DNA of 64,000 bases from Microbacterium sp. CPCC 204701 (lineage in GTDB: Bacteria > Actinomycetota > Actinomycetes > Actinomycetales > Microbacteriaceae), in the NCBI RefSeq assembly GCF_004010105.1, contig NZ_RRYE01000003.1, positions 1 through 64,000 on the forward strand. The letters run 5' to 3'. The position numbers and the translations under genes were made by a program. Below the pieces are notes generated by a model. It worked only from the letters and a program-made list of their open reading frames with translations, searched no databases and was not told where the DNA came from. Below are positions 1-64,000 of this stretch, in pieces. The number at the start of each line of letters is the position of its first letter. The first letter of the stretch is position 1.

Positions 1-134
1 ACACCCGTCGTCGCCGGCTGCGAGCAATCACCCTCCGCACCACCACCACCGATCGCGGATCCCCCCGCACAACCAGCCAACCCGACCACCGCCACCATCA
101 CGGCGGCAACGGCCAACGTTCTCCTCATATCCAT
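1..134 (-). CDS. ABC transporter substrate-binding lipoprotein, N-terminus only (cut by window edge)
   Basis: Only the first 44 codons lie in the window. They encode a signal peptide with a lipobox ending LAGC (Cys22), then a Gly-rich linker and DCSQPATTGV. The complete neighbour at 207-1469 has the same layout (SLAGC, then DCSQPPTTGV), so the two are tandem paralogues of the LivK/type I periplasmic binding family. The ATG at 134 has a strong ribosome site (GAGGAGG) 6 nt upstream; an in-frame ATG at 128 is a weaker alternative. It is the last visible gene of the minus-strand importer operon, 72 bp behind the first binding-protein gene. Two binding proteins for one permease would widen the substrate range; that is inference. 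Confidence 0.85.
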   Translation of the reverse strand, partial: MDMRRTLAVAAVMVAVVGLAGCAGGSAIGGGGAEGDCSQPATTG

Positions 135-206
135 GCTTTTCCTCCTCAGTGAGATGTCGTACAGGTGTGGACTCGGACACACGCCACGTTCCGAGTGGCG
201 GGGTCG

Positions 207-1469
207 TCAGCGGCCGGAGGCATCGACGACCTGGAACGGCGATAGCGTGCCGGCGCCAGCGTCATATACATCTAGGCCCTCGCCGCGGACGATGTAGGGC
301 TCGCCTGGCGAGGTGTACAGAGGTATCCCGTCCTTCACCACCGTGATCGCGTCGTAGCGGAAGTCATGGACCGCGTCGATGAAGCTTTCACGATCGACGG
401 ACTCCAGCGACTCCAGCACCTTCACCGTCAACTCCCCCGCGATCCATCCGCCGAGAGCATGCGCTTCGGAGTACCCGCTCGCGTTTGGCTGCTTGGCGAA
501 CTCCTCGAGGAAGAGCCTCATCGCCGGATCGTCCGCATCGCGCTCGGGGTCCTTGAATACATTCCCGATCAACGCTCCGTCCGCCGCCCCCGGATCGAGC
601 TTCCGCAGAACGTCCAAGCTGACAGCGGCCCCCTGGGGGACCAGGATCTGCGGCGTCCAGCCCAGCGAGTGCGCGTTGTTCATCGCCTGGAGCACGGCGT
701 TGCCCGTACCGACGATAAAGAACGCGTCCGCACCCGAGGCTGCGAGCGTGGTCACCTGGGCGCGCACGTCGGTATCAGTGGGCTCGTATGTCTGCGTGTC
801 GACGATCGTGACGCCGCTGCCCTCGATCGTCTCGGTGAACCCCTCGACGAACGGCACCCCGAAGTCGCCGTTCTGCGCGAGGATCGCCACTGTCGCATCG
901 GGCATGTTCTCCCGCAAGTACTGAGCCATCACCTGCCCCTCCACCACGGTGAGGACCCCGATGCCGACAAGATAAGGGTGCTCCGGATCGGAGATCGCCG
1001 GGTTGCCGCTGGCGATCCATACCGACGGTGCACACGCCTCCTCCAGCACCGGCCGCGCCGCGAGTTGCTGCGACGTGCCGAAGGCGTGACTCAGGGCGAA
1101 CACCTCCTCGCGGTTGACCAACTCGTCCGTGTTCGTCTTCGCCTTCGACGGGTCATACGCATCGTCTAGCACCACGAGCTCGATCTGACGGGTCTTCCCG
1201 TCCTTGGACGTCACCCCACCCTCCGCGTTCACCATGTCGAAATACGCCCGCTGCGCCGCGATGGCTCCGCCGTAGACGGACAGCGCCCCCGACAGCGGGA
1301 CAGTGGCCCCGATCTTGATCGTGTCGTCATCGACACCGGTCGTCGGAGGCTGGGAGCAGTCGGACTCTTCGCCTGCGCTCAGCGCCGACCCGCCGGCCGC
1401 GCATCCGGCCAAGCTCGAGCACACCACGATCGAAGCGACGGCGATGGCCCTGCGGATTGTTGATTGCAT
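207..1469 (-). CDS. Branched-chain amino-acid-type ABC transporter substrate-binding lipoprotein
   Basis: A 420-residue type I periplasmic binding protein (Peripla_BP_6/LivK family). It has a lipoprotein signal with lipobox SLAGC (Cys23), then an IKIGATVPLSG-like opening typical of this family. Length is normal. It would sit on the outer face of the membrane and deliver substrate to the permeases encoded just upstream (1512-3454). Families of this type in catabolic clusters often bind aromatic acids or other carboxylates rather than amino acids, so the ligand is open. The start ATG has AGGAAGAG upstream. It is 42 bp downstream of the LivM-type gene and part of the same operon. Confidence 0.93.
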   Translation of the reverse strand: MQSTIRRAIAVASIVVCSSLAGCAAGGSALSAGEESDCSQPPTTGVDDDTIKIGATVPLSGALSVYGGAIAAQRAYFDMVNAEGGVTSKDGKTRQIELVVLDDAYDPSKAKTNTDELVNREEVFALSHAFGTSQQLAARPVLEEACAPSVWIASGNPAISDPEHPYLVGIGVLTVVEGQVMAQYLRENMPDATVAILAQNGDFGVPFVEGFTETIEGSGVTIVDTQTYEPTDTDVRAQVTTLAASGADAFFIVGTGNAVLQAMNNAHSLGWTPQILVPQGAAVSLDVLRKLDPGAADGALIGNVFKDPERDADDPAMRLFLEEFAKQPNASGYSEAHALGGWIAGELTVKVLESLESVDRESFIDAVHDFRYDAITVVKDGIPLYTSPGEPYIVRGEGLDVYDAGAGTLSPFQVVDASGR

Positions 1470-1511
1470 GCTGCTCTCTTCCTTGAGTTCGCATGAGCGC
1501 GGGCGCGCTCG

Positions 1512-2564
1512 TCAGGTCCTGTCGCCAGTAGCGGCAGTTCGGTTACGGATGAACCGCCGCCAAAGTTCGGCAACGCGTGACGGGATGCCTGCAAGCCCTT
1601 GAGGGAGGAAGAGGAGCGCGAGGATGAGGATGACGCCGGTAACCGCCGGCGCCAGTATCAGCGGAACGCCTGCCGCATCGCTCACGTCGGGAATGAACCG
1701 AAGGAAGATGGCGCCTAGGAGCGGGCCGGCCACCGTTCCCGCTCCACCGAGCGTCATGGCGAGAAGGATGTTCAGCGAGAGGAACACGCCGAAGTCCGCG
1801 GGACTCACGAAGTGGTGCTGCGCGGTGAACATCCAGCCGGCAAGCCCCGCGAGCCCGGAGGCACCAGCGAAGGTTACGACCTTGACGACGCGCACGTTCG
1901 TTCCCAATGCGGCGGCCAGGAGAGGCTGGTCTCGGATGGCGAACAGGGTTCGCCCGGTCCGACTCTTGAGCAGATTGTGGGAGGCGAGGAGGACGAGGAG
2001 CATGACGATCGCGAGCACCCAGTATGTCCACACCGAGTCGGCGAACGGGAACCAGGGCGGCATCTCGAGCGACTTGTCAACCGAGAGCCCGGCCGGTCCA
2101 CCACCCGCGTCGCCGAGCCGGAGTATTGCGGTGGGGAAGACCAGCGCCAACCCCAGGGTCACCAGCGCGAGATGCAGTCCCGCAATCCGAAGCGCCGGAA
2201 GGCCTGCAATGGCTCCGACAGTCGCCGCGACGAGCACGGCTATCGGAAGGCTCGCCCAGTAGCTCATATCAAGGTTCTGCACCAGCATCGCGGTCGTGTA
2301 TGCACCCATGCCGAAGAACGCGCCCTGTGCGAGTGAGATCTGACCGGTGACGCCCGTCAGCAGGTTCGAGCTCATGATCACGACGGCGAACACTGCCACA
2401 TCGCCGACTGCTCGCATGGTGATGCGATCCGTCAGGAGCGGCACGAGGAGGACGATTAGGGCCACCGCGATCCACACACCCGTTCGCGCCCACCGCGTCG
2501 GATCGGCCGTGACGACGGACGTGCGGACCGTTCCCGTCGCGACGACTTCCTTGATGCTGGTCAT
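1512..2564 (-). CDS. ABC transporter permease, LivM type
   Basis: A 350-residue multi-spanning membrane protein of the branched-chain permease family. Hydrophobic segments begin at about residue 30, with the family signature region SSNLLTGVTGQISLAQGAF near residue 85, followed by the GLPALRIAGLHLALVTLG stretch. It is the second permease of the importer, pairing with the LivH-type protein. Its ATG overlaps the livH stop by 4 bp (ATGA), so translation is probably coupled. Length is within the family range. Confidence 0.93.
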   Translation of the reverse strand: MTSIKEVVATGTVRTSVVTADPTRWARTGVWIAVALIVLLVPLLTDRITMRAVGDVAVFAVVIMSSNLLTGVTGQISLAQGAFFGMGAYTTAMLVQNLDMSYWASLPIAVLVAATVGAIAGLPALRIAGLHLALVTLGLALVFPTAILRLGDAGGGPAGLSVDKSLEMPPWFPFADSVWTYWVLAIVMLLVLLASHNLLKSRTGRTLFAIRDQPLLAAALGTNVRVVKVVTFAGASGLAGLAGWMFTAQHHFVSPADFGVFLSLNILLAMTLGGAGTVAGPLLGAIFLRFIPDVSDAAGVPLILAPAVTGVILILALLFLPQGLAGIPSRVAELWRRFIRNRTAATGDRT

Positions 2565-3454
2565 ACTCGCTCCAATCGTGCGCGCCCGAAGAGGCCTTGA
2601 GGACGAATGAGAAGAATCGCGACGACGACCACCAGCGCGGATGCCAGCTGCAGTTGCGTCCCGATGAAGTCGATGTAGCCGCTCGACAACGCCTGGACCA
2701 GCCCGACGAGCAGACCACCGACGACCGCGCCGATGGAGCTGTCGAGTCCGCCGACGACTGCGGCAACGAAGCCGTAGAGCATGACGTTCGCCATCAGATT
2801 CGGACTCACGTACAGCGACGGGGCGATCATGATCGCGGCCGTCGCCCCGAGCAGACCGGCGAGTCCCCAGCCCACCAGCAGATTGCGGCGGACATCGATG
2901 CCAAGCAGTTGACTGCTGTCGGCGTTCTGGCTGGAGGCTCGGAGCGTGACGCCGAGGGTCGTGCGAGTGAACAACAGCCAGAGCAGGAGTGCGACCACCC
3001 CGAGTACGACGAACTGCCCGAGCGTGTCGATGCCGATCGTCGCGTTCCCGATCTGGACGCTGCCGTTTCCGAAGATGCTCGGCAACCGCTGCGTGGTCGT
3101 GCCGAAGATGAAGGCCGCCAGGGAATTGAAGATGAGCAGCAGACCCATGCTCGCGATCCCCAACCGGAGATGATCGCCTCCCTCGAACGGTCGGATGACG
3201 ATCCGCTCAGTGGCTGCGCCCAGGACGAACCCCGCCACGATCCCGACCAGGATGGCGGCGGCGAGGGGCCAGCCGAACCCCAGATTCGGGTCGAAGAACT
3301 TCCATGCGATGAATGCGCACACCATGGCCATCTCGCCTTGGGCGAAGTTGATGAACCCCGTCGTTCGGAAGACGAGGACCACTGCGAGCGCGAAGAGTGC
3401 GTAAACCGCACCGTCGCTGAGGCCGTCGAGAACACGCTGCAGAAAGAGGTCCAT
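2561..3454 (-). CDS. ABC transporter permease, LivH type
   Basis: A 297-residue integral membrane protein. It opens with LQRVLDGLSDGAVYALFALA, the classical LivH N-terminus, and contains NFAQGEMAMV and the VVGGLDSSIGAVVGGLLVG segment near the C-terminus that matches the EAA-loop region of this family. It forms the inner-membrane channel with the LivM-type protein. It starts 2 bp after the stop of the LivF-type ATPase gene and overlaps livM by 4 bp, so it is embedded in a tight operon. Confidence 0.93.
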   Translation of the reverse strand: MDLFLQRVLDGLSDGAVYALFALAVVLVFRTTGFINFAQGEMAMVCAFIAWKFFDPNLGFGWPLAAAILVGIVAGFVLGAATERIVIRPFEGGDHLRLGIASMGLLLIFNSLAAFIFGTTTQRLPSIFGNGSVQIGNATIGIDTLGQFVVLGVVALLLWLLFTRTTLGVTLRASSQNADSSQLLGIDVRRNLLVGWGLAGLLGATAAIMIAPSLYVSPNLMANVMLYGFVAAVVGGLDSSIGAVVGGLLVGLVQALSSGYIDFIGTQLQLASALVVVVAILLIRPQGLFGRARLERV

Positions 3455-3456
3455 AA

Positions 3457-4164
3457 TCAGATTCCCAAGTAGGCGCGACGAACGTGGTCATTAGCGGCGA
3501 GGTCGGCTGCCGCCCCTTCGACGGTTACTCGGCCGGCTTCCAGGACGTACGCTCGGTCAGCGATGCTCAACGAGGCCGTGGCGTTCTGCTCCACGATCAG
3601 GAGCGCCGTGCCGAATTCGCTGTTTATGCGCTTCAGCTCCGCGAAGACGCTTTTCACCATGAGGGGAGCGAGTCCGAGCGACGGCTCATCCAGGAGGACG
3701 AGCTGCGGATTCCCTGCCATCGCCCTCGCGACCGCGAGGAGTTGCTGCTCACCGCCGCTCAGGCTTCCCGCCATCTGGTTGCGTCGTTCTCCAAGACGAG
3801 GGAAGACATCGAACCAGTGCGCGATGATCTCCTTGCGCTCTCGGCCAGATGCATGCGCGCCGGCCCAGAGGTTCTCGGCGACCGTGAGGTGAGACAACGT
3901 GCCGCGGCCCTGGGGCACATGAGCGAGCCCGGCGCGTGCCCGCTTGTACGGCGGGCGTCCGGAGAGCGACTGTCCGAGGAAGACGACCTCGCCGCGGGAC
4001 TTGAGGAGGCCGGAGATCGACCGGAGGAGGGTGGTCTTCCCTGCCCCATTCGCACCGAGGATCGCGACGGCTTCGCCACCCGAGACGGAGACGCTGATGT
4101 CCACCAGGACGTCGCCTGCACCGTATCCCGCATGAAGCCCCGAGACATTCAGGATTTCGCTCAT
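3457..4164 (-). CDS. ABC transporter ATP-binding protein, LivF type
   Basis: A 235-residue ABC ATPase. It has Walker A GANGAGKTTLL near residue 36, signature LSGGEQQLLAVARAMA, and Walker B LVLLDEPSLGLAPLMV, whose 'GLAP' is typical of LivF. The C-terminus ends in RRAYLGI, close to the conserved AYLG of the family. It powers the importer encoded by the same operon together with the LivG-type subunit. The ATG overlaps the upstream livG stop by 4 bp. Confidence 0.94.
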   Translation of the reverse strand: MSEILNVSGLHAGYGAGDVLVDISVSVSGGEAVAILGANGAGKTTLLRSISGLLKSRGEVVFLGQSLSGRPPYKRARAGLAHVPQGRGTLSHLTVAENLWAGAHASGRERKEIIAHWFDVFPRLGERRNQMAGSLSGGEQQLLAVARAMAGNPQLVLLDEPSLGLAPLMVKSVFAELKRINSEFGTALLIVEQNATASLSIADRAYVLEAGRVTVEGAAADLAANDHVRRAYLGI

Positions 4165-4925
4165 GCCGCCACCCCCAGGTAGGCCTCGATGACTTTCGGG
4201 TCGGATGACACTTCGCGCGGTGTGCCCTCCGCGATCTTCCGTCCGCCGTCCAAAACGATCACCGTCTCCGCCAGGGACATCACAAACCCCATGTGGTGCT
4301 CCACGAGGAGCACCGCAGTCTGAAAGTCGTCCCTTACGCGGCGGAGCAGCTGTGCGAGTTCGCCGATCTCGTTCTCGTTGAGGCCACCGACGGGCTCGTC
4401 AATGAGCAGAAGAGTCGGTTCCAGTAGGAGAGCGCGCGAGATCTCAGCACGCTTGAGAGTGCCGAACGACAATTCCTTCGGCTTCCGCTGGGCGGTGTCC
4501 AGCAGATCGAGCGCGTCCAAGGCGGCCAAAGCACGGTCGCGGAGACGCTTTTCTCGAGCGACCGACCACGGCAGCCGCAGCGTGTCCCCGAAGGAGCCGA
4601 GCCGGCGCGCGGTCGGATCGGCGATCATGAGGTTCTCCAGAACGGTGAGGCTGGGGACAAACGAGATGTTCTGGAATGTCCTGGCGATTCCGATCCGCGA
4701 AATCCTGTGCGCGGGGAGATGCAGGACAGATTCCTCCCCGTAGGTGATCGAACCGCTGTTGGGTGTGTACAGCCGGTTGATGCAGTTGAAGAGGCTGCTC
4801 TTGCCTGCGCCGTTGGGGCCGACGAGCGCGACCATCGCGCCGGCCGAGACCGTCATCGACACGTCCGTCAGCGCGTTTACGCCGCCGAACTTCAGGGTGA
4901 GGTCGGTGATCTGGAGATCTGGCAC
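4161..4925 (-). CDS. ABC transporter ATP-binding protein, LivG type
   Basis: First gene of the importer operon; about 254 residues. It has Walker A GPNGAGKSSLFN, the LivG-specific NCINRLYTP region, signature ELSFGTLKRAEISRALL (a degenerate LSxG), Walker B LLLIDEPVGGLNENE, and the C-terminal EAYLG. The start is placed at a GTG (4925) because AAAGGAG lies 7 nt upstream and the protein then begins PDLQITDLTLKFGG. A longer frame from a TTG at 4970 has no ribosome site and would run almost into the operator dyad at 4973-4989. That dyad lies 47 bp upstream, so the whole importer is probably under the TetR-family regulator at 5140. Confidence 0.92.
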   Translation of the reverse strand: MPDLQITDLTLKFGGVNALTDVSMTVSAGAMVALVGPNGAGKSSLFNCINRLYTPNSGSITYGEESVLHLPAHRISRIGIARTFQNISFVPSLTVLENLMIADPTARRLGSFGDTLRLPWSVAREKRLRDRALAALDALDLLDTAQRKPKELSFGTLKRAEISRALLLEPTLLLIDEPVGGLNENEIGELAQLLRRVRDDFQTAVLLVEHHMGFVMSLAETVIVLDGGRKIAEGTPREVSSDPKVIEAYLGVAA

Positions 4926-4972
4926 TTGATCGCTCCTTTGCGAGTCACGCCGACGATTCGGGTGAGTCAATA

Positions 4973-4989
4973 GTAGATCAGCATTCTAG
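4973..4989. promoter_or_regulatory. TAGA-N7-TCTA operator dyad in front of the importer operon
   Basis: GTAGATCAGCATTCTAG: arms TAGA and TCTA around 7 nt. Read on the other strand, the site at 8041 differs at only 2 of 17 positions. It lies 47 bp upstream of the livG start. It is assigned to the TetR-family protein at 5140-5736 by its recurrence in front of four catabolic units; this is inference. Confidence 0.72.
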
Positions 4990-5121
4990 TGAGGTCCAGC
5001 GATGGACCTGAAATGCCTTGGGCCCCGAGTCGTGTAACCTCATGGGATGCGGGCCGCGGCGATGGCACGGTGTTACGACACCCCGCACAGAGCCGCCCGT
5101 AGTCAGCCCCGAGGCCGACGT

Positions 5122-5138
5122 AGAGAACTGGGTTCTAG
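5122..5138. promoter_or_regulatory. Degenerate copy of the operator dyad
   Basis: AGAGAACTGGGTTCTAG carries one perfect arm (TCTA) and one imperfect arm (GAGA) at the correct 7-nt spacing. It directly abuts the tetR stop codon, about 200 bp upstream of livG. It may be an auxiliary site for the importer operon or chance. The rest of 4926-5139 shows no coding sequence. Confidence 0.3.
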
Positions 5139-5139
5139 T

Positions 5140-5736
5140 TCAGCGGTCGGCGTCGAGGCCCTGGACCGCCCACCGGATCTGACGTCGAGCTAGGTCAAGG
5201 CCATCCGCCATGCTCCTGCGGCCTACGAACCACTGAGTGAGCAGGTCCCACCACAGCGACTGGACGAGCTCGGAGAGGGCGAATGCGTCCGCCTCGGGGT
5301 AGCCGGGCATGCTGCGCACCAGCGCAAGCCTCGTGGTCCGCCTCAGCTCCGCCATGATCTCGCTGACGTATGGATCGCTGGAGACCGAGGACTGCACCAT
5401 CATCGCTAGCAGGTTGGGGTGGCGGAGGTACGCGTGGGTCCCGCGCCTGACGGTCGCGACGAGCTGCTCGTCGAGGCTCTGCTCCGGATCCGGGTCGGGA
5501 GTCCTGGCCGCAAGGGGCTCACCCCAATACGTGATCGCTGATGCGAACAGGTGCTCTTTCGAGGAGAAGAATCGGTAAATGGTGGCAAGGGCTATCCCCG
5601 ATTCGGTGGAGACCGACTTGACGCCGACCGCATCCACGCCGTCTCGATCGACGAGTTTGATAACGGCGTCGAGGATCAACTTCCGCTTCCGGAGTTGCAC
5701 CGGCGACATGGCCTCCACCGGCACGATCTCGTACAT
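5140..5736 (-). CDS. TetR-family transcriptional regulator
   Basis: About 198 residues. The N-terminal helix-turn-helix contains the TetR hallmark ALATIYRFFSSKEHLF (about residues 48-63 from the chosen start), followed by an all-helical ligand domain. The start at ATG 5736 avoids overlap with the acyl-CoA dehydrogenase gene 29 bp upstream; ATG 5709 is also possible, and a longer frame to 5835 would run into that gene. It is the third gene of the operon led by two acyl-CoA dehydrogenases, whose promoter carries an operator dyad, so autoregulation is likely. By analogy with KstR/KstR2 and FadR-type TetR proteins, an acyl-CoA intermediate could be the inducer; this is inference. Confidence 0.9.
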   Translation of the reverse strand: MYEIVPVEAMSPVQLRKRKLILDAVIKLVDRDGVDAVGVKSVSTESGIALATIYRFFSSKEHLFASAITYWGEPLAARTPDPDPEQSLDEQLVATVRRGTHAYLRHPNLLAMMVQSSVSSDPYVSEIMAELRRTTRLALVRSMPGYPEADAFALSELVQSLWWDLLTQWFVGRRSMADGLDLARRQIRWAVQGLDADR

Positions 5737-5765
5737 CGCTCCACCATAGCCGTGCGACGCGGGTG

Positions 5766-6845
5766 CTAAATCGACCCGCGCGCGATGAGCGCGTCGGCGA
5801 TCTCCACGCGATGGCGCGCCGCATCGCCCTCCCACGCCGAGAGCAGCATGGCGCGCTTCAACCAGCGATGGATCGGGTGATCCCAGGTCATCCCGATTCC
5901 GCCGAGCACTTGGATGGCCTGTTCCGCAGCGAAGACGGCAGCGCTGCCTGCCTGCGCTTTCGCTGCTCTCGCAAGCACGTAGTGCGTTGCCTCCGAGGCC
6001 ACCCCCGTCTCGACGGCCCAGGCTGATCGGTACGCGAGCGAGCGTGCGAGTTCGATCTCCTTGAAGACTTCGGACAACCGGTGCGACACACCTTGGTATG
6101 TGCCGATGATCTTGCCGAACTGCTCGCGCTCCTTCGCGTAAGCGACCGCGATGTCGAGGGCACGTCGCGCGACACCCACCGCCTCGCAGCTCAGCGCGGA
6201 AAGGACGCGGACGTGAAGCGCCGCGAGGTCCAGTCGATCGGTCACCAACCGCACTGGACGGGCGGTGACCCCATCGAGGTCGATCTCGAAGAGACGCCGG
6301 GTTCCGTCAAGCGACTGCAACGGCCGTCGCACGTCTGGACCAAGGGCCACCTCGCAGAGCAGGACGGCATCCCCTTGCCGCAACGGGACGAGCGCAACGT
6401 CTGCGTCCTGTGCGTCCGGAACGAGGATCTTCCTCCCGAACGCGATTCCGTCGGCCTGAATCTCCGCACGCGTGTCGACGATATCGAGGACCGAGGTGTT
6501 CCCGGCGTTCTCCGCCCACGCGAACGTCGCTCGCACCTCCCCGGCATCGATGCGGCGCGCGAGCGGATCGTCGTTCGAGAGCAGCGGGCGCACGAAGGCC
6601 GTCGTCATGAACCATGCGCCCGCAAGCAGGGCGTAGCCGGCCTCTTCAAACAGCACGGCCTGGTCTAGGAAGGAGAGGTCTGCGTCGAACCACCCCAGCC
6701 CTGCCAGTTCGTTCACCAAGTCCGGATTGCTGCCGCCCTCGCCGTCGGCGATCTCGGCCACCCGCGAGGGCGGAAGATTTGCTGCCAGGAACTCTCGCGC
6801 ATAGGCACGAAGCTCGCCTTGTTCTTCGCTGAAGGAGAAATCCAT
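5766..6845 (-). CDS. Acyl-CoA dehydrogenase, small/non-canonical subunit
   Basis: A 359-residue acyl-CoA dehydrogenase fold protein starting DFSFSEEQGELRAYAREFL. The C-terminal domain has REQFGKIIGTYQGVSHRLSE and QAIQVLGGIGMTWDHPIHRW, both conserved. The usual catalytic Glu motif (YEG or IEGG) is absent; the equivalent region reads AWEGDAARHR. It is encoded 9 bp behind the larger paralogue at 6855. Paired genes of this kind in actinobacteria encode alpha2beta2 heterotetramers (FadE28-FadE29 type) that oxidise bulky acyl-CoAs with FAD. Such a complex here is inference from pairing and complementary active-site residues. Confidence 0.9.
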   Translation of the reverse strand: MDFSFSEEQGELRAYAREFLAANLPPSRVAEIADGEGGSNPDLVNELAGLGWFDADLSFLDQAVLFEEAGYALLAGAWFMTTAFVRPLLSNDDPLARRIDAGEVRATFAWAENAGNTSVLDIVDTRAEIQADGIAFGRKILVPDAQDADVALVPLRQGDAVLLCEVALGPDVRRPLQSLDGTRRLFEIDLDGVTARPVRLVTDRLDLAALHVRVLSALSCEAVGVARRALDIAVAYAKEREQFGKIIGTYQGVSHRLSEVFKEIELARSLAYRSAWAVETGVASEATHYVLARAAKAQAGSAAVFAAEQAIQVLGGIGMTWDHPIHRWLKRAMLLSAWEGDAARHRVEIADALIARGSI

Positions 6846-6854
6846 TCGAGGTGC

Positions 6855-8021
6855 CTATCTGCTTCGGGGAAGGCCGAGTACTCGCTCGGCGATGACGTTC
6901 TTCAAGATTTCGGACGAGCCGCCCTCGATGGTGTTCGCTCGTGCTCGCAGTCGCTGCCCCTGCCAGAAGCCGTTGCTCCAGGCATCAGCACCGTCGAGCC
7001 CGCCCACGAGCCCCTGTGCATCCAGCGCCGCCTTCGTGAGCGCCTGATTGGCGTCGCTCCAGGTGAGCTTTGCAACGGAACTCTCCGGTCCGGGCACCCC
7101 ATCGACGTTCTTCGGATCGCTGAGCATCCGCATATTGGTGAACCGAAGGGCATGCAGACGAACCCACGCGTCGCCCAGGGCTTCCCGCAGTCGAGGATCC
7201 TCCGTGAGGTCACGCTCGACCAGGAAGTCGAAGAATGCCGACAGCTGCTTCTCGAGGCTGAGCGCCATTCCCATGGCGGCTGTGCCGCGCTCGTGTCTGA
7301 GCGTCGTCATGGCGACCTTCCATCCTTCGCCGCGTGCGCCGAGCATGCTGTCCCTCGGCACGCGAACGTCGTCGAAAAACATCTCGTTGAACTCCGGTAC
7401 GCCCGTGATCTGCGGCAATGGACGGACATCGATGCCCGGACTTTTCATGTCGACCAGGAGGAAGCTCAGTCCGAGGTGCTTCGGGGCGTGCGGCTCCGTA
7501 CGCACGACGAGGATGCAGCGGTCCGCCATGTGAGCGAACGACGACCACACCTTCTGACCGTTGACGACCCACTCATCGCCATCCAGGACAGCCTTGGTGC
7601 GCGCGCTTCCGAGGTCGGATCCCGCTCCCGGCTCGGAGAATCCCTGGCACCAGACCTCATCGCCTCGGAGAATCGCCGGAAGGTAAGTCGCCTTCTGCTC
7701 TTCCGTGCCCCAGTTGATGATCGTGGGCCCGGCGAAGCCAATGCCGATCACGTTCACGTGGTCGGGAGCATCGGCACGCGCGAGTTCCTCCAAGTAGATG
7801 TTCTGGTAGGACGGCGCGAGACCTCGCCCGCCGTACTCGACGGGCCAGGTGAGACCGACCCAGCCTGCGTCGGCGAGCTTGGCGCTCCACTCGCGCAGGA
7901 ACGTCTCGTCGTGCGCTGCGAAACCCTCGCGCTCGCGCCACTCGGTAGGGATGTTCGCTTCGAGCCACGACCTCAGCTCCAGCCGGAACCGCTGCTCATC
8001 CTCGGACTCCGTGAAATCCAT
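6855..8021 (-). CDS. Acyl-CoA dehydrogenase, catalytic subunit
   Basis: A 388-residue acyl-CoA dehydrogenase. It contains the FAD/substrate region WCQGFSEPGAGSDLGSARTK near residue 125, NGQKVWSSFAHMAD, and the C-terminal TIEGGSSEILKNVIAERVLG, whose Glu is the expected catalytic base. It introduces a C2-C3 double bond into an acyl-CoA and passes electrons to ETF. It is the first gene of the acdh-acdh-tetR operon; the operator dyad at 8041-8057 starts 19 bp upstream of its ATG. Likely partner of the 5766-6845 product. Confidence 0.93.
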   Translation of the reverse strand: MDFTESEDEQRFRLELRSWLEANIPTEWREREGFAAHDETFLREWSAKLADAGWVGLTWPVEYGGRGLAPSYQNIYLEELARADAPDHVNVIGIGFAGPTIINWGTEEQKATYLPAILRGDEVWCQGFSEPGAGSDLGSARTKAVLDGDEWVVNGQKVWSSFAHMADRCILVVRTEPHAPKHLGLSFLLVDMKSPGIDVRPLPQITGVPEFNEMFFDDVRVPRDSMLGARGEGWKVAMTTLRHERGTAAMGMALSLEKQLSAFFDFLVERDLTEDPRLREALGDAWVRLHALRFTNMRMLSDPKNVDGVPGPESSVAKLTWSDANQALTKAALDAQGLVGGLDGADAWSNGFWQGQRLRARANTIEGGSSEILKNVIAERVLGLPRSR

Positions 8022-8040
8022 TCCTATTACCGCCTCGTAA

Positions 8041-8057
8041 CTAGAACGCTGATCTAG
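8041..8057. promoter_or_regulatory. Perfect TAGA-N7-TCTA operator in front of the acyl-CoA dehydrogenase operon
   Basis: CTAGAACGCTGATCTAG has 5-bp perfect arms (CTAGA/TCTAG) around 7 nt. On the minus strand a TATACC -10-like hexamer (8062-8057) abuts it, which would place the dyad over the transcription start. That fits repression of the acdh-acdh-tetR operon. Confidence 0.78.
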
Positions 8058-8140
8058 GTATAGGTTTCACCGTAGCTCATGAAGCGACCTCGGCAAAGCT
8101 ACCAGACGAGCGTGATCGGTCACGTTGACATTGACGACGA

Positions 8141-8157
8141 GTAGAACGGGCATCTAG
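8141..8157. promoter_or_regulatory. TAGA-N7-TCTA operator in front of the crotonase operon
   Basis: GTAGAACGGGCATCTAG, same arms and spacing as the site 83 bp to the left, placed 54 bp upstream of the crotonase ATG. The 190-bp divergent intergenic region 8022-8211 therefore carries one dyad per promoter. Confidence 0.75.
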
Positions 8158-8211
8158 TGTTGGTGTGCCGGCAACGGTGAAGCAGCGTAGCTCAGCGAAT
8201 GGAGTCTCCTC

Positions 8212-9099
8212 ATGAGGACGTACGAGCAGATCCTGGTGGATCGCGTCGGAACGGACGGGCGGGTCGCCCGGATCACCTTAAACAACCCCGAGAAGCTCAA
8301 CATCCTCTCTCCTCAGATGGTCGCGGAACTGATGGACGCGCTCCGCGTCCTCGAGTCCGACATGACCGCACGGGTCATCATTCTCCGTGGCGCGGGAAGA
8401 GCGTTCAGCGCCGGGTGGGACCTCGGCAACCCCAACGTCGGCAACGAAGACCCGGCGTATACGGGCGGCGCCTACCCGATCTTCGACGGGGACGGTCGCC
8501 CGCTCGCCATGAACTTCGCCAACGGGCTGAAGCGCGGCGCCGAAGCGCAGCTTTACATGTGGAGCATGGCCAAGGTGACGATCGCGCAAGTTCACGGGTT
8601 CTGCATCGCCGGGGGTCTTGAGTGGGCAGCGATGGCCGACCTCGCGACCGCATCCAAGGACTGCATCATCGGGCACCCCGGGAGCCGCGGCCTAGGAGTC
8701 GCTCGCAACGCCGCACTTCTCCCGCTCGTCACGAGTTGGCGCAAGGCGAAGGAACTGCTTCTTACCGGTGACTCGGTTTCGGGTGAGCAGGCGGCGGAAC
8801 TAGGCATCGTCAACTACGCGTGGGACGAGGAGGAGCTCGACAGCCGCACGATCGCCCTCGCGGATCGGGTTGCGAACATGTCCGCCGACCACCTCGCCGT
8901 CACAAAGGCGGCCGCGAACAGGTTCGTCGAAAACATGGGCGTGCGGTCGTCGATCGCCTCGGCCACCGAACTCGACGCACTCGGACAGAACACCGTCGCG
9001 AATCATGCTTGGACCGACAAGCTCCGGAACGAAGGCCTGAAGGCCGCTCTGGAGTGGCGCGACAAGCCGTACGGCGACTATGGTTTCCGCCCGCGGTGA
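8212..9099 (+). CDS. Enoyl-CoA hydratase/isomerase-family protein (atypical active site)
   Basis: A 295-residue crotonase-fold protein. It has oxyanion-hole segments GAGRAFSAGWDLG (about 61-72) and HGFCIAGGLEWAAMAD (128-143). The first catalytic Glu of hydratases (rat Glu144) is kept as Glu137, but the second (Glu164, in QPE) is replaced: the sequence there reads GHPGSRG, with Gly157 at that place. It also carries an insertion of about 20 residues around 80-100. It may therefore be an isomerase, hydrolase or lyase rather than a plain hydratase. First gene of a three-gene operon downstream of an operator dyad. Confidence 0.88.
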   Translation: MRTYEQILVDRVGTDGRVARITLNNPEKLNILSPQMVAELMDALRVLESDMTARVIILRGAGRAFSAGWDLGNPNVGNEDPAYTGGAYPIFDGDGRPLAMNFANGLKRGAEAQLYMWSMAKVTIAQVHGFCIAGGLEWAAMADLATASKDCIIGHPGSRGLGVARNAALLPLVTSWRKAKELLLTGDSVSGEQAAELGIVNYAWDEEELDSRTIALADRVANMSADHLAVTKAAANRFVENMGVRSSIASATELDALGQNTVANHAWTDKLRNEGLKAALEWRDKPYGDYGFRPR

Positions 9100-10183
9100 C
9101 GCGCTGCCTCCGCTGAGAGCCACGAGCCTCGTGCGCCCGTCGGATCTGCAGGAGTTCGGCGCCTGGAGTCGGAGGTCCATCCCCGACGTCTCACGCGTCG
9201 CGGAGCACGTCTGGTCGATCCCCGTCCCGGCGCCAGGGTTGCCGATTCGCTACACGCTCTGCTACGCGGTCCGTCGCGCGAAATCCTGGGTGGTCGTCGA
9301 CCCCGGCCTCTCCAGCCCGCAGGGCTGGGATGCCCTTGTGGAGGGGCTGTCGCGCGCGGGGGCGACGATGACATCCGTGCGCGGAATAGTCGGAACCCAC
9401 GCACACCCCGATCATGTCGGACAGGTAGGACGACTGCAGGAGCTGACTGGAGCCTGGTTCGCACTCGGAGACGGCGAGGTGATTCCCGTGCGTGATGGAG
9501 CGGACGCCGCCGCACGCGACGACGCGCTTCTCAGAGCCTGGGGGGTACCGGACGGATTACGCGACGCTCTGAACACCTATCGGTCGCCGGAGGCGATAGC
9601 GTCGGTGGTTCCTCCGGTGGACATCTTTCTCCAGGACGGCGATGTACTTCCCGATGTGGGCCTGATCACGGTCTCCACGCCCGGCCACACTCCCGGCCAT
9701 GTGTGCTTCATCGACGAACGGTCGGATGCTGTCTTCACCGGAGACCATGTTCTCCCGAGAATCTCGCCCCATGTATCCGTCTGGACTGACGGCCTCACCG
9801 ACCCGCTGAAACGCTACCGCGCTTCGCTGCGCCACTTGCTGTCGAGGCCGGCATCCCTCGTACTTCCCGGCCATGAGTACCGATTCGAGGGACTGAGCCA
9901 GCGGGTCGAGGAGCTGGACCACGCACTCATCCGAAGGAACGCCGAGGTGGCCGCGGTCGCACACGAGTCCGAAGCAACGGATGTGTGGGGCCTTGCACCC
10001 CTGATCAGGTGGTCCCGCGGCTGGGATTCACTTCACGGTCTGACCCGGCGGCTAGCCCTGTCCGAATGCGCCAGCCACGTGGAGTACGCGAACGGCGTCA
10101 ACGCGATGACAGGACGAATTGCGACCCGCCCTCGTTCTGAAGCGGGCCAGCGGGATGCGCTCCTCAGCCGGGACGGGTCGTGA
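9080..10183 (+). CDS. Metallo-beta-lactamase-fold hydrolase
   Basis: A 367-residue MBL-fold protein. The metal-binding motif THAHPDH is at 106-112 (His107, His109, Asp111, His112), followed by TPGHTPGH and TGDHVLP ligands. A C-terminal helical extension after the MBL domain ends near the HADH overlap. The start used overlaps the crotonase stop by 20 bp; a GTG near 9137 would avoid this. It is a clear paralogue of the protein at 62236: both share a WSIPVP/WVIPVP opening, a DPG motif and the same ligands. In CoA-type catabolic operons such enzymes often hydrolyse thioesters or lactones; the substrate here is unknown. Confidence 0.85.
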   Translation: MVSARGDALPPLRATSLVRPSDLQEFGAWSRRSIPDVSRVAEHVWSIPVPAPGLPIRYTLCYAVRRAKSWVVVDPGLSSPQGWDALVEGLSRAGATMTSVRGIVGTHAHPDHVGQVGRLQELTGAWFALGDGEVIPVRDGADAAARDDALLRAWGVPDGLRDALNTYRSPEAIASVVPPVDIFLQDGDVLPDVGLITVSTPGHTPGHVCFIDERSDAVFTGDHVLPRISPHVSVWTDGLTDPLKRYRASLRHLLSRPASLVLPGHEYRFEGLSQRVEELDHALIRRNAEVAAVAHESEATDVWGLAPLIRWSRGWDSLHGLTRRLALSECASHVEYANGVNAMTGRIATRPRSEAGQRDALLSRDGS

Positions 10184-11037
10184 CGATGTTCGATCGAGTC
10201 GGGGTCATCGGACTGGGTCTCATGGGAAGTGGGATAGCCGAGGTGGCGGCGACGGCAGGCTGCCAGGTAGTGGCGATCGAGTTCGATCAGTCCCGCCTTG
10301 CCCGGGGGACGGGGAGGATCGACGCGTCCCTGGAAAAGGCCCTGGCACGCGGCCGGATCGATTCGTCAGCGGTCGATGCTGCGCGCGGTCGGATCCGGGG
10401 CGCGACGGACTTGAATGCTCTAGCCGATTGCGACCTGATCATCGAGGCGGCGACGGAGCTTCTCGACGCCAAGCTTGCGATCTTCCGCACGCTGGGAGCG
10501 GTGAGCCGACCCGACGCGGTCTTGGCATCGAACACATCGTCTATCCCGCTCACTGATCTCGCCGCTGTGGCCGACCGCCCGGAGCGTGTGGTGGGGCTGC
10601 ACTTCTTCAACCCTGCTCCCGTTATGGCGCTCGTGGAGGTGGTGTCCGCGGTACAGACCGATCCGGCCATCGCCGATGCGGTCGCGGACTTCGCTCGCAA
10701 CCGGCTTGGGAAGACACCGATCGTCTCACCCGACCGGGCGGGGTTCGTCGTGAACGCCCTGCTGATCCCGTACCTGCTGTCCGCATTTCGAATGCTGGAT
10801 TCAGGCAGGGCGACGGCCGAAGACATCGACACGGGCATGCGGCTGGGATGCGGGCACCCGCTTGGGCCCCTGGAGCTGAGCGACTTCGTCGGGCTCGACG
10901 TGGTGGCGGCCGCCGCAGAGTCCATGCACCGCGAGTACGCCGACGACGCCTACGCCGTCCCACCGCTGCTCCGAAGGCTCGTCGGGTCAGGGCGATTGGG
11001 GCGCAAGAGCGGGCGTGGAGTTCTCGACTATCAATAG
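10180..11037 (+). CDS. 3-hydroxyacyl-CoA dehydrogenase
   Basis: A 285-residue protein of the HbdH/FadB2 family. It has Rossmann motif GLGLMGSG near the N-terminus, ASNTSSIPLT with the substrate Ser, GLHFFNPAPVM with the catalytic His, and VVNALLIPYL with the catalytic Asn. It oxidises (3S)-hydroxyacyl-CoA to 3-ketoacyl-CoA with NAD(P)+, following the crotonase step. The GTG start overlaps the upstream stop as GTGA, suggesting coupling; ATG 10186 is an alternative. Last gene of the operon, converging on the meta-cleavage operon 121 bp away. Confidence 0.93.
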   Translation: MTMFDRVGVIGLGLMGSGIAEVAATAGCQVVAIEFDQSRLARGTGRIDASLEKALARGRIDSSAVDAARGRIRGATDLNALADCDLIIEAATELLDAKLAIFRTLGAVSRPDAVLASNTSSIPLTDLAAVADRPERVVGLHFFNPAPVMALVEVVSAVQTDPAIADAVADFARNRLGKTPIVSPDRAGFVVNALLIPYLLSAFRMLDSGRATAEDIDTGMRLGCGHPLGPLELSDFVGLDVVAAAAESMHREYADDAYAVPPLLRRLVGSGRLGRKSGRGVLDYQ

Positions 11038-11158
11038 GGCGATCGAACGCCAGCGCGACCCGCTCACGGTCTGACCAGCACGTTGGGACTGTCTGCTAGC
11101 TCGCGGCGCGGGGGCTGACGCGCGAACGGTGCCCGCACGGCGCTTGACTCGGCCTTGG

Positions 11159-12586
11159 TCAAAGCTGGACGATCACCGCTTTCGGCTCGGTGAAGAACTC
11201 GCGGCTGAAGGCGCCACCCTCACGGCCGATGCCGGAGTCGCCGGCACCGCCGAAGGGTGCACGAAGATCCCGGATGAAGAAGCAGTTGACCCACACACTG
11301 CCCGCTTTCAGCAGCGCCGCAACACGATGGGCCCGGCTGAGGTCGGTCGTAAACACCATCGCGTTCAGGCCGTAGGGTGTGTCATTCGCAAAGGCCACCG
11401 CTTCACCCTCCGTCTGGAATTCCGAGAGCGTCACGACCGGGCCAAAAATCTCCTCGCGCATCACCCGAGCGTTCGGGCCGGCGCCGGTGACGACGGTTGG
11501 AGCCACGGACCATCCGGCACCTCGGCCCCCTGTGACGATCTTCCCGCCGTCTTCGGCCACCGTGTCCAGGTACGACGACACCTTCTTGAAGTGTGCCTCG
11601 GACGAGAGGGGCCCGAGTTGAGTCGCCGGATCCTTAGGGTCGCCGAACCGCATGGCTTCGGACTTCTCGACGAACCGGGCGAGGAAATCTGGATAGATCC
11701 CGGACTGCACGTACAGCCGACTTCCTGCCAAGCACACCTGCCCCGTGTTCGTGAAGATGGCGCGCATGGACCAGTCGACGGCGTTGTCCAGATCGGCATC
11801 GTCGAACACGATGTTCGCGCCCTTCCCGCCGAGCTCGAGGGAGACGCCCGCAAGGTTCCCTCCCGCCGCTCGAGCGATGGTCCGCCCGGTGGCCGATTCG
11901 CCTGTGAACGTAACCCGATCCACGCGGCGGTCGGCGGTGAGCGCTTCACCCGCAGATGAGGGACCGAACCCCTGCACAACGTTCAAGACGCCGGGCGGAA
12001 GACCGGCTTCGAGGGCCAGCCGTCCGAGGATGGTGCCGCTCACGGGGGAATGCTCAGAGGGCTTCAAGATGACCGTGTTTCCCCAGGCGAGAGCCGGCGC
12101 CACCTTCCATGTCGCCATCATGAGTGGGAAGTTCCACGGCGCGATTGCCGCCACGACGCCGGCCGGCTCGTACCGGCTGTACGCGTGGAAGCCGTCACCC
12201 ATCGGGTAGCTCTCAGCAGTGGCCAACCGGGCGTGGTCTGCGAAGAAGCGGAAATTCATCGCGCTCCGAGGGATGTCGTTGCCGACGCTCTGCGCGATCG
12301 GCTTGCCCATGTCATGAGTATCGGCCAATCCCAGTTCTTCGCCGTTCGCCTCGATGAGGTCCGCGATTCGATGCAGAATCTGCCCGCGTTCCACCGAGCT
12401 CATCCTTGGCCACGGGCCCTCGTCGAAGGCGGTTCGGGCTGCATGGACAGCGCGCTCGGCGTCCGGCGCGGAGCCGAGCGCGACGTCCGCCCAGCTCTGA
12501 CGAGTCCACGGATCGACCGTGGGGAAGCGCTTCCCGTCCACTGAGTCGACCTCTACTCCGCCGATGACGTGCCCGTATCGATTCAT
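11159..12586 (-). CDS. 2-hydroxymuconic semialdehyde dehydrogenase (aldehyde dehydrogenase family)
   Basis: A 475-residue NAD-dependent aldehyde dehydrogenase. The catalytic Cys is in NTGQVCLAGSR (Cys285) and the general base Glu in SLELGGKGAN (Glu251); FTGES and APWNFPLMMA are NAD/active-site motifs. As the last gene of a catechol meta-cleavage operon it most likely oxidises 2-hydroxymuconate 6-semialdehyde to 2-hydroxymuconate (oxalocrotonate branch; XylG/DmpC role). The adjacent 4-oxalocrotonate decarboxylase and the tautomerase gene support this branch. Its ATG overlaps the upstream stop by 4 bp. Confidence 0.9.
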   Translation of the reverse strand: MNRYGHVIGGVEVDSVDGKRFPTVDPWTRQSWADVALGSAPDAERAVHAARTAFDEGPWPRMSSVERGQILHRIADLIEANGEELGLADTHDMGKPIAQSVGNDIPRSAMNFRFFADHARLATAESYPMGDGFHAYSRYEPAGVVAAIAPWNFPLMMATWKVAPALAWGNTVILKPSEHSPVSGTILGRLALEAGLPPGVLNVVQGFGPSSAGEALTADRRVDRVTFTGESATGRTIARAAGGNLAGVSLELGGKGANIVFDDADLDNAVDWSMRAIFTNTGQVCLAGSRLYVQSGIYPDFLARFVEKSEAMRFGDPKDPATQLGPLSSEAHFKKVSSYLDTVAEDGGKIVTGGRGAGWSVAPTVVTGAGPNARVMREEIFGPVVTLSEFQTEGEAVAFANDTPYGLNAMVFTTDLSRAHRVAALLKAGSVWVNCFFIRDLRAPFGGAGDSGIGREGGAFSREFFTEPKAVIVQL

Positions 12587-13374
12587 GACGCACCTCCTGA
12601 AACTCGTACCTCTACGGAGCCGAGACGACCAAACCGCGCCGCCACCGCAACCCCCGCCCGCAACGGGATCGCGTCGGTCATCCCGCCGGTCAGCACGATG
12701 GATCCGCGAGGCACTGCGAGGCCTTGCTCGGCAAGCGCGTTCACAGCCCAGGCGAGCGCCTCGCCGGGGTGGCCGTACACAGCCGCACCGGTCGCGCTGT
12801 CCACCACGATCCCCGCTTCGGTCAAGAGAACTGGCTCGAAAAAAAGATCGACGTCATTCGGCCGGAGCCCTACGGGGCTGATGACGAAGCCGCCCGACGA
12901 CGAGTTGTCCGCGATTGTGTCCTCGATGCGGAACTGGAAGTCGGTGTACCGGCTGTCGATGATCTCCACGGCTGCGTGGACCCGTTCGACGGCTGAGAGC
13001 GCCTGCTCCGGAGTCACTCTTCCGCGGAGTTCTCTGCCGAGGACGAACGCGATCTCCGGCTCAGCCCGGGGGTGAATGAATCCGGAGGCGGCCACGGGCT
13101 CATTCAGCCGGAGCCGCATCGCATCGGTCAGCCACGAGACCGTCGGCGAATCGATCCCCATCGTCGTTTGTTTAGCCCGAGACGTGAGACCGAGCTTGAT
13201 CCCCACAACCGACTCGCCGCGGGCCACCCGCATGCGCAGCGTCTCACGTTGTACGGCGTACGCGTCCGCTTCGGACATGTTTGGCCACGCGACGGTGAGC
13301 TGAGGAAGCGGCCGCCCACTCCGCTCCGCCTCTAGGAGAATGCCGGCGGCCTTGGCGACGTCTGACGCGTTCAT
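12583..13374 (-). CDS. 4-oxalocrotonate decarboxylase (FAH/hydratase-decarboxylase family)
   Basis: A 263-residue member of the 2-oxopentenoate hydratase/oxalocrotonate decarboxylase family. It has [11 protein letters not shown], the metal-binding [13 protein letters not shown] and [20 protein letters not shown]. The 'DSRYxxFxF' version resembles decarboxylases (XylI/DmpH), while its paralogue at 15339 has '[18 protein letters not shown]' like hydratases (MhpD/XylJ). It would convert 2-oxo-3-hexenedioate to 2-hydroxypenta-2,4-dienoate. Mg2+ dependence is known for the family. ATGA overlaps join it to both neighbours. Confidence 0.85.
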
Positions 13375-14405
13375 CGGGCGCGGCTCCGCTCCGCGGACAG
13401 TTGCAGCGCCACATCGATGATCATGTCCTCCTGTCCTCCCACGTAGCCGAGTTCACCGACTTTCCGCAGGATCTCGTGAGGAGGCACGCCATACCGCGCG
13501 CCCGCGCGCTCGGCGTGGAGAAGGAAGCTGGAGTAGACACCGGCATAACCTTGGATGATCGAGGACCGATCCATCTTCGGCCAGCGACGGATGTAGTCGG
13601 CCACGATGTCGTCCGCGGCACCGAGCACGCCGTCGAGGTCGACGCCCGTGCGCACGCCCAGCTTGTCGAAAACCGCCGTCAGCACCTCCGTGGGCGAATT
13701 GCCGGCGCCCGCTCCAAGCGCGTAGAGGGTGCCATCGATCTGGCGGGCACCGGCGCGGTAGGCCAGGATCGAGTTCGCCACTCCCAGCGACAGATTCTGA
13801 TGACCGTGGAAGCCGACCTGCGCGTCGACACCGAGCTCGGCGACAACGGCCGCCACCCGGTCTGCGGCATCGTCGAGGATGAGGGCGCCGGCTGAGTCGA
13901 CAACATACACGCATTGGCATCCAGCGTCGGCCATGATCCTCGCCTGCCGCGCGAGGATCTCCGGCGCCACCGAATGCGACATCATCAGGAAGCCCACGGT
14001 CTCGAGCCCGAGGTCACGAGCAAGTCCGAAGTGCTGGATGGAGACATCGGCCTCGGTGCAATGCGTCGCGACCCGAAGCACCGATACCCCCGCATCACTC
14101 GCCCACTTCACATCGTCGAACGTGCCGACTCCCGGTACGAGGAGGCACGCGATCTTCGACGAGCTCGCTTCTTCCACGGCCGCGGCGATGAGGATCTTCT
14201 CGTCCGTTCCAGAGAATCCGTAATTGAACGAGGATCCGCCCAAGCCCTCGCCATGCGAGACCTCGATGACTGGGACCCCTGCCCCGTTCAAGGCTCGCAC
14301 CGTGTCACGTATGTTCTCCTCCGTGAATTGATGTGACATCGCATGACTGCCGTCGCGAAGCGTCGTGTCGGTAAGCCGTACGTCGATGCTCGGAGAACTC
14401 AACAC
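13371..14405 (-). CDS. 4-hydroxy-2-oxovalerate aldolase
   Basis: About 344 residues, normal for this family (DmpG/MhpE/BphI). The HMGL-like TIM barrel opens with [14 protein letters not shown] (substrate Arg/Asp), followed by [16 protein letters not shown] and the metal-binding GFHGHQNL His pair. It cleaves 4-hydroxy-2-oxovalerate to pyruvate and acetaldehyde and normally forms a channelling complex with the acylating dehydrogenase encoded next to it. The start is GTG 14405 (or TTG 14402) behind AAGGAG. A longer frame to 14567 is rejected because it would overlap the dehydrogenase gene by about 170 bp. Confidence 0.95.
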
Positions 14406-15316
14406 ACGACTCCTTCGTTCGGCGAAACCAGAATGCGGCGGGCCACCAGCTCGCCGACTTGTGCGGCGGCGGCCGTCATGATGTCGAGATTGCCCGCGTA
14501 CTCCGGCAGGTAGTCTCCATTGCCCGCCACCCGGAGGAAGACGGCGACTCTGCCACGACCGCCCCATTCCTCACGGGGATCGTCGAACTGGGGTTCAGTG
14601 ACGAGTTCGTACCCCGGCACGTACCGTTGGACGTCGCGGACCGCACGCTTGATCGATGCGGTCACAGCATCCTGATCGGTCCCCGGCTCCAGCGAACAGT
14701 AGACGGTGTCACGCATGATCATCGGCGGGTCGACAGGGTTGAGGATGACCACCGCCTTGCCTCGTTGCGCTCCTCCCACGCGCTCGACGGCAAGTGACGT
14801 CGTATGCGTGAACTCATCGATGTTCGCGCGGGTGCCGGGTCCTGCGGACCGCGACGAGATGGATGCGACGATCTCGGCGTACGCGACCGGTGTCACACGC
14901 GATACCGCGTCCACGATCGGAATCGTGGCCTGACCCCCGCACGTGATCATGTTGATGTTCTGCGCAGCCAGGTGCTCGTCGATGTTGACCGCCGGTGACA
15001 CATAGGGCCCGATGGCGGCAGGAGTCAGGTCGACCGCGACGATGCCGGCATCGCGATACTTGTCGGCGTTGGCTTCGTGCGCTCGCGCCGAGGTCGCTTC
15101 GAACACGATTCGAGGGCGCGGCTCCTGTGCGAGGAGCCAGTCGACGCCGTCCGCGGACGCGTTGAGGCCGGCTTCACGGGCTCGGCGGAGGCCGTCCGAC
15201 GAGGGGTCGACTCCCACCATGTAGCGGAGATCGATCAGCTCGCTCCGTCGCAGTTTGACCATCAGATCGGTGCCTATGTTCCCGGGTCCCACGATCGCTG
15301 CGATCACCTTGTCCAT
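14399..15316 (-). CDS. Acetaldehyde dehydrogenase (acylating)
   Basis: A 305-residue protein of the DmpF/MhpF/BphJ family. It has Rossmann motif GPGNIGTD at 10-17, [13 protein letters not shown], and catalytic Cys126 in [12 protein letters not shown]. It converts acetaldehyde, NAD+ and CoA to acetyl-CoA. The ATG at 15316 has AAAGGAG 5 nt upstream, so the longer frame to 15355 is not used. The gene overlaps the aldolase start by 7 bp, consistent with co-production of the channelling pair. Confidence 0.96.
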
Positions 15317-15338
15317 GTCTTCTCCTTTGGTGTGGCAA

Positions 15339-16118
15339 TCACGCGAAGACCGCACTGACGTGTCCGAGGCCCGCGACCTGCAGATGAAAACTGCATCCGC
15401 GTGTGACAGGGACAGCCTTGGTCATCGACCCCGGAAGCACGACCGATCCCGCCGCGAGCGACTCGCCGAATCCACCCAGCGTGTTCGCAAGCCACACGAG
15501 TGAGTTCAACGGGCCTCCGAGAACCGCACCGCCCGCTCCCGTTCCGACGATTTCGCCGTCGCGAGTGAGCACCGCACCCGCGAACGCCAGATCCACCTCG
15601 CGCAAAAGACGTGGACGCTGCCCCACCACGAACCCACCCGAGGAGGCGTTGTCCGCGACGGTGTCCACGATTCCGATCCGCCAGTTCGCGATCCGGGAGT
15701 CGATGATCTCCAACGCCGGGAGGACATAGTCGACGGCGGAGATCGCCTGCGCGAGCGTCACCCCAGGTCCGCTTAGGCCGCGACCGAGCACCAGCGCGAT
15801 CTCTGGTTCGATCCGGGGCTGGAGAAAACCTGCCGTGATCGGCGCCTCGTCCGTGAATGCCATCGACTGGGTCAGATGACCGAAGTCCGGACGGTCGACG
15901 CGCATCTGACGCTGCATAGCGCGGGAGCTCAGCCCGACCTTGTGGCCGACGATGCGGTCGCCGTCGGCCACCCACCTCCCGACCTGGATCATCTGTACCT
16001 GGTAAGCATCCTCCACGGTGAAATCGGGAAAGTCGGCGGAAAGCGGCGACGTCGCCTGCCCAGACCGGTAAGCCTCGAGCAGTCGAGCGGCGGCGGATTC
16101 GTGCGCTGACGATGTCAT
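15339..16118 (-). CDS. 2-hydroxypenta-2,4-dienoate hydratase
   Basis: A 259-residue paralogue of 12583-13374. It has [27 protein letters not shown] (metal ligands), and [20 protein letters not shown], closely resembling MhpD-type hydratases. [14 protein letters not shown] also matches that group. It adds water to 2-hydroxypentadienoate, giving 4-hydroxy-2-oxovalerate for the aldolase. Sits between the dioxygenase and acetaldehyde dehydrogenase genes with 14- and 22-bp gaps. Confidence 0.92.
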
Positions 16119-16132
16119 ATCCGGCTCACCCG

Positions 16133-17194
16133 TCAGTTGATGCTTTCGGTCACCGGAAGCTTCACGAACTCAGGGTCGAGCTTCCGCACCCGGCTGGGTA
16201 CGTTCGAGGGCGCCAGCAGGCTCTTCTGGTCAGGCAGCGGCGGAGTCCCGTAGATGAAGTATGTCTCGGCGGGCAGCTTTGCGCCGCCGATCGCGAGGCC
16301 GGTGTCGAAGTCGGCGAGATCCCACGTCACCGTCTCGAAGTCGGGCTCGAGCTCGAGGATGCCGGAGTTGCCGAACAATTCGATCCGGTTGCCGCCAGGC
16401 TCAAAGACGTAGAGGAAGGCTCCTTGGGTGATCCCGTGGACGTCGGGGCCGGTTTCGATCTCGATCCCGTACTCGCGGCATAGCTCCGCCGCATCGGTGT
16501 TGTGCTGCGGCACGCCGTACCAGAAAGCGAGGTGATGGAGCCGGCCCTTCGCCCCCGTCATGTCACGCATGATCGCCAGCTCGTGCCCCAGGATGTTGAC
16601 GCTCATCCACGCCCCGATCTCGGTGTCCGTCGTGAAGTCCACGACGCGCTCGCGCGTCTCGAAGCCGAGTGCCGACTCGAATACGTCTTTCTGCACCGTG
16701 ACGTCGGATGCCATCAGATTGACGTGGTCGAGTCGGCGGGGCGGCATACCTTGGAGAGGGCGCTTCGAGCGCCGGGTCAGGATCCTGCTACGAAGATCCT
16801 CCGGCGCCTGATACTTCTCCACATCCCAGATGATCTCCATCTGGTGCCCGTCGGGGCTCTCGAAGCCCCAGGTTCGGCCGACCCCGAGATCGCCGCTCTT
16901 CCACCCCGTTCCAAGACCGGCCTTGTCGAGCGCGTCGGCACGACGTTCCAGCGCTTCACGGGAGGTCGCGCGCCAGGCCATGGAACCGAGGCCGGGTTCG
17001 TCCGCTGCCGTCAGTTTGAGACTGTGATGATAGGGGTCCTCGTAGCACCGGAGGTAGACGGAGTCTTCCTGCCGAGCGACCTCGCGCATTCCGAGCAGCT
17101 CCTTGAAGAACCACAGACTGCCCTCCATGTTCGGTGTCAGCAGCTCGACGTTCGCGAGGTGGGCTAGTTCGTGTCGTGGGTGACTTTGGATCAT
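16133..17194 (-). CDS. Catechol 2,3-dioxygenase (type I extradiol, two-domain VOC fold)
   Basis: A 353-residue vicinal-oxygen-chelate protein with two repeats. The Fe(II) ligands fall in the second domain: His157 (LDHVNL), His220/221 (RLHHLAFW) and Glu271 (NRIELFG). It opens the aromatic ring next to the diol to give 2-hydroxymuconic semialdehyde. The presence of the semialdehyde dehydrogenase, tautomerase and decarboxylase genes makes catechol or an alkylcatechol the likely substrate. The start ATG 17194 has GAGGAG 6 nt upstream; a frame extending to 17422 overlaps the tautomerase gene and is rejected. Confidence 0.93.
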   Translation of the reverse strand: MIQSHPRHELAHLANVELLTPNMEGSLWFFKELLGMREVARQEDSVYLRCYEDPYHHSLKLTAADEPGLGSMAWRATSREALERRADALDKAGLGTGWKSGDLGVGRTWGFESPDGHQMEIIWDVEKYQAPEDLRSRILTRRSKRPLQGMPPRRLDHVNLMASDVTVQKDVFESALGFETRERVVDFTTDTEIGAWMSVNILGHELAIMRDMTGAKGRLHHLAFWYGVPQHNTDAAELCREYGIEIETGPDVHGITQGAFLYVFEPGGNRIELFGNSGILELEPDFETVTWDLADFDTGLAIGGAKLPAETYFIYGTPPLPDQKSLLAPSNVPSRVRKLDPEFVKLPVTESIN

Positions 17195-17243
17195 GGTTGA
17201 CTCCTCTTCGAGTGATAGCGCGTGTGAATCGTGCGTGTGCCGC

Positions 17244-17438
17244 TCAGCGGTCGGTGACTGCGGCGGACGGAACGCCGCCGACTCCCCAAGCGGTCGCGGG
17301 AAACTGGGTGATGTAGGTCCGCACGCTGTCGAGAGGCACTTCGACGATCTCTGACACCACTGTCGCGAGACGCCGGTGCAATTCTTCGATCTGAGCAGGC
17401 GTGCGTCCTTCTTTGAGGTCAACTCTCACAAGAGGCAA
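17244..17438 (-). CDS. 4-oxalocrotonate tautomerase family protein
   Basis: A 64-residue tautomerase. After Met removal it starts with the catalytic Pro1 (PLVRVDLKEGR) and keeps Arg11 and Arg39 (SVRTYI); Trp50 occupies the Phe50 place. It isomerises 2-hydroxymuconate to 2-oxo-3-hexenedioate in the oxalocrotonate branch. The start is a TTG with GGAGG 10 nt upstream. First gene of the meta-cleavage operon, 49 bp ahead of the dioxygenase. Confidence 0.92.
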   Translation of the reverse strand: MPLVRVDLKEGRTPAQIEELHRRLATVVSEIVEVPLDSVRTYITQFPATAWGVGGVPSAAVTDR

Positions 17439-17748
17439 GGTCGTGCGTCCTCCCTATCCGCGGCGCGAGTCAGCCCGGAGAACGATGTTTCAATCGGGCA
17501 TTCGATTCGTCGACTTGTTTGGACCGTACGCGCTACCGGAGCCCTCGAACCGACGCGTCCGGAATAGCAGAACGGTGGCGATTGCCAGGAGAACACCATG
17601 TGCGTACGGGTTCGGATGAGAGGAACTCGTTTCCTGATCGTTCTAAGTAGATTAGGGTTCTATTACATGCAGAGCCGGCAGGCCGTCGCGACGTCGCGCT
17701 GATCAGCCGATACGGACGGCCGCCGCCACCAGTTGAGGACTGACACTG
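17439..17748. other. Divergent intergenic region between the meta-cleavage operon and iclR
   Basis: 310 bp without a convincing gene. It holds the operator dyad at 17647-17663, 208 bp from the tautomerase start and 85 bp from the iclR start. The long distance to the tautomerase gene implies a leader of up to about 200 nt or a promoter well upstream. No riboswitch-like or terminator-like fold was obvious. Confidence 0.6.
17647..17663. promoter_or_regulatory. TAGA-N7-TCTA operator near the meta-cleavage operon promoter
   Basis: GTAGATTAGGGTTCTAT, fourth copy of the dyad (arms TAGA/TCTA, 7-nt spacer). It links the ring-cleavage operon to the TetR regulon of the importer and beta-oxidation operons. 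It could also act on the divergent iclR gene. Confidence 0.68.
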
Positions 17749-18525
17749 ATGTTAGGAACCGTGAATCGCGTGGGATCCGTCTTGGACCTATTCACCCAGG
17801 AAGAGCCGGAATGGGGCACCACCCGCCTCGCTCGTCGTCTCGGCTTGGCGAAGTCGCAGGCGCACGAGATCTTGGTCAGCATGACCGCGATCGGACTGCT
17901 ACAGCGGACTCCCGGGGCCCGCTATCGCCTCGGCTGGCGAACCGTTCGACTCGGCGCGGTGGCGATGCGCAACGAGGGGCTCGCCACTGTAGCCGCCCCG
18001 TGGATGCGACGCCTCGTCGGCATTCATCCCGAGCTCTCCGCCCATCTCGCCGTCTGGGATCTCGACCGCGCGATCTTCGTTGGCCGCCAAGTCGGGCGGG
18101 AAGTCGACTCTGAAGTCGCGCAGACTTCCGCTGCCGGCAGTGAGGCTCCGATTCACTGCACCAGTCTCGGAAAGGTGCTCGCAGCGGCGCAGAGTGACGC
18201 ACGCATCGACCAGACGCTGGCGAACGCTTCGCTGGATCGTTTCACCGATGAGACGATCACGGGAATCACGGCGCTCCGCGATGAGCTCGCGCGCGTCCGC
18301 GAGCGCGGTTTCGCGACGGATCTCGGCGAGCTCAGCGACCGCATGACCTGCATGGCCGTCCCGATCTCGCACGACGACCAGGTGGTCGCAGCACTCGGCG
18401 TCGTACTGCCGCGTCGTGAGTGGCAGCCCGGGGCCGATCGATATCTGAGGACCGTTCGTGAGATGTCGACATCGATCTCCCGGAGCCTCAGGGTCTACAA
18501 CCGTACCGCGGCCGTACCCGCGTGA
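17749..18525 (+). CDS. IclR-family transcriptional regulator (lactonase operon)
   Basis: A 258-residue IclR protein. The N-terminal winged helix has recognition segment LGLAKSQAHEILVSM (about 31-45), and the C-terminal effector domain includes CTSLGKVLAA. Its recognition helix differs from the KSTAHRLL shared by the other three IclR proteins in the window, so it should read a different operator. It heads the plus-strand lactonase/ABC operon and is the probable regulator of it. The start ATG has GAGGA 9 nt upstream. Confidence 0.92.
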   Translation: MLGTVNRVGSVLDLFTQEEPEWGTTRLARRLGLAKSQAHEILVSMTAIGLLQRTPGARYRLGWRTVRLGAVAMRNEGLATVAAPWMRRLVGIHPELSAHLAVWDLDRAIFVGRQVGREVDSEVAQTSAAGSEAPIHCTSLGKVLAAAQSDARIDQTLANASLDRFTDETITGITALRDELARVRERGFATDLGELSDRMTCMAVPISHDDQVVAALGVVLPRREWQPGADRYLRTVREMSTSISRSLRVYNRTAAVPA

Positions 18526-18620
18526 TCATGTTGGGCGGGCTGCGCTGACCCCGCGGCGTCCACGCGGCGAGCGTGGCGCCGCCGGCCTGACGGTGAGCTA
18601 CGTCGTGGTCACGGACGCGC

Positions 18621-18637
18621 GTTCGGCATACGCGAAC
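18621..18637. promoter_or_regulatory. Candidate IclR operator upstream of the first lactonase
   Basis: GTTCGGCATACGCGAAC is a dyad with 5-bp arms GTTCG/CGAAC and a 7-nt spacer, about 100 bp upstream of the lactonase ATG. It lies in the 212-bp gap 18526-18737, which has no gene. Assignment to the IclR at 17749 is inference. Confidence 0.4.
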
Positions 18638-18737
18638 ACCGGCCCCGGAGGTCGGCCGGGGAGTGCCAGCATCGCTCGCAAGCCACAGTGCCGACGTCTG
18701 AAGTCGAGCGCGGAGCAGCGGTATACGAGGAGATGCA

Positions 18738-19748
18738 ATGACGCAGATCGCAACGGTTCGTGGACCTATCGATGCGGCTCGACTTGGTAACACTCTCGTG
18801 CACGAGCACCTGTTCGTGATGAACACCGAGTACACCGAGAACTATCGGCCGGACTTCGAAGAAGCCGCCATGGAGCACACCGCGGTCGAGCAGCTGACGG
18901 CACTCAAGGCGGCCGGCATCGACTCGATCATGGATCTGACGGTCCTGGGTCTAGGGCGTCACATCCCCCGCATCATCAAGGTCGCCGAGCAGGTTGAGAT
19001 CAACATCCTCGCCTCAACGGGCATCTACTCGTATGACTCCGTCCCTTTTCCGTTCATGCATGTCGGCCCGGGTCGTCTCGTCGACCGTCCCGATCCCCTC
19101 GCCGACCACTTCATCCGTGACATCACCGAAGGGATCGCTGGAACGAGCGTGAAGGCGGCCTGTCTCAAGTGCGCGATCGACAAGCCGGGGCTGACGGAAG
19201 GCGTCGAACGCATCATGCGTGCGATCGCTCGCGCTCATCTCGTCACCGGCGCACCCATCTCGGTGCACACCGACGTGGGTTCGCGCAACGGCCTCATCGC
19301 CCAGCGGGTTCTGGCCGAGGAAGGGGTCGACCTCCGGGATGTCATCGTCGGCCACTCCGGGGACACACAGGATCTCGACCACCTTATGGAGATCGCGGAT
19401 CAGGGTTCCATCCTCGGCATGGACCGGTTCGGGATGCACACGACGATGACCCACGACCAGCGCGTCGACATCGTCGTCCGCCTCATCGAGCGAGGCTACG
19501 TCGATCGCATCGGCCTCTCTCACGACAATTTCTGCTACGCAGATCACTTCCCCGCCGGCGAGCCCCATAACGGCGTGTTCAAGGGCTTGCGCTACACCTA
19601 CATCAGCGAAGAGGTCCTCCCCTCCCTGCGGGAGCGAGGAATCACCGAAGGCCAGATCCATCAGATGCTCGTCGAGAACCCGCGCCGGCACTTCGAGGAC
19701 TCCTACCGCCGTGCCGCGGGACGCGACATCGGGAGCGCGACAGCCTGA
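18738..19748 (+). CDS. Phosphotriesterase-like lactonase 1
   Basis: A 336-residue amidohydrolase-superfamily TIM barrel of the phosphotriesterase/PLL group. All binuclear metal ligands are visible: His22 and His24 (VHEHLFV), the carbamylated Lys144 (CLKCAID), His177 (SVHTDV), His206 (VGHSGDT) and Asp263 (SHDNF). Known relatives hydrolyse lactones, with side activity on phosphotriesters. It is about 60% identical by eye to the second copy at 25931, from which it differs by a 7-residue deletion before the Lys. Start ATG with AGGAG 5 nt upstream. First enzyme gene of the operon. Confidence 0.93.
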   Translation: MTQIATVRGPIDAARLGNTLVHEHLFVMNTEYTENYRPDFEEAAMEHTAVEQLTALKAAGIDSIMDLTVLGLGRHIPRIIKVAEQVEINILASTGIYSYDSVPFPFMHVGPGRLVDRPDPLADHFIRDITEGIAGTSVKAACLKCAIDKPGLTEGVERIMRAIARAHLVTGAPISVHTDVGSRNGLIAQRVLAEEGVDLRDVIVGHSGDTQDLDHLMEIADQGSILGMDRFGMHTTMTHDQRVDIVVRLIERGYVDRIGLSHDNFCYADHFPAGEPHNGVFKGLRYTYISEEVLPSLRERGITEGQIHQMLVENPRRHFEDSYRRAAGRDIGSATA

Positions 19749-19767
19749 CACAGCCCCGATCGCCGCG

Positions 19768-19789
19768 CCGTGCGCATAGAGGCGCACGG
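19768..19789 (+). other. Hairpin between lactonase 1 and binding-protein gene
   Basis: An 8-bp perfect stem (CCGTGCGC/GCGCACGG) with a 6-nt loop and no T-run. It could attenuate or stabilise mRNA between the enzyme gene and the binding-protein gene. Confidence 0.5.
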
Positions 19790-19840
19790 TCTACGAGTTC
19801 GCGATCGCGGACCCTCGATCACTCAGAGAAACGAGGCATC

Positions 19841-21148
19841 ATGCACAGCCAGGCATCGACCTTGAGAACGGTCAGAGTCGCGCTTGCCGCTGCGGTAGTA
19901 GCGACAGCGGCCGTCGCTTTGAGCGCATGTAGCGGAGGGGAGGCGGCCAAGCCCAGTCCGGCCGTTTCCGTGAGCTCTTCACCGCTCGCCGAACTTACAG
20001 GCTCCAACCCCGATGCCCTCGGTGGAGACCTAACGCTGAAGCTCGGCGCTGTCCTCCCGCTCACCGGCCCCCAGAACTACTACGGCCGCGGTCCGCTACG
20101 AGCTGTCGAGCTGGCGATCGCTCAGGTCAGGGCGGCAGGAGGGCCGCAATTCGAGCTGATCACGAAGGATCACAAATCTGGCGACGCGCAAGCGGCCGTA
20201 CAAGCCACTCGGGAACTCGGACAGGATCGGGTGCCCATGGCGATTTACTCATTCGCGGCTGTCAACGGAGCCGCCTTGCCCGGCATCGAGCAGTACAAGA
20301 TCCTCTCGCTGGACGGGATCGGCGGAACCGGCAGCTTCGGGCAGGGGAAGCCGTGGTTCTACGGCACGCGATCTCTCGTTCCGGAGGACACCTATGCCGG
20401 GGTCGCCGAGTACCTGACCACGAGCTACCCGGATGTGAAGAAGGTGGCGAGCGTGCTCACCGATTACGGTCCCGAGGTCGTAGACGGGCAGGTAGGCGCC
20501 ATGGAGGACGCCTTGAGTGATGCCGGTATCGAGGTCATCAGCCGCGACATCGCTCCGGCTGGCACGACGGACTTCTCCGCGATCATCTCGAAGATCAACG
20601 CCTCGGACGCCGATGCCGTCATCACGGTGCAGTTCGGTGCCGACCCCGGCGCGTTCTACAAGCAGTACCGCGACTCGGGTGCCGACGAGCTGGTGATCGG
20701 ATCCGACATCAATTCGGACATGATTGCGAACGCCGGCGCGGCCTTGGAGGGCTGGGAATTCGCCTCCGAGTACTTCGACCCGTCCGTCGCACGGAACCCT
20801 CTTGGTGAATACTTCGTCGAATCCTATGAGGATGCGTACCCGGACGCAGGCCCGCCGGACTCCTACGCCGCGGGCGCGTACGAGGACGTGTTGGTCTTCT
20901 GGCTCCTGGTCCAACGAGTTATCGCCGCGGGCGGCGACCCGAGCGACTCTCAGCAGCTGCTCGACGCGCTCGAGGCCGATCCGGTGTTCCCCACCGTTTA
21001 CGGCAACGGAGAGACCGGCACGTTCTCCATCAATCTCGACACGCACACCGTCGATTCGCGCTTCCTCGGTCTGTACTCGTACGACGGCTCGAAGGTCGTT
21101 CCCATCGCGTCATACAACATCGGCGGGCGCGATTTCACCCTGCAGTAG
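19841..21148 (+). CDS. ABC transporter substrate-binding lipoprotein (second importer)
   Basis: A 435-residue LivK-type periplasmic binding protein. The signal peptide ends in lipobox ALSAC (Cys30), then the typical LKLGAVLPLTGPQNYYG opening. Sequence similarity to the binding protein at 207 is only at family level, so the two importers probably take different ligands. It precedes two permease and two ATPase modules in the same direction. Start ATG with a GAGG ribosome site. Confidence 0.93.
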   Translation: MHSQASTLRTVRVALAAAVVATAAVALSACSGGEAAKPSPAVSVSSSPLAELTGSNPDALGGDLTLKLGAVLPLTGPQNYYGRGPLRAVELAIAQVRAAGGPQFELITKDHKSGDAQAAVQATRELGQDRVPMAIYSFAAVNGAALPGIEQYKILSLDGIGGTGSFGQGKPWFYGTRSLVPEDTYAGVAEYLTTSYPDVKKVASVLTDYGPEVVDGQVGAMEDALSDAGIEVISRDIAPAGTTDFSAIISKINASDADAVITVQFGADPGAFYKQYRDSGADELVIGSDINSDMIANAGAALEGWEFASEYFDPSVARNPLGEYFVESYEDAYPDAGPPDSYAAGAYEDVLVFWLLVQRVIAAGGDPSDSQQLLDALEADPVFPTVYGNGETGTFSINLDTHTVDSRFLGLYSYDGSKVVPIASYNIGGRDFTLQ

Positions 21149-21152
21149 TCCT

Positions 21153-21179
21153 CGGAGCGGAGCCGAGTTCCCCGCTCCG
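21153..21179 (+). other. Hairpin directly after the binding-protein gene
   Basis: CGGAGCGG/CCGCTCCG 8-bp stem with an 11-nt loop, starting 4 bp after the stop codon and with no T-run. Such structures commonly stabilise the binding-protein message relative to downstream permease genes. Confidence 0.55.
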
Positions 21180-21203
21180 CCGTCGATCATGTAAAGGACG
21201 ATC

Positions 21204-22133
21204 ATGGACCTGGGCACCACCGCTCAGCTCGTTCTCAGCGGCATCATCAGCGGCACGCTCATGGGAGCTCTCGGGTTGGGTCTGGCTCTCATCCTCGGAG
21301 TAACGGGGCGCTTCCACTTCGCCTATGGGCTCACCTTCACGGGCGGCGCGTACACGGCGGCGCTGCTCGTGCGCGACCTGGCCGTGCCGCCCTGGCTCGC
21401 GCTCGTGGCGGCGAGTGTCGCCGCGGCCGCCATCGGCCTCGCGATCGAACTGTTCATCTACCGTCCGCTCGACCGCGGCGGCGCAAAGAAGTCTCTGCTT
21501 CCCGTGTTTGTGAGCTCCCTGGGACTGACGATCATCGGCACCAACCTGATTTCGCTGCTCTGGGCAGGGAGCAGCCCGAGTATCGCGTTTCCTCTCATGG
21601 GTGCATCGACGATGCACTTCGGCTCCGTGTATATCACCGCGCTCGACCTCACGGTCACCATGGGGCTGCTCGCGCTGGTCGCTCTGCTCAGCATCATAAG
21701 ATCCGCGACTCCGTGGGGTCATGCGGTCAGAGCCGTCCAGAGCAATGTCGTGATGGCGCAGACCGTCGGCATCCGACCGTCGCTCGTCGCCGCAGGCGCG
21801 TTCGCAGTTGGCTCGGCCATCTCGGGCCTGGTCGGAGCGTTTACAGCCGCAGACCTCGCGGCGAGCCCCACCATGGGCGTTCAGCCGCTCTTTTCGGCAT
21901 TCATCGTCGCCTTCCTTGCCGGCACGACGTCGCCGCCATGGAAGGTTCTTCTGGCAGGCATCGCACTAGGGCTCCTTCAGACGCTGAGTTCCCTGTGGAT
22001 ACCGACCCAATACACGTCGATCGTCGTATTCGCGGTGCTGTTCGTCTTCTTGGTCGCGCGAGCCATCGCGACGTACCCGTTCGTTCACGCACTGCGGGCA
22101 ACCCGGCGCGTGCGCTTCGCAGGAGGGAACTGA
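21204..22133 (+). CDS. ABC transporter permease, LivH type (second importer)
   Basis: A 309-residue membrane protein. It starts LVLSGIISGTLMGALGLGLA with the LivH pattern, and has FHFAYGLTFTGGAYTAALL and the C-terminal MGVQPLFSAFIVAFLAGT cytoplasmic-loop region. Ribosome site AAAGGA upstream of the ATG. The next gene starts 1 bp after its stop. Confidence 0.92.
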   Translation: MDLGTTAQLVLSGIISGTLMGALGLGLALILGVTGRFHFAYGLTFTGGAYTAALLVRDLAVPPWLALVAASVAAAAIGLAIELFIYRPLDRGGAKKSLLPVFVSSLGLTIIGTNLISLLWAGSSPSIAFPLMGASTMHFGSVYITALDLTVTMGLLALVALLSIIRSATPWGHAVRAVQSNVVMAQTVGIRPSLVAAGAFAVGSAISGLVGAFTAADLAASPTMGVQPLFSAFIVAFLAGTTSPPWKVLLAGIALGLLQTLSSLWIPTQYTSIVVFAVLFVFLVARAIATYPFVHALRATRRVRFAGGN

Positions 22134-22134
22134 C

Positions 22135-23826
22135 GTGGACTACTGGCTCGGATACCTCACCCTCACCGTGATCTTCCTCAGCTTCGCCGTGCCGCTGAAC
22201 ATCCTGGCCGGCTACACCGGCGTCTTCAGCGTGGCCAGCACGGGGTTCGGCGCCCTCGGTGGGTATATCGCCGCATACCTCACGTCCCTGGCGGGCTGGG
22301 ATTTCGGGGCTGTCCTGACACTCGCGCTCGGGGTCGGAGCCGTGGTCGGACTCCTCATCAGCTTTCCCGTCGTGCGTCTACCGGAGGAGTACGTCATCCT
22401 CTTGACTCTGGCGTTCTCCGCCCTCATCGTCTCGATCATCACGGCAAGCCCGTTCTTCGGCGGACAACTGGGTTTGATCGGACTTCCGTTGCCAGGGCTG
22501 TTCGGATGGCGGCCGTATTCGGCGCTGGAAACTTTCTTGTTCTTCTCTGTGCTCGCCGGTCTCATGGTCGCCGTCTGTTGGCGCCTCGGCGAGTCTCCTT
22601 TCGGTCGGCTGCTCCGCGCCATCAAGGGGGATGAACTGGCCACTCGGTCCCTCGGCAAGCAGACCACCATGATCAAGCTCGGGACGTTTGCCGCCATGTC
22701 CGCCTTCTCGGCGGTCGGCGGGGTGCTGCTGGTCAGCTATTACTCGGTCGCGTCGCCGACCTTGTTCTCGTTTGACCAGACGATGCTGATCTTCGCGATG
22801 GTGATCATCGGAGGACTCGGTTCGATTCCGGGCACCATTCTCGGCACCCTCGTCATCGTGATGAGCGAGCCGGTCCTCATCATGCTCCTGTCCTTCGACC
22901 AGCAGGTGGCGGCCATCATCCGCCCGATTCTCTTCGGCATCCTCATCATCCTGGTTCTGCGATTCCGCCCCGGCGGAATCATCCAGCGCCGGCGACAAGG
23001 CCTCCCGCCGCACCGCGAGGTGACGGCGATCGTTCCGCTGGGCGAGGGGGAGGTGGCGCGCACACCTCCAGCACTCCTGCTCGTGGTTGAAAGCGTGTAC
23101 AAACGGTTCGGAGGCGTGAAAGCCGTCAATGATCTCTCCCTCTTGTTGGCTCCCGGAAGGATCACCGCACTGCTAGGACCCAACGGAGCCGGCAAGAGCA
23201 CGGTCTTCAACCTGGTTACGGGCGCCCTGACACCTGACGCAGGGCAGGTGTTGCTCGACCGCGAACCGTTGACCGGCTCATCTCCCGAGAAGGTGGCCCG
23301 CAAGGGGGTCGTTCGATCGTTCCAGGACGTGCGAGTATTCGGCGACCTCTCCGCCTTGGAAAACGTGATGGTGTCCGACCAGCGCAATCCGGGCGAGAAC
23401 CCGTTCATCACTTTGTTCTTGCCCCGGCGGGTGGCCCGCCACGAGCGGCGAGCACGAGCGCGAGCGATCGGGTGGCTGCAGTTCGTCGGGGTCGAGGACA
23501 TGCACCGGCCCGCCGACTCCCTCTCCTTTGCGCAACAGAAGCTCGTCGCCATCGCCAGGGTACTCGCGACCGATGCCGAGATTCTGCTGCTCGACGAACC
23601 ACTTTCCGGCCTGGAAGGACGATCGGCCGAACATATCCTTGAGGTGCTCGAGAGGATCCGCGAGCTGGGGCGAACAGTCTGCATCGTCGAGCACAATGTC
23701 GCTGCCGTTCGCCGGCTGGCGGACCACGCCTTCTTCATGGAGCAAGGAACAGTCACGGCTGCGGGGACGGTGGCCGAGCTCCTCGCCGATCCTCGCCTGG
23801 AGGAGGCGTACTTTGGCGCGCACTGA
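22135..23826 (+). CDS. LivM-LivG fusion: permease and ATPase in one protein
   Basis: A 563-residue fusion. Residues 1-300 form a LivM-type permease (NILAGYTGVFSVASTGFGAL near residue 22). Residues from about 315 form a LivG-type ATPase with Walker A GPNGAGKSTVFNLV, a degenerate signature SLSFAQQKLVAIARVLA and Walker B ILLLDEPLSGL. The linker has no transmembrane segment. Fusions of this kind are known in the family; here they force 1:1 stoichiometry of permease and ATPase. The GTG start has GGAGGG 7 nt upstream. Confidence 0.93.
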   Translation: MDYWLGYLTLTVIFLSFAVPLNILAGYTGVFSVASTGFGALGGYIAAYLTSLAGWDFGAVLTLALGVGAVVGLLISFPVVRLPEEYVILLTLAFSALIVSIITASPFFGGQLGLIGLPLPGLFGWRPYSALETFLFFSVLAGLMVAVCWRLGESPFGRLLRAIKGDELATRSLGKQTTMIKLGTFAAMSAFSAVGGVLLVSYYSVASPTLFSFDQTMLIFAMVIIGGLGSIPGTILGTLVIVMSEPVLIMLLSFDQQVAAIIRPILFGILIILVLRFRPGGIIQRRRQGLPPHREVTAIVPLGEGEVARTPPALLLVVESVYKRFGGVKAVNDLSLLLAPGRITALLGPNGAGKSTVFNLVTGALTPDAGQVLLDREPLTGSSPEKVARKGVVRSFQDVRVFGDLSALENVMVSDQRNPGENPFITLFLPRRVARHERRARARAIGWLQFVGVEDMHRPADSLSFAQQKLVAIARVLATDAEILLLDEPLSGLEGRSAEHILEVLERIRELGRTVCIVEHNVAAVRRLADHAFFMEQGTVTAAGTVAELLADPRLEEAYFGAH

Positions 23827-24541
23827 ATCAGCCGAGCCTGTGCTCGAACTTCGCGGCATCGGACTCGCCTACGGCAGGACACAGGTCGTCTTCGACCTCG
23901 ACCTCGCGGTCGAGAAGGGACAGATCACCGCTCTGCTCGGCCACAACGGCGCGGGGAAGACAACCACTCTCGCCGGCGCATTCGGTCTCGTGCCGGCGCG
24001 CACGGGGACTGTCTCCCTGTCGGGTACACGTATCGACGGCTGGTCCGCCGCGAAGCGTGCACGCGCGGGACTCGCGTTCATCCCGGCCGTCGACTTTGTC
24101 TTCGCCGACCTGACCGTGGAGCAGAACCTGCGGCTTTCGGCCTTCGCGGCGAAGTCCGGTACGAGCGAGTCGCATGATCGCCTCGCCGAAGTTCTTCGTC
24201 TTTGGCCGATTCTCGAAGAGCGTCGGTCGCAGGTCGCCGGGACCCTGTCCGGTGGTCAGCGACGGATGCTGAGCCTGGCCATCGCCCTCATGACCGACCC
24301 GTCGGTACTTCTCCTCGACGAACCGTCACTGGGACTGTCTCCGGTCCTCGTCGACCAGCTGTTCGACGACCTGCGCATTCTGGCGAACGAACGCGGGATC
24401 GCTGTGTTGCTCGTGGAGCAGGCTGTGCACAAAGCGCTCAGCGTGGCCGATTACGCGTATGTGATCCGTTCCGGGAGGGTGATCGCGCATGAGCCCGCGG
24501 CCATCCTCGCACGCAGCGCCTCGCTGTGGGAGCTGTTCTGA
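23813..24541 (+). CDS. ABC transporter ATP-binding protein, LivF type (second importer)
   Basis: About 242 residues. Walker A GHNGAGKTTTLAG, signature LSGGQRRMLSLAIALM, Walker B VLLLDEPSLGLSPVLV. The start is taken as TTG 23813 with GGAGG 6 nt upstream, overlapping the preceding gene by 14 bp; GTG 23840 is an alternative. The frame extends to 23528 without a stop, but that part is a shadow of the fusion gene. Completes the second importer. Confidence 0.9.
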   Translation: MARTESAEPVLELRGIGLAYGRTQVVFDLDLAVEKGQITALLGHNGAGKTTTLAGAFGLVPARTGTVSLSGTRIDGWSAAKRARAGLAFIPAVDFVFADLTVEQNLRLSAFAAKSGTSESHDRLAEVLRLWPILEERRSQVAGTLSGGQRRMLSLAIALMTDPSVLLLDEPSLGLSPVLVDQLFDDLRILANERGIAVLLVEQAVHKALSVADYAYVIRSGRVIAHEPAAILARSASLWELF

Positions 24542-24571
24542 CCCCCACCCACCACAACACGAAGGATTCCC

Positions 24572-25459
24572 ATGGACCCGCATCCCCGACCGAACTACTC
24601 CGCCCGTGACGACCTCGCTCGCATAGTCTCTGTCGCCCCGACTCAACGACGTCGTGACCTCACGCCCGAGATCGCATCCGGATACTGGCGTGACGTGCAC
24701 GGGGTATCGATCACTGCCTGTGGGCACCTGAGCGTGTATTTCCAGCACCACCTCGAGAACGACCGGGGGCACCTATGGCCTATCCTTCCCGGGATCTCCA
24801 GTCAGATTGAAGACCGGTATCAGCTCGACGGCCTCGCCGAATTCGGCTGGGCATCGGTGGAGGACAGCGCAGCCTTCGGCAGCGTCTTCGCCGAGCGACG
24901 GCTCTCCTCCGACGAGCAGAACATTTTCGAGTCGCTGGTCGTTCAGACCTCGGCCGAGGGTCAGAACAAGACGCTCGTGGATTCACTTCCGGACCCCTAC
25001 GCCCGAGGCACTGAAGGTCACCTACGCGTGTTCCTCGCATTTCGTCGAGCTGAAGGCGTCACACACGAAGCCTTCCGCGTGCACCTTCGCGACCGGTTCC
25101 TTCCTCCCCTCGCCGATCTACCCGAGGTCCTCCGCCTTCGCTATACGTTCGTCGACGACTTCATGCTTGGTGACTGGGACTCCCCCAACGTCGACAACGA
25201 CATTCCCGTCACCGAGCAGTACCAGGCATTCATCGAGGTCGTGGTCCGAGACGCGACCGCGCTGAACCGTGTGTACACCGGTGAGGCATTCGCGGGCGCC
25301 GCGGAGGGACTCTCGGCTGCCGTCCGACACGTCAACGCGTACCGGTCGACGGCGACGTACGGGTTCGTCTTCCGAAAAGAACCGACGCTGATCGGCCGCT
25401 ACGGCGTCACACGTGCTGCGCTCATCGAAGCGACCGGCGCCACGAACATGATCGACTGA
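24572..25459 (+). CDS. EthD-type dimeric alpha/beta-barrel protein
   Basis: A 295-residue protein containing two ferredoxin-like halves. The first half has EIASGYWRDVHGVSI, recalling the EthD motif (YWRxxHG), and the second VTHEAFRVHLRDRFLPPL. EthD proteins accompany P450 or lactonase catabolic genes, and most have no proven reaction; isomerase or accessory roles are proposed. It follows the transporter by 30 bp and precedes a cupin gene by 32 bp, in the same operon. No signal peptide or metal site was recognised. Confidence 0.7.
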   Translation: MDPHPRPNYSARDDLARIVSVAPTQRRRDLTPEIASGYWRDVHGVSITACGHLSVYFQHHLENDRGHLWPILPGISSQIEDRYQLDGLAEFGWASVEDSAAFGSVFAERRLSSDEQNIFESLVVQTSAEGQNKTLVDSLPDPYARGTEGHLRVFLAFRRAEGVTHEAFRVHLRDRFLPPLADLPEVLRLRYTFVDDFMLGDWDSPNVDNDIPVTEQYQAFIEVVVRDATALNRVYTGEAFAGAAEGLSAAVRHVNAYRSTATYGFVFRKEPTLIGRYGVTRAALIEATGATNMID

Positions 25460-25491
25460 CCGACCACCCACCCTGGAAAGGACGCTCACAC

Positions 25492-25902
25492 ATGGATGTG
25501 CGGAATCTCAAGTCAAAAGACCCGATCGTCGAGCATGGCGGCACCTGCCTCTCGTACTTCTTCTACGACAAGGAGGAGCTTCGAGAGCAGACCATGGGCA
25601 GCTACCTCGAGTTCGTCGCCGAGTTCGAGCTGAAGGACGGGGCGCGGCTCGAACCGCACTATCACGACTCGGATGAGTTCTACTACATCCTTCGTGGCAG
25701 CGCCGTGATGTGGATCGAGGGAGAAAGGCGCGTGCTGGAGCAGGGCGACCTCGTCCACATTCCTCGGAATGCCGTGCACTCGATCTGGCCGAGCGAGGAG
25801 GACGGGTCCTTCCGCGCACTGTCCTTCGCGACGAGCTTCATGCTCGAAGGTAGGACAGGACACATTCCGGTGCCCGAGCGCGCGGCCGAACTCGACCGTT
25901 GA
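25492..25902 (+). CDS. Small single-domain cupin protein
   Basis: A 136-residue cupin_2 protein. Motif 1 is LEPHYHDSDEFYYILRGSA (His, His, Glu ligands) and motif 2 contains GDLVHIPRNAVHSI with the final His. It could be a metal-dependent isomerase, dioxygenase or sensor. It sits between the EthD and second lactonase genes. Ribosome site GGAAAGGA upstream. Confidence 0.85.
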   Translation: MDVRNLKSKDPIVEHGGTCLSYFFYDKEELREQTMGSYLEFVAEFELKDGARLEPHYHDSDEFYYILRGSAVMWIEGERRVLEQGDLVHIPRNAVHSIWPSEEDGSFRALSFATSFMLEGRTGHIPVPERAAELDR

Positions 25903-25930
25903 CCCACCCGCGAACGAGAGAACCCCTGAT

Positions 25931-26929
25931 ATGACTGCAGTCTCCACCCTCACGGGCACGATCGACAGCTCCGCGCTCGGTCGCGTCCTCGTGCATGAGC
26001 ACCTCTTCGTCCTGAACGAGGAGTATCGCTACAACTACCGTCCCGACTTCGTCGAAGAGGACATGATCGAAACCGCCGTCGAGCAGCTGGCTGAGCTGAA
26101 AGCCGCAGGCATCGACACGATCATGGACCCGACCGTCCTCGGTCTCGGCCGCTTCATCCACCGGATGAAGGCCGTGGCCGACCGCGTGGAGTTGAACATC
26201 ATCCCCGCGACGGGGATCTACACCTACCGCGACGTACCCTTCCCCTTCACCTACGTGGGCCCCGGCCTCGGCTACGACGTTGACCGTGCACCGGGGCAGC
26301 CAGCCGACTTCATGGTCGACCACTTCGTAAACGACCTCACTGTAGGTATCGCGGGGACGGATATCAGGGCCTCATTTCTGAAGTGCGCCATCGACACCCA
26401 TGGACTCACGCCGGACATCGAACGCATCCTCCGCGCGGTGGCGCAGGCACACCTCGCAACGGGAGCACCCGTCACGGTGCACACGGACTCCCACTCGCGT
26501 AGCGGCCTGCTGGCTCAGGACGTCCTGGAGGCGGAGGGGGTCGACCTCCCACGCGTCATCATCGGACATTCCGGTGACACCAAGGATGTCGACTATCTGC
26601 GGGCCGTGGCAGATCGGGGATCCATCCTCGGCATGGACCGCTTCGGCCACGGCGGTGAGGAGTTCGGCGGGTTCACCTTTGGTGATCGAATCAACACGAT
26701 CGTCGCCCTCGTCGAGGAGGGATACTCGGACCGCATCACGCTCTCTCACGACAACTTCGTTTTCGCCGACTTCTACCCGCCGGGCGAACCACGCAACCGC
26801 CTGGAGAAGGACCTCACGTTCCTTGTCGTCTCTCAGCAGGCTGTTCCCGCGCTTCTCGACCGCGGAGTGACGCAGGCCCAGGTCGACGAAATGCTCATCC
26901 ATAATCCGCGTCGCTACTTCGAGCGATGA
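25931..26929 (+). CDS. Phosphotriesterase-like lactonase 2
   Basis: A 332-residue paralogue of lactonase 1 with every metal ligand kept: His22/His24, Lys151 (FLKCAID), His184 (TVHTDS), His213 (IGHSGDT) and Asp274 (SHDNF). It has a 7-residue insertion around 112-120 (GYDVDRAPGQ region) and a different loop after RFGHGGEEFGG, which lies where substrate specificity is set in this family. Two lactonases in one operon suggests two lactone steps or two ring sizes. The start ATG 25931 is chosen because the frame upstream is a shadow of the cupin gene. Confidence 0.92.
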   Translation: MTAVSTLTGTIDSSALGRVLVHEHLFVLNEEYRYNYRPDFVEEDMIETAVEQLAELKAAGIDTIMDPTVLGLGRFIHRMKAVADRVELNIIPATGIYTYRDVPFPFTYVGPGLGYDVDRAPGQPADFMVDHFVNDLTVGIAGTDIRASFLKCAIDTHGLTPDIERILRAVAQAHLATGAPVTVHTDSHSRSGLLAQDVLEAEGVDLPRVIIGHSGDTKDVDYLRAVADRGSILGMDRFGHGGEEFGGFTFGDRINTIVALVEEGYSDRITLSHDNFVFADFYPPGEPRNRLEKDLTFLVVSQQAVPALLDRGVTQAQVDEMLIHNPRRYFER

Positions 26930-26966
26930 CTCTCCACCTGCGCCCCGCTGCGAGGAAGTGCGAACC

Positions 26967-27830
26967 GTGAGTGATTTCCGCCTCTTGGCTTCCTACTGGA
27001 CGATCGCCGGCGACGCGGTGCCGCTGCGTCCCGGCCTTTCCGAAGTGAGTCCCTTCCCGTTGTATGACCGCATCGAGGCGGCCAGCGCGGCGGGTTTCGT
27101 CGGTATGGGTTTCTCCTTCCAGGACCTCGAAGCCTCGCTAGAGCGCTACGGGCTGAAGAACATCGCCGAGCGCCTGGACGCGAGCGGGATCGTGGACGTC
27201 GAGGTCGAGATGCTCGGCGACTGGTTCGCCGACGGCGACGCTCGCATCGAATCGGACCGCGTCCGGGATGTCCTGCTCGACGCGGCTGAAGCCTTCGGAG
27301 CGCGCCATCTGAAATGCGGGGGTCCGCCGCATCCGGTCGACGACGCGCAGCTCGCTGAGAGATTCGCCGAACTGTGTGACGTCGCTGCCGCCACCGGCCT
27401 CAACGTCGCGATCGAACCCATGCCGTTCACCACGGTTGCCACGCCGGCGGACGGACTGGCCTTGGTGAACGCCGCCGGGCGCGCGAACGGGGGACTGTGC
27501 ATCGACATCTGGCACGTCGCACGCTCGGGCACGCCGTACGGGGACGTCGCGCGCCTTCCGGCAGACCGCGTGTTCGCGGTGGAGCTCAATGACGCGGCCC
27601 GAGACCCGGTCGGAGACCTTCTCGATGACACCCTCGATCGTCGACTGCCGTGCGGCCAGGGCGACCTCGACGTGCGTGCCTTCGTGGAGGCGGTCCGTCG
27701 AGCGGGGTTCCAGGGTCCCTTCGGTGTCGAGATCATCTCGTCGGCGCACCGCACCCTCCCCCTGGATGAGGCGGCGCGCCTTGCGTTCGAGACCACCGCT
27801 CACGTGATTCGGAAATCGAATGGAGAGTGA
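26967..27830 (+). CDS. Sugar phosphate isomerase/epimerase-like TIM-barrel protein
   Basis: About 287 residues of the AP_endonuc_2 (xylose-isomerase-like) fold. Metal-ligand positions are recognisable at VAIEPMPF, CIDIWHVARSG, VELNDA and GVEIISS. Relatives include hydroxypyruvate isomerase, inosose dehydratase and various dehydratases/epimerases. A cofactor-free isomerisation or dehydration of the lactone-derived hydroxyacid is possible. GTG 26967 is used; GTG 26958 is also in frame, with a closer GAGG. Last gene before the strong terminator. Confidence 0.75.
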   Translation: MSDFRLLASYWTIAGDAVPLRPGLSEVSPFPLYDRIEAASAAGFVGMGFSFQDLEASLERYGLKNIAERLDASGIVDVEVEMLGDWFADGDARIESDRVRDVLLDAAEAFGARHLKCGGPPHPVDDAQLAERFAELCDVAAATGLNVAIEPMPFTTVATPADGLALVNAAGRANGGLCIDIWHVARSGTPYGDVARLPADRVFAVELNDAARDPVGDLLDDTLDRRLPCGQGDLDVRAFVEAVRRAGFQGPFGVEIISSAHRTLPLDEAARLAFETTAHVIRKSNGE

Positions 27831-27833
27831 CGA

Positions 27834-27872
27834 AACGAAGGGCGGTCCGGCTGACCCGGACCGCCCTTCGTT
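27834..27872. terminator. Bidirectional rho-independent terminator
   Basis: A 17-bp perfect stem (AACGAAGGGCGGTCCGG and its complement) with a 5-nt loop CTGAC. It sits between the convergent TIM-barrel gene and the NTF2-like gene. The A- and T-ends of the stem give weak U-tracts in both directions. Confidence 0.9.
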
Positions 27873-27884
27873 CTCATGCCGCGT

Positions 27885-28301
27885 TCAGTCCCCCTGCGAA
27901 TTGCGGAATGATTCGGGCGCAGGATTTCCCTCGACCTCGCGCGCATCGAAGTACTCCCGCCAGTTGATCAGCAAGCCGTCGTCCGTGAGTTCCATGACGC
28001 CCGCAAGCGGAACGTCGACTTTGCGTCCATCGTGGAATGTGACGTGTTCGATGCGCTCGGTATAAACAAAGTTGCCTCTCGAGGCGATGCGAAGAGTTTC
28101 GATGTCGAGATCGAGCGTCGTGAAGCAGTACGCGATGAAGTCGCGGATCTCCTTCTCCCCGCGTCGAGGCTCATACGGCATGTCCGTGTAGACGCAGTCG
28201 GGATGGAAGTACGGCATGAGCAGGTCGACATCCGACTTCACCCAGAGGTCGAGAAACTCGACCATCTTCTTCTCGTTCGCATTTTGAGGCACAGCGGCCA
28301 T
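27885..28301 (-). CDS. NTF2-like (SnoaL/limonene-epoxide-hydrolase-like) protein 1
   Basis: A 138-residue cone-shaped alpha+beta protein. MVEFLDLWVKSDVDLLMPYF is followed by DCVYTDMPYEPRRGEKEIRD, the typical SnoaL layout. Members act as hydrolases, isomerases or dehydratases, or as small ligand-binding proteins. The start ATG 28301 has GAGGGG upstream; the longer frame is not used. A second NTF2-like gene lies 125 bp upstream in the same direction. Confidence 0.82.
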   Translation of the reverse strand: MAAVPQNANEKKMVEFLDLWVKSDVDLLMPYFHPDCVYTDMPYEPRRGEKEIRDFIAYCFTTLDLDIETLRIASRGNFVYTERIEHVTFHDGRKVDVPLAGVMELTDDGLLINWREYFDAREVEGNPAPESFRNSQGD

Positions 28302-28425
28302 GGTGTCCCCTCGTTCGGTACGGCGATGATGTTTGCGACGAATCCGAGTACGGTTCGCTTCAGCCCATCGTGCGATCGGCGAAGATGCCGCGCGCGCGAT
28401 GTTCGTCAGTACCGAACGGGGGCGT

Positions 28426-28869
28426 TCACCCGCCAGCATCATCCGGGCGAGGGTAGCCTTCCGCGACGTGGGCGTAACCGGAGATCTTCCAGTCTCCGGC
28501 CTCGTTCAGGAGGTAGTAGATGACCCTGCCACCCTCGATGAATGCCCCATCTGTGGTGCGCCGCTCAAAGTCCGCCAGGATTGACGCTGTCCGTTCGGTG
28601 AGGAGGGTGATCCGCGTACGGAGCACTCGAGAGGTGCCAGCCCAACCCAACTCGGAGATGCGATCGATCTGATCCTGGAAGTGAGCGGCCATTTCGGCGC
28701 TCGACGCGAAGATGCTTTGGCCAGGACGGCCGTCGACGACGTGGAGGTCGAAGCAGGGTGTGTACACATGCTCGGCGGTTCGAGACGCGTCGCGAGAGTT
28801 GAATGCCGCAACGTAGGAGACGAAGAACTTCTCCAAGTTCTCGACGGTTGCACGCTGGTCCGAGGTCAT
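28426..28869 (-). CDS. NTF2-like protein 2 (SnoaL family)
   Basis: About 147 residues with FFVSYVAAFNSRDASRTAEH, YTPCFDLHVVDG and the C-terminal WKISGYAHVAEG, matching the NTF2 fold (possible polyketide cyclase/dehydratase or ring-hydroxylating beta-subunit-like). The ATG at 28869 has GGAG 5 nt upstream; ATG 28872 directly precedes it. The long frame extending to 29073 is rejected. Function unknown. Confidence 0.78.
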   Translation of the reverse strand: MTSDQRATVENLEKFFVSYVAAFNSRDASRTAEHVYTPCFDLHVVDGRPGQSIFASSAEMAAHFQDQIDRISELGWAGTSRVLRTRITLLTERTASILADFERRTTDGAFIEGGRVIYYLLNEAGDWKISGYAHVAEGYPRPDDAGG

Positions 28870-29131
28870 CATTGCTCCCATGATCACCGTCGAAGATAGG
28901 ACCTCGACGAACGTGCGCCGCATGCTGTCCGAAATGGATGAACGGCATGGCGCGTGATGCGGGCGGCGTGCTGTGGACGCCACGTGCGGGCCGGCAGGGT
29001 AAAACGAGAACCCGCGGACATCCTGTCGACGACGTTCGAAAAGTAGGCCATTGCGACGACCGCTGGAAGGCAAGCCGTCGCTATGGCCTCGTTTTCAACC
29101 GTCGCCGACAAATCCGCGGGCTCTCGAGGTT

Positions 29132-29149
29132 CACTGTCTCAACACAGTG
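29132..29149 (-). terminator. Hairpin just downstream of the tRNA-Arg 3' end
   Basis: CACTGT/ACAGTG 6-bp perfect stem with a 6-nt loop, starting 1 nt after the tRNA acceptor end on the minus strand. It is likely the original tRNA terminator, although a T-run is lacking. Confidence 0.5.
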
Positions 29150-29150
29150 C

Positions 29151-29191
29151 GCGCCCGAAGGGACTCGAACCCCTAACCCTCTGATCCGTAG
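29151..29191 (-). other. 3' half of a tRNA-Arg(ACG) gene, att-like remnant
   Basis: Reading the minus strand: anticodon loop CTACGGA (anticodon ACG), 3' anticodon stem TCAGA, T-arm AGGGG-TTCGAGT-CCCTT and acceptor CGGGCGC are intact. The upstream part does not continue the tRNA. The 5' anticodon stem should be TCTGA but reads CTTGT, and no matching GCGCCCG acceptor strand follows. Such 41-bp 3' halves are the usual crossover segment of tyrosine-integrase elements, so this is probably an attachment-site duplicate. No integrase gene is in the window. Confidence 0.75.
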
Positions 29192-29361
29192 ACAAGCAGT
29201 GCCAGCCGTTGAGCCCTCTGAACTACTCGGTGTCATGTGTCAGAAATGGGCTCTCGGCGGACCGTCTGGTCACGATCGACGTTCTTGGCGAAGCTATTCT
29301 CCGACTGCGGGTGGAGCCGCGAAAGGGGGTAGGCAACCGCTCGGTCCTCGTACGCCAACCT

Positions 29362-29600
29362 CTACTCCGCGACGAGAACATCGAAGTTGAACGCCTGACC
29401 GAGGCTTCTGGGCCCCGAGCAGAGGTGGATGCGCGTAGGGTGCACCCCGGCCTCGGCCTCCGCCCGTGCGGCAGTGGTTCGTACGAATCGAACACGGTGC
29501 GCCACTCGGCATAGATCTCGTGAAGGTCGCCGCGGTAGATCAGCGGGTCCCGGACGACCTCGCCCGCGGCCGACGCTTTCGGCGGCGCGTCCAGCCCGCT
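29362..29600 (-). pseudogene. Frameshifted fragment of a GH13 alpha-glucosidase
   Basis: One minus-strand frame reads RGDLHEIYAEWRTVFDSYE, and a second, just downstream, reads SLGQAFNFDVLVAE and then a stop (29362-29364). Both are conserved blocks of GH13 alpha-glucosidases/oligo-1,6-glucosidases (HEIYxEWR.VxDSY and LGQAFNFDLL), in the right order but with about half the intervening sequence missing. The rest of the enzyme (about 550 residues) is absent. It is a decayed remnant next to the tRNA scar. Confidence 0.7.
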
Positions 29601-29637
29601 CGAGAGACCCAGAGCGGGCCGGACGAGCCGCTGACGC

Positions 29638-30492
29638 TCAGAGCGCCGCGCGCAAGCCCTCGTCCAGGGGCGTCGTAGGGCGACCGAGCAGGAGCGAGAG
29701 CGTGCCGTCGGTCTCGGCGAGTGCGCCGTCACGGATGTTCGCGTCCAGCGCCGTGACGAAGCCGACCGTGCTGGCGTCGAGCCCGGCGGTCTCGAGTGCG
29801 GCGGTGTGCTGCGCGGTCGTGAGCGGCATGTAGCGAACCTCTCGGCCCGTCAGGTCTGAGGTCACGGCGGCGAGCTCGTCGAAGCTCCACGCGGCGTCCC
29901 CACCGAGCTCGTAGACCTGGCCGATGTGCCTGTCCTCGGTGAGCGCGACAGCCGCGGCCACGGCGTAGTCGATGCGGCTCGCAGAGGCGACGCGGCCCTC
30001 GCCGACGCTCGCGGCGATGACGCCGGTCTCCCTCGCGCGTGCCACGACGGCGACGTAGTTCTCCGTGTACAAGTTGTTGCGAAGGATCACCGCGGGGATG
30101 CCGGACGCCGCGATGGCCTCCTCGGTCGCCTTGTGCTCGGGTGCGAGTACGAGGTTGCTCGTCGCCGCATTCGACGCGCTCGTGTAGACGAGCTTCGCGA
30201 CGCCTGCGACACGAGCTGCACCGATGACGACCTGGTGCTGCGCCGCGCGCTTGCCGACCTCACTGCCCGAGATGAGCAACATGGCGTCGACGCCATCGAC
30301 GGCCGCCGCAACAGTCTCGGGAGCGTCGTAATCGAGTGCCACGACCTGCACGCCGCGGTCGGCCAGGTCAGCGGCTTTGGCGACGTCGCGCGCGCCCGCG
30401 CGGACGGCCGATGGCTCGACACCGCGAGCGAGGAGACTGTCGACGACGAGGCGACCGAGCTGGCCCGCGGCACCGGTAATGAGGATGGTCAT
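29638..30492 (-). CDS. NmrA-like NAD(P)H-binding quinone oxidoreductase (QorB-like)
   Basis: A 284-residue atypical SDR. N-terminal TILITGAAGQLGRLVVDSL is the NADPH-binding motif (GxxGxxG), and KLVYTSASNA and VILRNNLYTENY match the QOR2/YtfG group. It probably reduces quinones or other electrophiles. ATG 30492 with AAAGGA upstream is preferred over a longer frame. It is divergent from the HxlR regulator at 30586, the arrangement seen for ytfG-ytfH and qorA-qorR pairs. Confidence 0.88.
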   Translation of the reverse strand: MTILITGAAGQLGRLVVDSLLARGVEPSAVRAGARDVAKAADLADRGVQVVALDYDAPETVAAAVDGVDAMLLISGSEVGKRAAQHQVVIGAARVAGVAKLVYTSASNAATSNLVLAPEHKATEEAIAASGIPAVILRNNLYTENYVAVVARARETGVIAASVGEGRVASASRIDYAVAAAVALTEDRHIGQVYELGGDAAWSFDELAAVTSDLTGREVRYMPLTTAQHTAALETAGLDASTVGFVTALDANIRDGALAETDGTLSLLLGRPTTPLDEGLRAAL

Positions 30493-30540
30493 GAGGAGTC
30501 CTTTCTCAGGGGTCCTCCACGACAACGGGGCATCTCCCGT

Positions 30541-30575
30541 TTACCTTCCGTAAGATCGGTACCCACTTTTGGGTA
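30541..30575. promoter_or_regulatory. Two inverted repeats in the qor/hxlR divergent promoter
   Basis: 30560-30575 is a 16-bp perfect palindrome TACCCACTTTTGGGTA; 30541-30553 is TTAC-CTTCC-GTAA. They lie 11 bp upstream of the regulator start and 49 bp upstream of the reductase start, as expected for redox-sensing HxlR/QorR autoregulation. Confidence 0.65.
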
Positions 30576-30585
30576 AGGTACTGAC

Positions 30586-30960
30586 ATGATGGTTAGTTCC
30601 GCGCAGAATCGCGCGCCTCGGGACGGTGTCTTCGGGGAGGGCTGCGGCACGCGCGTCGTCCTCGACCACATCATGAGCAGGTGGGGCGTGCTCGTGCTCT
30701 GCGCGCTTTCTGACGGAACGCTGCGGTGGAGCGAGCTGCGCCGACAGGTCGACGGCATCAGCGAGAAGATGCTCGCGTCGACGCTGCGCACCCTCGCCTC
30801 TGACGGACTCGTGCACCGGGACTCGTTGCCGAGCGTTCCGCCACACGTGGAGTACAGCCTCACACCGCTCGGCCGCGACCTCATGGAGCAGATGCTCCCG
30901 CTCGTCGCGTGGATTGCCGACCACGCCGACGCGATGGTCGGGAGTTCGTCGGCCCGTTGA
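30586..30960 (+). CDS. HxlR-family transcriptional regulator (QorR/YtfH-like)
   Basis: A 124-residue winged helix. It has VLDHIMSRWGVLVLCAL, LRWSELRRQVDGISEKMLAS (recognition helix) and YSLTPLGRDL, all typical of HxlR. A single Cys near residue 20 (GEGCGTRVV) matches the redox-sensing Cys of QorR/HypR-type members. It probably represses the divergent reductase gene until oxidised or bound by a quinone. ATG 30589 is an alternative start. Confidence 0.92.
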   Translation: MMVSSAQNRAPRDGVFGEGCGTRVVLDHIMSRWGVLVLCALSDGTLRWSELRRQVDGISEKMLASTLRTLASDGLVHRDSLPSVPPHVEYSLTPLGRDLMEQMLPLVAWIADHADAMVGSSSAR

Positions 30961-31231
30961 CCACGGACTTGAGCGCGTTCCAGTCACGCCGGGCGCCACG
31001 AACGATCGGCGGGAAACCTCGCCGTGGGCCGTGACGAGGTGAGCGTACCGGCGGGTGACTGCTGTGCCTCCAGTCGAGAACGTACTTCTGCCATGGCTCG
31101 GAAGGCATCGGCAGTTCAAGTCCACATGCCTTTTTGGATCTCCTACTCAGCCGAATACGTTCGTCAGGGTTGTCCTCCGAACGCTGCGGAATCGATCGGA
31201 GCCGGTTGATCGGAGGCGGTGACGATCGGCG

Positions 31232-33616
31232 TCAGACGGTCGTCAGTTGCTGCTTGGACAATCGCAGCCACGTCTCGACGACGGTGTCGGGATTCAACGA
31301 CATCGATTCGATGCCCTGTTCGACCAGCCATTCTGCGAGGTCGGGGTGATCGCTGGGACCCTGGCCGCAGATGCCGACGTATTTGCCGGCGCGGGCGCAG
31401 GCGTCGATGGCCAGTGAAAGCATCTTGAGCACTGCTGGGTCTCGCTCGTCGAACGTCGCCGCAACCAGCGCGGAGTCGCGGTCGAGTCCGAGCGTGAGCT
31501 GCGTCATGTCGTTGGACCCGATGGAGAACCCGTCGAAGTACTCCAGGAATTCGTCAGCGAGCACCGCGTTTGAGGGCAATTCGCACATCATGATCACGCG
31601 CAGCCCGTTCTCACCACGCCGGAGTCCGTTCTCGGCGAGCAGGTCGATCACCGCAGCCGCTTCGCTTAGCGTGCGGACGAAGGGCACCATGATGGCGATG
31701 TTGGTCAGTCCCATCTCGTCGCGCACGTATCGCAACGCCTCGCATTCCATGTCGAAGCAGGCGCGGAAGTCGTCCGAGATGTACCGGGATGCCCCGCGAT
31801 AGCCGATCATCGGATTCTCCTCATGCGGTTCGTACAGCTCGCCGCCGAGGAGGTTGGCATACTCGTTTGATTTGAAGTCGGAGAGGCGGACGATGACGGG
31901 CTCGGGCGCGAACGCGGCGCCGAGCATCGAGATTCCCTCGGCGACGCGTCGCACGAAGTACTCGCGCGGCGAGGCATAAGCGCTGATGCGCTCGGCGATC
32001 TCATCGCGCAGCGGAGCGGGGAGGCTTTCGTGTTCGAGAAGCGCCCGGGGGTGGATGCCGATCTGCCGGTTGATGACGAATTCCAGTCGCGCCAGTCCGA
32101 CGCCCCGATTGGGCAACTTCGAGAATGAGAACGCTTGATCTGGGGTGCCGACATTCAGCATGATCTTCACGGGGCTTTCCGGCATGGCGTCCAGTTCGGT
32201 GATCGCCTCGGTGAAGTTCAGGATCCCCTGGTAGACGAGCCCGGTGTCACCTTCCGCGCAGGAGACCGTCACCTCCTGCCCATCGGTGAGGGCGCGTGTC
32301 GCCTCGACGGCGCCCACAACGGCGGGAATGCCCAGTTCACGCGCGATGATCGCCGCATGGCAGGTCCGGCCGCCGCGGTTGGTCACGATCGCCGATGCAA
32401 GCTTCATGATCGGCTCCCAGTCGGGATCGGTCATGTCAGCGACGAGCACCTCGCCCTTGCGGAATTGATCCATCTGCTCGATCGAGGTCATCACCCGTAC
32501 CGGTCCGGCGCCAATCTTCTGGCCGATCGCTCGCCCATCCACGATCGGAACACCCGCCTCTTCGAGCACGAACCGGCGCATGACATTTCCCTCGGCACGG
32601 GAGACGACGGTCTCCGGACGCGCCTGCAGGATATACAACTCCCCATCGACGCCGTCTTTTCCCCACTCGACGTCCATCGGACGCCCGTAGTGCTCCTCGA
32701 TGACGAGGGCCTGCCGCGCGAGTTCCTCGACTTCGGCGTCTGAGATGCTCAACCGCGCGCGCTCTCGCGGAGCGACATCGGTGAACACGGTGCTCCCCCC
32801 GACATGACGGCCGTGGGCGTACACCATCTTCACGGCCTTCTCGCCTACGGATCGCTTGAGAATCGCGGGGCGGCCAGCGCGCAGCGCCGGCTTGTAGACG
32901 TAGAACTCGTCCGGATTCACCGCGCCCTGCACCACCGCTTCGCCGAGACCATAGGAGCTGGTGACGAAGACTGCCCGGTCGAAGCCCGACTCGGTATCCA
33001 CAGTGAAGAGCACACCGGAGGCTCCGATGTCTGATCGGACCATGCGCTGAACTCCAGCCGAGAGCGCGACGTCGTCGTGATCGAACCCGTGATGCACCCG
33101 ATAGGCGATGGCGCGGTCGTTGTACAGCGATGCGAAGACATGGCGGATAGCGAGGAGGATGTTCTCGATCCCGCTGATGTTCAGGAAGGTCTCCTGCTGG
33201 CCAGCGAAGGAGGCATCCGGAAGGTCCTCGGCGGTCGCGCTCGAGCGCACCGCCCATGACACGAACTCCGGTTCCGCATCACCGGCGACCTGCCGCGCAT
33301 AGGCACGCCGGATGTCCTGCTCGAACGCTGCAGGGAATGGCTGCGCCAGAATCCACTCCCGCATCGCAGCCCCGACCCGGGACAGCTCGGCGACATCCGC
33401 CACATCGACGCCCTCGACAGCGTGACGGATCCGATCGTGAAGGCCGTTCGCCGCCAGAAACTCACGATACGCGTCGGCGGTCGTCGCGAAGCCACCAGGC
33501 ACCCTCACACCTGCGTCCGACAGATGGGAGACCATCTCCCCCAGGGAGGCATTCTTCCCGCCGACCTGCGCCACATCGGCCATGCCGACCTCGCTGTACA
33601 AGAGAATGTTCGTCAT
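31232..33616 (-). CDS. ppsA: Phosphoenolpyruvate synthase
   Basis: A 794-residue PEP synthase, full length. The N-terminal pyruvate/ATP-binding domain has [11 protein letters not shown]; the swivelling phosphohistidine domain has [21 protein letters not shown] with the phosphorylated His; the C-terminal TIM barrel has the proton-donor Cys in GICGQGPSD. It makes PEP from pyruvate, ATP and water for gluconeogenesis. The ATG 33616 has GGAG 7 nt upstream; the in-frame ATG at 33640 lacks one. Pyruvate is a product of the meta-cleavage aldolase, so the gene fits growth on aromatics. The regulator gene follows 54 bp upstream. Confidence 0.97.
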
Positions 33617-33670
33617 GGGGGACTCCTGATCGCTGATCATGTGGGTGAGAGGGATGCGTACCGCGCCGGG

Positions 33671-34531
33671 TCAGCTGCGGAGGTGCATGGACTGCATGAT
33701 GACCGCTGACATCTCCTCGACCGATTTCGTGGACGAGTTGAGGAAGCGCACGCCGTTGCGCCGGTACAGGTCTTCGGCTCGACGGAGCTCGAGCGTGCAT
33801 TGGGCAAGACTCGAGTACGCAGAATTGGGACGGCGCTCGTGCCTCACTTGGCTCAACCTCAGTGGCGTCGTGGTCAGCCCGAAGCACTTGGACGCGTGGG
33901 CGTTCACGGTTCGCGGGAGGTCCTCGGTCGGGAAGTCGTCGTCTGTGAGCGGGTAGTTGGCCACGAGAAGCCCGTACTGCAGAGCCAGGTACATCGTGGT
34001 CGGTGTCTTCCCGCATCGGGACGGAGCGATGATGATCACGTCAGCGGTGTCCAACCCACGTCTGCTCTGACCGTCGTCGTGTTCGATCGCGTACTCGACG
34101 GCCCGCATGCGAGCGAAGTAGCGCTCGATATCCCCCACCCCGTGAAACTGACCCAACTGCTCCGACCTGGTCGTCCCCAGGGCGTCCTCCAGCTCGGTGA
34201 GGTGTCCGCTCAACAGGTCGATCACGACCGCGCCAGGCACCTGGAGCTGCCCCAGGATCGCGACGGACTTCACTGTGGCGAAGACGATCGGCTGCCCCCC
34301 CGCCCCGATGACTTCCTGGATGTCCCGGGCAATGGCACGGGCCCCGTCGACCGTGTCGATGAAAGGAATCGTCTGCCGGGCGATGGGCACACCCGGAAAA
34401 TTCGCCAGCAGCGCGCTCCCCAGAGTCTCCGCGGTAATGCCCGTACTGTCGGATACAAAGAACGCCGCTCGCGCCGAAGGTGGTTCGGTCTCGCTGGAGG
34501 CGGCGAACAAGCCGGTCGTGATTGAGTTCAT
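33671..34531 (-). CDS. ppsR: PEP synthase regulatory protein (bifunctional kinase/pyrophosphorylase, DUF299)
   Basis: A 286-residue PpsR/RP1-type protein. FFVSDSTGITAETLG is the family's conserved opening, SRCGKTPTTMYLALQYG is its P-loop, and ANYPLTDDDFP follows it. It phosphorylates PEP synthase on a Thr using ADP and removes the phosphate with Pi. It is encoded directly upstream of ppsA in the same direction. The start at ATG 34531 leaves a normal family N-terminus. Confidence 0.95.
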   Translation of the reverse strand: MNSITTGLFAASSETEPPSARAAFFVSDSTGITAETLGSALLANFPGVPIARQTIPFIDTVDGARAIARDIQEVIGAGGQPIVFATVKSVAILGQLQVPGAVVIDLLSGHLTELEDALGTTRSEQLGQFHGVGDIERYFARMRAVEYAIEHDDGQSRRGLDTADVIIIAPSRCGKTPTTMYLALQYGLLVANYPLTDDDFPTEDLPRTVNAHASKCFGLTTTPLRLSQVRHERRPNSAYSSLAQCTLELRRAEDLYRRNGVRFLNSSTKSVEEMSAVIMQSMHLRS

Positions 34532-34843
34532 GGTGTCGGTCTCGGGGTTGTCTTGAATAGGTCGATCCAACCTATGTCGAACTCCCCAACTCTTACCGAG
34601 GTTTACAGCGCAGAATTTGATCGAAATTGACGGTCTGATAACCCGCCTCAGTTTGGAGCCCGACGGCATCGGTCTTCATCGCGCCGAGGCGGCGTATGCC
34701 CAGTCCGCAGGCGGCTTAGGACGGGGCCGGAACGCTTCGCGGTGTAACGACCCGCTCCCGCACTCGACCAGTGAGGCGTCCCGCCGACGGAGCAGCAACG
34801 CAAAGGCCCGTCCGCATCGTTTAAGAAGCTTGTGCCTTGTCAA
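34532..34843. other. Gene-free region upstream of ppsR
   Basis: 312 bp between the ppsR start and the stop of the binding-protein gene at 34844. No coding sequence, repeat or tRNA was recognised. It presumably holds the ppsR-ppsA promoter and the 3' end of the next transcript. Confidence 0.5.
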
Positions 34844-35896
34844 TCAGCCCAGCAACTCGTCGAACCGGGCCAAGACGTCCTGGATCGCCGGGTCTATGTC
34901 CTCGTACGGAGGGATAACCGTCGACTCCGCGAGCGCTTCCTCTGTGATGAGATCAGGCAGGGTCGCACCCTCGATCTGCGGGATGTATCCAGCGGCAGCC
35001 AGGGCCGCCTGGCCGTTCTCGCTGATCAGCCAGCTCAGGAAAGCTTTGGCCGCGTCGGGATTGGGCGCGCCGGCGAGCAGAACTGCCGCATTCATGCTCT
35101 GCGTCGGCGGAACGTCCGTCCAGCCGACGGGAGACCCCGCTGCGGCCGCGTTCGTAACGAAGCCCGTGCCCCAGAATCCCAGCCCGGACTCGCCGCTCCC
35201 CATCGACTGACCGACCGCGGGGCCGCCGTCGACGATGCGTGGGTCCAGCGCGGCAAGGTCGTCCAGCCAGGACTCGTCAATCACGCCCGCATCCAGGAGT
35301 GCGGCGATCGAGATGGAGCTGAGCGACAGCTGCCGCGGATCAGGCATCACGAGTTGGCCTCGCCACTTCGAATCGATGACGTCGTCCCAGGATGTCGGAA
35401 GGTCCGCCTCGTCGAGCGTGTCCGAGTTGTATGCGATGCCGAAGCCCGAGCTGAAGGGCGCGAACCACCCCTGCTCCTCATTCACGGCGTCCGCGGCCAG
35501 TAGGGATGCCCCCTCGGGCAGGAAGGGCTCGAACCAGTCCGCCGTGTCCTCACTTCCCCACGGGCCGAACGCCGATGTCGTCGTGGTGATGACAATATCC
35601 GCGACCTGCTGGCCGCTGGTCACCTCGCTGCGCACACGTGTACCGAGTTCCTGGCCGACGAGACGTACCGGATTGATCTCAATGTCCGGGTGCTCCATAT
35701 TGAAAGCCGCGTACACGTCGGTCAGCTCGCCTGCCGCCGGAGAGTAGAGCGTCACCTGGCCGCTCGCCGGCCCCGCTGCCGACTCCCGGCTGCCTTCGGC
35801 AGGAACTGATTGCGCGGATGAACCGCAGCCGGCGAGGACAAGAGCAAGCGCCGCGGTGCTGGCTGCGATGTGGGGTCTGCTCAATCGACGTGCCAT
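34844..35896 (-). CDS. ABC transporter substrate-binding lipoprotein, Fe(III)/thiamine type
   Basis: A 350-residue periplasmic binding protein of the FutA/AfuA/TbpA family. The signal peptide ends in lipobox LVLAGC (Cys24), followed by VTLYSPAAGELTDVYAAF, then TSWDDVIDSKWRGQLVMPDP, a family block. No transporter genes are adjacent; a matching ATPase and fused permease occur at 58990-62008. Relatives bind iron, thiamine, polyamines or phosphonates, and the ligand is unknown. The ATG 35896 has AGGAGATGAC upstream; the frame continues upstream to 36226 as a shadow of the P450 gene. Confidence 0.88.
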   Translation of the reverse strand: MARRLSRPHIAASTAALALVLAGCGSSAQSVPAEGSRESAAGPASGQVTLYSPAAGELTDVYAAFNMEHPDIEINPVRLVGQELGTRVRSEVTSGQQVADIVITTTTSAFGPWGSEDTADWFEPFLPEGASLLAADAVNEEQGWFAPFSSGFGIAYNSDTLDEADLPTSWDDVIDSKWRGQLVMPDPRQLSLSSISIAALLDAGVIDESWLDDLAALDPRIVDGGPAVGQSMGSGESGLGFWGTGFVTNAAAAGSPVGWTDVPPTQSMNAAVLLAGAPNPDAAKAFLSWLISENGQAALAAAGYIPQIEGATLPDLITEEALAESTVIPPYEDIDPAIQDVLARFDELLG

Positions 35897-36023
35897 GTCA
35901 TCTCCTTCGACAGCGGGGGCGGTTATGTCCCCCCCGGACACCTGGTAGCGAGAGCCTAGGACCTGCTCGCGTCCTCGCGTTACGATGGCGGGACTGTTCC
36001 GGCATAAGGGACGACGGATGCGG

Positions 36024-37283
36024 TCAGCGCAGCGCGACAGGCAAGGACGCCAGCGCGCGGATGACGGTCGGCATGTACTGCAACTCGGCGTCGCTGATCG
36101 TGCGGTCGTAGTCGGGAAACCGTTCGAGCAGTGTCCCGAGCGCGAGCTGTGCCTCCAGGCGCGCCAGCGGTGCTCCGAGGCAGAAGTGCACGCCCTGCCC
36201 GAAGGCAACGTGCCGCTCCATTTCACGCGTGATGTCTAGTTCGTCGGCGTCGGCGAAGACCTCGGGATCGTGATTCGCTCCGCCGATGAGCATGGACACG
36301 ATGCTGCCGGCCGGGATAAAGTGCCCTGCGATCGTGATGTCCTCCGCGGCCACGCGACCCGTCGAGCGGAGCACCGGCCCATCGAAACGGAGGAACTCCT
36401 CCACCGCGCCAGGCATGAGCGACGGGTCCGCGAGGAGCAATTCGCGCTGATCTCTGCGGCGGCATAGAGCGAGCGCAGACGACCCGATCAGTCCAACGGT
36501 CGTCTCGTGGCCCGCTATCAGGAGCAAGAATGCCATCCCGACGAGTTCGGAGTCGCTGAGGCGATCGTCTGACGTCTGGGACACGATCATCGCCGAGAGG
36601 ACGTCGGGCGCCTGCGCGGGGTCGGACACGCCGGCCATTGCAATGCGCTTGGCGGCGATGTGCTCGACGAGGTAGTCCTCCAGAGCAGCAGCACCGGAAT
36701 CCCTTGCGGCAGTGGAGGCGATGCCAGGTGTGGTTGCAGCCGATGACCACTCTCGGAACCCCGTCCGATCGGCAGCGGGCACGCCGAGCAGCTCGCAGAT
36801 CATGGTGATGCTCAGCGGGTAGGCGAAGTCCTGGATGAGATCCGGCTCGTCCTTCTTTTCCATGCCGTCCAGGAGTCCATCGACGATCTCCTGGATTCGC
36901 GGACGCAGGGCGCCGATGCGTCGCGGAGTGAACGCCGGGGAAACGAGACGACGGAGCCTCGTGTGATCAGGAGGATCTGTGTTGAGCAGGTGTCGGTGCG
37001 CACTTCCGCTGAGCACGAACCCGGACTGCTGGGGATGCACGCCCGAGCTCTCGAACACATCGCGCATCCGCTGCGGATCCTTCAGAAGCCTCGGATCCTG
37101 GAGCGCATCGATTGCGTCCTCGAACCGCGTGATGACGTAGTTGTCTACACCGGTGCGTGGTACGCGCACTACGCGCCCGTACTCACGTAGCCGCGCGTAG
37201 TAGGGGAACGGATCGGCGGACCCTTCGAATCCCCAAGTGTCGAGGGAGAACGAGGCCGTCGGCGGAACGAGCGCCGCGCTCAT
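36024..37283 (-). CDS. Cytochrome P450 (class I, soluble)
   Basis: A 419-residue P450. The I-helix AGHETT is at 257-262 and the heme loop FGQGVHFCLG carries the ligand Cys368; RLVSPAFTPRR is the C-helix region. It is the last gene of a unit that also supplies its redox chain: FAD reductase, 7Fe ferredoxin, aldehyde dehydrogenase, then P450, all with 1-4 bp overlaps. This layout suggests oxidation of a methyl or alkyl group to alcohol/aldehyde and then to acid. It is a close paralogue of the P450 at 49780. Confidence 0.95.
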   Translation of the reverse strand: MSAALVPPTASFSLDTWGFEGSADPFPYYARLREYGRVVRVPRTGVDNYVITRFEDAIDALQDPRLLKDPQRMRDVFESSGVHPQQSGFVLSGSAHRHLLNTDPPDHTRLRRLVSPAFTPRRIGALRPRIQEIVDGLLDGMEKKDEPDLIQDFAYPLSITMICELLGVPAADRTGFREWSSAATTPGIASTAARDSGAAALEDYLVEHIAAKRIAMAGVSDPAQAPDVLSAMIVSQTSDDRLSDSELVGMAFLLLIAGHETTVGLIGSSALALCRRRDQRELLLADPSLMPGAVEEFLRFDGPVLRSTGRVAAEDITIAGHFIPAGSIVSMLIGGANHDPEVFADADELDITREMERHVAFGQGVHFCLGAPLARLEAQLALGTLLERFPDYDRTISDAELQYMPTVIRALASLPVALR

Positions 37284-38713
37284 CGGCCGACGGTCGCGGG
37301 CACGGAAGCCCGGTGCACTTTGAGGACGCGCAGCTGGCTGGCCTCCTCGAGGCCCTGCAGTCCGAGCTCCCGCCCGAAGCCGCTTCCTTTGACGCCGCCG
37401 AACGGGATCAGTGGGTCAGGCGGGCCGGCGTGAGTGTTCACGAAGGACTGCCCGACCTCGAGCCGCAGGCTCGCGTCGATCGCAGCATCCTCGTCACGTC
37501 CCCACACTGACGCGTCGAGGCCGAATTCTCCGGCGTTGAGATCGGCGATCGTGCGGTCCAGGTCGTCGTAGGCGACCAGCGGCAACGACGGACCGAACTG
37601 CTCCGTCGCGGCGAGGGGCCAGTCCGCCTCGACACCGGCGACGATCGTCGGCATGAGGAAGTAGCCAGGAAGGTCGGCGTCGATCCGACGACCCACCGTG
37701 TGGACGATCGCCCCGCGCTTACGCGCGTCGGCGACGAGCCCCCTTACCGTCTCGCGCTGGGCGAAGTTGTTCACCGGCCCCATCGTGACACCTTCCGTCA
37801 GCCCGCGGCCCACGACGAAGCTCTCGTTCGCGAGCGTGACGAGTCCGTCGACGACGTCCCCATACAGGTGCCGGGGCACCATCACGCGCTTGATCGCCTG
37901 GCACACCTGGCCGGCGTTGTGGAACGCACTGCGCAAGATCATCGGCAGGGCCGCGTCGAGGTCCACATCGTCGAGAAGAATCGCGGGGTCGTTGCCGCCC
38001 AGTTCCAGTGTAAGTCGCTTGAGCCCGGGGGTGGCGGCACGCATCACCTCACGGCCGACCTCGGTTGAGCCGGTGAACGACACTTTGTCCACGAGCGGAT
38101 GCGAGGCAAGATGCTGTCCGACGGCGCCACTCCCGGTTACGGTGTTCACCACACCGGGGGGAAGCACCTCTGCGATGAGCTGGACCATGCGCAGCGTACT
38201 GAGCGGTGTCGTCGACGCCGGCTTGATGACGGTCGTGTTCCCCGCCCGCAGCGTTGCCCACAGCTTCATGCCGAGGATCGTGATCGGGAAGTTCCACGGG
38301 GTGATCATGCCCACGACACCGATCGGCGTCAGCTTTGTGAGGACCCTCTCTTCGGGGGTCTCACGCAGGATCTCATCGGCGTCGGCGAGCGCCGCGTACC
38401 AGTCGAGGATCCGACGGCTGCCGCGGAATTCCTGATACGCCTGCGCGAGCGGCTTGCCTTGCTCACGGCTGAGCAAGATCGCGAGCTCATCCTCGTGCGA
38501 GGCGAGCACCGCAGACACGCGCGTCAAAGCGGCCTGCCGATCCTCGCCGGAGGCGGCCCAGCCCGGGAACGCCGCGCGCGCCGCTCGCACGGTCTGGTCG
38601 ATCCCCTCCGGCGCGCAAACCTCGACGCTGTCGACCACCTCGAGTGTCGCCGGGTCTTCGACTTCCCGTCCTGCGTCGGTCCCCACCTCGACGCCATCCG
38701 CTACGTTGCGCAT
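37280..38713 (-). CDS. Aldehyde dehydrogenase (succinate-semialdehyde/vanillin-type)
   Basis: A 477-residue NAD(P)-dependent aldehyde dehydrogenase. It has TPWNFPITILGMKL, FTGSTEVGREV, the base Glu in TLELGGNDPAIL, and the catalytic Cys in NAGQVCQAIKR. It follows the ferredoxin gene with the stop/start overlap TAATG and precedes the P450 by a 4-bp overlap, so it probably oxidises an aldehyde formed by that P450. The ATG 38713 has AGGAGG 6 nt upstream; the longer frame to 39205 is a shadow of the ferredoxin and reductase genes. Confidence 0.93.
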   Translation of the reverse strand: MRNVADGVEVGTDAGREVEDPATLEVVDSVEVCAPEGIDQTVRAARAAFPGWAASGEDRQAALTRVSAVLASHEDELAILLSREQGKPLAQAYQEFRGSRRILDWYAALADADEILRETPEERVLTKLTPIGVVGMITPWNFPITILGMKLWATLRAGNTTVIKPASTTPLSTLRMVQLIAEVLPPGVVNTVTGSGAVGQHLASHPLVDKVSFTGSTEVGREVMRAATPGLKRLTLELGGNDPAILLDDVDLDAALPMILRSAFHNAGQVCQAIKRVMVPRHLYGDVVDGLVTLANESFVVGRGLTEGVTMGPVNNFAQRETVRGLVADARKRGAIVHTVGRRIDADLPGYFLMPTIVAGVEADWPLAATEQFGPSLPLVAYDDLDRTIADLNAGEFGLDASVWGRDEDAAIDASLRLEVGQSFVNTHAGPPDPLIPFGGVKGSGFGRELGLQGLEEASQLRVLKVHRASVPATVGR

Positions 38714-39042
38714 TACAGTCCTCCTACTCGTGCCGTGTCGACGCCGATTTCCCCCGTGATAAGCGATCCGCGCGGGCTGCCCAGGGGCTCGGTGCGCCCC
38801 GGGAGGATCTCGATGAAGAACTCGTTGTTGTCGTTCAGGGCCGTCCTGCTGTCGTCGTCTAGGGCGGGCGTCTTGCCGATCGCCTTCACGGGGCACACCT
38901 GCAGGCAATTCCCGCAGTCGATGCACTTGACGGGATCGATGTAGGCGCGCCGATCGCCGACGTAGATGCAGTCGACCGGGCATTCCTCGGCGCACGACTG
39001 GTCGAGCACGTCGAGGCAGTTGTCTGTGATGTAGTAGCTCAT
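38713..39042 (-). CDS. 7Fe ferredoxin (3Fe-4S plus 4Fe-4S)
   Basis: A 109-residue FdxA-type ferredoxin. Cys9, Cys17, Cys21 and Cys25 in the first half (SCAEECPVDCIY) and the CIDCGNCLQVCP motif (Cys40, 43, 46, 50) give the C-x7-C-x3-C-P / C-x2-C-x2-C-x3-C-P pattern of 7Fe ferredoxins. It is expected to carry electrons from the reductase at 39039 to the P450 at 36024. Its ATG overlaps the reductase stop by 4 bp. Confidence 0.93.
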   Translation of the reverse strand: MSYYITDNCLDVLDQSCAEECPVDCIYVGDRRAYIDPVKCIDCGNCLQVCPVKAIGKTPALDDDSRTALNDNNEFFIEILPGRTEPLGSPRGSLITGEIGVDTARVGGL

Positions 39043-40025
39043 ACGAGCGCTCCTGATGTGACCTGGTCGGACGAGTGGCCGGGCATGAGCGACAGCTCCG
39101 GCCGCAGTGCGACCGCGAGGTTGTTGATCGCGGTCGCGGCCTCGCCGAATCCGACTGCCAGCAGCCGGACCTTGCCATCGAAGTCGCTGATGTCGCCCGC
39201 GGCATACACGCCGCGGCGGCTGGTCGACATGTGCGGATCGACGGCGATGTGCCGTTCTCTCATTTCCAGCCCCCACTCCGTCAGGGGACCGAGGTCGGCG
39301 ATGAAGCCGAGTGCGGACACGACATGGTCGGCCTTGCGCGAAAGCGTCTCACCAGCGCAGACGACGTCGACCGCGTTGAGGACGTCCTCCCCGTACGCGG
39401 CTGCGATCTGCGCGCTGGTCAGCACTTCGACTCGCGACGCACGCAGGAGCGCCAGCGAGTGTTCGTGAGCGCGGAACTGGTCTCGCCGGTGAACCAGTGC
39501 GACCGATCCGGCGACATCTTCGAGGGTGAGCGCCCAGTCGACGGCGCTGTCGCCGCCGCCCAGAACCACGACGTCCGCGCCCCGGAGGAGTTCGGGATCC
39601 TTGACGAAGTAGGACAGGCCACGGCCCTCGTACTCTGTCGCGACCGGTGGTCGCCGCGGCGTGAAGGTGCCGATGCCGCCGGTGATGACGACCGACCGGG
39701 CATGAAAACGATGGCCGGAAGCGGTCGTGAGCTCAAAGTCACCGAGCTCGCCCGCAAGAGACACCGCCTGCTCGCCGAGCAGCACCGGATGTGCGAATAC
39801 GGACATCTGGGCGGTGAGGTTCTCGACGAGTTCGCGGCCCTTGATCCGGGGGAACCCGGCGATGTCATATAGGTACTTCTCGGGGTACATGGCGGAGATC
39901 TGTCCGCCCACCTCGGGAAGCGAGTCGACGACGATAGCCGACATGCCGCGGAACCCGGCGTAATAGGCGGCATAGAGGCCCACAGGCCCCGCACCGACGA
40001 TGAGGACATCTGCCTGATCACTCAC
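39039..40025 (-). CDS. Ferredoxin-NADP+ reductase, thioredoxin-reductase-like type
   Basis: A 328-residue FAD/NAD(P)H reductase. FAD motif VLIVGAGPVGLYAAYYAG is at the N-terminus, the NAD(P)H motif VVLGGGDSAVDWALTL is in the middle, and the FAD tail GVYAAGDISDFDGKVRL is near the C-terminus. The CxxC of thioredoxin reductase is absent, so it belongs to the FNR2/YumC group. It heads the reductase-ferredoxin-ALDH-P450 unit. An IclR gene is divergent, 82 bp away. Confidence 0.92.
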   Translation of the reverse strand: MSDQADVLIVGAGPVGLYAAYYAGFRGMSAIVVDSLPEVGGQISAMYPEKYLYDIAGFPRIKGRELVENLTAQMSVFAHPVLLGEQAVSLAGELGDFELTTASGHRFHARSVVITGGIGTFTPRRPPVATEYEGRGLSYFVKDPELLRGADVVVLGGGDSAVDWALTLEDVAGSVALVHRRDQFRAHEHSLALLRASRVEVLTSAQIAAAYGEDVLNAVDVVCAGETLSRKADHVVSALGFIADLGPLTEWGLEMRERHIAVDPHMSTSRRGVYAAGDISDFDGKVRLLAVGFGEAATAINNLAVALRPELSLMPGHSSDQVTSGALV

Positions 40026-40107
40026 GTTTGCGCTCCTCGACGTTGAGATGCACTGACGCTATGTCGACTCCGACGAGGTCAGCGCGCGCCAGGTGTAAAG
40101 TTCTTGC

Positions 40108-40875
40108 ATGCGGAATCCAACGCTGGACTCTGTGGTGAACGCGCTGCGGGTGGTGCAGATGTTCCGAACGAACGCGACGCTCACCGTCACGCAGGTGGCG
40201 AAGGAGCTCGACGTGGCCAAGTCCACCGCCCATCGCCTCTTGTCCACGCTCGTGACGGAGGGATTCGCCGAACGCGACCCGTTGAAGCGCGTGTATCACC
40301 CGGGCGCGACCCTGGTCGCGGTCGGACTGTCGTCGATGGGAACTTTCGATGTTCAGCGGCGTGCGAACCAGCCGATGGCGGATGCCGCCGCGCGCATCGG
40401 CGAGACGGTGAAGCTCCTCGTTCTGCAGGGGCGCTTCTCACGGTGCATCAGCTCCATCGAGGCTGAACACGCGTTGCAGGTCGGCGGGGGTATCGGTCGG
40501 ATGCTCCCTGTGCACGCGACCGCCGGCGGCAAGATCCTCCTCCAGAACGCGACCGAGGACCACCTCCGTCGTCTCTTCCCGACAGGTCTGCCCGCGCTCA
40601 CGGAACACACCATCACGGACTTCGATGACTTGATGGTCGAACTGCAAGCGACGCGCAAGCGTCGGTGGGCGACCAGCCGTCAGGAATCGACGGTGGGCGT
40701 CGACGGCGTGGCGGTTGCGGTGACGGGCGTAGCGAACAAGATCGTCGCCGCGCTCGCGGTCGCAGCGCCGAGCGCGCGGATGAACCCCACGCGCCGGCTC
40801 GAGATCGCCCGCGAGCTGCTCGAGGCCGCCGAGCGGATGCGTGCCAACCGCGCCGACGCCGCGACACCCGCGTAG
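40108..40875 (+). CDS. IclR-family transcriptional regulator (P450 unit)
   Basis: A 255-residue IclR protein. N-terminal helix LDSVVNALRVVQMF, recognition helix VAKSTAHRLLSTL and effector domain with HATAGGKILLQ. It is divergent from the P450 redox unit (start of 39039-40025), the likely target. Its recognition helix KSTAHRLL is identical to those of the IclR proteins at 45696 and 46608, so the three may share operators. Confidence 0.92.
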   Translation: MRNPTLDSVVNALRVVQMFRTNATLTVTQVAKELDVAKSTAHRLLSTLVTEGFAERDPLKRVYHPGATLVAVGLSSMGTFDVQRRANQPMADAAARIGETVKLLVLQGRFSRCISSIEAEHALQVGGGIGRMLPVHATAGGKILLQNATEDHLRRLFPTGLPALTEHTITDFDDLMVELQATRKRRWATSRQESTVGVDGVAVAVTGVANKIVAALAVAAPSARMNPTRRLEIARELLEAAERMRANRADAATPA

Positions 40876-40902
40876 GCGCGGTTGGCGTCTGCGGCGGGAC
40901 CG

Positions 40903-42045
40903 CTACAGCGAATGCGCCCATCGCGCGATGTGGTCGCACATCGCCTGACGCAAGTGCGGGGTTGTGCGAAAGTAGTGGTCTGCCCCTTCGAGGACGATCA
41001 TCTCCTTGCGTTCGGAGCGGATCGCCTCGAACATCGCCTTGGCGTGGCTCGGGAAGACCGCATTGTCGGCGGTCCCGTAGACGATCTGCACGGGCACGGT
41101 CACGTGCGGCAGCTCGGCGATGGCATCAGAGCGACTGTCATCGATGCTCCATTGACTCAGCCAGGATCGCAGGCTGGAGTAGTGCCCGAGGCGTGCCGGG
41201 AGGAAGTTCGTCTTCCATGGGTCGCCGAGAATGGTGTTGGGAACCCGGTCGCTCGGATCGATCATGACGTCGAGGAACCGGGGGTCCGCCGCCGTGCCAT
41301 GGACGACGAAAGGCAGGTCGTCAGGACCCGAAGGGTCTTCCGCCAACCGGGCCAGCTCATCGCGCACCCACGCCGTGATCCGGCGGTTGCGCGCCTCCTG
41401 CGCCGCTCGGTACCGCTCGACGAAGTCCGGCGAGTAGGGGGGGCCGTGCTCGGCACGGAACATGTCGAGCTCTGGGTCGCGATCGAACGGGTTGTGCTCG
41501 TCGCGGATGGCGGCATCCAGACTGTCCGTGTACACCCGGGCACGTCCGGGATGCGCCATGGCCAGACTGAGGCCGTCCAGCGGCGGCAGCCGGTCGACCG
41601 TCAGGTCCGGCGGATCACCGGCCGGCGTGGCCGTGATCGTCGGGTTCTCCGCTTGGCTCTGATAGAGCGCGGCGAGGCTACCGCCGCCCGAGTTGCCGAC
41701 AAGCAGCACCTTCGCATACCCGAGATCCTCACGCAGGTACCGCACGACTGCCCCGATGTCTAGCAGGCAGTTCTCCGTGATGAGGGCGCTGTCGTTGCCC
41801 GCATACCGCGTGGCCATCCCGATAGCCGCCAGGCCGCGCGCGGCGATCGAGCGGAGGGCGTAGTGCCCCATGAAGTTCGATGTCGGGTGCACGAAGACCA
41901 CCGCGGTGTCGACGTCGGCATCCGGATCCTGCCAGCGCGTCGCCCACAGTGTCGCGCTCATCCGCGCGACGCCGGAGGCGATGTCGATGCGACCGCTGGT
42001 GAAGTCCTGTGGCACCGCCAGGAGGTCGCGGACGGGCTCAGCCAT
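40903..42045 (-). CDS. Alpha/beta-hydrolase
   Basis: About 380 residues. The nucleophile elbow is LVGNSGGGS (Ser119), with VVFVHPTSNFMGHYAL as the oxyanion-hole region and a C-terminal EGADHYFR carrying the catalytic His. It is the last gene of a monooxygenase, SDR, homogentisate-dioxygenase-like, hydrolase operon and overlaps the dioxygenase gene by 8 bp. It may hydrolyse the ring-cleavage product or an ester substrate. ATG 42045 is preferred to the longer frame to 42096. Confidence 0.82.
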   Translation of the reverse strand: MAEPVRDLLAVPQDFTSGRIDIASGVARMSATLWATRWQDPDADVDTAVVFVHPTSNFMGHYALRSIAARGLAAIGMATRYAGNDSALITENCLLDIGAVVRYLREDLGYAKVLLVGNSGGGSLAALYQSQAENPTITATPAGDPPDLTVDRLPPLDGLSLAMAHPGRARVYTDSLDAAIRDEHNPFDRDPELDMFRAEHGPPYSPDFVERYRAAQEARNRRITAWVRDELARLAEDPSGPDDLPFVVHGTAADPRFLDVMIDPSDRVPNTILGDPWKTNFLPARLGHYSSLRSWLSQWSIDDSRSDAIAELPHVTVPVQIVYGTADNAVFPSHAKAMFEAIRSERKEMIVLEGADHYFRTTPHLRQAMCDHIARWAHSL

Positions 42046-43213
42046 TCGCGCCCCCGAACGAGCGGTCCCAGCTGGTGACGTAGGACGGATCCTCAACGGC
42101 GAGAGCCGCGGAGGTGAGTTTCAGCGGCTGGAATGTGTCGACCATCACCGCGAGCTCGTCGAGCATCACTCCGGGTTTGCGCTTGCCGTCGGGGAGCTTC
42201 TGCGGACCGTGTGTCCACCCGAGCGGGTGCAGTGACATGGAGCCGAGTCCAATGCCCGATCCAGAACGCGCGGCATAGTCGCCGCCTGCGTAGAACATCA
42301 CCTCATCCGAGTCGATGTTCATGTGTGCGGCGGGACCGCCGACCGCGTCGGGGTCGTAGTCGGACAGCCGCGGGACGAACGAGCACAGCACGAAGCCGGG
42401 ACCCTCGAACGTCTGGTGTACGGGCGGCGGCTGGTGGATGCGGCCCACGATCGGCTCGAAGTCGTAGATCGAGAACGCGTACGGGTAGACCATGCCGTTC
42501 CAGCCGACGAGATCGAATGGGTGGAAGCGATAGGTGATCCGGCTGAAGAGACCGTCGCGCTTGACGATGACATCGGCCTCGCCGACCTCCGGCTCGGGCA
42601 GCTCCACCGGCCCGCGCAGGTCGCGCTCGCGGTACGGGGCCATCTCGAGGAACTGACCGGCCTTCGACAGGTAACGCCGCGGGGGCTTGATGTGGCCCTT
42701 CGATTCGATCGTCAGCGCGTCGACGCCGTCCTCGCCGGGCACCCACTGGTGCACGACACCCGCAGGGATCACGACGTAGTCCCCTTGTTTCACCTCAAGA
42801 GGACCGAACATCGATCGCAGGGTCGCGGAGCCTCGGTAGATGTAGATGCACTCGTCGCCGCTCGCATCGCGGTACAGTTCGCTCGACTCCGTGGCGGTGA
42901 CGAAACCGATCGTCACGTCACTGTTGGTCAAGAGCGGTACCCGGCCCATCACAACGTCCGAGCCCGAAGAGATCTCGCCTGTGCGGATGTGGCGCGGGAT
43001 GAGCGGCCAGTTCTCGGTCGTTTCGATCGGGTCACGCTCGACCCGCTCCGCTTTTACGATCGCAGTCGGGGGATTCACGTGATACGCGTGGGAGAGGTCG
43101 GAGCTGAATCCTTCCTCACCCACAAGCTCCTCGGAATAGTAGCCACCGTCGGGCTTGGGGAAGAGGGTGCGTCGCTTGGTGGGCAGTGATCCCATCGTGC
43201 GGAAGTAGGGCAT
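42038..43213 (-). CDS. Homogentisate 1,2-dioxygenase-family ring-cleavage dioxygenase
   Basis: A 391-residue bicupin of the HGD family. The iron-site region is present: HQPPPVHQTFEG (His and Glu ligands) and MSLHPLGWTHGP (second His), with MNIDSDEVMFYAGGDY between. It cleaves an aromatic ring next to a hydroxyl with O2. Homogentisate itself is not certain: no hydroxyphenylpyruvate dioxygenase, maleylacetoacetate isomerase or fumarylacetoacetase gene is nearby, and an alpha/beta-hydrolase follows instead. ATG 43213 with AAAGGCGG upstream; the longer frame is a shadow of the SDR gene. Confidence 0.87.
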   Translation of the reverse strand: MPYFRTMGSLPTKRRTLFPKPDGGYYSEELVGEEGFSSDLSHAYHVNPPTAIVKAERVERDPIETTENWPLIPRHIRTGEISSGSDVVMGRVPLLTNSDVTIGFVTATESSELYRDASGDECIYIYRGSATLRSMFGPLEVKQGDYVVIPAGVVHQWVPGEDGVDALTIESKGHIKPPRRYLSKAGQFLEMAPYRERDLRGPVELPEPEVGEADVIVKRDGLFSRITYRFHPFDLVGWNGMVYPYAFSIYDFEPIVGRIHQPPPVHQTFEGPGFVLCSFVPRLSDYDPDAVGGPAAHMNIDSDEVMFYAGGDYAARSGSGIGLGSMSLHPLGWTHGPQKLPDGKRKPGVMLDELAVMVDTFQPLKLTSAALAVEDPSYVTSWDRSFGGANG

Positions 43214-43250
43214 GTTCGACCGCCTTTCTGATCTGAATCGGGCGCGGCGA

Positions 43251-44195
43251 TCAGGCGCGCGGCCCGCTTGCCGCCGCTTCGACGACTGACCGGACACGGG
43301 ACGGTGCGGCATCCAACAGCGGACGAACCGCCTCGTCGAGTTCTTCGAGCGTCCACTCGCGTTCGCCGTCGATCTGCTCGGCGATCGACCACGTCTTGTA
43401 CAGCTCGACCTTGCCGCCGGCGACGCCGAAGACGTTGCCGGAAGGCATCGGGCACGCGGCATCGGCCAGCCAGATGACGAACGGTGCGACGTTCGCGGGA
43501 GATTTCGAGTCCCACTCCCCCTCGGGCGCTGCGAGGCCGACCGTCTTGGCGGCATGCGGCGTGGAGAGAGTCAGCCGCGTGCGCGCGCCAGGTGCGATCG
43601 CGTAGCTGCGGACGCCATACTTCTCGTTGAGCTCCCGGTCCACGAGCTGCGCGAAGGTCGCGATGCCGGCCTTGGCCGTACCATAGTTCACCTGGCCGAT
43701 GGAGCCGCGCAGGCCGCTCACGCTGGACGTCGAGATCACGACGCGGTCTGCGCCGCGACCGGCTTTCTCCTCCTCGCGCCAGTAGGCGGCAGCGTGGCGC
43801 GTGGGCGCGAAGTGGCCGCGTAGGTTCACCGCGATCACGGCGTCCCACTCCTCGACGCTCATGTTGAACATCATCCGGTCGCGCATGATCCCGGCGTTGT
43901 TGATGAGGACGTGCAGGTCACCGAACTCGGATACCGCTCGGTCGATGAGCGCCTTCGCACCCTCCCAGTCGGAGATGTCGTTGCCGTCCGCCACGGCGCG
44001 GCCGCCCGCGGCGCGGATCTCGTCGACCACGTGGGCCGCGGGGCTGTCTTCGACCGTGGCGCCGTCCAAGCTCGCGCCGAGGTCGTTGACGACGACGCTC
44101 GCGCCGTGTTCGGCCGCGAGGAGAGCGTATTCGCGGCCAATGCCGCGTCCCGCGCCTGTGACGACGACGACGCGCCCGCGGAGCCGGCCGCTCAT
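43251..44195 (-). CDS. Short-chain dehydrogenase/reductase
   Basis: A 314-residue classical SDR. Cofactor motif VTGAGRGIGREYALLAAEHG at 12-31, NNAGIM, the Ser in STSSVSG and the catalytic pair in YGTAK. A C-terminal extension of about 50 residues resembles the peroxisomal multifunctional-enzyme-type 3-hydroxyacyl-CoA dehydrogenases. It oxidises or reduces a hydroxyl/keto intermediate between monooxygenation and ring cleavage, or in a side chain. ATGA overlap with the monooxygenase gene. Confidence 0.88.
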   Translation of the reverse strand: MSGRLRGRVVVVTGAGRGIGREYALLAAEHGASVVVNDLGASLDGATVEDSPAAHVVDEIRAAGGRAVADGNDISDWEGAKALIDRAVSEFGDLHVLINNAGIMRDRMMFNMSVEEWDAVIAVNLRGHFAPTRHAAAYWREEEKAGRGADRVVISTSSVSGLRGSIGQVNYGTAKAGIATFAQLVDRELNEKYGVRSYAIAPGARTRLTLSTPHAAKTVGLAAPEGEWDSKSPANVAPFVIWLADAACPMPSGNVFGVAGGKVELYKTWSIAEQIDGEREWTLEELDEAVRPLLDAAPSRVRSVVEAAASGPRA

Positions 44196-45424
44196 CGGAC
44201 GACCTCGGCCACGAACGAGCGCGGGCCGGTGGTGTAGGGGGCGACCCGTCCGACACCGATCGGGTGTCGGCGGACGCTGGCGATCATCGAAGACTCCATG
44301 AGCCACTCCTTTGCTTGCTGCGAATCCTGGGCTATTGCACGTACGTCGTCCTGTTTTCGTCCGCGTGCCACATCGTCGGGCTCGCCGAGGTCGACGGTGT
44401 TGCGTCTGGACACACGGTGCACCTCCTCGACTGCTGCGCGACGGCGGCGGTCGGCCCACGCATCGAGCGCGCGGTCAAGGTCTGCGCTCTCAGAGGTCAG
44501 TGTGGTGATGAGATCGAACGCGTCGTGGATGCCACTGTTGAGGCCCATGCCACCCGTCGGGCTGTTCGCGTGCGCGGCGTCGCCCACGAGCAGCACACGA
44601 CCGCGCCGCATAGACGCGGCGACCTTCTGATGGATGTAGTAGACCTGGGTCGACACGACCTCGGGCTGGACACCGAGCAGCTCGCTCAAGCGAGAGCCGT
44701 AGTACTCGACCGACCTTGCGGTCGCATCGTCGATGCCGCTCGGGATGGTGAACATGACGCGCCAGAGATCCGGGATGCGCAGAACCATCCCGGCGCCCAC
44801 CGGAGCGTAGACGTAGTTGACGAGATCGAGGTCGGGGACGAGTTCGTTCAAGGATTCCTCGATGCTGAGCAGCAGGCGCCGCGACGGGTACGTCTCACCC
44901 TCGAATGCGATCCCGGCGAGTTCGCGCACGATGCTCGAGGATCCGTCGCCGGCGACGACCCACGATGCGGTCAGCGTCTCGGAGCCGTTGATCTCGAGCT
45001 CTACGTGGTCGTCATGAATGCGCATGCCGGTCACCGCGGATGAGAAGCGGATCTGCGCCTCGGGCCGCGTCTGGACGGCGGCGGCGACGATGTTCGAATA
45101 CTTGTACTGCTCGAGCTGCAGCCGGAACGGCCACGCGGTCTCGTCCGAGATGGCGTTCAAGTCGAAGCGCGCAACGATCCCGGTGCGGAAGTCGCGCAGC
45201 TGGTACATCGGCGCGACCAGCCCTGCCTCGAGCATGTCGTCGACGATTCCGAGGTCAGCCGCGACATCGAGCGACGGTGGATGGAAGGTCGAGGCGCGCC
45301 AGAAGCGACCCAATTGTTCATCCTTCTCGAGAAGCACGACGGAAACACCGCGACGCGCCAGCCCTAGGGCCGTCGTGAGTCCCACCGGTCCTGCTCCGAC
45401 AATCGCAACTTCGACCGTAGTCAT
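44192..45424 (-). CDS. FAD-dependent aromatic monooxygenase (MhpA/PHBH group)
   Basis: About 410 residues. FAD motif VAIVGAGPVGLTTALGLARR at the N-terminus, DG motif VVAGDGSSSIVRELAG, and GDAAHANSPTGGMGLNSGIH, the second FAD motif of flavoprotein aromatic hydroxylases. It would hydroxylate a phenolic ring using NAD(P)H, feeding the HGD-type dioxygenase. The ATG 45424 is used; a TTG 6 nt upstream is closer to the AAGGAG. It is the first gene of its operon and divergent from an IclR gene. Confidence 0.9.
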   Translation of the reverse strand: MTTVEVAIVGAGPVGLTTALGLARRGVSVVLLEKDEQLGRFWRASTFHPPSLDVAADLGIVDDMLEAGLVAPMYQLRDFRTGIVARFDLNAISDETAWPFRLQLEQYKYSNIVAAAVQTRPEAQIRFSSAVTGMRIHDDHVELEINGSETLTASWVVAGDGSSSIVRELAGIAFEGETYPSRRLLLSIEESLNELVPDLDLVNYVYAPVGAGMVLRIPDLWRVMFTIPSGIDDATARSVEYYGSRLSELLGVQPEVVSTQVYYIHQKVAASMRRGRVLLVGDAAHANSPTGGMGLNSGIHDAFDLITTLTSESADLDRALDAWADRRRRAAVEEVHRVSRRNTVDLGEPDDVARGRKQDDVRAIAQDSQQAKEWLMESSMIASVRRHPIGVGRVAPYTTGPRSFVAEVVR

Positions 45425-45695
45425 CGTCAAAGAACTCCTTCACCGCACGGCGATCCCGACCGTTCCGCGCCCGATGCGGGGCGTGCAGGGCCCACGCTAT
45501 GTCTCGACCGGGATTCCGCGAATGGGTGGCGGTGTTGTTCCATGGACCGGGACGCCCAGCGAGCTGTCCACTCGCCGCGACCACTTCTGGACGCCTTCGA
45601 GTGGATGGCCGCGCGCCGATCAGCCGGCACGCGTCGATCCGCAGCGATCGCACGACTCGGTCCGCGGGGATACCATGGCGCCGAAGGGAGATCTC
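45425..45695. promoter_or_regulatory. Divergent promoter region with IclR-type dyads
   Basis: 271 bp between the monooxygenase operon and iclR. 45537-45548 reads GTTCCATGGACC, a near-perfect GTTCC-N2-GGAAC dyad like that at 62108-62119. 45513-45523 reads ATTCCGCGAAT. Both are candidate binding sites for the IclR at 45696. The in-frame extension of iclR across this region is not a real gene. Confidence 0.45.
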
Positions 45696-46457
45696 GTGCC
45701 CGATCCGCAGCTGTATGCCCTGGACTCCGCCGCCAACGCGCTCCGTGTGGTCGGCATGCTGCGCACGCGGCGGACGATTACCGTCACGGAGGTGAGCCAC
45801 GAGCTCGGCGTCGGCAAGTCGACAGCGCATCGGCTCCTCGCCACCCTCGTGTCCGAGGGGTTCGCCCTGCGCGATCCGGTGCATCGCAAGTATCACCCTG
45901 GACGTGCACTCGTCGAGGCGGGACTTTCGGCGCTCGGTGAGTTCACTCGTCCGACGGGTGGGTCGGGACTCGCCGCCTTGGCCGAGCACACGGGCTACAC
46001 GGTGAAGCTCCTCGTGCTCGACGGACCGTTCGCCCGCGTGGTCGAGATCGCCGAGGGCGACGAGCACGGTCGCGTCGGCGGATCCGTCGGTCAGCTTCTC
46101 CCTGCGCACTCGACCGCGGGCGGCAAGGTTCTCCTCAGCCAGGAGAACCGCGAGTCGCTGTGGCGCCGATTCGGCGGGCGCCTCGAGCTGCGTACCGACC
46201 GCACGATCTCGAATTGGGCCGCCCTGCTCACTGAGCTCGACCTCGTTCGCGACCGGGGCTGGGCGACGAACGACGCCGAAGCGACGAGCGGCGTGCGCGG
46301 ACTGGCCGTGCCTGTGCGCGGCCGCGATCAGCAGATCGTTGCGGCACTGGCAGTCGCGGGACCGGTCGAGAAGATGGTGGAGGAAGACCGGATGCAGACC
46401 CTGAGGCATATGTTCGCGACGGCATACGAAATTCAGGTCGACTCCTCGTTCGGCTGA
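45696..46457 (+). CDS. IclR-family transcriptional regulator (monooxygenase operon)
   Basis: About 253 residues. ALDSAANALRVVGML, recognition helix LGVGKSTAHRLLATL, and effector domain PAHSTAGGKVLLSQ. The start is GTG 45696 with AAGGGAG 5 nt upstream; ATG 45675 is an alternative, and the frame running back to 45018 is a shadow of the monooxygenase gene. Likely controls the divergent FAD-monooxygenase operon. Confidence 0.92.
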   Translation: MPDPQLYALDSAANALRVVGMLRTRRTITVTEVSHELGVGKSTAHRLLATLVSEGFALRDPVHRKYHPGRALVEAGLSALGEFTRPTGGSGLAALAEHTGYTVKLLVLDGPFARVVEIAEGDEHGRVGGSVGQLLPAHSTAGGKVLLSQENRESLWRRFGGRLELRTDRTISNWAALLTELDLVRDRGWATNDAEATSGVRGLAVPVRGRDQQIVAALAVAGPVEKMVEEDRMQTLRHMFATAYEIQVDSSFG

Positions 46458-46607
46458 TGGCGGCGACCGCCCTTCCGACGGCATCCATGAGTCGATGACC
46501 GCAGCGATCGGCGCGGCCGTGGACTCCGTCATGGACCCGGAGCTGCGTCGCCCGCTCCCGGGCGAGCGCGGCGCCCTTACCGAACGCCTGCGCGGTGGTC
46601 CCGCGCG

Positions 46608-47426
46608 TCAGCCGGCGCGGCGGTTCGTCGACGCGGATGCCGAGATCGGGTTCGATCGCTCCGCCGTTCCGCCCATCACGCGTCCGAGCTGGCGTGCGAC
46701 GTGCATCAGCTGATCGAGGATCTCAACGTGGCGCGCACGGGTCAGGCGGCCCTCCGGCGCGGCGACCGCCAGGGCGCCGATGATCCATCCGCCCGCGCCC
46801 ACGACGGGGACGGCGATGCCGTTCACGTGTGGCGTGGACTCGCCCTCGGAGAGCGCCCAGCCCCGCTTGCGGATCGCTTGCAACTCGACCGCCAGATAGT
46901 CCCAGTCATCGATCGTGTGGTCGGTCAGGGCAGGGAGCCGGTCGCCGAAGCGATGACGCAGGCTGTCCTCGCCGTGCGGGCTCAGGAGCATCTTTCCGCC
47001 CGCTGTGGCATTCGCAGGCAGAAGCTTCCCCAACGACGAGCCGACGTGCAGTGATCGGACCGTTTCCGCGACATCGAGCACGCGGGCGTATGGTCCGTCC
47101 AGCACCAGGAGCTTCACGGTTTCGCCGATGCTCTCGGCCAAGCGCAACAGCGGCGCCGTTGTCCGCTGCCGGATGTCGAAGTCCCACAACGTGGAGAGGC
47201 CGGCCGACACGGCATTCTGACCTGCGTAGTAGCGGCGACCGGCGGGATCGCGTGTCGCATAGTCCTGCGCCAGCAGCGTCATGAGCAGCCGATGTGCCGT
47301 GGACTTGCTGACGCCGAGTTGGATCGCCGCCTCCGCGAGTGTGATCGAGCCCTTCGCGCCGATCAGTCGCATCAGTCGCAGCACGTTCGCCGCCGAGTCG
47401 AGCGTCGATGTCGCGGTCGTTCGCAT
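46608..47426 (-). CDS. IclR-family transcriptional regulator (third KSTAHRLL type)
   Basis: About 272 residues. TLDSAANVLRLMRLIG, recognition helix LGVSKSTAHRLLMTLL and effector domain ANATAGGKMLLSP. Three consecutive ATG codons follow AAGGAG; the third (47426) has the best spacing. It lies downstream of the NmrA-type gene in the same direction, 42 bp away, and may form an operon with it. The target is not evident. Confidence 0.92.
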   Translation of the reverse strand: MRTTATSTLDSAANVLRLMRLIGAKGSITLAEAAIQLGVSKSTAHRLLMTLLAQDYATRDPAGRRYYAGQNAVSAGLSTLWDFDIRQRTTAPLLRLAESIGETVKLLVLDGPYARVLDVAETVRSLHVGSSLGKLLPANATAGGKMLLSPHGEDSLRHRFGDRLPALTDHTIDDWDYLAVELQAIRKRGWALSEGESTPHVNGIAVPVVGAGGWIIGALAVAAPEGRLTRARHVEILDQLMHVARQLGRVMGGTAERSNPISASASTNRRAG

Positions 47427-47468
47427 CATCATCTCCTTCGATGACTGGCTTTCGGGATATGCCCACGG

Positions 47469-48467
47469 TTACCCGTGCGGAAGGAAGTGGTGCCGGTGCT
47501 CCATCACCCAGCCCCGCACGGTCGTGGGCTCGCGCCCAAGCATGCGACGGGCGAAGTCGTTCAGACTGAGGAACGCACCGTTTCCCTGCTCGTACGCGAT
47601 GAATTCGAGCACGCGCTCGGCGGCATCCGGTCGTCCGCGGCGCCTCGCCAGCTGATCGCGATTGAGTTCGACGAAGGCCTCCGGGCGTGTGTAGGCCGTG
47701 ATCTTCGTCTTGAGCACATCGCTGAAGATCTCGGCCAACTCCTCGGTGGTGAGAAGGTCGTTGCCGTTGTTGACGGTGTAGAACTGGTCGAGATGCCTCG
47801 CGTCCGTTGACGTGAGCAGGTTGGCGGCGATCTCACCCACATCGCGGGGATCGATGAACGGGATGATCCGCTGGGGCAGCACGATGACGCGGTCCGATTT
47901 GACCGTGCGTGCGAGCGGCAGCAGATTGTCGAGGTAGGTCGCGCCGATATTGAGGTAGGTCACCGGAAGGCCGCTCTCGTCGAGAAGGCGCTTGGCGACG
48001 TAGTGCTGCTGCGCGGTGCCCTGATACTCCCGTAACGATTGAGGCACGCGCTCGGGTCGTGACTCAGGCTCGTATCCGACCACGCGCACGAGGTGTGTGA
48101 GCGACCCGTCGGCCCTGAGCGCGGCGATGAGGTTCGCCATCGCCACCGACTCGTCGAAGGGTGACGGCGTCACGACGAAGACGCCCTGGCTGCCTTCGAC
48201 CGCAACGCTGAGCGTCGCGGCATCCATCAAGTCGGCGATCACGACCTCGGACTCGGGGAACGCGACGCTCAGCCCCACCGCTCTGTCCGACGACGTCGTG
48301 ATGAGGCGCAACGCGACATCGGGTGCCGCAAAGCGCAGGTGCTCCGCGAGGGGGCGGCCGATGTGCCCCGCGGCCCCAAAGATGGTGACGGAACGGGGCC
48401 GCTCCTTCGTGCGGGGGTACTCACCGTATCGTTGCGGAGCAGGCAAACCTGGGCCGATTCGCGTCAC
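47469..48467 (-). CDS. NmrA-family NAD(P)-binding protein
   Basis: A 332-residue atypical SDR. VTIFGAAGHIGRPLAEHL is the dinucleotide motif, followed by GVFVVTPSPFDESVAM and a C-terminal GRPDAAERVLEFIAYEQG segment. It resembles NmrA-like reductases or redox sensors without a clear catalytic Tyr-Lys pair. The GTG 48467 has AGGAGG 7 nt upstream; a longer frame to 48623 lacks one and crosses the dyad at 48533. Role unknown. Confidence 0.8.
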   Translation of the reverse strand: MTRIGPGLPAPQRYGEYPRTKERPRSVTIFGAAGHIGRPLAEHLRFAAPDVALRLITTSSDRAVGLSVAFPESEVVIADLMDAATLSVAVEGSQGVFVVTPSPFDESVAMANLIAALRADGSLTHLVRVVGYEPESRPERVPQSLREYQGTAQQHYVAKRLLDESGLPVTYLNIGATYLDNLLPLARTVKSDRVIVLPQRIIPFIDPRDVGEIAANLLTSTDARHLDQFYTVNNGNDLLTTEELAEIFSDVLKTKITAYTRPEAFVELNRDQLARRRGRPDAAERVLEFIAYEQGNGAFLSLNDFARRMLGREPTTVRGWVMEHRHHFLPHG

Positions 48468-48532
48468 CGTGATCCTCCTCGTCCACCCATGGTTCACCGT
48501 ATGCCGTCCAACGGACGCGGGCGCGCGGGCGG

Positions 48533-48547
48533 GCGGAATCGTTCCGC
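48533..48547. promoter_or_regulatory. Palindrome in the nmrA-maoC divergent region
   Basis: GCGGAATCGTTCCGC: perfect 6-bp arms around 3 nt. It lies 66 bp upstream of the NmrA-type gene and 85 bp upstream of the MaoC gene. It carries the same GGAA/TTCC half-sites as the other dyads near IclR genes. Confidence 0.5.
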
Positions 48548-48631
48548 TCCGCGGTACGCGCGTCGGCCGCTGCCGTCCCGCTACGCGGGAAGCGACGCGA
48601 CGGCGTCGGCCGCGGGAATGCATCAGCCATC

Positions 48632-49492
48632 ATGGGATCCATGACCCTTCGCCATGATCTCGTCGGAGTCCCCACGGACCCGCTCCTGCGCGAGTGGACC
48701 GATCGCGAGACGCTGCTGTACGCGCTCGCGGTGGGGGCGGGCGCCGCCGATCCGGCCGCGGAACTCGACTACACGACCGAGAACTCCGCCGGGTTCGTCC
48801 AGCGCGTCGTGCCCACCTTCGCCTGCGGACTCGCCTCGGCCCGCAGCCCACGCTCACTGGGCGACTTCGATACGTCGAAGCTCGTGCACGCCGAGCAGAC
48901 CGTGGTCTTCCACGGGCCGGTGCCGACAGCCGGATCAGCGAAAGCTGTCTCGACGCTGACGCACGTCTACGACAAGGCGAAATCCGCCCTCCTCGTGCAG
49001 GAGAGTGTCGCGACGGATGCTGTGACAGGCGCGCCTCTCGCCACGACGACGGGGACCTTCATGGTGTCCGGCGAGGGCGGTTTCGGCGGCGACCGCGGAC
49101 CGAAGGCGCCGGAGTGGACGCCGCCGGACCGTTCCGCGGATCATCAGGTGGAGTACGCCACCCGGGCTGATCAGCCCTTGTTATACCGACTGACCGGCGA
49201 CCGCAACCCGCTGCATTCGGATCCCGCCGTGGCCCGCCGCGCCGGATTTCCGCGCCCCATCATGCACGGCATGTGCACGTATGGATTCACTTGCCGCGCG
49301 CTGGTGGCAACGGCGGCGGGCGGCGACCCTGACCGGCTGCGCACGATGAGCGCGCGCTTCTCCAAGCCCGCGCTTCCCGGCACGGTGCTCACCGTCGAAG
49401 TCTGGACGCACGGCCACGACGTGTGGTTCCGCACGCTCGACGGCGACGGTGAAGTGGTCCTCGACCGTGGCGTCGCGACGATCGCGGTCTGA
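48632..49492 (+). CDS. MaoC-family enoyl-CoA hydratase (double hot-dog)
   Basis: A 286-residue protein with an N-terminal degenerate hot-dog and a C-terminal MaoC domain carrying RLTGDRNPLHSDPAVARRAG, the Asp-x4-His hydratase-2 motif. PRPIMHGMCTYG follows, as in peroxisomal-type hydratase 2 and ChsH3-like steroid enzymes. It hydrates trans-2-enoyl-CoA to (R)-3-hydroxyacyl-CoA. It converges on the CoA-transferase/thiolase operon and ends at a terminator. ATG 48641 is an alternative start. Confidence 0.9.
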   Translation: MGSMTLRHDLVGVPTDPLLREWTDRETLLYALAVGAGAADPAAELDYTTENSAGFVQRVVPTFACGLASARSPRSLGDFDTSKLVHAEQTVVFHGPVPTAGSAKAVSTLTHVYDKAKSALLVQESVATDAVTGAPLATTTGTFMVSGEGGFGGDRGPKAPEWTPPDRSADHQVEYATRADQPLLYRLTGDRNPLHSDPAVARRAGFPRPIMHGMCTYGFTCRALVATAAGGDPDRLRTMSARFSKPALPGTVLTVEVWTHGHDVWFRTLDGDGEVVLDRGVATIAV

Positions 49493-49504
49493 GCGGGTCA
49501 CACA

Positions 49505-49550
49505 CGCGAGAGACGGTGCGCCGGGCGAATCCGACGCACCGTCTCTCGCG
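49505..49550. terminator. Bidirectional terminator hairpin
   Basis: A 16-bp perfect stem (CGCGAGAGACGGTGCG and its complement) with a 14-nt loop between the convergent maoC and ferredoxin genes. No strong T-run. Confidence 0.8.
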
Positions 49551-49557
49551 GCTGTGG

Positions 49558-49770
49558 TCAGCGGTCTGCGAGCTGCAGGCGCAGCGCCTGCACAGGACAG
49601 GACTCCACCGCCTCGTCGGCGAGGTCGATATCGTCGCTCTGAACGTGGGGCGTGAGCACCTTCACCCGCCCGTCCGCCTGGTCGATTCCGAACATCCCTG
49701 GCGCGACCGACACGCACTGCCGCGTGCTGGCGCACTTCGTCTTGTCGGTGATGATCTCCGCTGTCTCCAC
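49558..49770 (-). CDS. 3Fe-4S ferredoxin
   Basis: A 70-residue small ferredoxin. Cys13 and Cys19 (KCASTRQC) and Cys58 (ESCPV) give the C-x5-C...C-P pattern of P450-partner 3Fe-4S ferredoxins; a usual fourth Cys is missing, as expected for a 3Fe cluster. It is encoded 9 bp behind the P450 at 49780, its likely electron acceptor. Last gene of the operon. Confidence 0.92.
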   Translation of the reverse strand: METAEIITDKTKCASTRQCVSVAPGMFGIDQADGRVKVLTPHVQSDDIDLADEAVESCPVQALRLQLADR

Positions 49771-49779
49771 GAGTCCTCC

Positions 49780-51066
49780 TCATTCAGCGCGGACGTCACC
49801 CGGGGTGAGCGTCACCGGTAGAGCGACGAGGGCGCGCAACACGGTCGGGTGATAGGTCAGCTCGTCCTCGTCAACGGCCATGGTGTACTCGGGGAACCGC
49901 TCGAGCAGCGACGAGATGGCGATCTGCGCCTCGGCGCGGGCGAGCGGTGCGCCCAGGCAGAAGTGGATCCCTTGACCGAACGCGACGTGCCCGGTGGTGT
50001 CACGGGTGATGTCAATGACGTCCGGGTTCTCGAACTTACTCGGGTCGTGGTTTGCCGAACCGATCAGCATCTGCGTGACGGAGCCGGCCGGGATGAGCGT
50101 GTCTGCGATCACGACGTCTTCGAGCGCCACGCGCAGGGTCGACCGCTGTACCGAGCCCTCGAACCGCAAGAACTCCTCGACGGCGTTCTGGATGAGGTCG
50201 GGGTCGGCAAGCAGAAGCGCCCGCTGGTCGGGATGGGAGACGAGCCCGTGCGCGATCGCGCCGATGAGGCCGACGGTCGTCTCGTGCCCGGCGATCAGGA
50301 TCAAGAACGCCATCCCGATGAGTTCGGAGTCGCTGAGGTTGTCGTCGTTCTCGTCGCGTGCGGCGATCATGGCCGACAGGATGTCGTCGCTGGCGGCATC
50401 CGGGTCCGCCGCGATCTCAGCGCGGCGCTTGCCGATGTGCGCGACGAGGTAGTCGTGCAGCGACTTCTGCGCCGCGACCTGCGGCGCCACATCACCCCGG
50501 ACCGGTGCGGTCGTCGACGCGACCGACCACCGGCGGAAGTCGACCTGATCCTCAGCCGGCACTCCGAGGATCTGACAGATCATCGTGATGCTGATGGGGA
50601 ACGCGTACTCCTCGATGAGGTCGGGCGTCGGCTTCTGCGACAACTCATCGAGAAGTCCGTCGACGACTTCCTTGATGCGCGGCCGCAGGGCTTCGATCCT
50701 ACGCGGCGTGAACGCGCGCATCACCAGCCGGCGGAGACGGGTGTGGTCGGGCGGGTCGCTGTTGAGGAGGTGTTTGGACGCGGAGCTCGTGAGGGCGAAC
50801 CCCGCCTTCTTCGCCCCGGCTGCGAGCTCCGGGAACTTCTCATCGATGCGGTCGAGATCCTTCGCGAGCGCCGACTCCTGGAACGCCGCGATGACGTCGT
50901 CGTATCCCGTCACGACATACGCATCCCCGCCGCCAGCGCGCCTGTGCGCGACGACGCGCCCCCGTTCGCGAAGCTGATTGTTGGTGTGCCAGGGGCACTT
51001 GGATGCTTCGATCCCGGCGAGCGACACGTCGACGTCGTCGACGCGCACGGCTTCGTTCGGACTCAT
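49780..51066 (-). CDS. Cytochrome P450 (second, class I)
   Basis: A 428-residue P450. I-helix AGHETT (259-264), heme loop FGQGIHFCLG with ligand Cys370, and the NSDPPDHTRLRRLV block shared with the P450 at 36024. No reductase gene accompanies it; the reductase at 39039 could serve both. It sits 15 bp after an alcohol dehydrogenase gene in an operon with CoA-transferase, thiolase-like and ThDP enzymes, which implies hydroxylation of an aliphatic or side-chain carbon that is then oxidised and CoA-activated. Confidence 0.95.
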   Translation of the reverse strand: MSPNEAVRVDDVDVSLAGIEASKCPWHTNNQLRERGRVVAHRRAGGGDAYVVTGYDDVIAAFQESALAKDLDRIDEKFPELAAGAKKAGFALTSSASKHLLNSDPPDHTRLRRLVMRAFTPRRIEALRPRIKEVVDGLLDELSQKPTPDLIEEYAFPISITMICQILGVPAEDQVDFRRWSVASTTAPVRGDVAPQVAAQKSLHDYLVAHIGKRRAEIAADPDAASDDILSAMIAARDENDDNLSDSELIGMAFLILIAGHETTVGLIGAIAHGLVSHPDQRALLLADPDLIQNAVEEFLRFEGSVQRSTLRVALEDVVIADTLIPAGSVTQMLIGSANHDPSKFENPDVIDITRDTTGHVAFGQGIHFCLGAPLARAEAQIAISSLLERFPEYTMAVDEDELTYHPTVLRALVALPVTLTPGDVRAE

Positions 51067-51081
51067 GTCAACTCCTTCGTT

Positions 51082-52239
51082 TCAGTCGGTGAGTGAGACG
51101 CGGACAGCCGTGCGCAGGCCGATGCCGGCGCGGAGATCGGCGAACGCCTGGTCGATTTGATCAAGCGGACGACGGCCGGTGACCATCGAATCGAGGTCGA
51201 GCAGGCCGTGCTGCCAGAGCCGCACAAGGCGGGGGACATCGCGACGAGGAATACCGTTGCCGAGATAGCAGCCCATCACGCGCTTCTGACCGGCCACGAT
51301 GTCGGCCGTCAGCAGGCCCTCCAGCGGAGTCTTCGACTCGGTGATGCCGAGGATCACGAGGGTTCCCTTCGGCCCGGTCAGCGACGCCGCTGTCGGCAAT
51401 GTGCGGGCGGACGACACGGTGTCGATGACCGATCGGAAGAGCAGCGGTCCGGTGAGCGCTCGGGCCTCGTCTACCGAGACCTGTACCGGGTCCCACGTCG
51501 ACGTCGCGCCCAGGCTCTCCGCAAGCGAGCGGCGGCTCTCGATGGGGTCGATGCCGACAATGGTGGTCGCGCCGGCGATCCGCGCTGCCTGGATGGCCGC
51601 TAGGCCGACGCCGCCGAGTCCGAACACAGCGACCGTGGATCCGGCAGCTACCTCCGCGATGTTGACCACCGCACCGAATCCGGTCTGCACCGAGCACCCG
51701 AGGACCGTCGCGAGATCGAGGGGAAGCTCGTCCGGCACTTTCACGACAGCCTCCTGACGGGCGATCGTGTACTCGACGAAGCCCCCGACGCGCGTGATGC
51801 GCATGACCGGCATCCCGCCACGCGTCATGCGGGTCGAGCCGTCGGCGGCGACGCCGCCGCGGCCGTACTGCCGCTCGCACCAGGCAGTCGCTCCGGAGAA
51901 GCACGCTTCGCAGTCGCCGCACGGGCCGAGCATGCTGACCACGACGTGGTCTCCCGGCGCGAGGTCGGTTACGCCGTCTCCGATCGCGTCCACGATACCT
52001 GCCACCTCGTGCCCCAGGATCGCGTGCGGCACGTTGGACGGGGTGTCCCCGTCGAGAACGTGCAGGTCGGAGTGGCAGACACCGCACCACTCGACGCGGA
52101 CACGCACCTCGCCCGACTGCGGCGGATCGACGACCACGTCGTCGACCAGTTCTAGACTGCCGGAACCCGTGAGCACCGCAGCCCGTGTCATTTCGCGCGG
52201 CCCGTGCTGAGTCGCCACGCCTGCCGTCACCGTTCTCAT
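51082..52239 (-). CDS. Zinc-dependent alcohol dehydrogenase (MDR superfamily)
   Basis: About 385 residues. Catalytic-zinc region WCGVCHSDLHVLDGD and GHEVAG, a four-Cys structural-zinc lobe in GPCGDCEACFSGATAWCE, and the NAD motif AVFGLGGVGLAAIQAARIAG. It oxidises an alcohol such as one formed by the neighbouring P450. The ATG 52239 has GAGG 5 nt upstream; ATG 52191 begins the conserved MTRAAV segment and is also possible. Confidence 0.92.
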   Translation of the reverse strand: MRTVTAGVATQHGPREMTRAAVLTGSGSLELVDDVVVDPPQSGEVRVRVEWCGVCHSDLHVLDGDTPSNVPHAILGHEVAGIVDAIGDGVTDLAPGDHVVVSMLGPCGDCEACFSGATAWCERQYGRGGVAADGSTRMTRGGMPVMRITRVGGFVEYTIARQEAVVKVPDELPLDLATVLGCSVQTGFGAVVNIAEVAAGSTVAVFGLGGVGLAAIQAARIAGATTIVGIDPIESRRSLAESLGATSTWDPVQVSVDEARALTGPLLFRSVIDTVSSARTLPTAASLTGPKGTLVILGITESKTPLEGLLTADIVAGQKRVMGCYLGNGIPRRDVPRLVRLWQHGLLDLDSMVTGRRPLDQIDQAFADLRAGIGLRTAVRVSLTD

Positions 52240-52579
52240 TCGTCCTCGATTCCGCGCTCTGCTTTGAGCCTCTGCGCCGAACATAAGATCCACTCCGACA
52301 CCGACCGCCAACCGAGGAGATTGTTCCGCAGCATGGAACCATCCGCGGCCGGTGCGGGTCTTTGGTTGCGGTCGTTGCGCGCCGTCGATGATGGGGTCAG
52401 GCCTCGTGCCGAGGATGACGTGGTCGAGGTCGGTGTGGCGCGGATGCCGGACGAGGGGAGTTCGTCCAGCGCCGTGAGCGGCGAGTGCCCGGACCGGTCG
52501 GCCCCGGTCGTCTGGATGACCGCGGCTGTGCTCGTCGTCATCACTTCCGCTCGGGTGGCCCCGGACGGCTCAGGGGGCG
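52240..52579. other. Intergenic region between ThDP-enzyme and alcohol-dehydrogenase genes
   Basis: 340 bp without a recognisable gene. 52323-52339 contains GTTCC-N7-GGAAC (arms perfect), 84 bp upstream of the alcohol-dehydrogenase start, which marks a likely internal promoter/operator for the adh-P450-ferredoxin part. The open frames crossing it have no homology that I recognise. Confidence 0.5.
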
Positions 52580-54202
52580 TCAGTACGCCTTGATGTCGGC
52601 TGTCGCATCGCACACGATGTCGACGAGCAGGGGTGTGCGGCCCGCCTCGATGTCACCGGCGACCGCCTCGAAGTCGGCGAGGGCTCGCACAGTGCGTCCG
52701 GTCGCGCCGAGCGCCTCCGCGAGGACCGCGAGGTCGGGCCATGTGTAGAGGGCGTGGGTGGGGTCCTGACCGTAGTCGCCGAGCTTCTCATACTCGGCTC
52801 CGTAGCTGGAGTCGTTGAGCACTGCGATGATGAGTGGAAGTCCGCGTTGCACTGCCGTGTGCAGCTCGAGAAGGCTCTGCATCGCGCCGCCATCGCCAGC
52901 GATGACGACCGTGGTGCGGGAGGTATCGGCTACTGACGCGCCGATGCCCGTCGCAAGGCCGAGACCGATCGAGCCGAAGTGCACGGCGTGGGTGAAGGTC
53001 AGCGGTTCGAGCACCTCGAGGTGTCGGAAGACCGGGCGCTGGAAGCGACCGCAGTCGGTCACGACGTAGCGGTCGCGCGGCAAGATCTCGTTCAGCGCGC
53101 GGACGGCGGACCGCATGTCAACGACGCCGGGCTGCTCCTGGTCGGCCAGTCCCGCCAACGGGCGGAACGCCTCAATCTCCCCCGCGATTTCGGTGACTGC
53201 GCTGGTCGGTCGCCGCGCGTCGGCGGCCTCGAGGGCCTCGATCAGGAGATCCACAAAGCCCTTGACGTCGGCCTGGATCGCGACAGTGGCCTCATCCGTG
53301 CGCGCGAGATTCGCGGCATCCGCATCGCAGTAGATCACCGTCTTACCCTCCAGCAGCGCGCCCGCCTCGGTGGTGTGCCTACTCAGCGACGCCCCCAGCA
53401 CGAGGATGCAGTCCGCTGCGGCGATCGCGCGCTCACCGACCGGCGTGCCGAGGCCACCGAACAGGCCCACGTTGTGCGGGTGACCGGCGAACAGACCGCG
53501 GCCGAGCAGGGTGGTCGCGAGCGGCGCGCCAAGCAAGCCGGCCAGCGTCACCACGGACTCCTCCGCACCGGCCAGCGCGACGCCGCGTCCGGCCAGCACC
53601 AGCGGGCGGTCCGCCGAGACCAGCAGACCGAGCGCACCGTCGACGGCATCGCTCTCGAGGTCTGAGAGTGGAAGCCGCTCCTCGACGATCGGCCTCGGTG
53701 TAGGCGTGAGCTCGACGTCTTCGAGCAGGTAGTCGACCGGCACGTTGAGGAGGATCGGACGCCGCGTGCGCGCAGTGCGCCGGATCGCACGGCGCAAGTC
53801 CCGGAGGACGAACTGGGCGCGCGTGCTGCGCACGTATTCCGCGCCGGCGGCCGTCGCCACGGCCGCGAGGTCGAACGCCTGTCCGTGCTCCGGAATGCGC
53901 GAGGGCGTGTCGCCGCAGAGGAGGACGAGCGGTGTGCGAGCCCGCACTGCCTCGGTGAACGCCGTCAGCGCGTTGGTGATCCCGGGGCCGTGGGTCACGC
54001 TGGCGACGCCGACCGTACCGGTCACCCGCGCGTACCCATCGGCCATCGAGACGGACGCACCCTCGTGCAGGGCATCGACGAACACGCCGCCCGCCTCCTT
54101 ATACGACGCCGCGTACAGCATGTTGGCGTCGCCCATCAGGCCGAACATCTCGGTGATGCCCGCGTCGAGGAGGGCCTGCGCGATCGCGATGTAAGCTTTC
54201 AT
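52580..54202 (-). CDS. Thiamine-diphosphate-dependent enzyme (acetolactate-synthase-like/lyase)
   Basis: About 540 residues, three-domain ThDP enzyme. The PYR domain starts ITEMFGLMGDANMLYAASY and holds the catalytic Glu in LHEGASVSMADGYARVTG; the central domain is Rossmann-like; the PP domain carries the ThDP motif GDGGAMQSLL ... NDSSYG. It may be a 2-hydroxyacyl-CoA lyase, a decarboxylase or a carboligase; sequence alone does not decide. It lies 45 bp after the thiolase-like gene. ATG 54202 has GAGG in front; ATG 54214 is in frame. Confidence 0.85.
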   Translation of the reverse strand: MKAYIAIAQALLDAGITEMFGLMGDANMLYAASYKEAGGVFVDALHEGASVSMADGYARVTGTVGVASVTHGPGITNALTAFTEAVRARTPLVLLCGDTPSRIPEHGQAFDLAAVATAAGAEYVRSTRAQFVLRDLRRAIRRTARTRRPILLNVPVDYLLEDVELTPTPRPIVEERLPLSDLESDAVDGALGLLVSADRPLVLAGRGVALAGAEESVVTLAGLLGAPLATTLLGRGLFAGHPHNVGLFGGLGTPVGERAIAAADCILVLGASLSRHTTEAGALLEGKTVIYCDADAANLARTDEATVAIQADVKGFVDLLIEALEAADARRPTSAVTEIAGEIEAFRPLAGLADQEQPGVVDMRSAVRALNEILPRDRYVVTDCGRFQRPVFRHLEVLEPLTFTHAVHFGSIGLGLATGIGASVADTSRTTVVIAGDGGAMQSLLELHTAVQRGLPLIIAVLNDSSYGAEYEKLGDYGQDPTHALYTWPDLAVLAEALGATGRTVRALADFEAVAGDIEAGRTPLLVDIVCDATADIKAY

Positions 54203-54247
54203 GTTCCTCTTCATTCGCAGGCTCGTCGGTGGGCCGATGCCCGCGAT

Positions 54248-55402
54248 TCAGGGGGCTTCGTTGCTGAAGATGAGGGTCGCCGCCGCGGTGAACATGCCGC
54301 CGACGCCCTGGACAAGGCTCGTGGTGATCCCCTCTACCTGGGAGAACGCCTCGCCGCGCAGCTGGCGCACGGCCTCCTGCATGGCGAACATGCCATACAT
54401 TCCCGTGTGCGTGTAGCGCAGGCCGCCGCCATTCGTATTGAGTGGCAGCTCCCCGCCCGGGCGGGTGCGACCCTCCGCGATGAACGCCCCGGACTCGCCG
54501 CGTCCCACGAATCCGAGATCCTCCAGAGCGTAGAGCGGCAGGTGAGCGAAGGCGTCGTACACCATGAGGTGATCGATGTCGGAGGGCCGGAGGCCGGCCT
54601 CGCGGAACGCGAGCTCGGACGAGATGCGGAACGCCTTCGACGACGTGGCATCCTCGAGGTCGTGCACGAGAGGTGCGTCGGCGGCTTCACCCGTGCCGAG
54701 CACGTAGACGGGTGGCTTGACCACTCCGCGCGACTCCGCGAGCCGACGTGAGGTCACGACGAGCGCACCGCCGCCGTCTGTCACGACACAGCACTCGAGC
54801 TTGTGGAACGGGTAGGCGATGATCGGCGAGTCCAGCACGTCCTGCACCGAGACCTCCCCCTTGCGGAATGCGCGCGGGTTGTCGGCGGACCACGCGCTCT
54901 GGGCGGCGACGACCGCGGCCATCTGCTCCTCGGTGTTGCCTGACTTCTCCAGGAAACGCTTGACGGGGAGGGTGAACATGTTCGGCGGCCCGGCGAGGCC
55001 GTACAGATTCTGGAACTGCGCCTGCATGGAGCTCGGCGATTTCGCCATGAAGCCCCCGCCCTTGCCGACCTTGGAACGGCCGGACTCGCCGTGCAGGACG
55101 AGCACCGTCTCACAGAGGCCCGCCGAGATCGCCGCGGCCGCGTGGCGCACGTGGATGAGGAAAGAGCATCCGCCCACGCTCGTACCGTCGTACCACGTAG
55201 GGGTCAACCCGAGATAGTGGGCCATCTCGATGGGCGACTCGGCGGCGCACGTGATGCCGTCGACATCGGCCATGCTGAGGCCCGCGTCGGCGAGCGCGGC
55301 GTGGGCTGCGGCCGCCCTCAGGTCGAGCTCGCTCATGTCGGGTATAACCCCGAGCTCCTCGGTCTCGGCTGCCCCTACGATGACGATGTCTCCGGGCCTC
55401 AT
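54248..55402 (-). CDS. Thiolase-fold protein, SCP2/Ltp2-like (probable retro-aldolase)
   Basis: A 384-residue thiolase fold. It opens DIVIVGAAETEELGVIPDMS and ends with LNTNGGGLRYTHTGMYGMFA, the thiolase C-terminal loop. In the expected nucleophile region it reads DGTSVGGCSFLIHV. By spacing to the following helix, the usual Cys position is Gly, and a Cys follows one residue later. Ltp2-type aldolases lack the thiolase Cys and need a DUF35 partner, which is encoded next (4-bp overlap). A retro-aldol cleavage of a beta-hydroxyacyl-CoA is therefore more likely than thiolysis; this is inference. Confidence 0.8.
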   Translation of the reverse strand: MRPGDIVIVGAAETEELGVIPDMSELDLRAAAAHAALADAGLSMADVDGITCAAESPIEMAHYLGLTPTWYDGTSVGGCSFLIHVRHAAAAISAGLCETVLVLHGESGRSKVGKGGGFMAKSPSSMQAQFQNLYGLAGPPNMFTLPVKRFLEKSGNTEEQMAAVVAAQSAWSADNPRAFRKGEVSVQDVLDSPIIAYPFHKLECCVVTDGGGALVVTSRRLAESRGVVKPPVYVLGTGEAADAPLVHDLEDATSSKAFRISSELAFREAGLRPSDIDHLMVYDAFAHLPLYALEDLGFVGRGESGAFIAEGRTRPGGELPLNTNGGGLRYTHTGMYGMFAMQEAVRQLRGEAFSQVEGITTSLVQGVGGMFTAAATLIFSNEAP

Positions 55403-55836
55403 GCGGCCACCTCCGTGTTCTTCTCGTCGGGTACGAACTGGACGATGGAGAGGCCGCCGCGCGGCTCGAACACCGCGCGCAGCGGCATCCCGATCGAGAG
55501 CGCCGCGGGATCGGGGTCGAGCTCGTGGAGGTTGGCGAGCACGCGAGGCCCCTCTTCGAGCTCCACGATCGCGATCACGTACGGCACCTCATCGGCGTAC
55601 CCGGGGCCCGGCAGGTAGTTCACGACGTAGGAGTAGAGCGTGCCGCGGCCGGAAGCCCGTACCCATTCCACCTCGCCGTTCACGACGTAGGGCGAGAACC
55701 GGCGGGGGTAGGTGAAGTACGCACCCGTCGTCACGCAGCGTTGGATCCACAGTTCGCCGCGCGCCGTGCCCTCCCAATAGGGAACAGTTGTGGGCGTGGG
55801 TACGGGTACGGGCTTCGGCTTGGCTGGTGCCACCAT
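55399..55836 (-). CDS. DUF35 OB-fold protein (partner of thiolase-like aldolase)
   Basis: A 145-residue DUF35 protein: WIQRCVTTGAYFTYPRRFSP rubredoxin-like segment, then the OB fold GRGTLYSYVV ... DEVPYVIAIVELEEG and NLHELDPDPA. The zinc ribbon, normally four Cys, is reduced to a single Cys (Cys34). A Pro/Lys-rich start (PAKPKPVPVPTPT) precedes it. DUF35 proteins such as the ChsH2 C-terminus dock to Ltp2-like aldolases and deliver the acyl-CoA. It overlaps the thiolase-like gene by 4 bp. Confidence 0.88.
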   Translation of the reverse strand: MVAPAKPKPVPVPTPTTVPYWEGTARGELWIQRCVTTGAYFTYPRRFSPYVVNGEVEWVRASGRGTLYSYVVNYLPGPGYADEVPYVIAIVELEEGPRVLANLHELDPDPAALSIGMPLRAVFEPRGGLSIVQFVPDEKNTEVAA

Positions 55837-55851
55837 GGCGGGTGCCTCTCG

Positions 55852-58146
55852 TCAGCGGTAGGGGTTGAGTATTCGGGGCTGCATGGCGGCGCCCTGCACC
55901 ACGGTGCCGGACTCGATGAGCCGCTCGATGGCTCCGTCGCCGAGGCCAATCTCGTCGAGCACCTCGCGTGTATGCTCTCCGGCGCCGGGCGGGTACATCT
56001 CCTGGTCGTAGCGGGTGCGGCTGAAGGCCGCGTACTCCTGCGGCCGGAAGTACGTGACATCTCCGAAGGGGCGGCGCAGCGTGAAGCGTCCGACGTGGTC
56101 GCCGGAGACCACCACGTCCTTCGCCACACGGGCGATGACAGCCGGCACGCCCGCGAGCGTCAGTCGCTCGACGGCGATGGCGGCGTCCGTACGCGAGAAG
56201 AGCTCTTCGAGGGCATCCTCGGCGCCACCGCCCAGCGCGTTGCGCACAACTGCGGCGTCCGTGCTCGGTAGTGCCTGGATGCGCACCCACCCGTCGGCGG
56301 CGCGGTAATAGCGGTCGAGCTCCGACGGTCCGAGGTAGTCACGTCCGCCGGACGGGACGAGCGACTCGAAGTCGCCCGAGACCAGCTGGCCGGACTGCAT
56401 GAACATGCTCGCCGCAACGAGGGAGGTACTCATCGCCTGGCCCTCTCCGGTACGGAGACGGTGGTAAAGGCCAGCGCAGGCGCCGAACGCGATGAGCGCG
56501 GCACCCGCGACATCGTTGACTGGGACGGTGTAGAGCACCGGGATGTCGTCGCCGCCCTGTGCGACGCACATGCCGCTCCACGCCTGCAGCACCGGATCGA
56601 AGCCCGGCTCCATTGCGAGCGGCCCCTGCTGCCCGAAGCCCGTGAGCGACATCGTGATCACGTCGGGGTTGTACGCCGCGATGGATGCGAAGTCGATGCC
56701 GAGACTCGCCCCTACGCCGGGACGGAGGTTGTCGACGATCACGTCGGCGTCGGCGGCGAGCCGCTCGAACACTTCACGGCCCTCGTGACGTTTTAGGTCC
56801 ACCACCACGCTGCGCATGCCGTCGCTGTAGTAAAACCCCCGCTCGCGCCACGGGTCGCCCTCGGGGCTTTCGATCTTGATGACGTCGGCGCCGAGGTGGC
56901 CGAGGAGGAACGCGCCGTACGGGCCGGCGACGAAGGTGCCGAGCAGGAGCACGCGGACGCCCTCCAGCGGTCCTCCTGTCGCCCGGCGCCCGCCGACGTC
57001 TCCGACCCAACCGGTACCGCTTGCGCTCTTCTCACGCGGATGCCACCCGACAGCGTCGATCGGGCTGCCGATCGCCGGTGCGCCCGAACGGATCTGCGCG
57101 GGCGTCGCGGTGGCCACCACCGGCTGCCCCACGACGGTAACGTCGCGCCACTCGGCATCCGTGATCTGCACCGGAACGCCGAGCGTCAGCGTGTGCTCGT
57201 GGGCGAAGGCCTCGGCAGGCGCGTTGAGCGGCGCCGAGGGAACCCCTGCCTCCCGCAACACCTCCAGCCATTCTGCGCGAGGCCGGGTCGCCATCCGTTC
57301 GTCGAGGACCGCACGCACCCACTCCCGATTGCTCGGGGAGAAGAGCCTGGACAGGTCGGCGGCGACACGAGGGTCGTCGATGATCCAGCCCTCCCCGACC
57401 GCACGAAGAATGCGCGCCTGGAACTTGGGGGTCAGGCCGCCGACGAGGAACCACAGTCCGTCCGAGGCCCGATAGTGACAGTAGGTGGGATTGAGTCCGC
57501 GCGGGCCGACCGCCGTGTCGGCGACGGGTGCCGCAGGGTCGAGCGAGTAGTTGCCTGTGAAGGCCTCCGCGACGGCGTGCATGCCGTCGACCGTGACCAC
57601 CTGGCCGCGGCCCGAGCGCAGTCGCTCGATTAGGGCTGCGGATGCGGCCGACGCACCCAGGACCGCCTGGATGTACAGGAGGTGCGGGTAGACCATGTCG
57701 ACGGGTCCGCCGTCGAAGGAAGACTGCCGGCGTGAATAGCCGCTGGCCGCCGACAGCAGCGCCTGCGACTCCGCACCTCCGTACCACGGCGGGGTGCCCT
57801 GGAACGGCGGAAGCTCGAGAACGACAGGACCGCCTTCGGCCGAGACCAACTCGTCGGCAGGGATCCCCCACTCGGCGACTTGGGCCACGTCACGCGCGAT
57901 GACGAGGTCTACCTCCGTCGCGAGAGCGGCGACGCGATCCCGCTCGGACTCGACGAAGGATCGGGCCGTTGTCCCGCGCTTCCCCCGATTCCACGCGACG
58001 AAAGCAGGGGATCGGCGACTCGGGTCGCCCTCCGGTGGCTCCACCTTGATGACGTCGGCGCCGAAGTCCGCGAAGAACGACCCGGCGACTGGTCCGGCGA
58101 TGCCGGTCGCCAGCTCAAGCACCCTCACTCCGTGGAACGCGGTCAC
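55852..58146 (-). CDS. Tandem-fused CaiB/BaiF (family III) CoA-transferase
   Basis: A 764-residue protein containing two family III CoA-transferase units. Unit 1 starts GVRVLELATGIAGPVAGSFF (about residue 6) and unit 2 GVRVLLLGTFVAGPYGAFLL (about residue 392). Both have FGADVIKVEPPEGDPS-like CoA motifs (unit 2: LGADVIKIESPEGDPW). The putative catalytic Asp is in VPVNDVAGAA of unit 2; unit 1 reads GPVDMVYPHL. Single proteins of this family dimerise by interlocking, so a fusion could be pseudo-dimeric with one active site. It would activate a carboxylate for the thiolase-like step. The start is GTG 58146; first gene of the operon. Confidence 0.9.
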   Translation of the reverse strand: MTAFHGVRVLELATGIAGPVAGSFFADFGADVIKVEPPEGDPSRRSPAFVAWNRGKRGTTARSFVESERDRVAALATEVDLVIARDVAQVAEWGIPADELVSAEGGPVVLELPPFQGTPPWYGGAESQALLSAASGYSRRQSSFDGGPVDMVYPHLLYIQAVLGASAASAALIERLRSGRGQVVTVDGMHAVAEAFTGNYSLDPAAPVADTAVGPRGLNPTYCHYRASDGLWFLVGGLTPKFQARILRAVGEGWIIDDPRVAADLSRLFSPSNREWVRAVLDERMATRPRAEWLEVLREAGVPSAPLNAPAEAFAHEHTLTLGVPVQITDAEWRDVTVVGQPVVATATPAQIRSGAPAIGSPIDAVGWHPREKSASGTGWVGDVGGRRATGGPLEGVRVLLLGTFVAGPYGAFLLGHLGADVIKIESPEGDPWRERGFYYSDGMRSVVVDLKRHEGREVFERLAADADVIVDNLRPGVGASLGIDFASIAAYNPDVITMSLTGFGQQGPLAMEPGFDPVLQAWSGMCVAQGGDDIPVLYTVPVNDVAGAALIAFGACAGLYHRLRTGEGQAMSTSLVAASMFMQSGQLVSGDFESLVPSGGRDYLGPSELDRYYRAADGWVRIQALPSTDAAVVRNALGGGAEDALEELFSRTDAAIAVERLTLAGVPAVIARVAKDVVVSGDHVGRFTLRRPFGDVTYFRPQEYAAFSRTRYDQEMYPPGAGEHTREVLDEIGLGDGAIERLIESGTVVQGAAMQPRILNPYR

Positions 58147-58316
58147 GCAGGCAACTCCTCTGTCTGCGACCGTGACGCATCGGGCGCCGTCGGCCGGTGG
58201 GCGGCCCCAGAAGATCGCCGGGCCTTGGTCATACGCTAGGAGCGGGGAAGCCGCTGATGGCGGGACAGGGCCGAAGTTCTGACATGCGGGACGACGGTTC
58301 GGCCCAGGTAGCTCCG

Positions 58317-58742
58317 TCAGTTCACACGAAACACGTCCACGACCACCGCACCGGGGAGGTGCGACCCCACTCCGACGAAGATTGACGTGTTGAGGATCTC
58401 CAGCCGTGCCGCGCACGTTTCGAATCGAGGAGTTGACCGGAAATAGATGCGGGACGGATCCACCGGTAGCTCCAGCCGGATCCGGGAGAGGTCCTCGAGG
58501 ATCCCTGTCCGGGTTCCGATGTTCTCAACGAAGATCAACTCGCGCTCGTCGGTCTCGATCACATACTTCGCGTCCGCGCACGTAAGAGTGTCCGTGCGAA
58601 CGAGTTGATAGTCTGCGCCGCCGGGAAGGACCGCACCGGTCACGAGCGATCCGGAAACGGACCCGCCCAGGATCGGAATGAAGCGACGGAACCCGCCGGG
58701 CGTCGGTCCGACCTCTACGGGCGGCCCCACCTTCGATTCCAT
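58317..58742 (-). CDS. DUF3237 (UPF0311) protein
   Basis: A 141-residue protein with GPTPGGFRRFIPILGGSVSG, AVLPGGADYQLVRTDTLTCAD and IETDERELIFVENIGTRTG, all blocks of DUF3237. The family is a beta-barrel of unknown function common in aromatic catabolic clusters. ATG 58742 is used; a TTG at 58760 would add six residues. It lies 170 bp upstream of the CoA-transferase gene in the same direction. Nothing recognisable lies in 58743-58989. Confidence 0.85.
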   Translation of the reverse strand: MESKVGPPVEVGPTPGGFRRFIPILGGSVSGSLVTGAVLPGGADYQLVRTDTLTCADAKYVIETDERELIFVENIGTRTGILEDLSRIRLELPVDPSRIYFRSTPRFETCAARLEILNTSIFVGVGSHLPGAVVVDVFRVN

Positions 58743-58989
58743 GTGAAGCAGATGGGTCAACGGTGGGGGTTCGTGGTTTCCGTCATGTCGACTCTTTCTG
58801 CAGTGGGGCTGGACGAAGTCTGGTGGCTCGCGACCTCAGCTCCCGAGGCGATCGGCGAGCGCCGCCAGGCGCTCCCCGGCACCCCGAACGCCAGTTCGGC
58901 GGACCTGACTGCGGGAGGCGGCGCATCGGCCGCGCTCGCGCCGTACACCGCCATAGACTTCGTGCCCCGCGATGCGTAGCTGACAATCG

Positions 58990-60141
58990 TCAGGCGGCGA
59001 CTCGGATAGTCTGCGTCTCGGGGCGCTGGTTCGCGGGCGCGTCGTCGGTCGCAAGCGGCGCGATCAGGTGCGCTGGGAACTGCACGTCGGTCAGCTCGTC
59101 CTCCGCCGGCAGCTCGTTCTCCTGCACGAGGTGGTTGAGCACCATGGCCCGCACGAGCACGCCGTTGACCTCGATGATGAAGTGCGTGCGGTCCCCCGCA
59201 TAACTGCGCGATCGGACGCGTCCGCGCACGACCGGTTCGCCGTCGGGGCGCACCGCGCCGGCGATGCGCACATGGCTGGACTTGATGGCCAGTCCGTTGT
59301 TCTCGGGCGTGAGGCGCGGGTACTTCGCAGAGGGGACGGTGATCGCACCTCCGGCGAGCACGAGGCGCGTCCCGTCGGTTGCGTCGATATGCTCCACGTC
59401 AAAGATGTTCTCGAACCCCAGGAACCGCGCCACAAACGAATTCCGCGGCGACGCGTAGACCTCGTGAGGTGTGCCACTCTGCACGATCTTGCCCTTGTTC
59501 ATGAGCACGACGCGATCGGAAAGAGCAAGCGCCTCTTCCTGGTCATGGGTGACGAAGACCGACGTGGTGCCCATCTCGTCGTGCACCTTGCGGATCTCGT
59601 CGCGCATCGTCAGGCGCATGCCCGCGTCGAGGTTTGACAGCGGCTCGTCGTACAGCACCAGTTCAGTACCGCCGGCCAATGCGCGGGCGAGCGCGACGCG
59701 CTGTTGCTGACCGCCGGAGAGCTCTGAGATAAGCCGACGGTGCATGCCGGTAAGGCCCACGATCTCCATTAGCTGCGTGACGCGCTCATCGATCTGCTTG
59801 CGCGACATATTCCGGCGGGCGCGCAGCGGGTAGGCGATGTTGCTGCGCACGCTCAGGTGCGGCCACAGCGCGTAGCTCTGGAACACCATGCCGAGATGGC
59901 GCTTCTCGGGCGACACAAAAATCCCGCGCGACGCATCCGCGACGACGCGATCGCCAAGACGTACCACACCGCCGTCCGGCCGCTCGAGGCCTGCGATGCT
60001 GCGCAGCAGCGTGGTCTTGCCGCAGCCGCTGGGGCCGAGCAACGTGACGAACTCGCCGTCCGCGATGGTCAGGTCGACGTTGTCGGTGGCGCGGACGCTG
60101 CCGTACTCCTTGACGATGCCTTGCAGGGCGACCTCAGGCAT
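58990..60141 (-). CDS. ABC transporter ATP-binding protein, iron/polyamine (FbpC/PotA) type
   Basis: A 383-residue ABC ATPase. Walker A LGPSGCGKTTLLRSIAG, signature LSGGQQQRVALARAL, Walker B ELVLYDEPLSNLDA, plus a C-terminal TOBE regulatory domain from about residue 290. The start ATG 60141 has AAGGAG 7 nt upstream and overlaps the permease gene by 8 bp. Part of an importer whose binding protein is not adjacent; the one at 34844 is a candidate. Confidence 0.93.
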   Translation of the reverse strand: MPEVALQGIVKEYGSVRATDNVDLTIADGEFVTLLGPSGCGKTTLLRSIAGLERPDGGVVRLGDRVVADASRGIFVSPEKRHLGMVFQSYALWPHLSVRSNIAYPLRARRNMSRKQIDERVTQLMEIVGLTGMHRRLISELSGGQQQRVALARALAGGTELVLYDEPLSNLDAGMRLTMRDEIRKVHDEMGTTSVFVTHDQEEALALSDRVVLMNKGKIVQSGTPHEVYASPRNSFVARFLGFENIFDVEHIDATDGTRLVLAGGAITVPSAKYPRLTPENNGLAIKSSHVRIAGAVRPDGEPVVRGRVRSRSYAGDRTHFIIEVNGVLVRAMVLNHLVQENELPAEDELTDVQFPAHLIAPLATDDAPANQRPETQTIRVAA

Positions 60142-62008
60142 TGATGTGCTCCTTCGTGGTGGGCGCGTCGTCGGCCGAAGCCGTCGACGTCGAGGTCGGT
60201 TCCGTCGACGCCGGTCCGACGGTCGGCGGGAGGATGCCGCCGACAGTGGTCCCTCCACCGGTCGACGGCGCTGCGACGTCAGGGCGCACCGCGAGGACGC
60301 GCACCAGGATCGCGCGCAGCAACATCCCCACGAGGAAGATCCCGCTAACGCCGACGAGGAAGATACACGACAGGGCGGCGGCATCCGTGCCCTTGCCCGA
60401 CGTGTACATGTCGTAGGTCATGCGCGAGACCGTGTCGAGCAGCGGCGAGCCCACCATAAGCGGCATGACCAGATTGCCGCCGACCAGGATGCCGCACATC
60501 AGCCAGCCAGCGAGGAAGCTGGGCAGGATCAGGCGAGCAACCACGACGAGGAAACCGCGCACCTTGGTCGAACCGGACACCCAAGCCGCCTCTTCGAGAT
60601 CGCGGCTGACCTGCATGGCGGCCGGCTCGATATTACGCATGGCGATGGGCATCGCGACAATGATGAGCGCGATACCCATCGCCGCAATCGTTCCGTAGAG
60701 CGGCCTTGTGAGCGTGTACGACAGCAGCACCCACAGAATGCCGAGTGCAAGAGCAGTGCCGGGCATCGAAAGCGGCAACCATGTCGTGCGTGAGATGAAT
60801 CCGGCGACAAAGCGGTTGCCGTGGCGCACGACGAAGATGACCGCGAGCGCCAAGATCATGACGGCGAGGCCGGAAACGACGCCCAGGACCCCCGTGGTCT
60901 GCAGGGCCGCCCACGTGCGCGGATTGGCGAACAGGCGCTCGTAGTTCGCGAACGAGTAGCCGCTAGTCGCTCCGAAGAACGGCTGAAGCGATGCCAAGGC
61001 GATCTGGAACACCGGGAGGACCAGCGCGAGAACGACGTAGACAAGGAACACGCCGGTGCCGACGAACTTCCATGCGCCAAGGTCCCACGGCTTGTCGGCA
61101 CCGCTCTTTCCCCCGATCGTCTCGAACGATCGGCGTCGCTGCAGGAGCCCCTGCACCAGCAGGAGCACGATGAGCACGGCGAGCATGATCGTGGCCAGGC
61201 CGCTCGCCTCGGCGAACTTAGGCGGATAGTCATCGTTGAGATACGAGTAGATCTGTGTCGAGAGGACCTCGACGCCCGCGGGCGTACCAAGGATCAGCGG
61301 GGCTTCGAAGTACTCCAGCCCCACGATGAATCCCACGATGACGGCGGAGCCTAGGGCAGGGAGCATGATCGGAACGTTGACCGTGAAGAACGTGCGCAGG
61401 CGGCCCGCGCCGGCGATGGCCGCGGCCTCTTCCATCCGGTGGCTCATGGCACGGAACGGCCCAAGCAGCATAAAGTAGCCGAACGCGACCGACTTGAGAA
61501 CTGAAACGAAGACCACGCCGACGAACGTGCTGGTATTGATCAAGGTCGACGGCTCGCCCGTGAACCCCGATATGAACTGGTTCAGCATCCCGACCCGCAC
61601 TTGGCCGAGCAGCGCCCAGCTGAGAATGAAGAACAGCGGCGGCATGGCGAACACGATGAGCATGACCGGCGTGACCAGCTGGCGCAGCGGGGTGTTGGTG
61701 CGCGCGACGACCCACGCGAAGTAGAAACTCAGCGACTTTGAGATGATCGTGACGAGCGCCGCGAGCCCGAACGAGGTCGTCAGTGCTTCGCCGGTCGACG
61801 GCGACGTGACGACGCCGAGGATGGGATCGATCGACCACCCGGTGGAGTCTCCGGGGTACCCGGTGCGGAACGCGCCCAGCACAATCATGACGACCGGCCA
61901 CACGAAGAGCGCGACACAGACGATCGTGGTGATCACGGCGAGCACGCCGAACCCGCTCACCCGGAAGCGCCCGGTCCTGCGGGTCTTCGGAGGTGCCGTC
62001 TTACTCAT
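60134..62008 (-). CDS. ABC transporter permease, fused FbpB/ThiP type
   Basis: A 624-residue membrane protein with two binding-protein-dependent permease domains. The first EAA-like loop is around MEEAAAIAGAGRLRTFFTVN, the second at DLEEAAWVSGSTKVRGFLVV. About 12 transmembrane segments. Fused permeases of this sort serve Fe(III), thiamine or putrescine importers. The Pro/Thr-rich C-terminal tail of about 60 residues is unusual. The ATG 62008 has GGAAGG upstream. The MBL gene at 62236 is divergent. Confidence 0.92.
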   Translation of the reverse strand: MSKTAPPKTRRTGRFRVSGFGVLAVITTIVCVALFVWPVVMIVLGAFRTGYPGDSTGWSIDPILGVVTSPSTGEALTTSFGLAALVTIISKSLSFYFAWVVARTNTPLRQLVTPVMLIVFAMPPLFFILSWALLGQVRVGMLNQFISGFTGEPSTLINTSTFVGVVFVSVLKSVAFGYFMLLGPFRAMSHRMEEAAAIAGAGRLRTFFTVNVPIMLPALGSAVIVGFIVGLEYFEAPLILGTPAGVEVLSTQIYSYLNDDYPPKFAEASGLATIMLAVLIVLLLVQGLLQRRRSFETIGGKSGADKPWDLGAWKFVGTGVFLVYVVLALVLPVFQIALASLQPFFGATSGYSFANYERLFANPRTWAALQTTGVLGVVSGLAVMILALAVIFVVRHGNRFVAGFISRTTWLPLSMPGTALALGILWVLLSYTLTRPLYGTIAAMGIALIIVAMPIAMRNIEPAAMQVSRDLEEAAWVSGSTKVRGFLVVVARLILPSFLAGWLMCGILVGGNLVMPLMVGSPLLDTVSRMTYDMYTSGKGTDAAALSCIFLVGVSGIFLVGMLLRAILVRVLAVRPDVAAPSTGGGTTVGGILPPTVGPASTEPTSTSTASADDAPTTKEHINA

Positions 62009-62107
62009 CTGTAAGGCCTTCCACAACGTTGTGCAGCGCGATCGGTGCGATCTCAGTTCGTCGAAGACTAACCGCAGGCTCCGCTGACGAAGCCCGGACG
62101 GGCACAT

Positions 62108-62119
62108 GTTCCACGGAAC
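62108..62119. promoter_or_regulatory. GTTCC-N2-GGAAC dyad between permease and MBL hydrolase genes
   Basis: GTTCCACGGAAC, perfect 5-bp arms, 100 bp upstream of the permease start and 117 bp upstream of the hydrolase GTG. The same shape occurs at 45537 and, in inverted or wider form, at 48533, 52323 and 63260. Confidence 0.5.
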
Positions 62120-62235
62120 GGGACGCCGCACCGACTCAGTCTCAGAAGCCTCGTCGTGTACAGGCAAGACTGATCCACCTTCGCACGCGGGCCGCTAGGG
62201 TTTCGCTTCGAACGCCTACGGCGAAGGGAGACCGA

Positions 62236-63240
62236 GTGGACAAGCTGGTGCCGTTGCGCGTGGAGGATCACGAGTCCCTGCGACACCACCGGCTCACCGC
62301 ACCGCAGCCGTTGGACGAGCGGCTCTGGGTGATCCCCGTGCCGATGCCCGATGCGTTCCTGCGCAGCACGCTGTGCGTCGCCGCGCAAGCGGACGACGGC
62401 GGCCTTGTACTGACAGATCCCGGCTGGGATTCCCCCGAGGCGCTCGAAGGCCTTCGTGCGGGCCTCGTAGCCGCCGGCTGGCGCCTCGAGGACGTGAGCC
62501 ACGTCGTCGCGACCCACGGGCATATCGACCACATTGGGCTCGCCAGCCGTATCCGCGAACTGGTCGGCGCTCAGGTCGCGACGATGGCTCCCGCGCACAC
62601 GTCGAACCCGCCGGAACCGGCGGATGTCAGGACCCGCGACCGCGAGGACCTCGCCCGGCTCGAACGTTGGGGCGCCGACGAGGAAACGTCTGCCCGGCTG
62701 CTGCCCCTAGTCCGCCGGGCCCGTAGAGTGCACCCGCGCGTCGTCCCTGACATCGAAATGCACGACGGTGACGAGATCCCCGGCGCCATCGGATGGACAG
62801 CGGTTGCGACGCCCGGGCACACGGCCGACCACATGTGCATCGTCGATGCCCAACGTCGGATCGTGGTGACGGGCGACCACGTGCTGCCGATGATGAATCC
62901 CGGCATCGGCCTCAGCACCGGCTTCGGCGCGAACGCCGTGGCGGAGTACCTGCGATCACTCGACAAACTCGTGCCGTTCGAAGACTTCACCGTCGTCCCA
63001 GGGCACGGCTACGTGTTCGCGCCACTCGACGGGCGGCTGCGCACCACGCGGGCCCACATCCAGCGCCGCCTGCGCGAGGTGAGGTCGGTGCTGGAGGCGG
63101 AGGGCGAGCTGCCGACGCTAGCGCTCGCGTCGCGGCTCACCTGGAGCGACGGATGGGACGCCCTGTTCGAGAGCCCATGGCTGCACTCGGCCCTCCGTCA
63201 GACGGACATCTATCGCGAGGCCGCGACCTTGTCGGTGTGA
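62236..63240 (+). CDS. Metallo-beta-lactamase-fold hydrolase (paralogue of 9080)
   Basis: A 334-residue MBL-fold protein. Motif THGHIDH carries His94, His96, Asp98 and His99; further ligands are in TPGHTADHM, TGDHVLP and PGHGYVF. Same WVIPVP...DPGWDSPEAL layout as the protein at 9080. GTG 62236 is used because AAGGGAG sits 5 nt upstream; the frame extends to 61993 without support. Expected to hydrolyse a thioester or lactone in the CoA-dependent pathway. Confidence 0.85.
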   Translation: MDKLVPLRVEDHESLRHHRLTAPQPLDERLWVIPVPMPDAFLRSTLCVAAQADDGGLVLTDPGWDSPEALEGLRAGLVAAGWRLEDVSHVVATHGHIDHIGLASRIRELVGAQVATMAPAHTSNPPEPADVRTRDREDLARLERWGADEETSARLLPLVRRARRVHPRVVPDIEMHDGDEIPGAIGWTAVATPGHTADHMCIVDAQRRIVVTGDHVLPMMNPGIGLSTGFGANAVAEYLRSLDKLVPFEDFTVVPGHGYVFAPLDGRLRTTRAHIQRRLREVRSVLEAEGELPTLALASRLTWSDGWDALFESPWLHSALRQTDIYREAATLSV

Positions 63241-63259
63241 CCCGGGACGCAGCCCATCC

Positions 63260-63273
63260 CGTTCGGCGGAACG
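63260..63273. promoter_or_regulatory. CGTTC-N4-GAACG dyad
   Basis: Perfect 5-bp arms CGTTC/GAACG, just after the MBL hydrolase gene and 85 bp upstream of the ThDP-enzyme remnant. Possible operator for the transcript of the CoA-transferase at 63518. Confidence 0.35.
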
Positions 63274-63344
63274 TCCCGCCCAATGGCCTGCTCACGCCGT
63301 CGCCTTCGATACATTGCGGATCACCGAGAGCGAAGGGGCGACGT

Positions 63345-63523
63345 TTGAAGGTCCACGACGCGATCGCGCGAGCGATCAGAGACGCAAAAGTGCGCGAGCG
63401 CGTAGGCGCGCGAGGTAACCGCCGGGTCCGACTTCGTCGGCGTGCGGCAGGACATCTCATCGGAGCAGTTCCCACTGATGATCGACGTGCACGAGGATCC
63501 ATCGAAGCGGATGCCGCATGAGT
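63345..63523 (+). pseudogene. Remnant of a ThDP-dependent enzyme gene
   Basis: A TTG with AAGGGG 6 nt upstream opens a frame reading KVHDAIARAIRDAKV, typical of the N-terminus of ThDP enzymes (compare KAYIAIAQALLDAGI at 54202). About 50 bp later the frame shifts and reads EQFPLMIDVHEDPSKRMPHE, resembling the C-terminal end of such proteins. All of the body is gone. It looks like an internal deletion that brought the two ends together directly upstream of the CoA-transferase gene. Confidence 0.45.
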
Positions 63524-64000
63524 CCGGCCGCAGCGTCCACCTCTCGCCGGCCGCTCGAGGGCATCCGCGTAATCGAGTTTCGGGGCATGGGTCCGGGTCC
63601 GTTCGGCGGCATGCTGCTGGCCGACATGGGCGCTGACGTCGTGACCATCGAGCAGCCCGCCCCCCCGCTGGGCACGGCGATCCGCACGATTCTGCGCGGT
63701 CGACGCTCGCTCACCCTCGACCTCAAGGTGCCCAAGGCGCGGACGATCGCGCAGGCTCTGGTCCGCACAGCCGACGTGGTCACGGAGGGGTTCCGGCCGG
63801 GGGTGATGGAGCGGCTCGGGCTCGGGCCAGAGGAGTGCGCACGGGACAACGAGCGGCTGATCTACGCGCGCATGACGGGATGGGGCCAGACAGGTCCGCT
63901 TTCGCAGCGCGCCGGGCACGACATCAACTACCTCGCGGTGTCAGGCGTTCTCAGTCGCATCGGTCGCGAGGGCGCGTCGCCGGTGCCGCCGGTGAACTAC
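63518..64000 (+). CDS. CaiB/BaiF CoA-transferase / alpha-methylacyl-CoA racemase (3' end beyond window)
   Basis: 161 codons are visible. LEGIRVIEFRGMGPGPFGGM and MGADVVTIEQP are the family III N-terminus, and the AMACR-type catalytic His is in RAGHDINYLAVSG (about residue 137). The window ends right before the expected GDFGGG with the catalytic Asp. The Mcr/AMACR type is more likely than a transferase because of that His and the short spacing. It follows the remnant at 63345 with a weak ribosome site. Confidence 0.85.
   Translation, partial: MSPAAASTSRRPLEGIRVIEFRGMGPGPFGGMLLADMGADVVTIEQPAPPLGTAIRTILRGRRSLTLDLKVPKARTIAQALVRTADVVTEGFRPGVMERLGLGPEECARDNERLIYARMTGWGQTGPLSQRAGHDINYLAVSGVLSRIGREGASPVPPVNY

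Follow-up and report, generated by a model that had tools for sequence, protein, structure and literature searches.

The TetR-family regulator KstR2 controls acyl-CoA genes and has an operator with the arms CAAG...CTTG. KstR (Rv3574 / MSMEG_6042) controls lipid catabolism and represses itself, and the KstR box is the 14-bp palindrome TAGAAC-N2-GTTCTA (PMC1995591). Further afield, KstR3, also of the TetR family, negatively regulates HBC, a small operon for sterol side chains in Mycolicibacterium neoaurum (PMC10398937). The bile-salt cluster bsd I of Caenibius tardaugens brings together genes for a TetR protein, a CoA ligase, an acyl-CoA dehydrogenase of two subunits and an amidohydrolase that is induced (PMC12882949). 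An amidohydrolase is also among the cholesterol-responsive genes (PMC9782250), and the enzyme model of a piperine amidohydrolase has been compared with PuhB (PMC12753220). The lithocholate motif Lcin1 of Nocardioides is a different palindrome from the operator considered here (PMC7593942). In the open-access literature searched, no description of the present module of regulator, operator and amidohydrolase was found.

The locus in question lies in a 64,000-nucleotide stretch of Microbacterium sp. CPCC 204701 (contig NZ_RRYE01000003.1), the whole of which is called the window below. We consider it likely that a KstR-like TetR represses four or more units of the window, together with units on another contig of the same genome, C490, through a 15-bp operator from which it would be released by an acyl-CoA.

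The operators and the adjoining genes

The four TAGA-N7-TCTA dyads of a preliminary description of this DNA are indeed present, with its coordinates including one flanking base: the pattern TAGANNNNNNNTCTA is matched exactly four times in the window, with the first T at 4974, 8042, 8142 and 17648. The fifth copy that it placed beside the tetR stop codon also exists, ending 2 bp short of that codon; once aligned at 5123-5137, the copy is near-consensus and not, as had been thought, degenerate. In all seven sites, those of the window and two on C490, the half-sites are 3 bp apart, which makes a 15-bp operator, and operator 3 differs from the refined consensus by one mismatch. Operators 1 to 3 lie upstream of the respective starts at the distances given in Table 1, and operator 4 is nearer to the divergent iclR than to the meta operon; a sigma-70 scan of the three intergenic regions found no promoter-like match. 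As described, tetR belongs to a site-bearing operon, being the third gene of acd1-acd2-tetR.

Table 1. Genes and predicted operators of the window, ordered by position
Feature	Position	Strand	Context or evidence
ABC solute-binding protein (livJ type)	207..1469	-	Peripla_BP_6 177.3 bits; 38% identity to L074 protein
ABC permease (livM type)	1512..2564	-	47% match in L074
ABC permease (livH type)	2561..3454	-	53% identity to L074 LivH; 26% to other LivH of window
ABC ATPase (livF type)	3457..4164	-	52% match in L074
ABC ATPase (livG type), likely GTG start 4925	4161..4925	-	47% match in L074
Operator 1, TAGATCAGCATTCTA	4974..4988	.	livG operon downstream; 49 bp to likely livG GTG at 4925
Operator 5, GAGAACTGGGTTCTA	5123..5137	.	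between tetR and livG; one mismatch to TAGAWYNNNRWTCTA
TetR-family repressor, KstR-like	5140..5736	-	TetR_N 35.5 bits (curated cut-off 24), TetR_C_20 30.8 bits, both over cut-off
Acyl-CoA dehydrogenase, second subunit (acd2)	5766..6845	-	Acyl-CoA_dh_1 96.5 bits; pimD/IpdE2-like below cut-offs
Acyl-CoA dehydrogenase (acd1)	6855..8021	-	three Acyl-CoA_dh domains; pimC-like 258.6 bits, below cut-off
Operator 2, TAGAACGCTGATCTA	8042..8056	.	before acd1-acd2-tetR; 21 bp to acd1 ATG at 8021
Operator 3, TAGAACGGGCATCTA	8142..8156	.	before ech-mbl-hbdh; 56 bp to ech ATG at 8212
Enoyl-CoA hydratase (ech)	8212..9099	+	ECH_1 126.6 bits
MBL-fold hydrolase, start codon uncertain	9164..10183	+	Lactamase_B 88.5 bits
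3-Hydroxyacyl-CoA dehydrogenase	10180..11037	+	PRK07819 376 bits, over cut-off 319
2-Hydroxymuconic semialdehyde dehydrogenase-like	11159..12586	-	HpaE 521, OH_muco_semi_DH 511 bits, both below cut-off
2-Oxo-3-hexenedioate decarboxylase-like (dmpH)	12583..13374	-	219.9 bits, below cut-off
4-Hydroxy-2-oxovalerate aldolase	13371..14390	-	468.5 bits, over cut-off
Acetaldehyde dehydrogenase (acylating)	14399..15319	-	440.2 bits, over cut-off
2-Oxopent-4-enoate hydratase-like (dmpE)	15339..16118	-	265.1 bits, below cut-off
Catechol 2,3-dioxygenase	16133..17194	-	catechol_2_3 302.3 bits, slightly under cut-off 320.2; best PDB relatives 7q2a, 3lm4
4-Oxalocrotonate tautomerase-like (4-OT), first meta-operon gene, TTG start	17244..17438	-	Tautomerase 37.2 bits, over cut-off 22
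Operator 4, TAGATTAGGGTTCTA	17648..17662	.	between meta operon and iclR; 210 bp to 4-OT start, 87 bp to iclR start
IclR-family regulator, possible alternative target of operator 4	17749..18525	+	IclR_C 109 bits

Contig C490 supplies steps that are missing from the window operons, namely an acyl-CoA ligase, an amidohydrolase and a thiolase (frameshifted), and also codes for an enoyl-CoA hydratase. An ArsR-like gene of C490, grouped with the thiolase in the predicted regulon, adjoins a dyad; the enoyl-CoA hydratase and the acyl-CoA ligase-amidohydrolase unit of this contig are divergent. A second amidohydrolase was sought in the same genome and not found, an empty result that in this search shows little.

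The regulator and its relatives

What kind of TetR protein is encoded here? The preliminary description took KstR2 as its model; by sequence, KstR, the well-known cholesterol regulator, is the closest relative found, both as the best match among solved structures (PDB 5aqc) and in the KstR equivalogue model (NCBIfam NF033703), which the window TetR matches at 69.8 bits, below the cut-off of 280. On the same model the control at L083 scores 328.3 bits, and four TetRs of the amidohydrolase group or related to it score 77-128. A TetR scoring above the KstR cut-off, at 328 bits, served as positive control and is preceded by a perfect 14-bp KstR box, whereas all seven sites of the present genome have a 3-bp middle. 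These comparisons make the window TetR a distant KstR paralogue. It is only 27-37% identical to its homologues, and its position next to them in the tree, on a long branch, has weak support (83/44); the AlphaFold model of the TetR alone (pLDDT 43) was left unused. There is no other close TetR relative in its own genome (next best E 2.1e-5), and no orthologue among 298 sampled genomes of the genus and order, where the best match beyond the own genome is 29% identical (E 1.3e-13); among 396 genomes of the phylum, the own included, five match at E 1e-20 or better. A contig scan with the TetR alone returned only distant TetRs at 12 loci (top identity 41% over 63 residues) and no named orthologues, and a plasmid search only weak TetR matches in 8 records.

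The link of regulator, operator and genes recurs in other genomes. Of 21 homologous loci, some of them nearly copies of each other, 14 have the regulator in the vicinity of an amidohydrolase that shares 51-57% identity with that of C490, and in 12 of the 21 both acyl-CoA dehydrogenases have matches close to the regulator as well. This connects the window regulator with C490 without recourse to the dyads. The sequence TAGAAC-N3-GTTTCA occurs exactly once in each of five searched genomes, at the tetR-amidohydrolase cluster. When sites scoring at least 10/12 were counted in the 400 bp that precede tetR or the amidohydrolase at each of the 21 loci, the N3 spacing yielded 12 sites (in 11 of the 21 loci) against six for N4, one each for N2 and N9 and none for six other spacings. 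An N3 site of that score near either gene is absent from the remaining ten (L064, L068, L069, L072, L073, L075, L076, L080, L081 and L082); a similar sequence can be read at N4 in L075, L076 and L082 and at N2 in L080, and in L069 a pair of N3 sites stands at a greater distance, ahead of the gene preceding its amidohydrolase. The L074 cluster includes counterparts of the ABC genes at 38-53% identity; livG, the amidohydrolase and a second amidohydrolase each have a dyad-like site upstream, and tetR itself has none (best 7/12). A 14-bp N2 box stands upstream of acd1-amidohydrolase-tetR in L094, L095 has neither an amidohydrolase match nor an N3 site, and L065 has, some 8 kb away from tetR, a single ORF that looks IclR-like by eye. 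The present genome shares with this amidohydrolase-linked group the 15-bp operator with its 3-bp middle as well as the genes, the acd pair lying beside tetR in the window and the amidohydrolase, linked by the operator, on C490. Genes for this amidohydrolase-family enzyme occur next to acyl-CoA dehydrogenase genes in several actinobacteria and on a sphingomonad plasmid; Caenibius tardaugens is a relative of the sphingomonads. Taken together, regulator, operator and genes appear to form a conserved module.

Chance, other regulators and the meta-cleavage operon

Could the dyads nevertheless be palindromes that arose by chance where a GC-rich genome has AT-rich promoter stretches? Over the 3.62 Mb (641 contigs) scanned, exact TAGA-N7-TCTA occurs seven times (four in the window, two on C490, one on C157, the last without fit to the refined consensus), and so does the reversed pattern, so that by this control the bare arms are unenriched. 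Reversed arms are, however, commoner in this genome, with 216 places over spacers of 2 to 14 against 21 for the arms themselves, and the comparison among spacings is therefore the fairer control: seven of the 21 places fall at N7 and 14 across the 12 other spacings. (One of these 14 is operator 5 in an N9 reading.) The refined consensus, with at most one mismatch allowed, is found at 8 places, and its reversed control at 3; of the 8, five are in the window, two on C490 and one is apparently unrelated, so that 7 of the 8 lie in two loci, and the many unrelated sites that the preliminary description would have counted against its regulon did not appear. The one-mismatch place on C54, whose neighbours look by eye like genes for a flavin reductase and an ABC transporter, was taken as chance. 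Shuffles of the window gave a mean of 0.07 matches to TAGANNNNNNNTCTA and reached four in 0 of 100, and a Markov null predicts a mean of 0.175 operators where five are observed in the window. With the conservation of the operator in other genomes added, coincidence becomes exceedingly improbable.

That the dyads belong to some other regulator is also quite unlikely, if less so. The candidates would be the IclR protein encoded at 17749 and the ArsR-like protein of C490, the genes for both of which adjoin a dyad, or a true KstR; yet homologous operators occur at tetR-amidohydrolase clusters elsewhere, where the window IclR, the one of these two proteins used as a query, went unmatched at E 1e-10, the half-site of the dyads is the one published for KstR, and the genome holds no other close KstR-like TetR. 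A more substantial doubt concerns the dmp-type catechol meta-cleavage operon, of which all seven expected genes are present, four of them below equivalogue cut-offs and the tautomerase recognised by Pfam only. The preliminary description put ring cleavage under the same TetR, and operator 4 is indeed in place; it is the sole site there, 87 bp from the start of iclR against 210 bp from the first meta gene. Six of the seven proteins of this pathway served as queries, namely the dioxygenase, the semialdehyde dehydrogenase and the DmpE-, F-, G- and H-like proteins; aldehyde-dehydrogenase-like matches aside, the 24 + 2 loci, homologous and control, yielded nothing for the dioxygenase and the four others, and the semialdehyde dehydrogenase alone was matched near regulators (38% in L080 and L084, 35% in L095). 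The TetR might thus govern uptake and acyl-CoA steps only, with operator 4 acting on iclR and the meta operon under IclR or otherwise controlled, a possibility that we take seriously while holding it to be somewhat doubtful: an operator between divergent genes could serve both sides, and operator 4 matches the strict consensus exactly.

The predicted regulon among known systems

On the favoured reading, that of a KstR-like repressor acting through the 15-bp operator, a TetR dimer would bind two TAGA(A/T)(C/T) half-sites 3 bp apart and hold off the livG-type ABC uptake operon, acd1-acd2-tetR itself, ech-mbl-hbdh and the unit or units diverging from 17648, along with the ArsR-like gene and thiolase and the divergent enoyl-CoA hydratase / acyl-CoA ligase-amidohydrolase pair of C490. 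An acyl-CoA intermediate of the pathway would probably free the TetR from DNA, and import, CoA activation, beta-oxidation-like shortening and perhaps ring cleavage would then start jointly. A single repressor probably co-controls genes for the import, activation and breakdown of some acid. The earlier proposal of one regulator over several operons is well supported, and the two C490 sites and the conserved module in other genomes extend it. Its putative substrate, an aromatic acid that bears an acyl side chain and ends as catechol, fares worse: a search for a ring-hydroxylating oxygenase alpha subunit (PF00848) found none in this genome while 4 of 14 control genomes were positive, a result that does not extend to flavin or other monooxygenases, and the annotated genes adjoining the seven sites include no ring hydroxylase.

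For a group of KstR-like repressors, these findings provide a predicted operator and a predicted gene set, and for the amidohydrolase-family enzyme an assignable regulon that narrows the search for its substrate. KstR2 resembles the window regulator as a TetR controlling acyl-CoA genes and differs in the arms of its operator. The KstR3 operon, compared by its description only, consists of an aldolase, a DUF35 protein and a reductase, unlike the genes found here (PMC10398937). In bsd I the same four kinds of genes are together, a likeness of gene content, in a cluster that serves bile salts (PMC12882949). KstR itself is the closest solved structure to the window TetR and has the TAGAAC half-sites in common with it, whereas its operator is 14 bp long with a 2-bp middle and its gene set is another. 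A one-base change of spacing may be a way for closely related TetR repressors to avoid each other's sites; one genome, G299, encodes both KstR with the 14-bp box and a paralogue with the 15-bp operator. We tentatively suggest, with a little less than even confidence, that a group of KstR paralogues uses the KstR half-site with one extra middle base, that spacing alone separates the two regulons within such a cell, and that the group governs a CoA-dependent pathway marked by an amidohydrolase and a two-part acyl-CoA dehydrogenase, here split over two loci and joined by the operator.

Number and distribution of the dyads

The preliminary description had located four TAGA-N7-TCTA dyads in the window, and all four are indeed present (at 4974, 8042, 8142 and 17648), with 0.07 expected in the shuffled window and four reached in none of 100 shuffles. 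Across the whole genome, the bare arms occur at 7 places and their reversed control likewise at 7, so that a sharper description of the site is needed. Alignment of the 14 half-sites from seven sites, namely these four, a fifth candidate (operator 5, 5123-5137) and two on another contig of the same genome, C490, reveals TAGA in 13, followed by A or T in 14 and by C or T in 13. With one mismatch allowed, the resulting consensus TAGAWYNNNRWTCTA is found in this genome at 8 places (5 in the window, 2 on C490, 1 on contig C54) vs 3 for the reversed control, a count that is partly circular because the consensus was built from six of the sites it recovers; this concern applies less to the spacing control and to the other genomes. 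The proposal of a single regulon withstands the check for dyads scattered over many unrelated loci, 7 of the 8 near-consensus places in the own-genome scan belonging to the window and C490. Near the C54 place lie genes that, by eye, resemble those for a flavin reductase and for an ABC transporter.

When the spacer is varied from 2 to 14, the arms occur in the genome at 21 places, 7 of them at N7 and 14 at the remaining 12 spacings together (operator 5, read at N9, is among these 14), and the reversed pattern, with 216 places, is a poor null for this count. Among 200 Markov-resampled windows, the mean number of near-consensus sites is 0.175 and the maximum 2, compared to 5 in the real window. 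Chance does not explain the dyads within the window.

The regulator and its probable mode of action

The product of the tetR gene (5140-5736) has a TetR_N and a TetR_C_20 domain. Most likely, it would act as a repressor sitting on or beside the core promoter: in three units of the window, the sites lie 21-56 bp from the start codons. A sigma-70 promoter scan of the three intergenic regions yielded no match, and the promoter overlap stays putative. KstR is released from DNA by an acyl-CoA intermediate; here, too, an acyl-CoA intermediate would bind the repressor, which would then leave the DNA. Given that tetR is the third gene behind operator 2 (8042), it follows from the gene order that TetR would control itself through this operator.

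Could the user of the dyads be a true KstR? The closest solved relatives of the window TetR are KstR structures, and KstR is its top NCBIfam model, with a score of 69.8 that is far below the cut-off of 280. The KstR box, TAGAAC-N2-GTTCTA, which is described as partly overlapping a -10 region (PMC1995591), has the same type of half-site, but the spacing is 2 in KstR and 3 here (N3, counted between 6-bp half-sites). Furthermore, no other close relative of the window TetR was found in its own genome, which makes a true KstR an unlikely user of the sites. In the tree, the window TetR is placed beside an amidohydrolase-linked group, with weak support (83/44).

Related loci in other genomes

No orthologue of the window TetR was detected in a sample of 298 genomes of the genus and order. 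The G+C content is 64-65% in window positions 1-36000 vs 67-69% in 44001-64000; this lower value, along with the lack of an orthologue among these relatives, suggests that the left part of the window may be acquired DNA. A search of 394 genomes of the class, including that of the window, gave 31-37% identity to the window TetR at the nine best places outside its own genome. From a subset of matches listed, 24 regions (8 + 16) were fetched, of which 21 (L062-L082) count as homologous loci in the scoring, and three (L083-L085) were kept apart as KstR-like controls, the KstR-model score being available for L083 only. This control, which shares its genome of origin (G299) with L065, passes the KstR model with 328 bits, has a perfect 14-bp box upstream and behaves as KstR should. 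In 14 of the 21 loci, an amidohydrolase sharing 51-57% identity with the C490 protein lies near the regulator; in 12 of the 21, matches to both dehydrogenases are close by as well. In the loci looked at, these dehydrogenase matches form either a single fused protein (about 735 residues) or a longer open frame. In L074, five ABC genes within the same 20 kb are 38-53% identical to those of the window, the window's other LivH being only 26% identical.

Operator-like sites were counted up to 400 bp ahead of tetR and of the amidohydrolase gene, with at least 10 of the 12 half-site positions required to match: the 21 loci have 12 at N3 (in 11 loci), 6 at N4, 1 at N2 and 1 at N9, the N4 counts including second readings of N3 sites and several loci being near-copies; 10 of the 21 have no N3 site of 10/12 near either gene. 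Anywhere in the loci, sites of at least 10/12 number 15 at N3 vs 3 in the reversed control, and 7 vs 14 at N2. In L074, a site of 10/12 precedes the amidohydrolase and sites of 9/12 precede livG and a second amidohydrolase, the expectation being 0.91 sites of at least 9/12 per 20 kb; no comparable site precedes its tetR (best 7/12). Exact TAGAAC-N3-GTTTCA, a pattern derived from these same clusters, occurs once per genome in all five genomes searched, always at the cluster, four of the five being of one genus with identical sequence; the reversed control has a single occurrence, in one of these genomes. In L094, from another class of the phylum, a perfect 14-bp box, TAGAACGCGTTCTA, lies at 7466 upstream of an acd1-amidohydrolase-tetR operon, and L095 showed no match to the amidohydrolase and no N3 site; thus, such regulators do not all share one spacing. 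L081 (G350) has four N2 boxes of the KstR type, each at least 10/12, in the 20 kb around a KstR-like TetR, and looks like an ordinary KstR regulon.

The proposed pathway and its probable substrate class

Candidate sites and associated features in the window and on contig C490 (region L008)
Feature	Location	Context
Site	window	beside livG-type ABC uptake operon
Site	window	beside acd1-acd2-tetR (acyl-CoA dehydrogenase pair, regulator)
Site	window	beside ech-mbl-hbdh
Site	window	between meta-cleavage operon and divergent iclR
Tautomerase (4-OT-like)	window 17244-17438	short gene, TTG start, first in meta-cleavage operon
Site	C490 (L008)	between enoyl-CoA hydratase and divergent ADP-forming-type acyl-CoA ligase, then Amidohydro_2 protein
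Site	C490 (L008)	upstream of ArsR-like gene, then thiolase with broken frame
Thiolase	L008 6385-7571	two pieces in different frames

The ligase and thiolase of C490 represent two CoA-dependent steps that are absent from the window operons, which fits a single split pathway; the broken thiolase is either a pseudogene or an assembly error. A partial solute-binding protein (L008 12062-12709) is 82% identical over 211 residues to the window 207-1469 protein, and since its gene runs off the contig end, a second uptake operon may follow. Window positions 17749-27830 form a separate catabolic unit, in which the IclR gene is followed by genes for two phosphotriesterase-like proteins, these flanking a second branched-chain-type ABC transporter, and then for a TIM-barrel-like protein.

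Catechol as the end point, as originally proposed, depends on operator 4 (17648) serving the meta operon. The dehydrogenase pair is similar to enzymes of the pimeloyl-CoA and IpdE2 types, with scores below the cut-off. Amidohydrolase matches were found in 142 plasmid records, of which three were opened: in two, from sphingomonads, the amidohydrolase lies beside CoA-ligase-type and Rieske-type genes, with a dehydrogenase pair near in one, and in the third, from Mycobacterium branderi, it occurs with enoyl-CoA hydratase-like genes and a thiolase. This dehydrogenase likeness and these neighbourhoods, together with the bile-salt cluster of Caenibius, tentatively favour as the substrate class a ring-bearing acid whose side chain would be shortened as a CoA thioester. 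The Caenibius cluster combines a two-subunit dehydrogenase and a CoA ligase with a TetR and an amidohydrolase that is induced (PMC12882949); it is in gene content that the present system can be likened to it.
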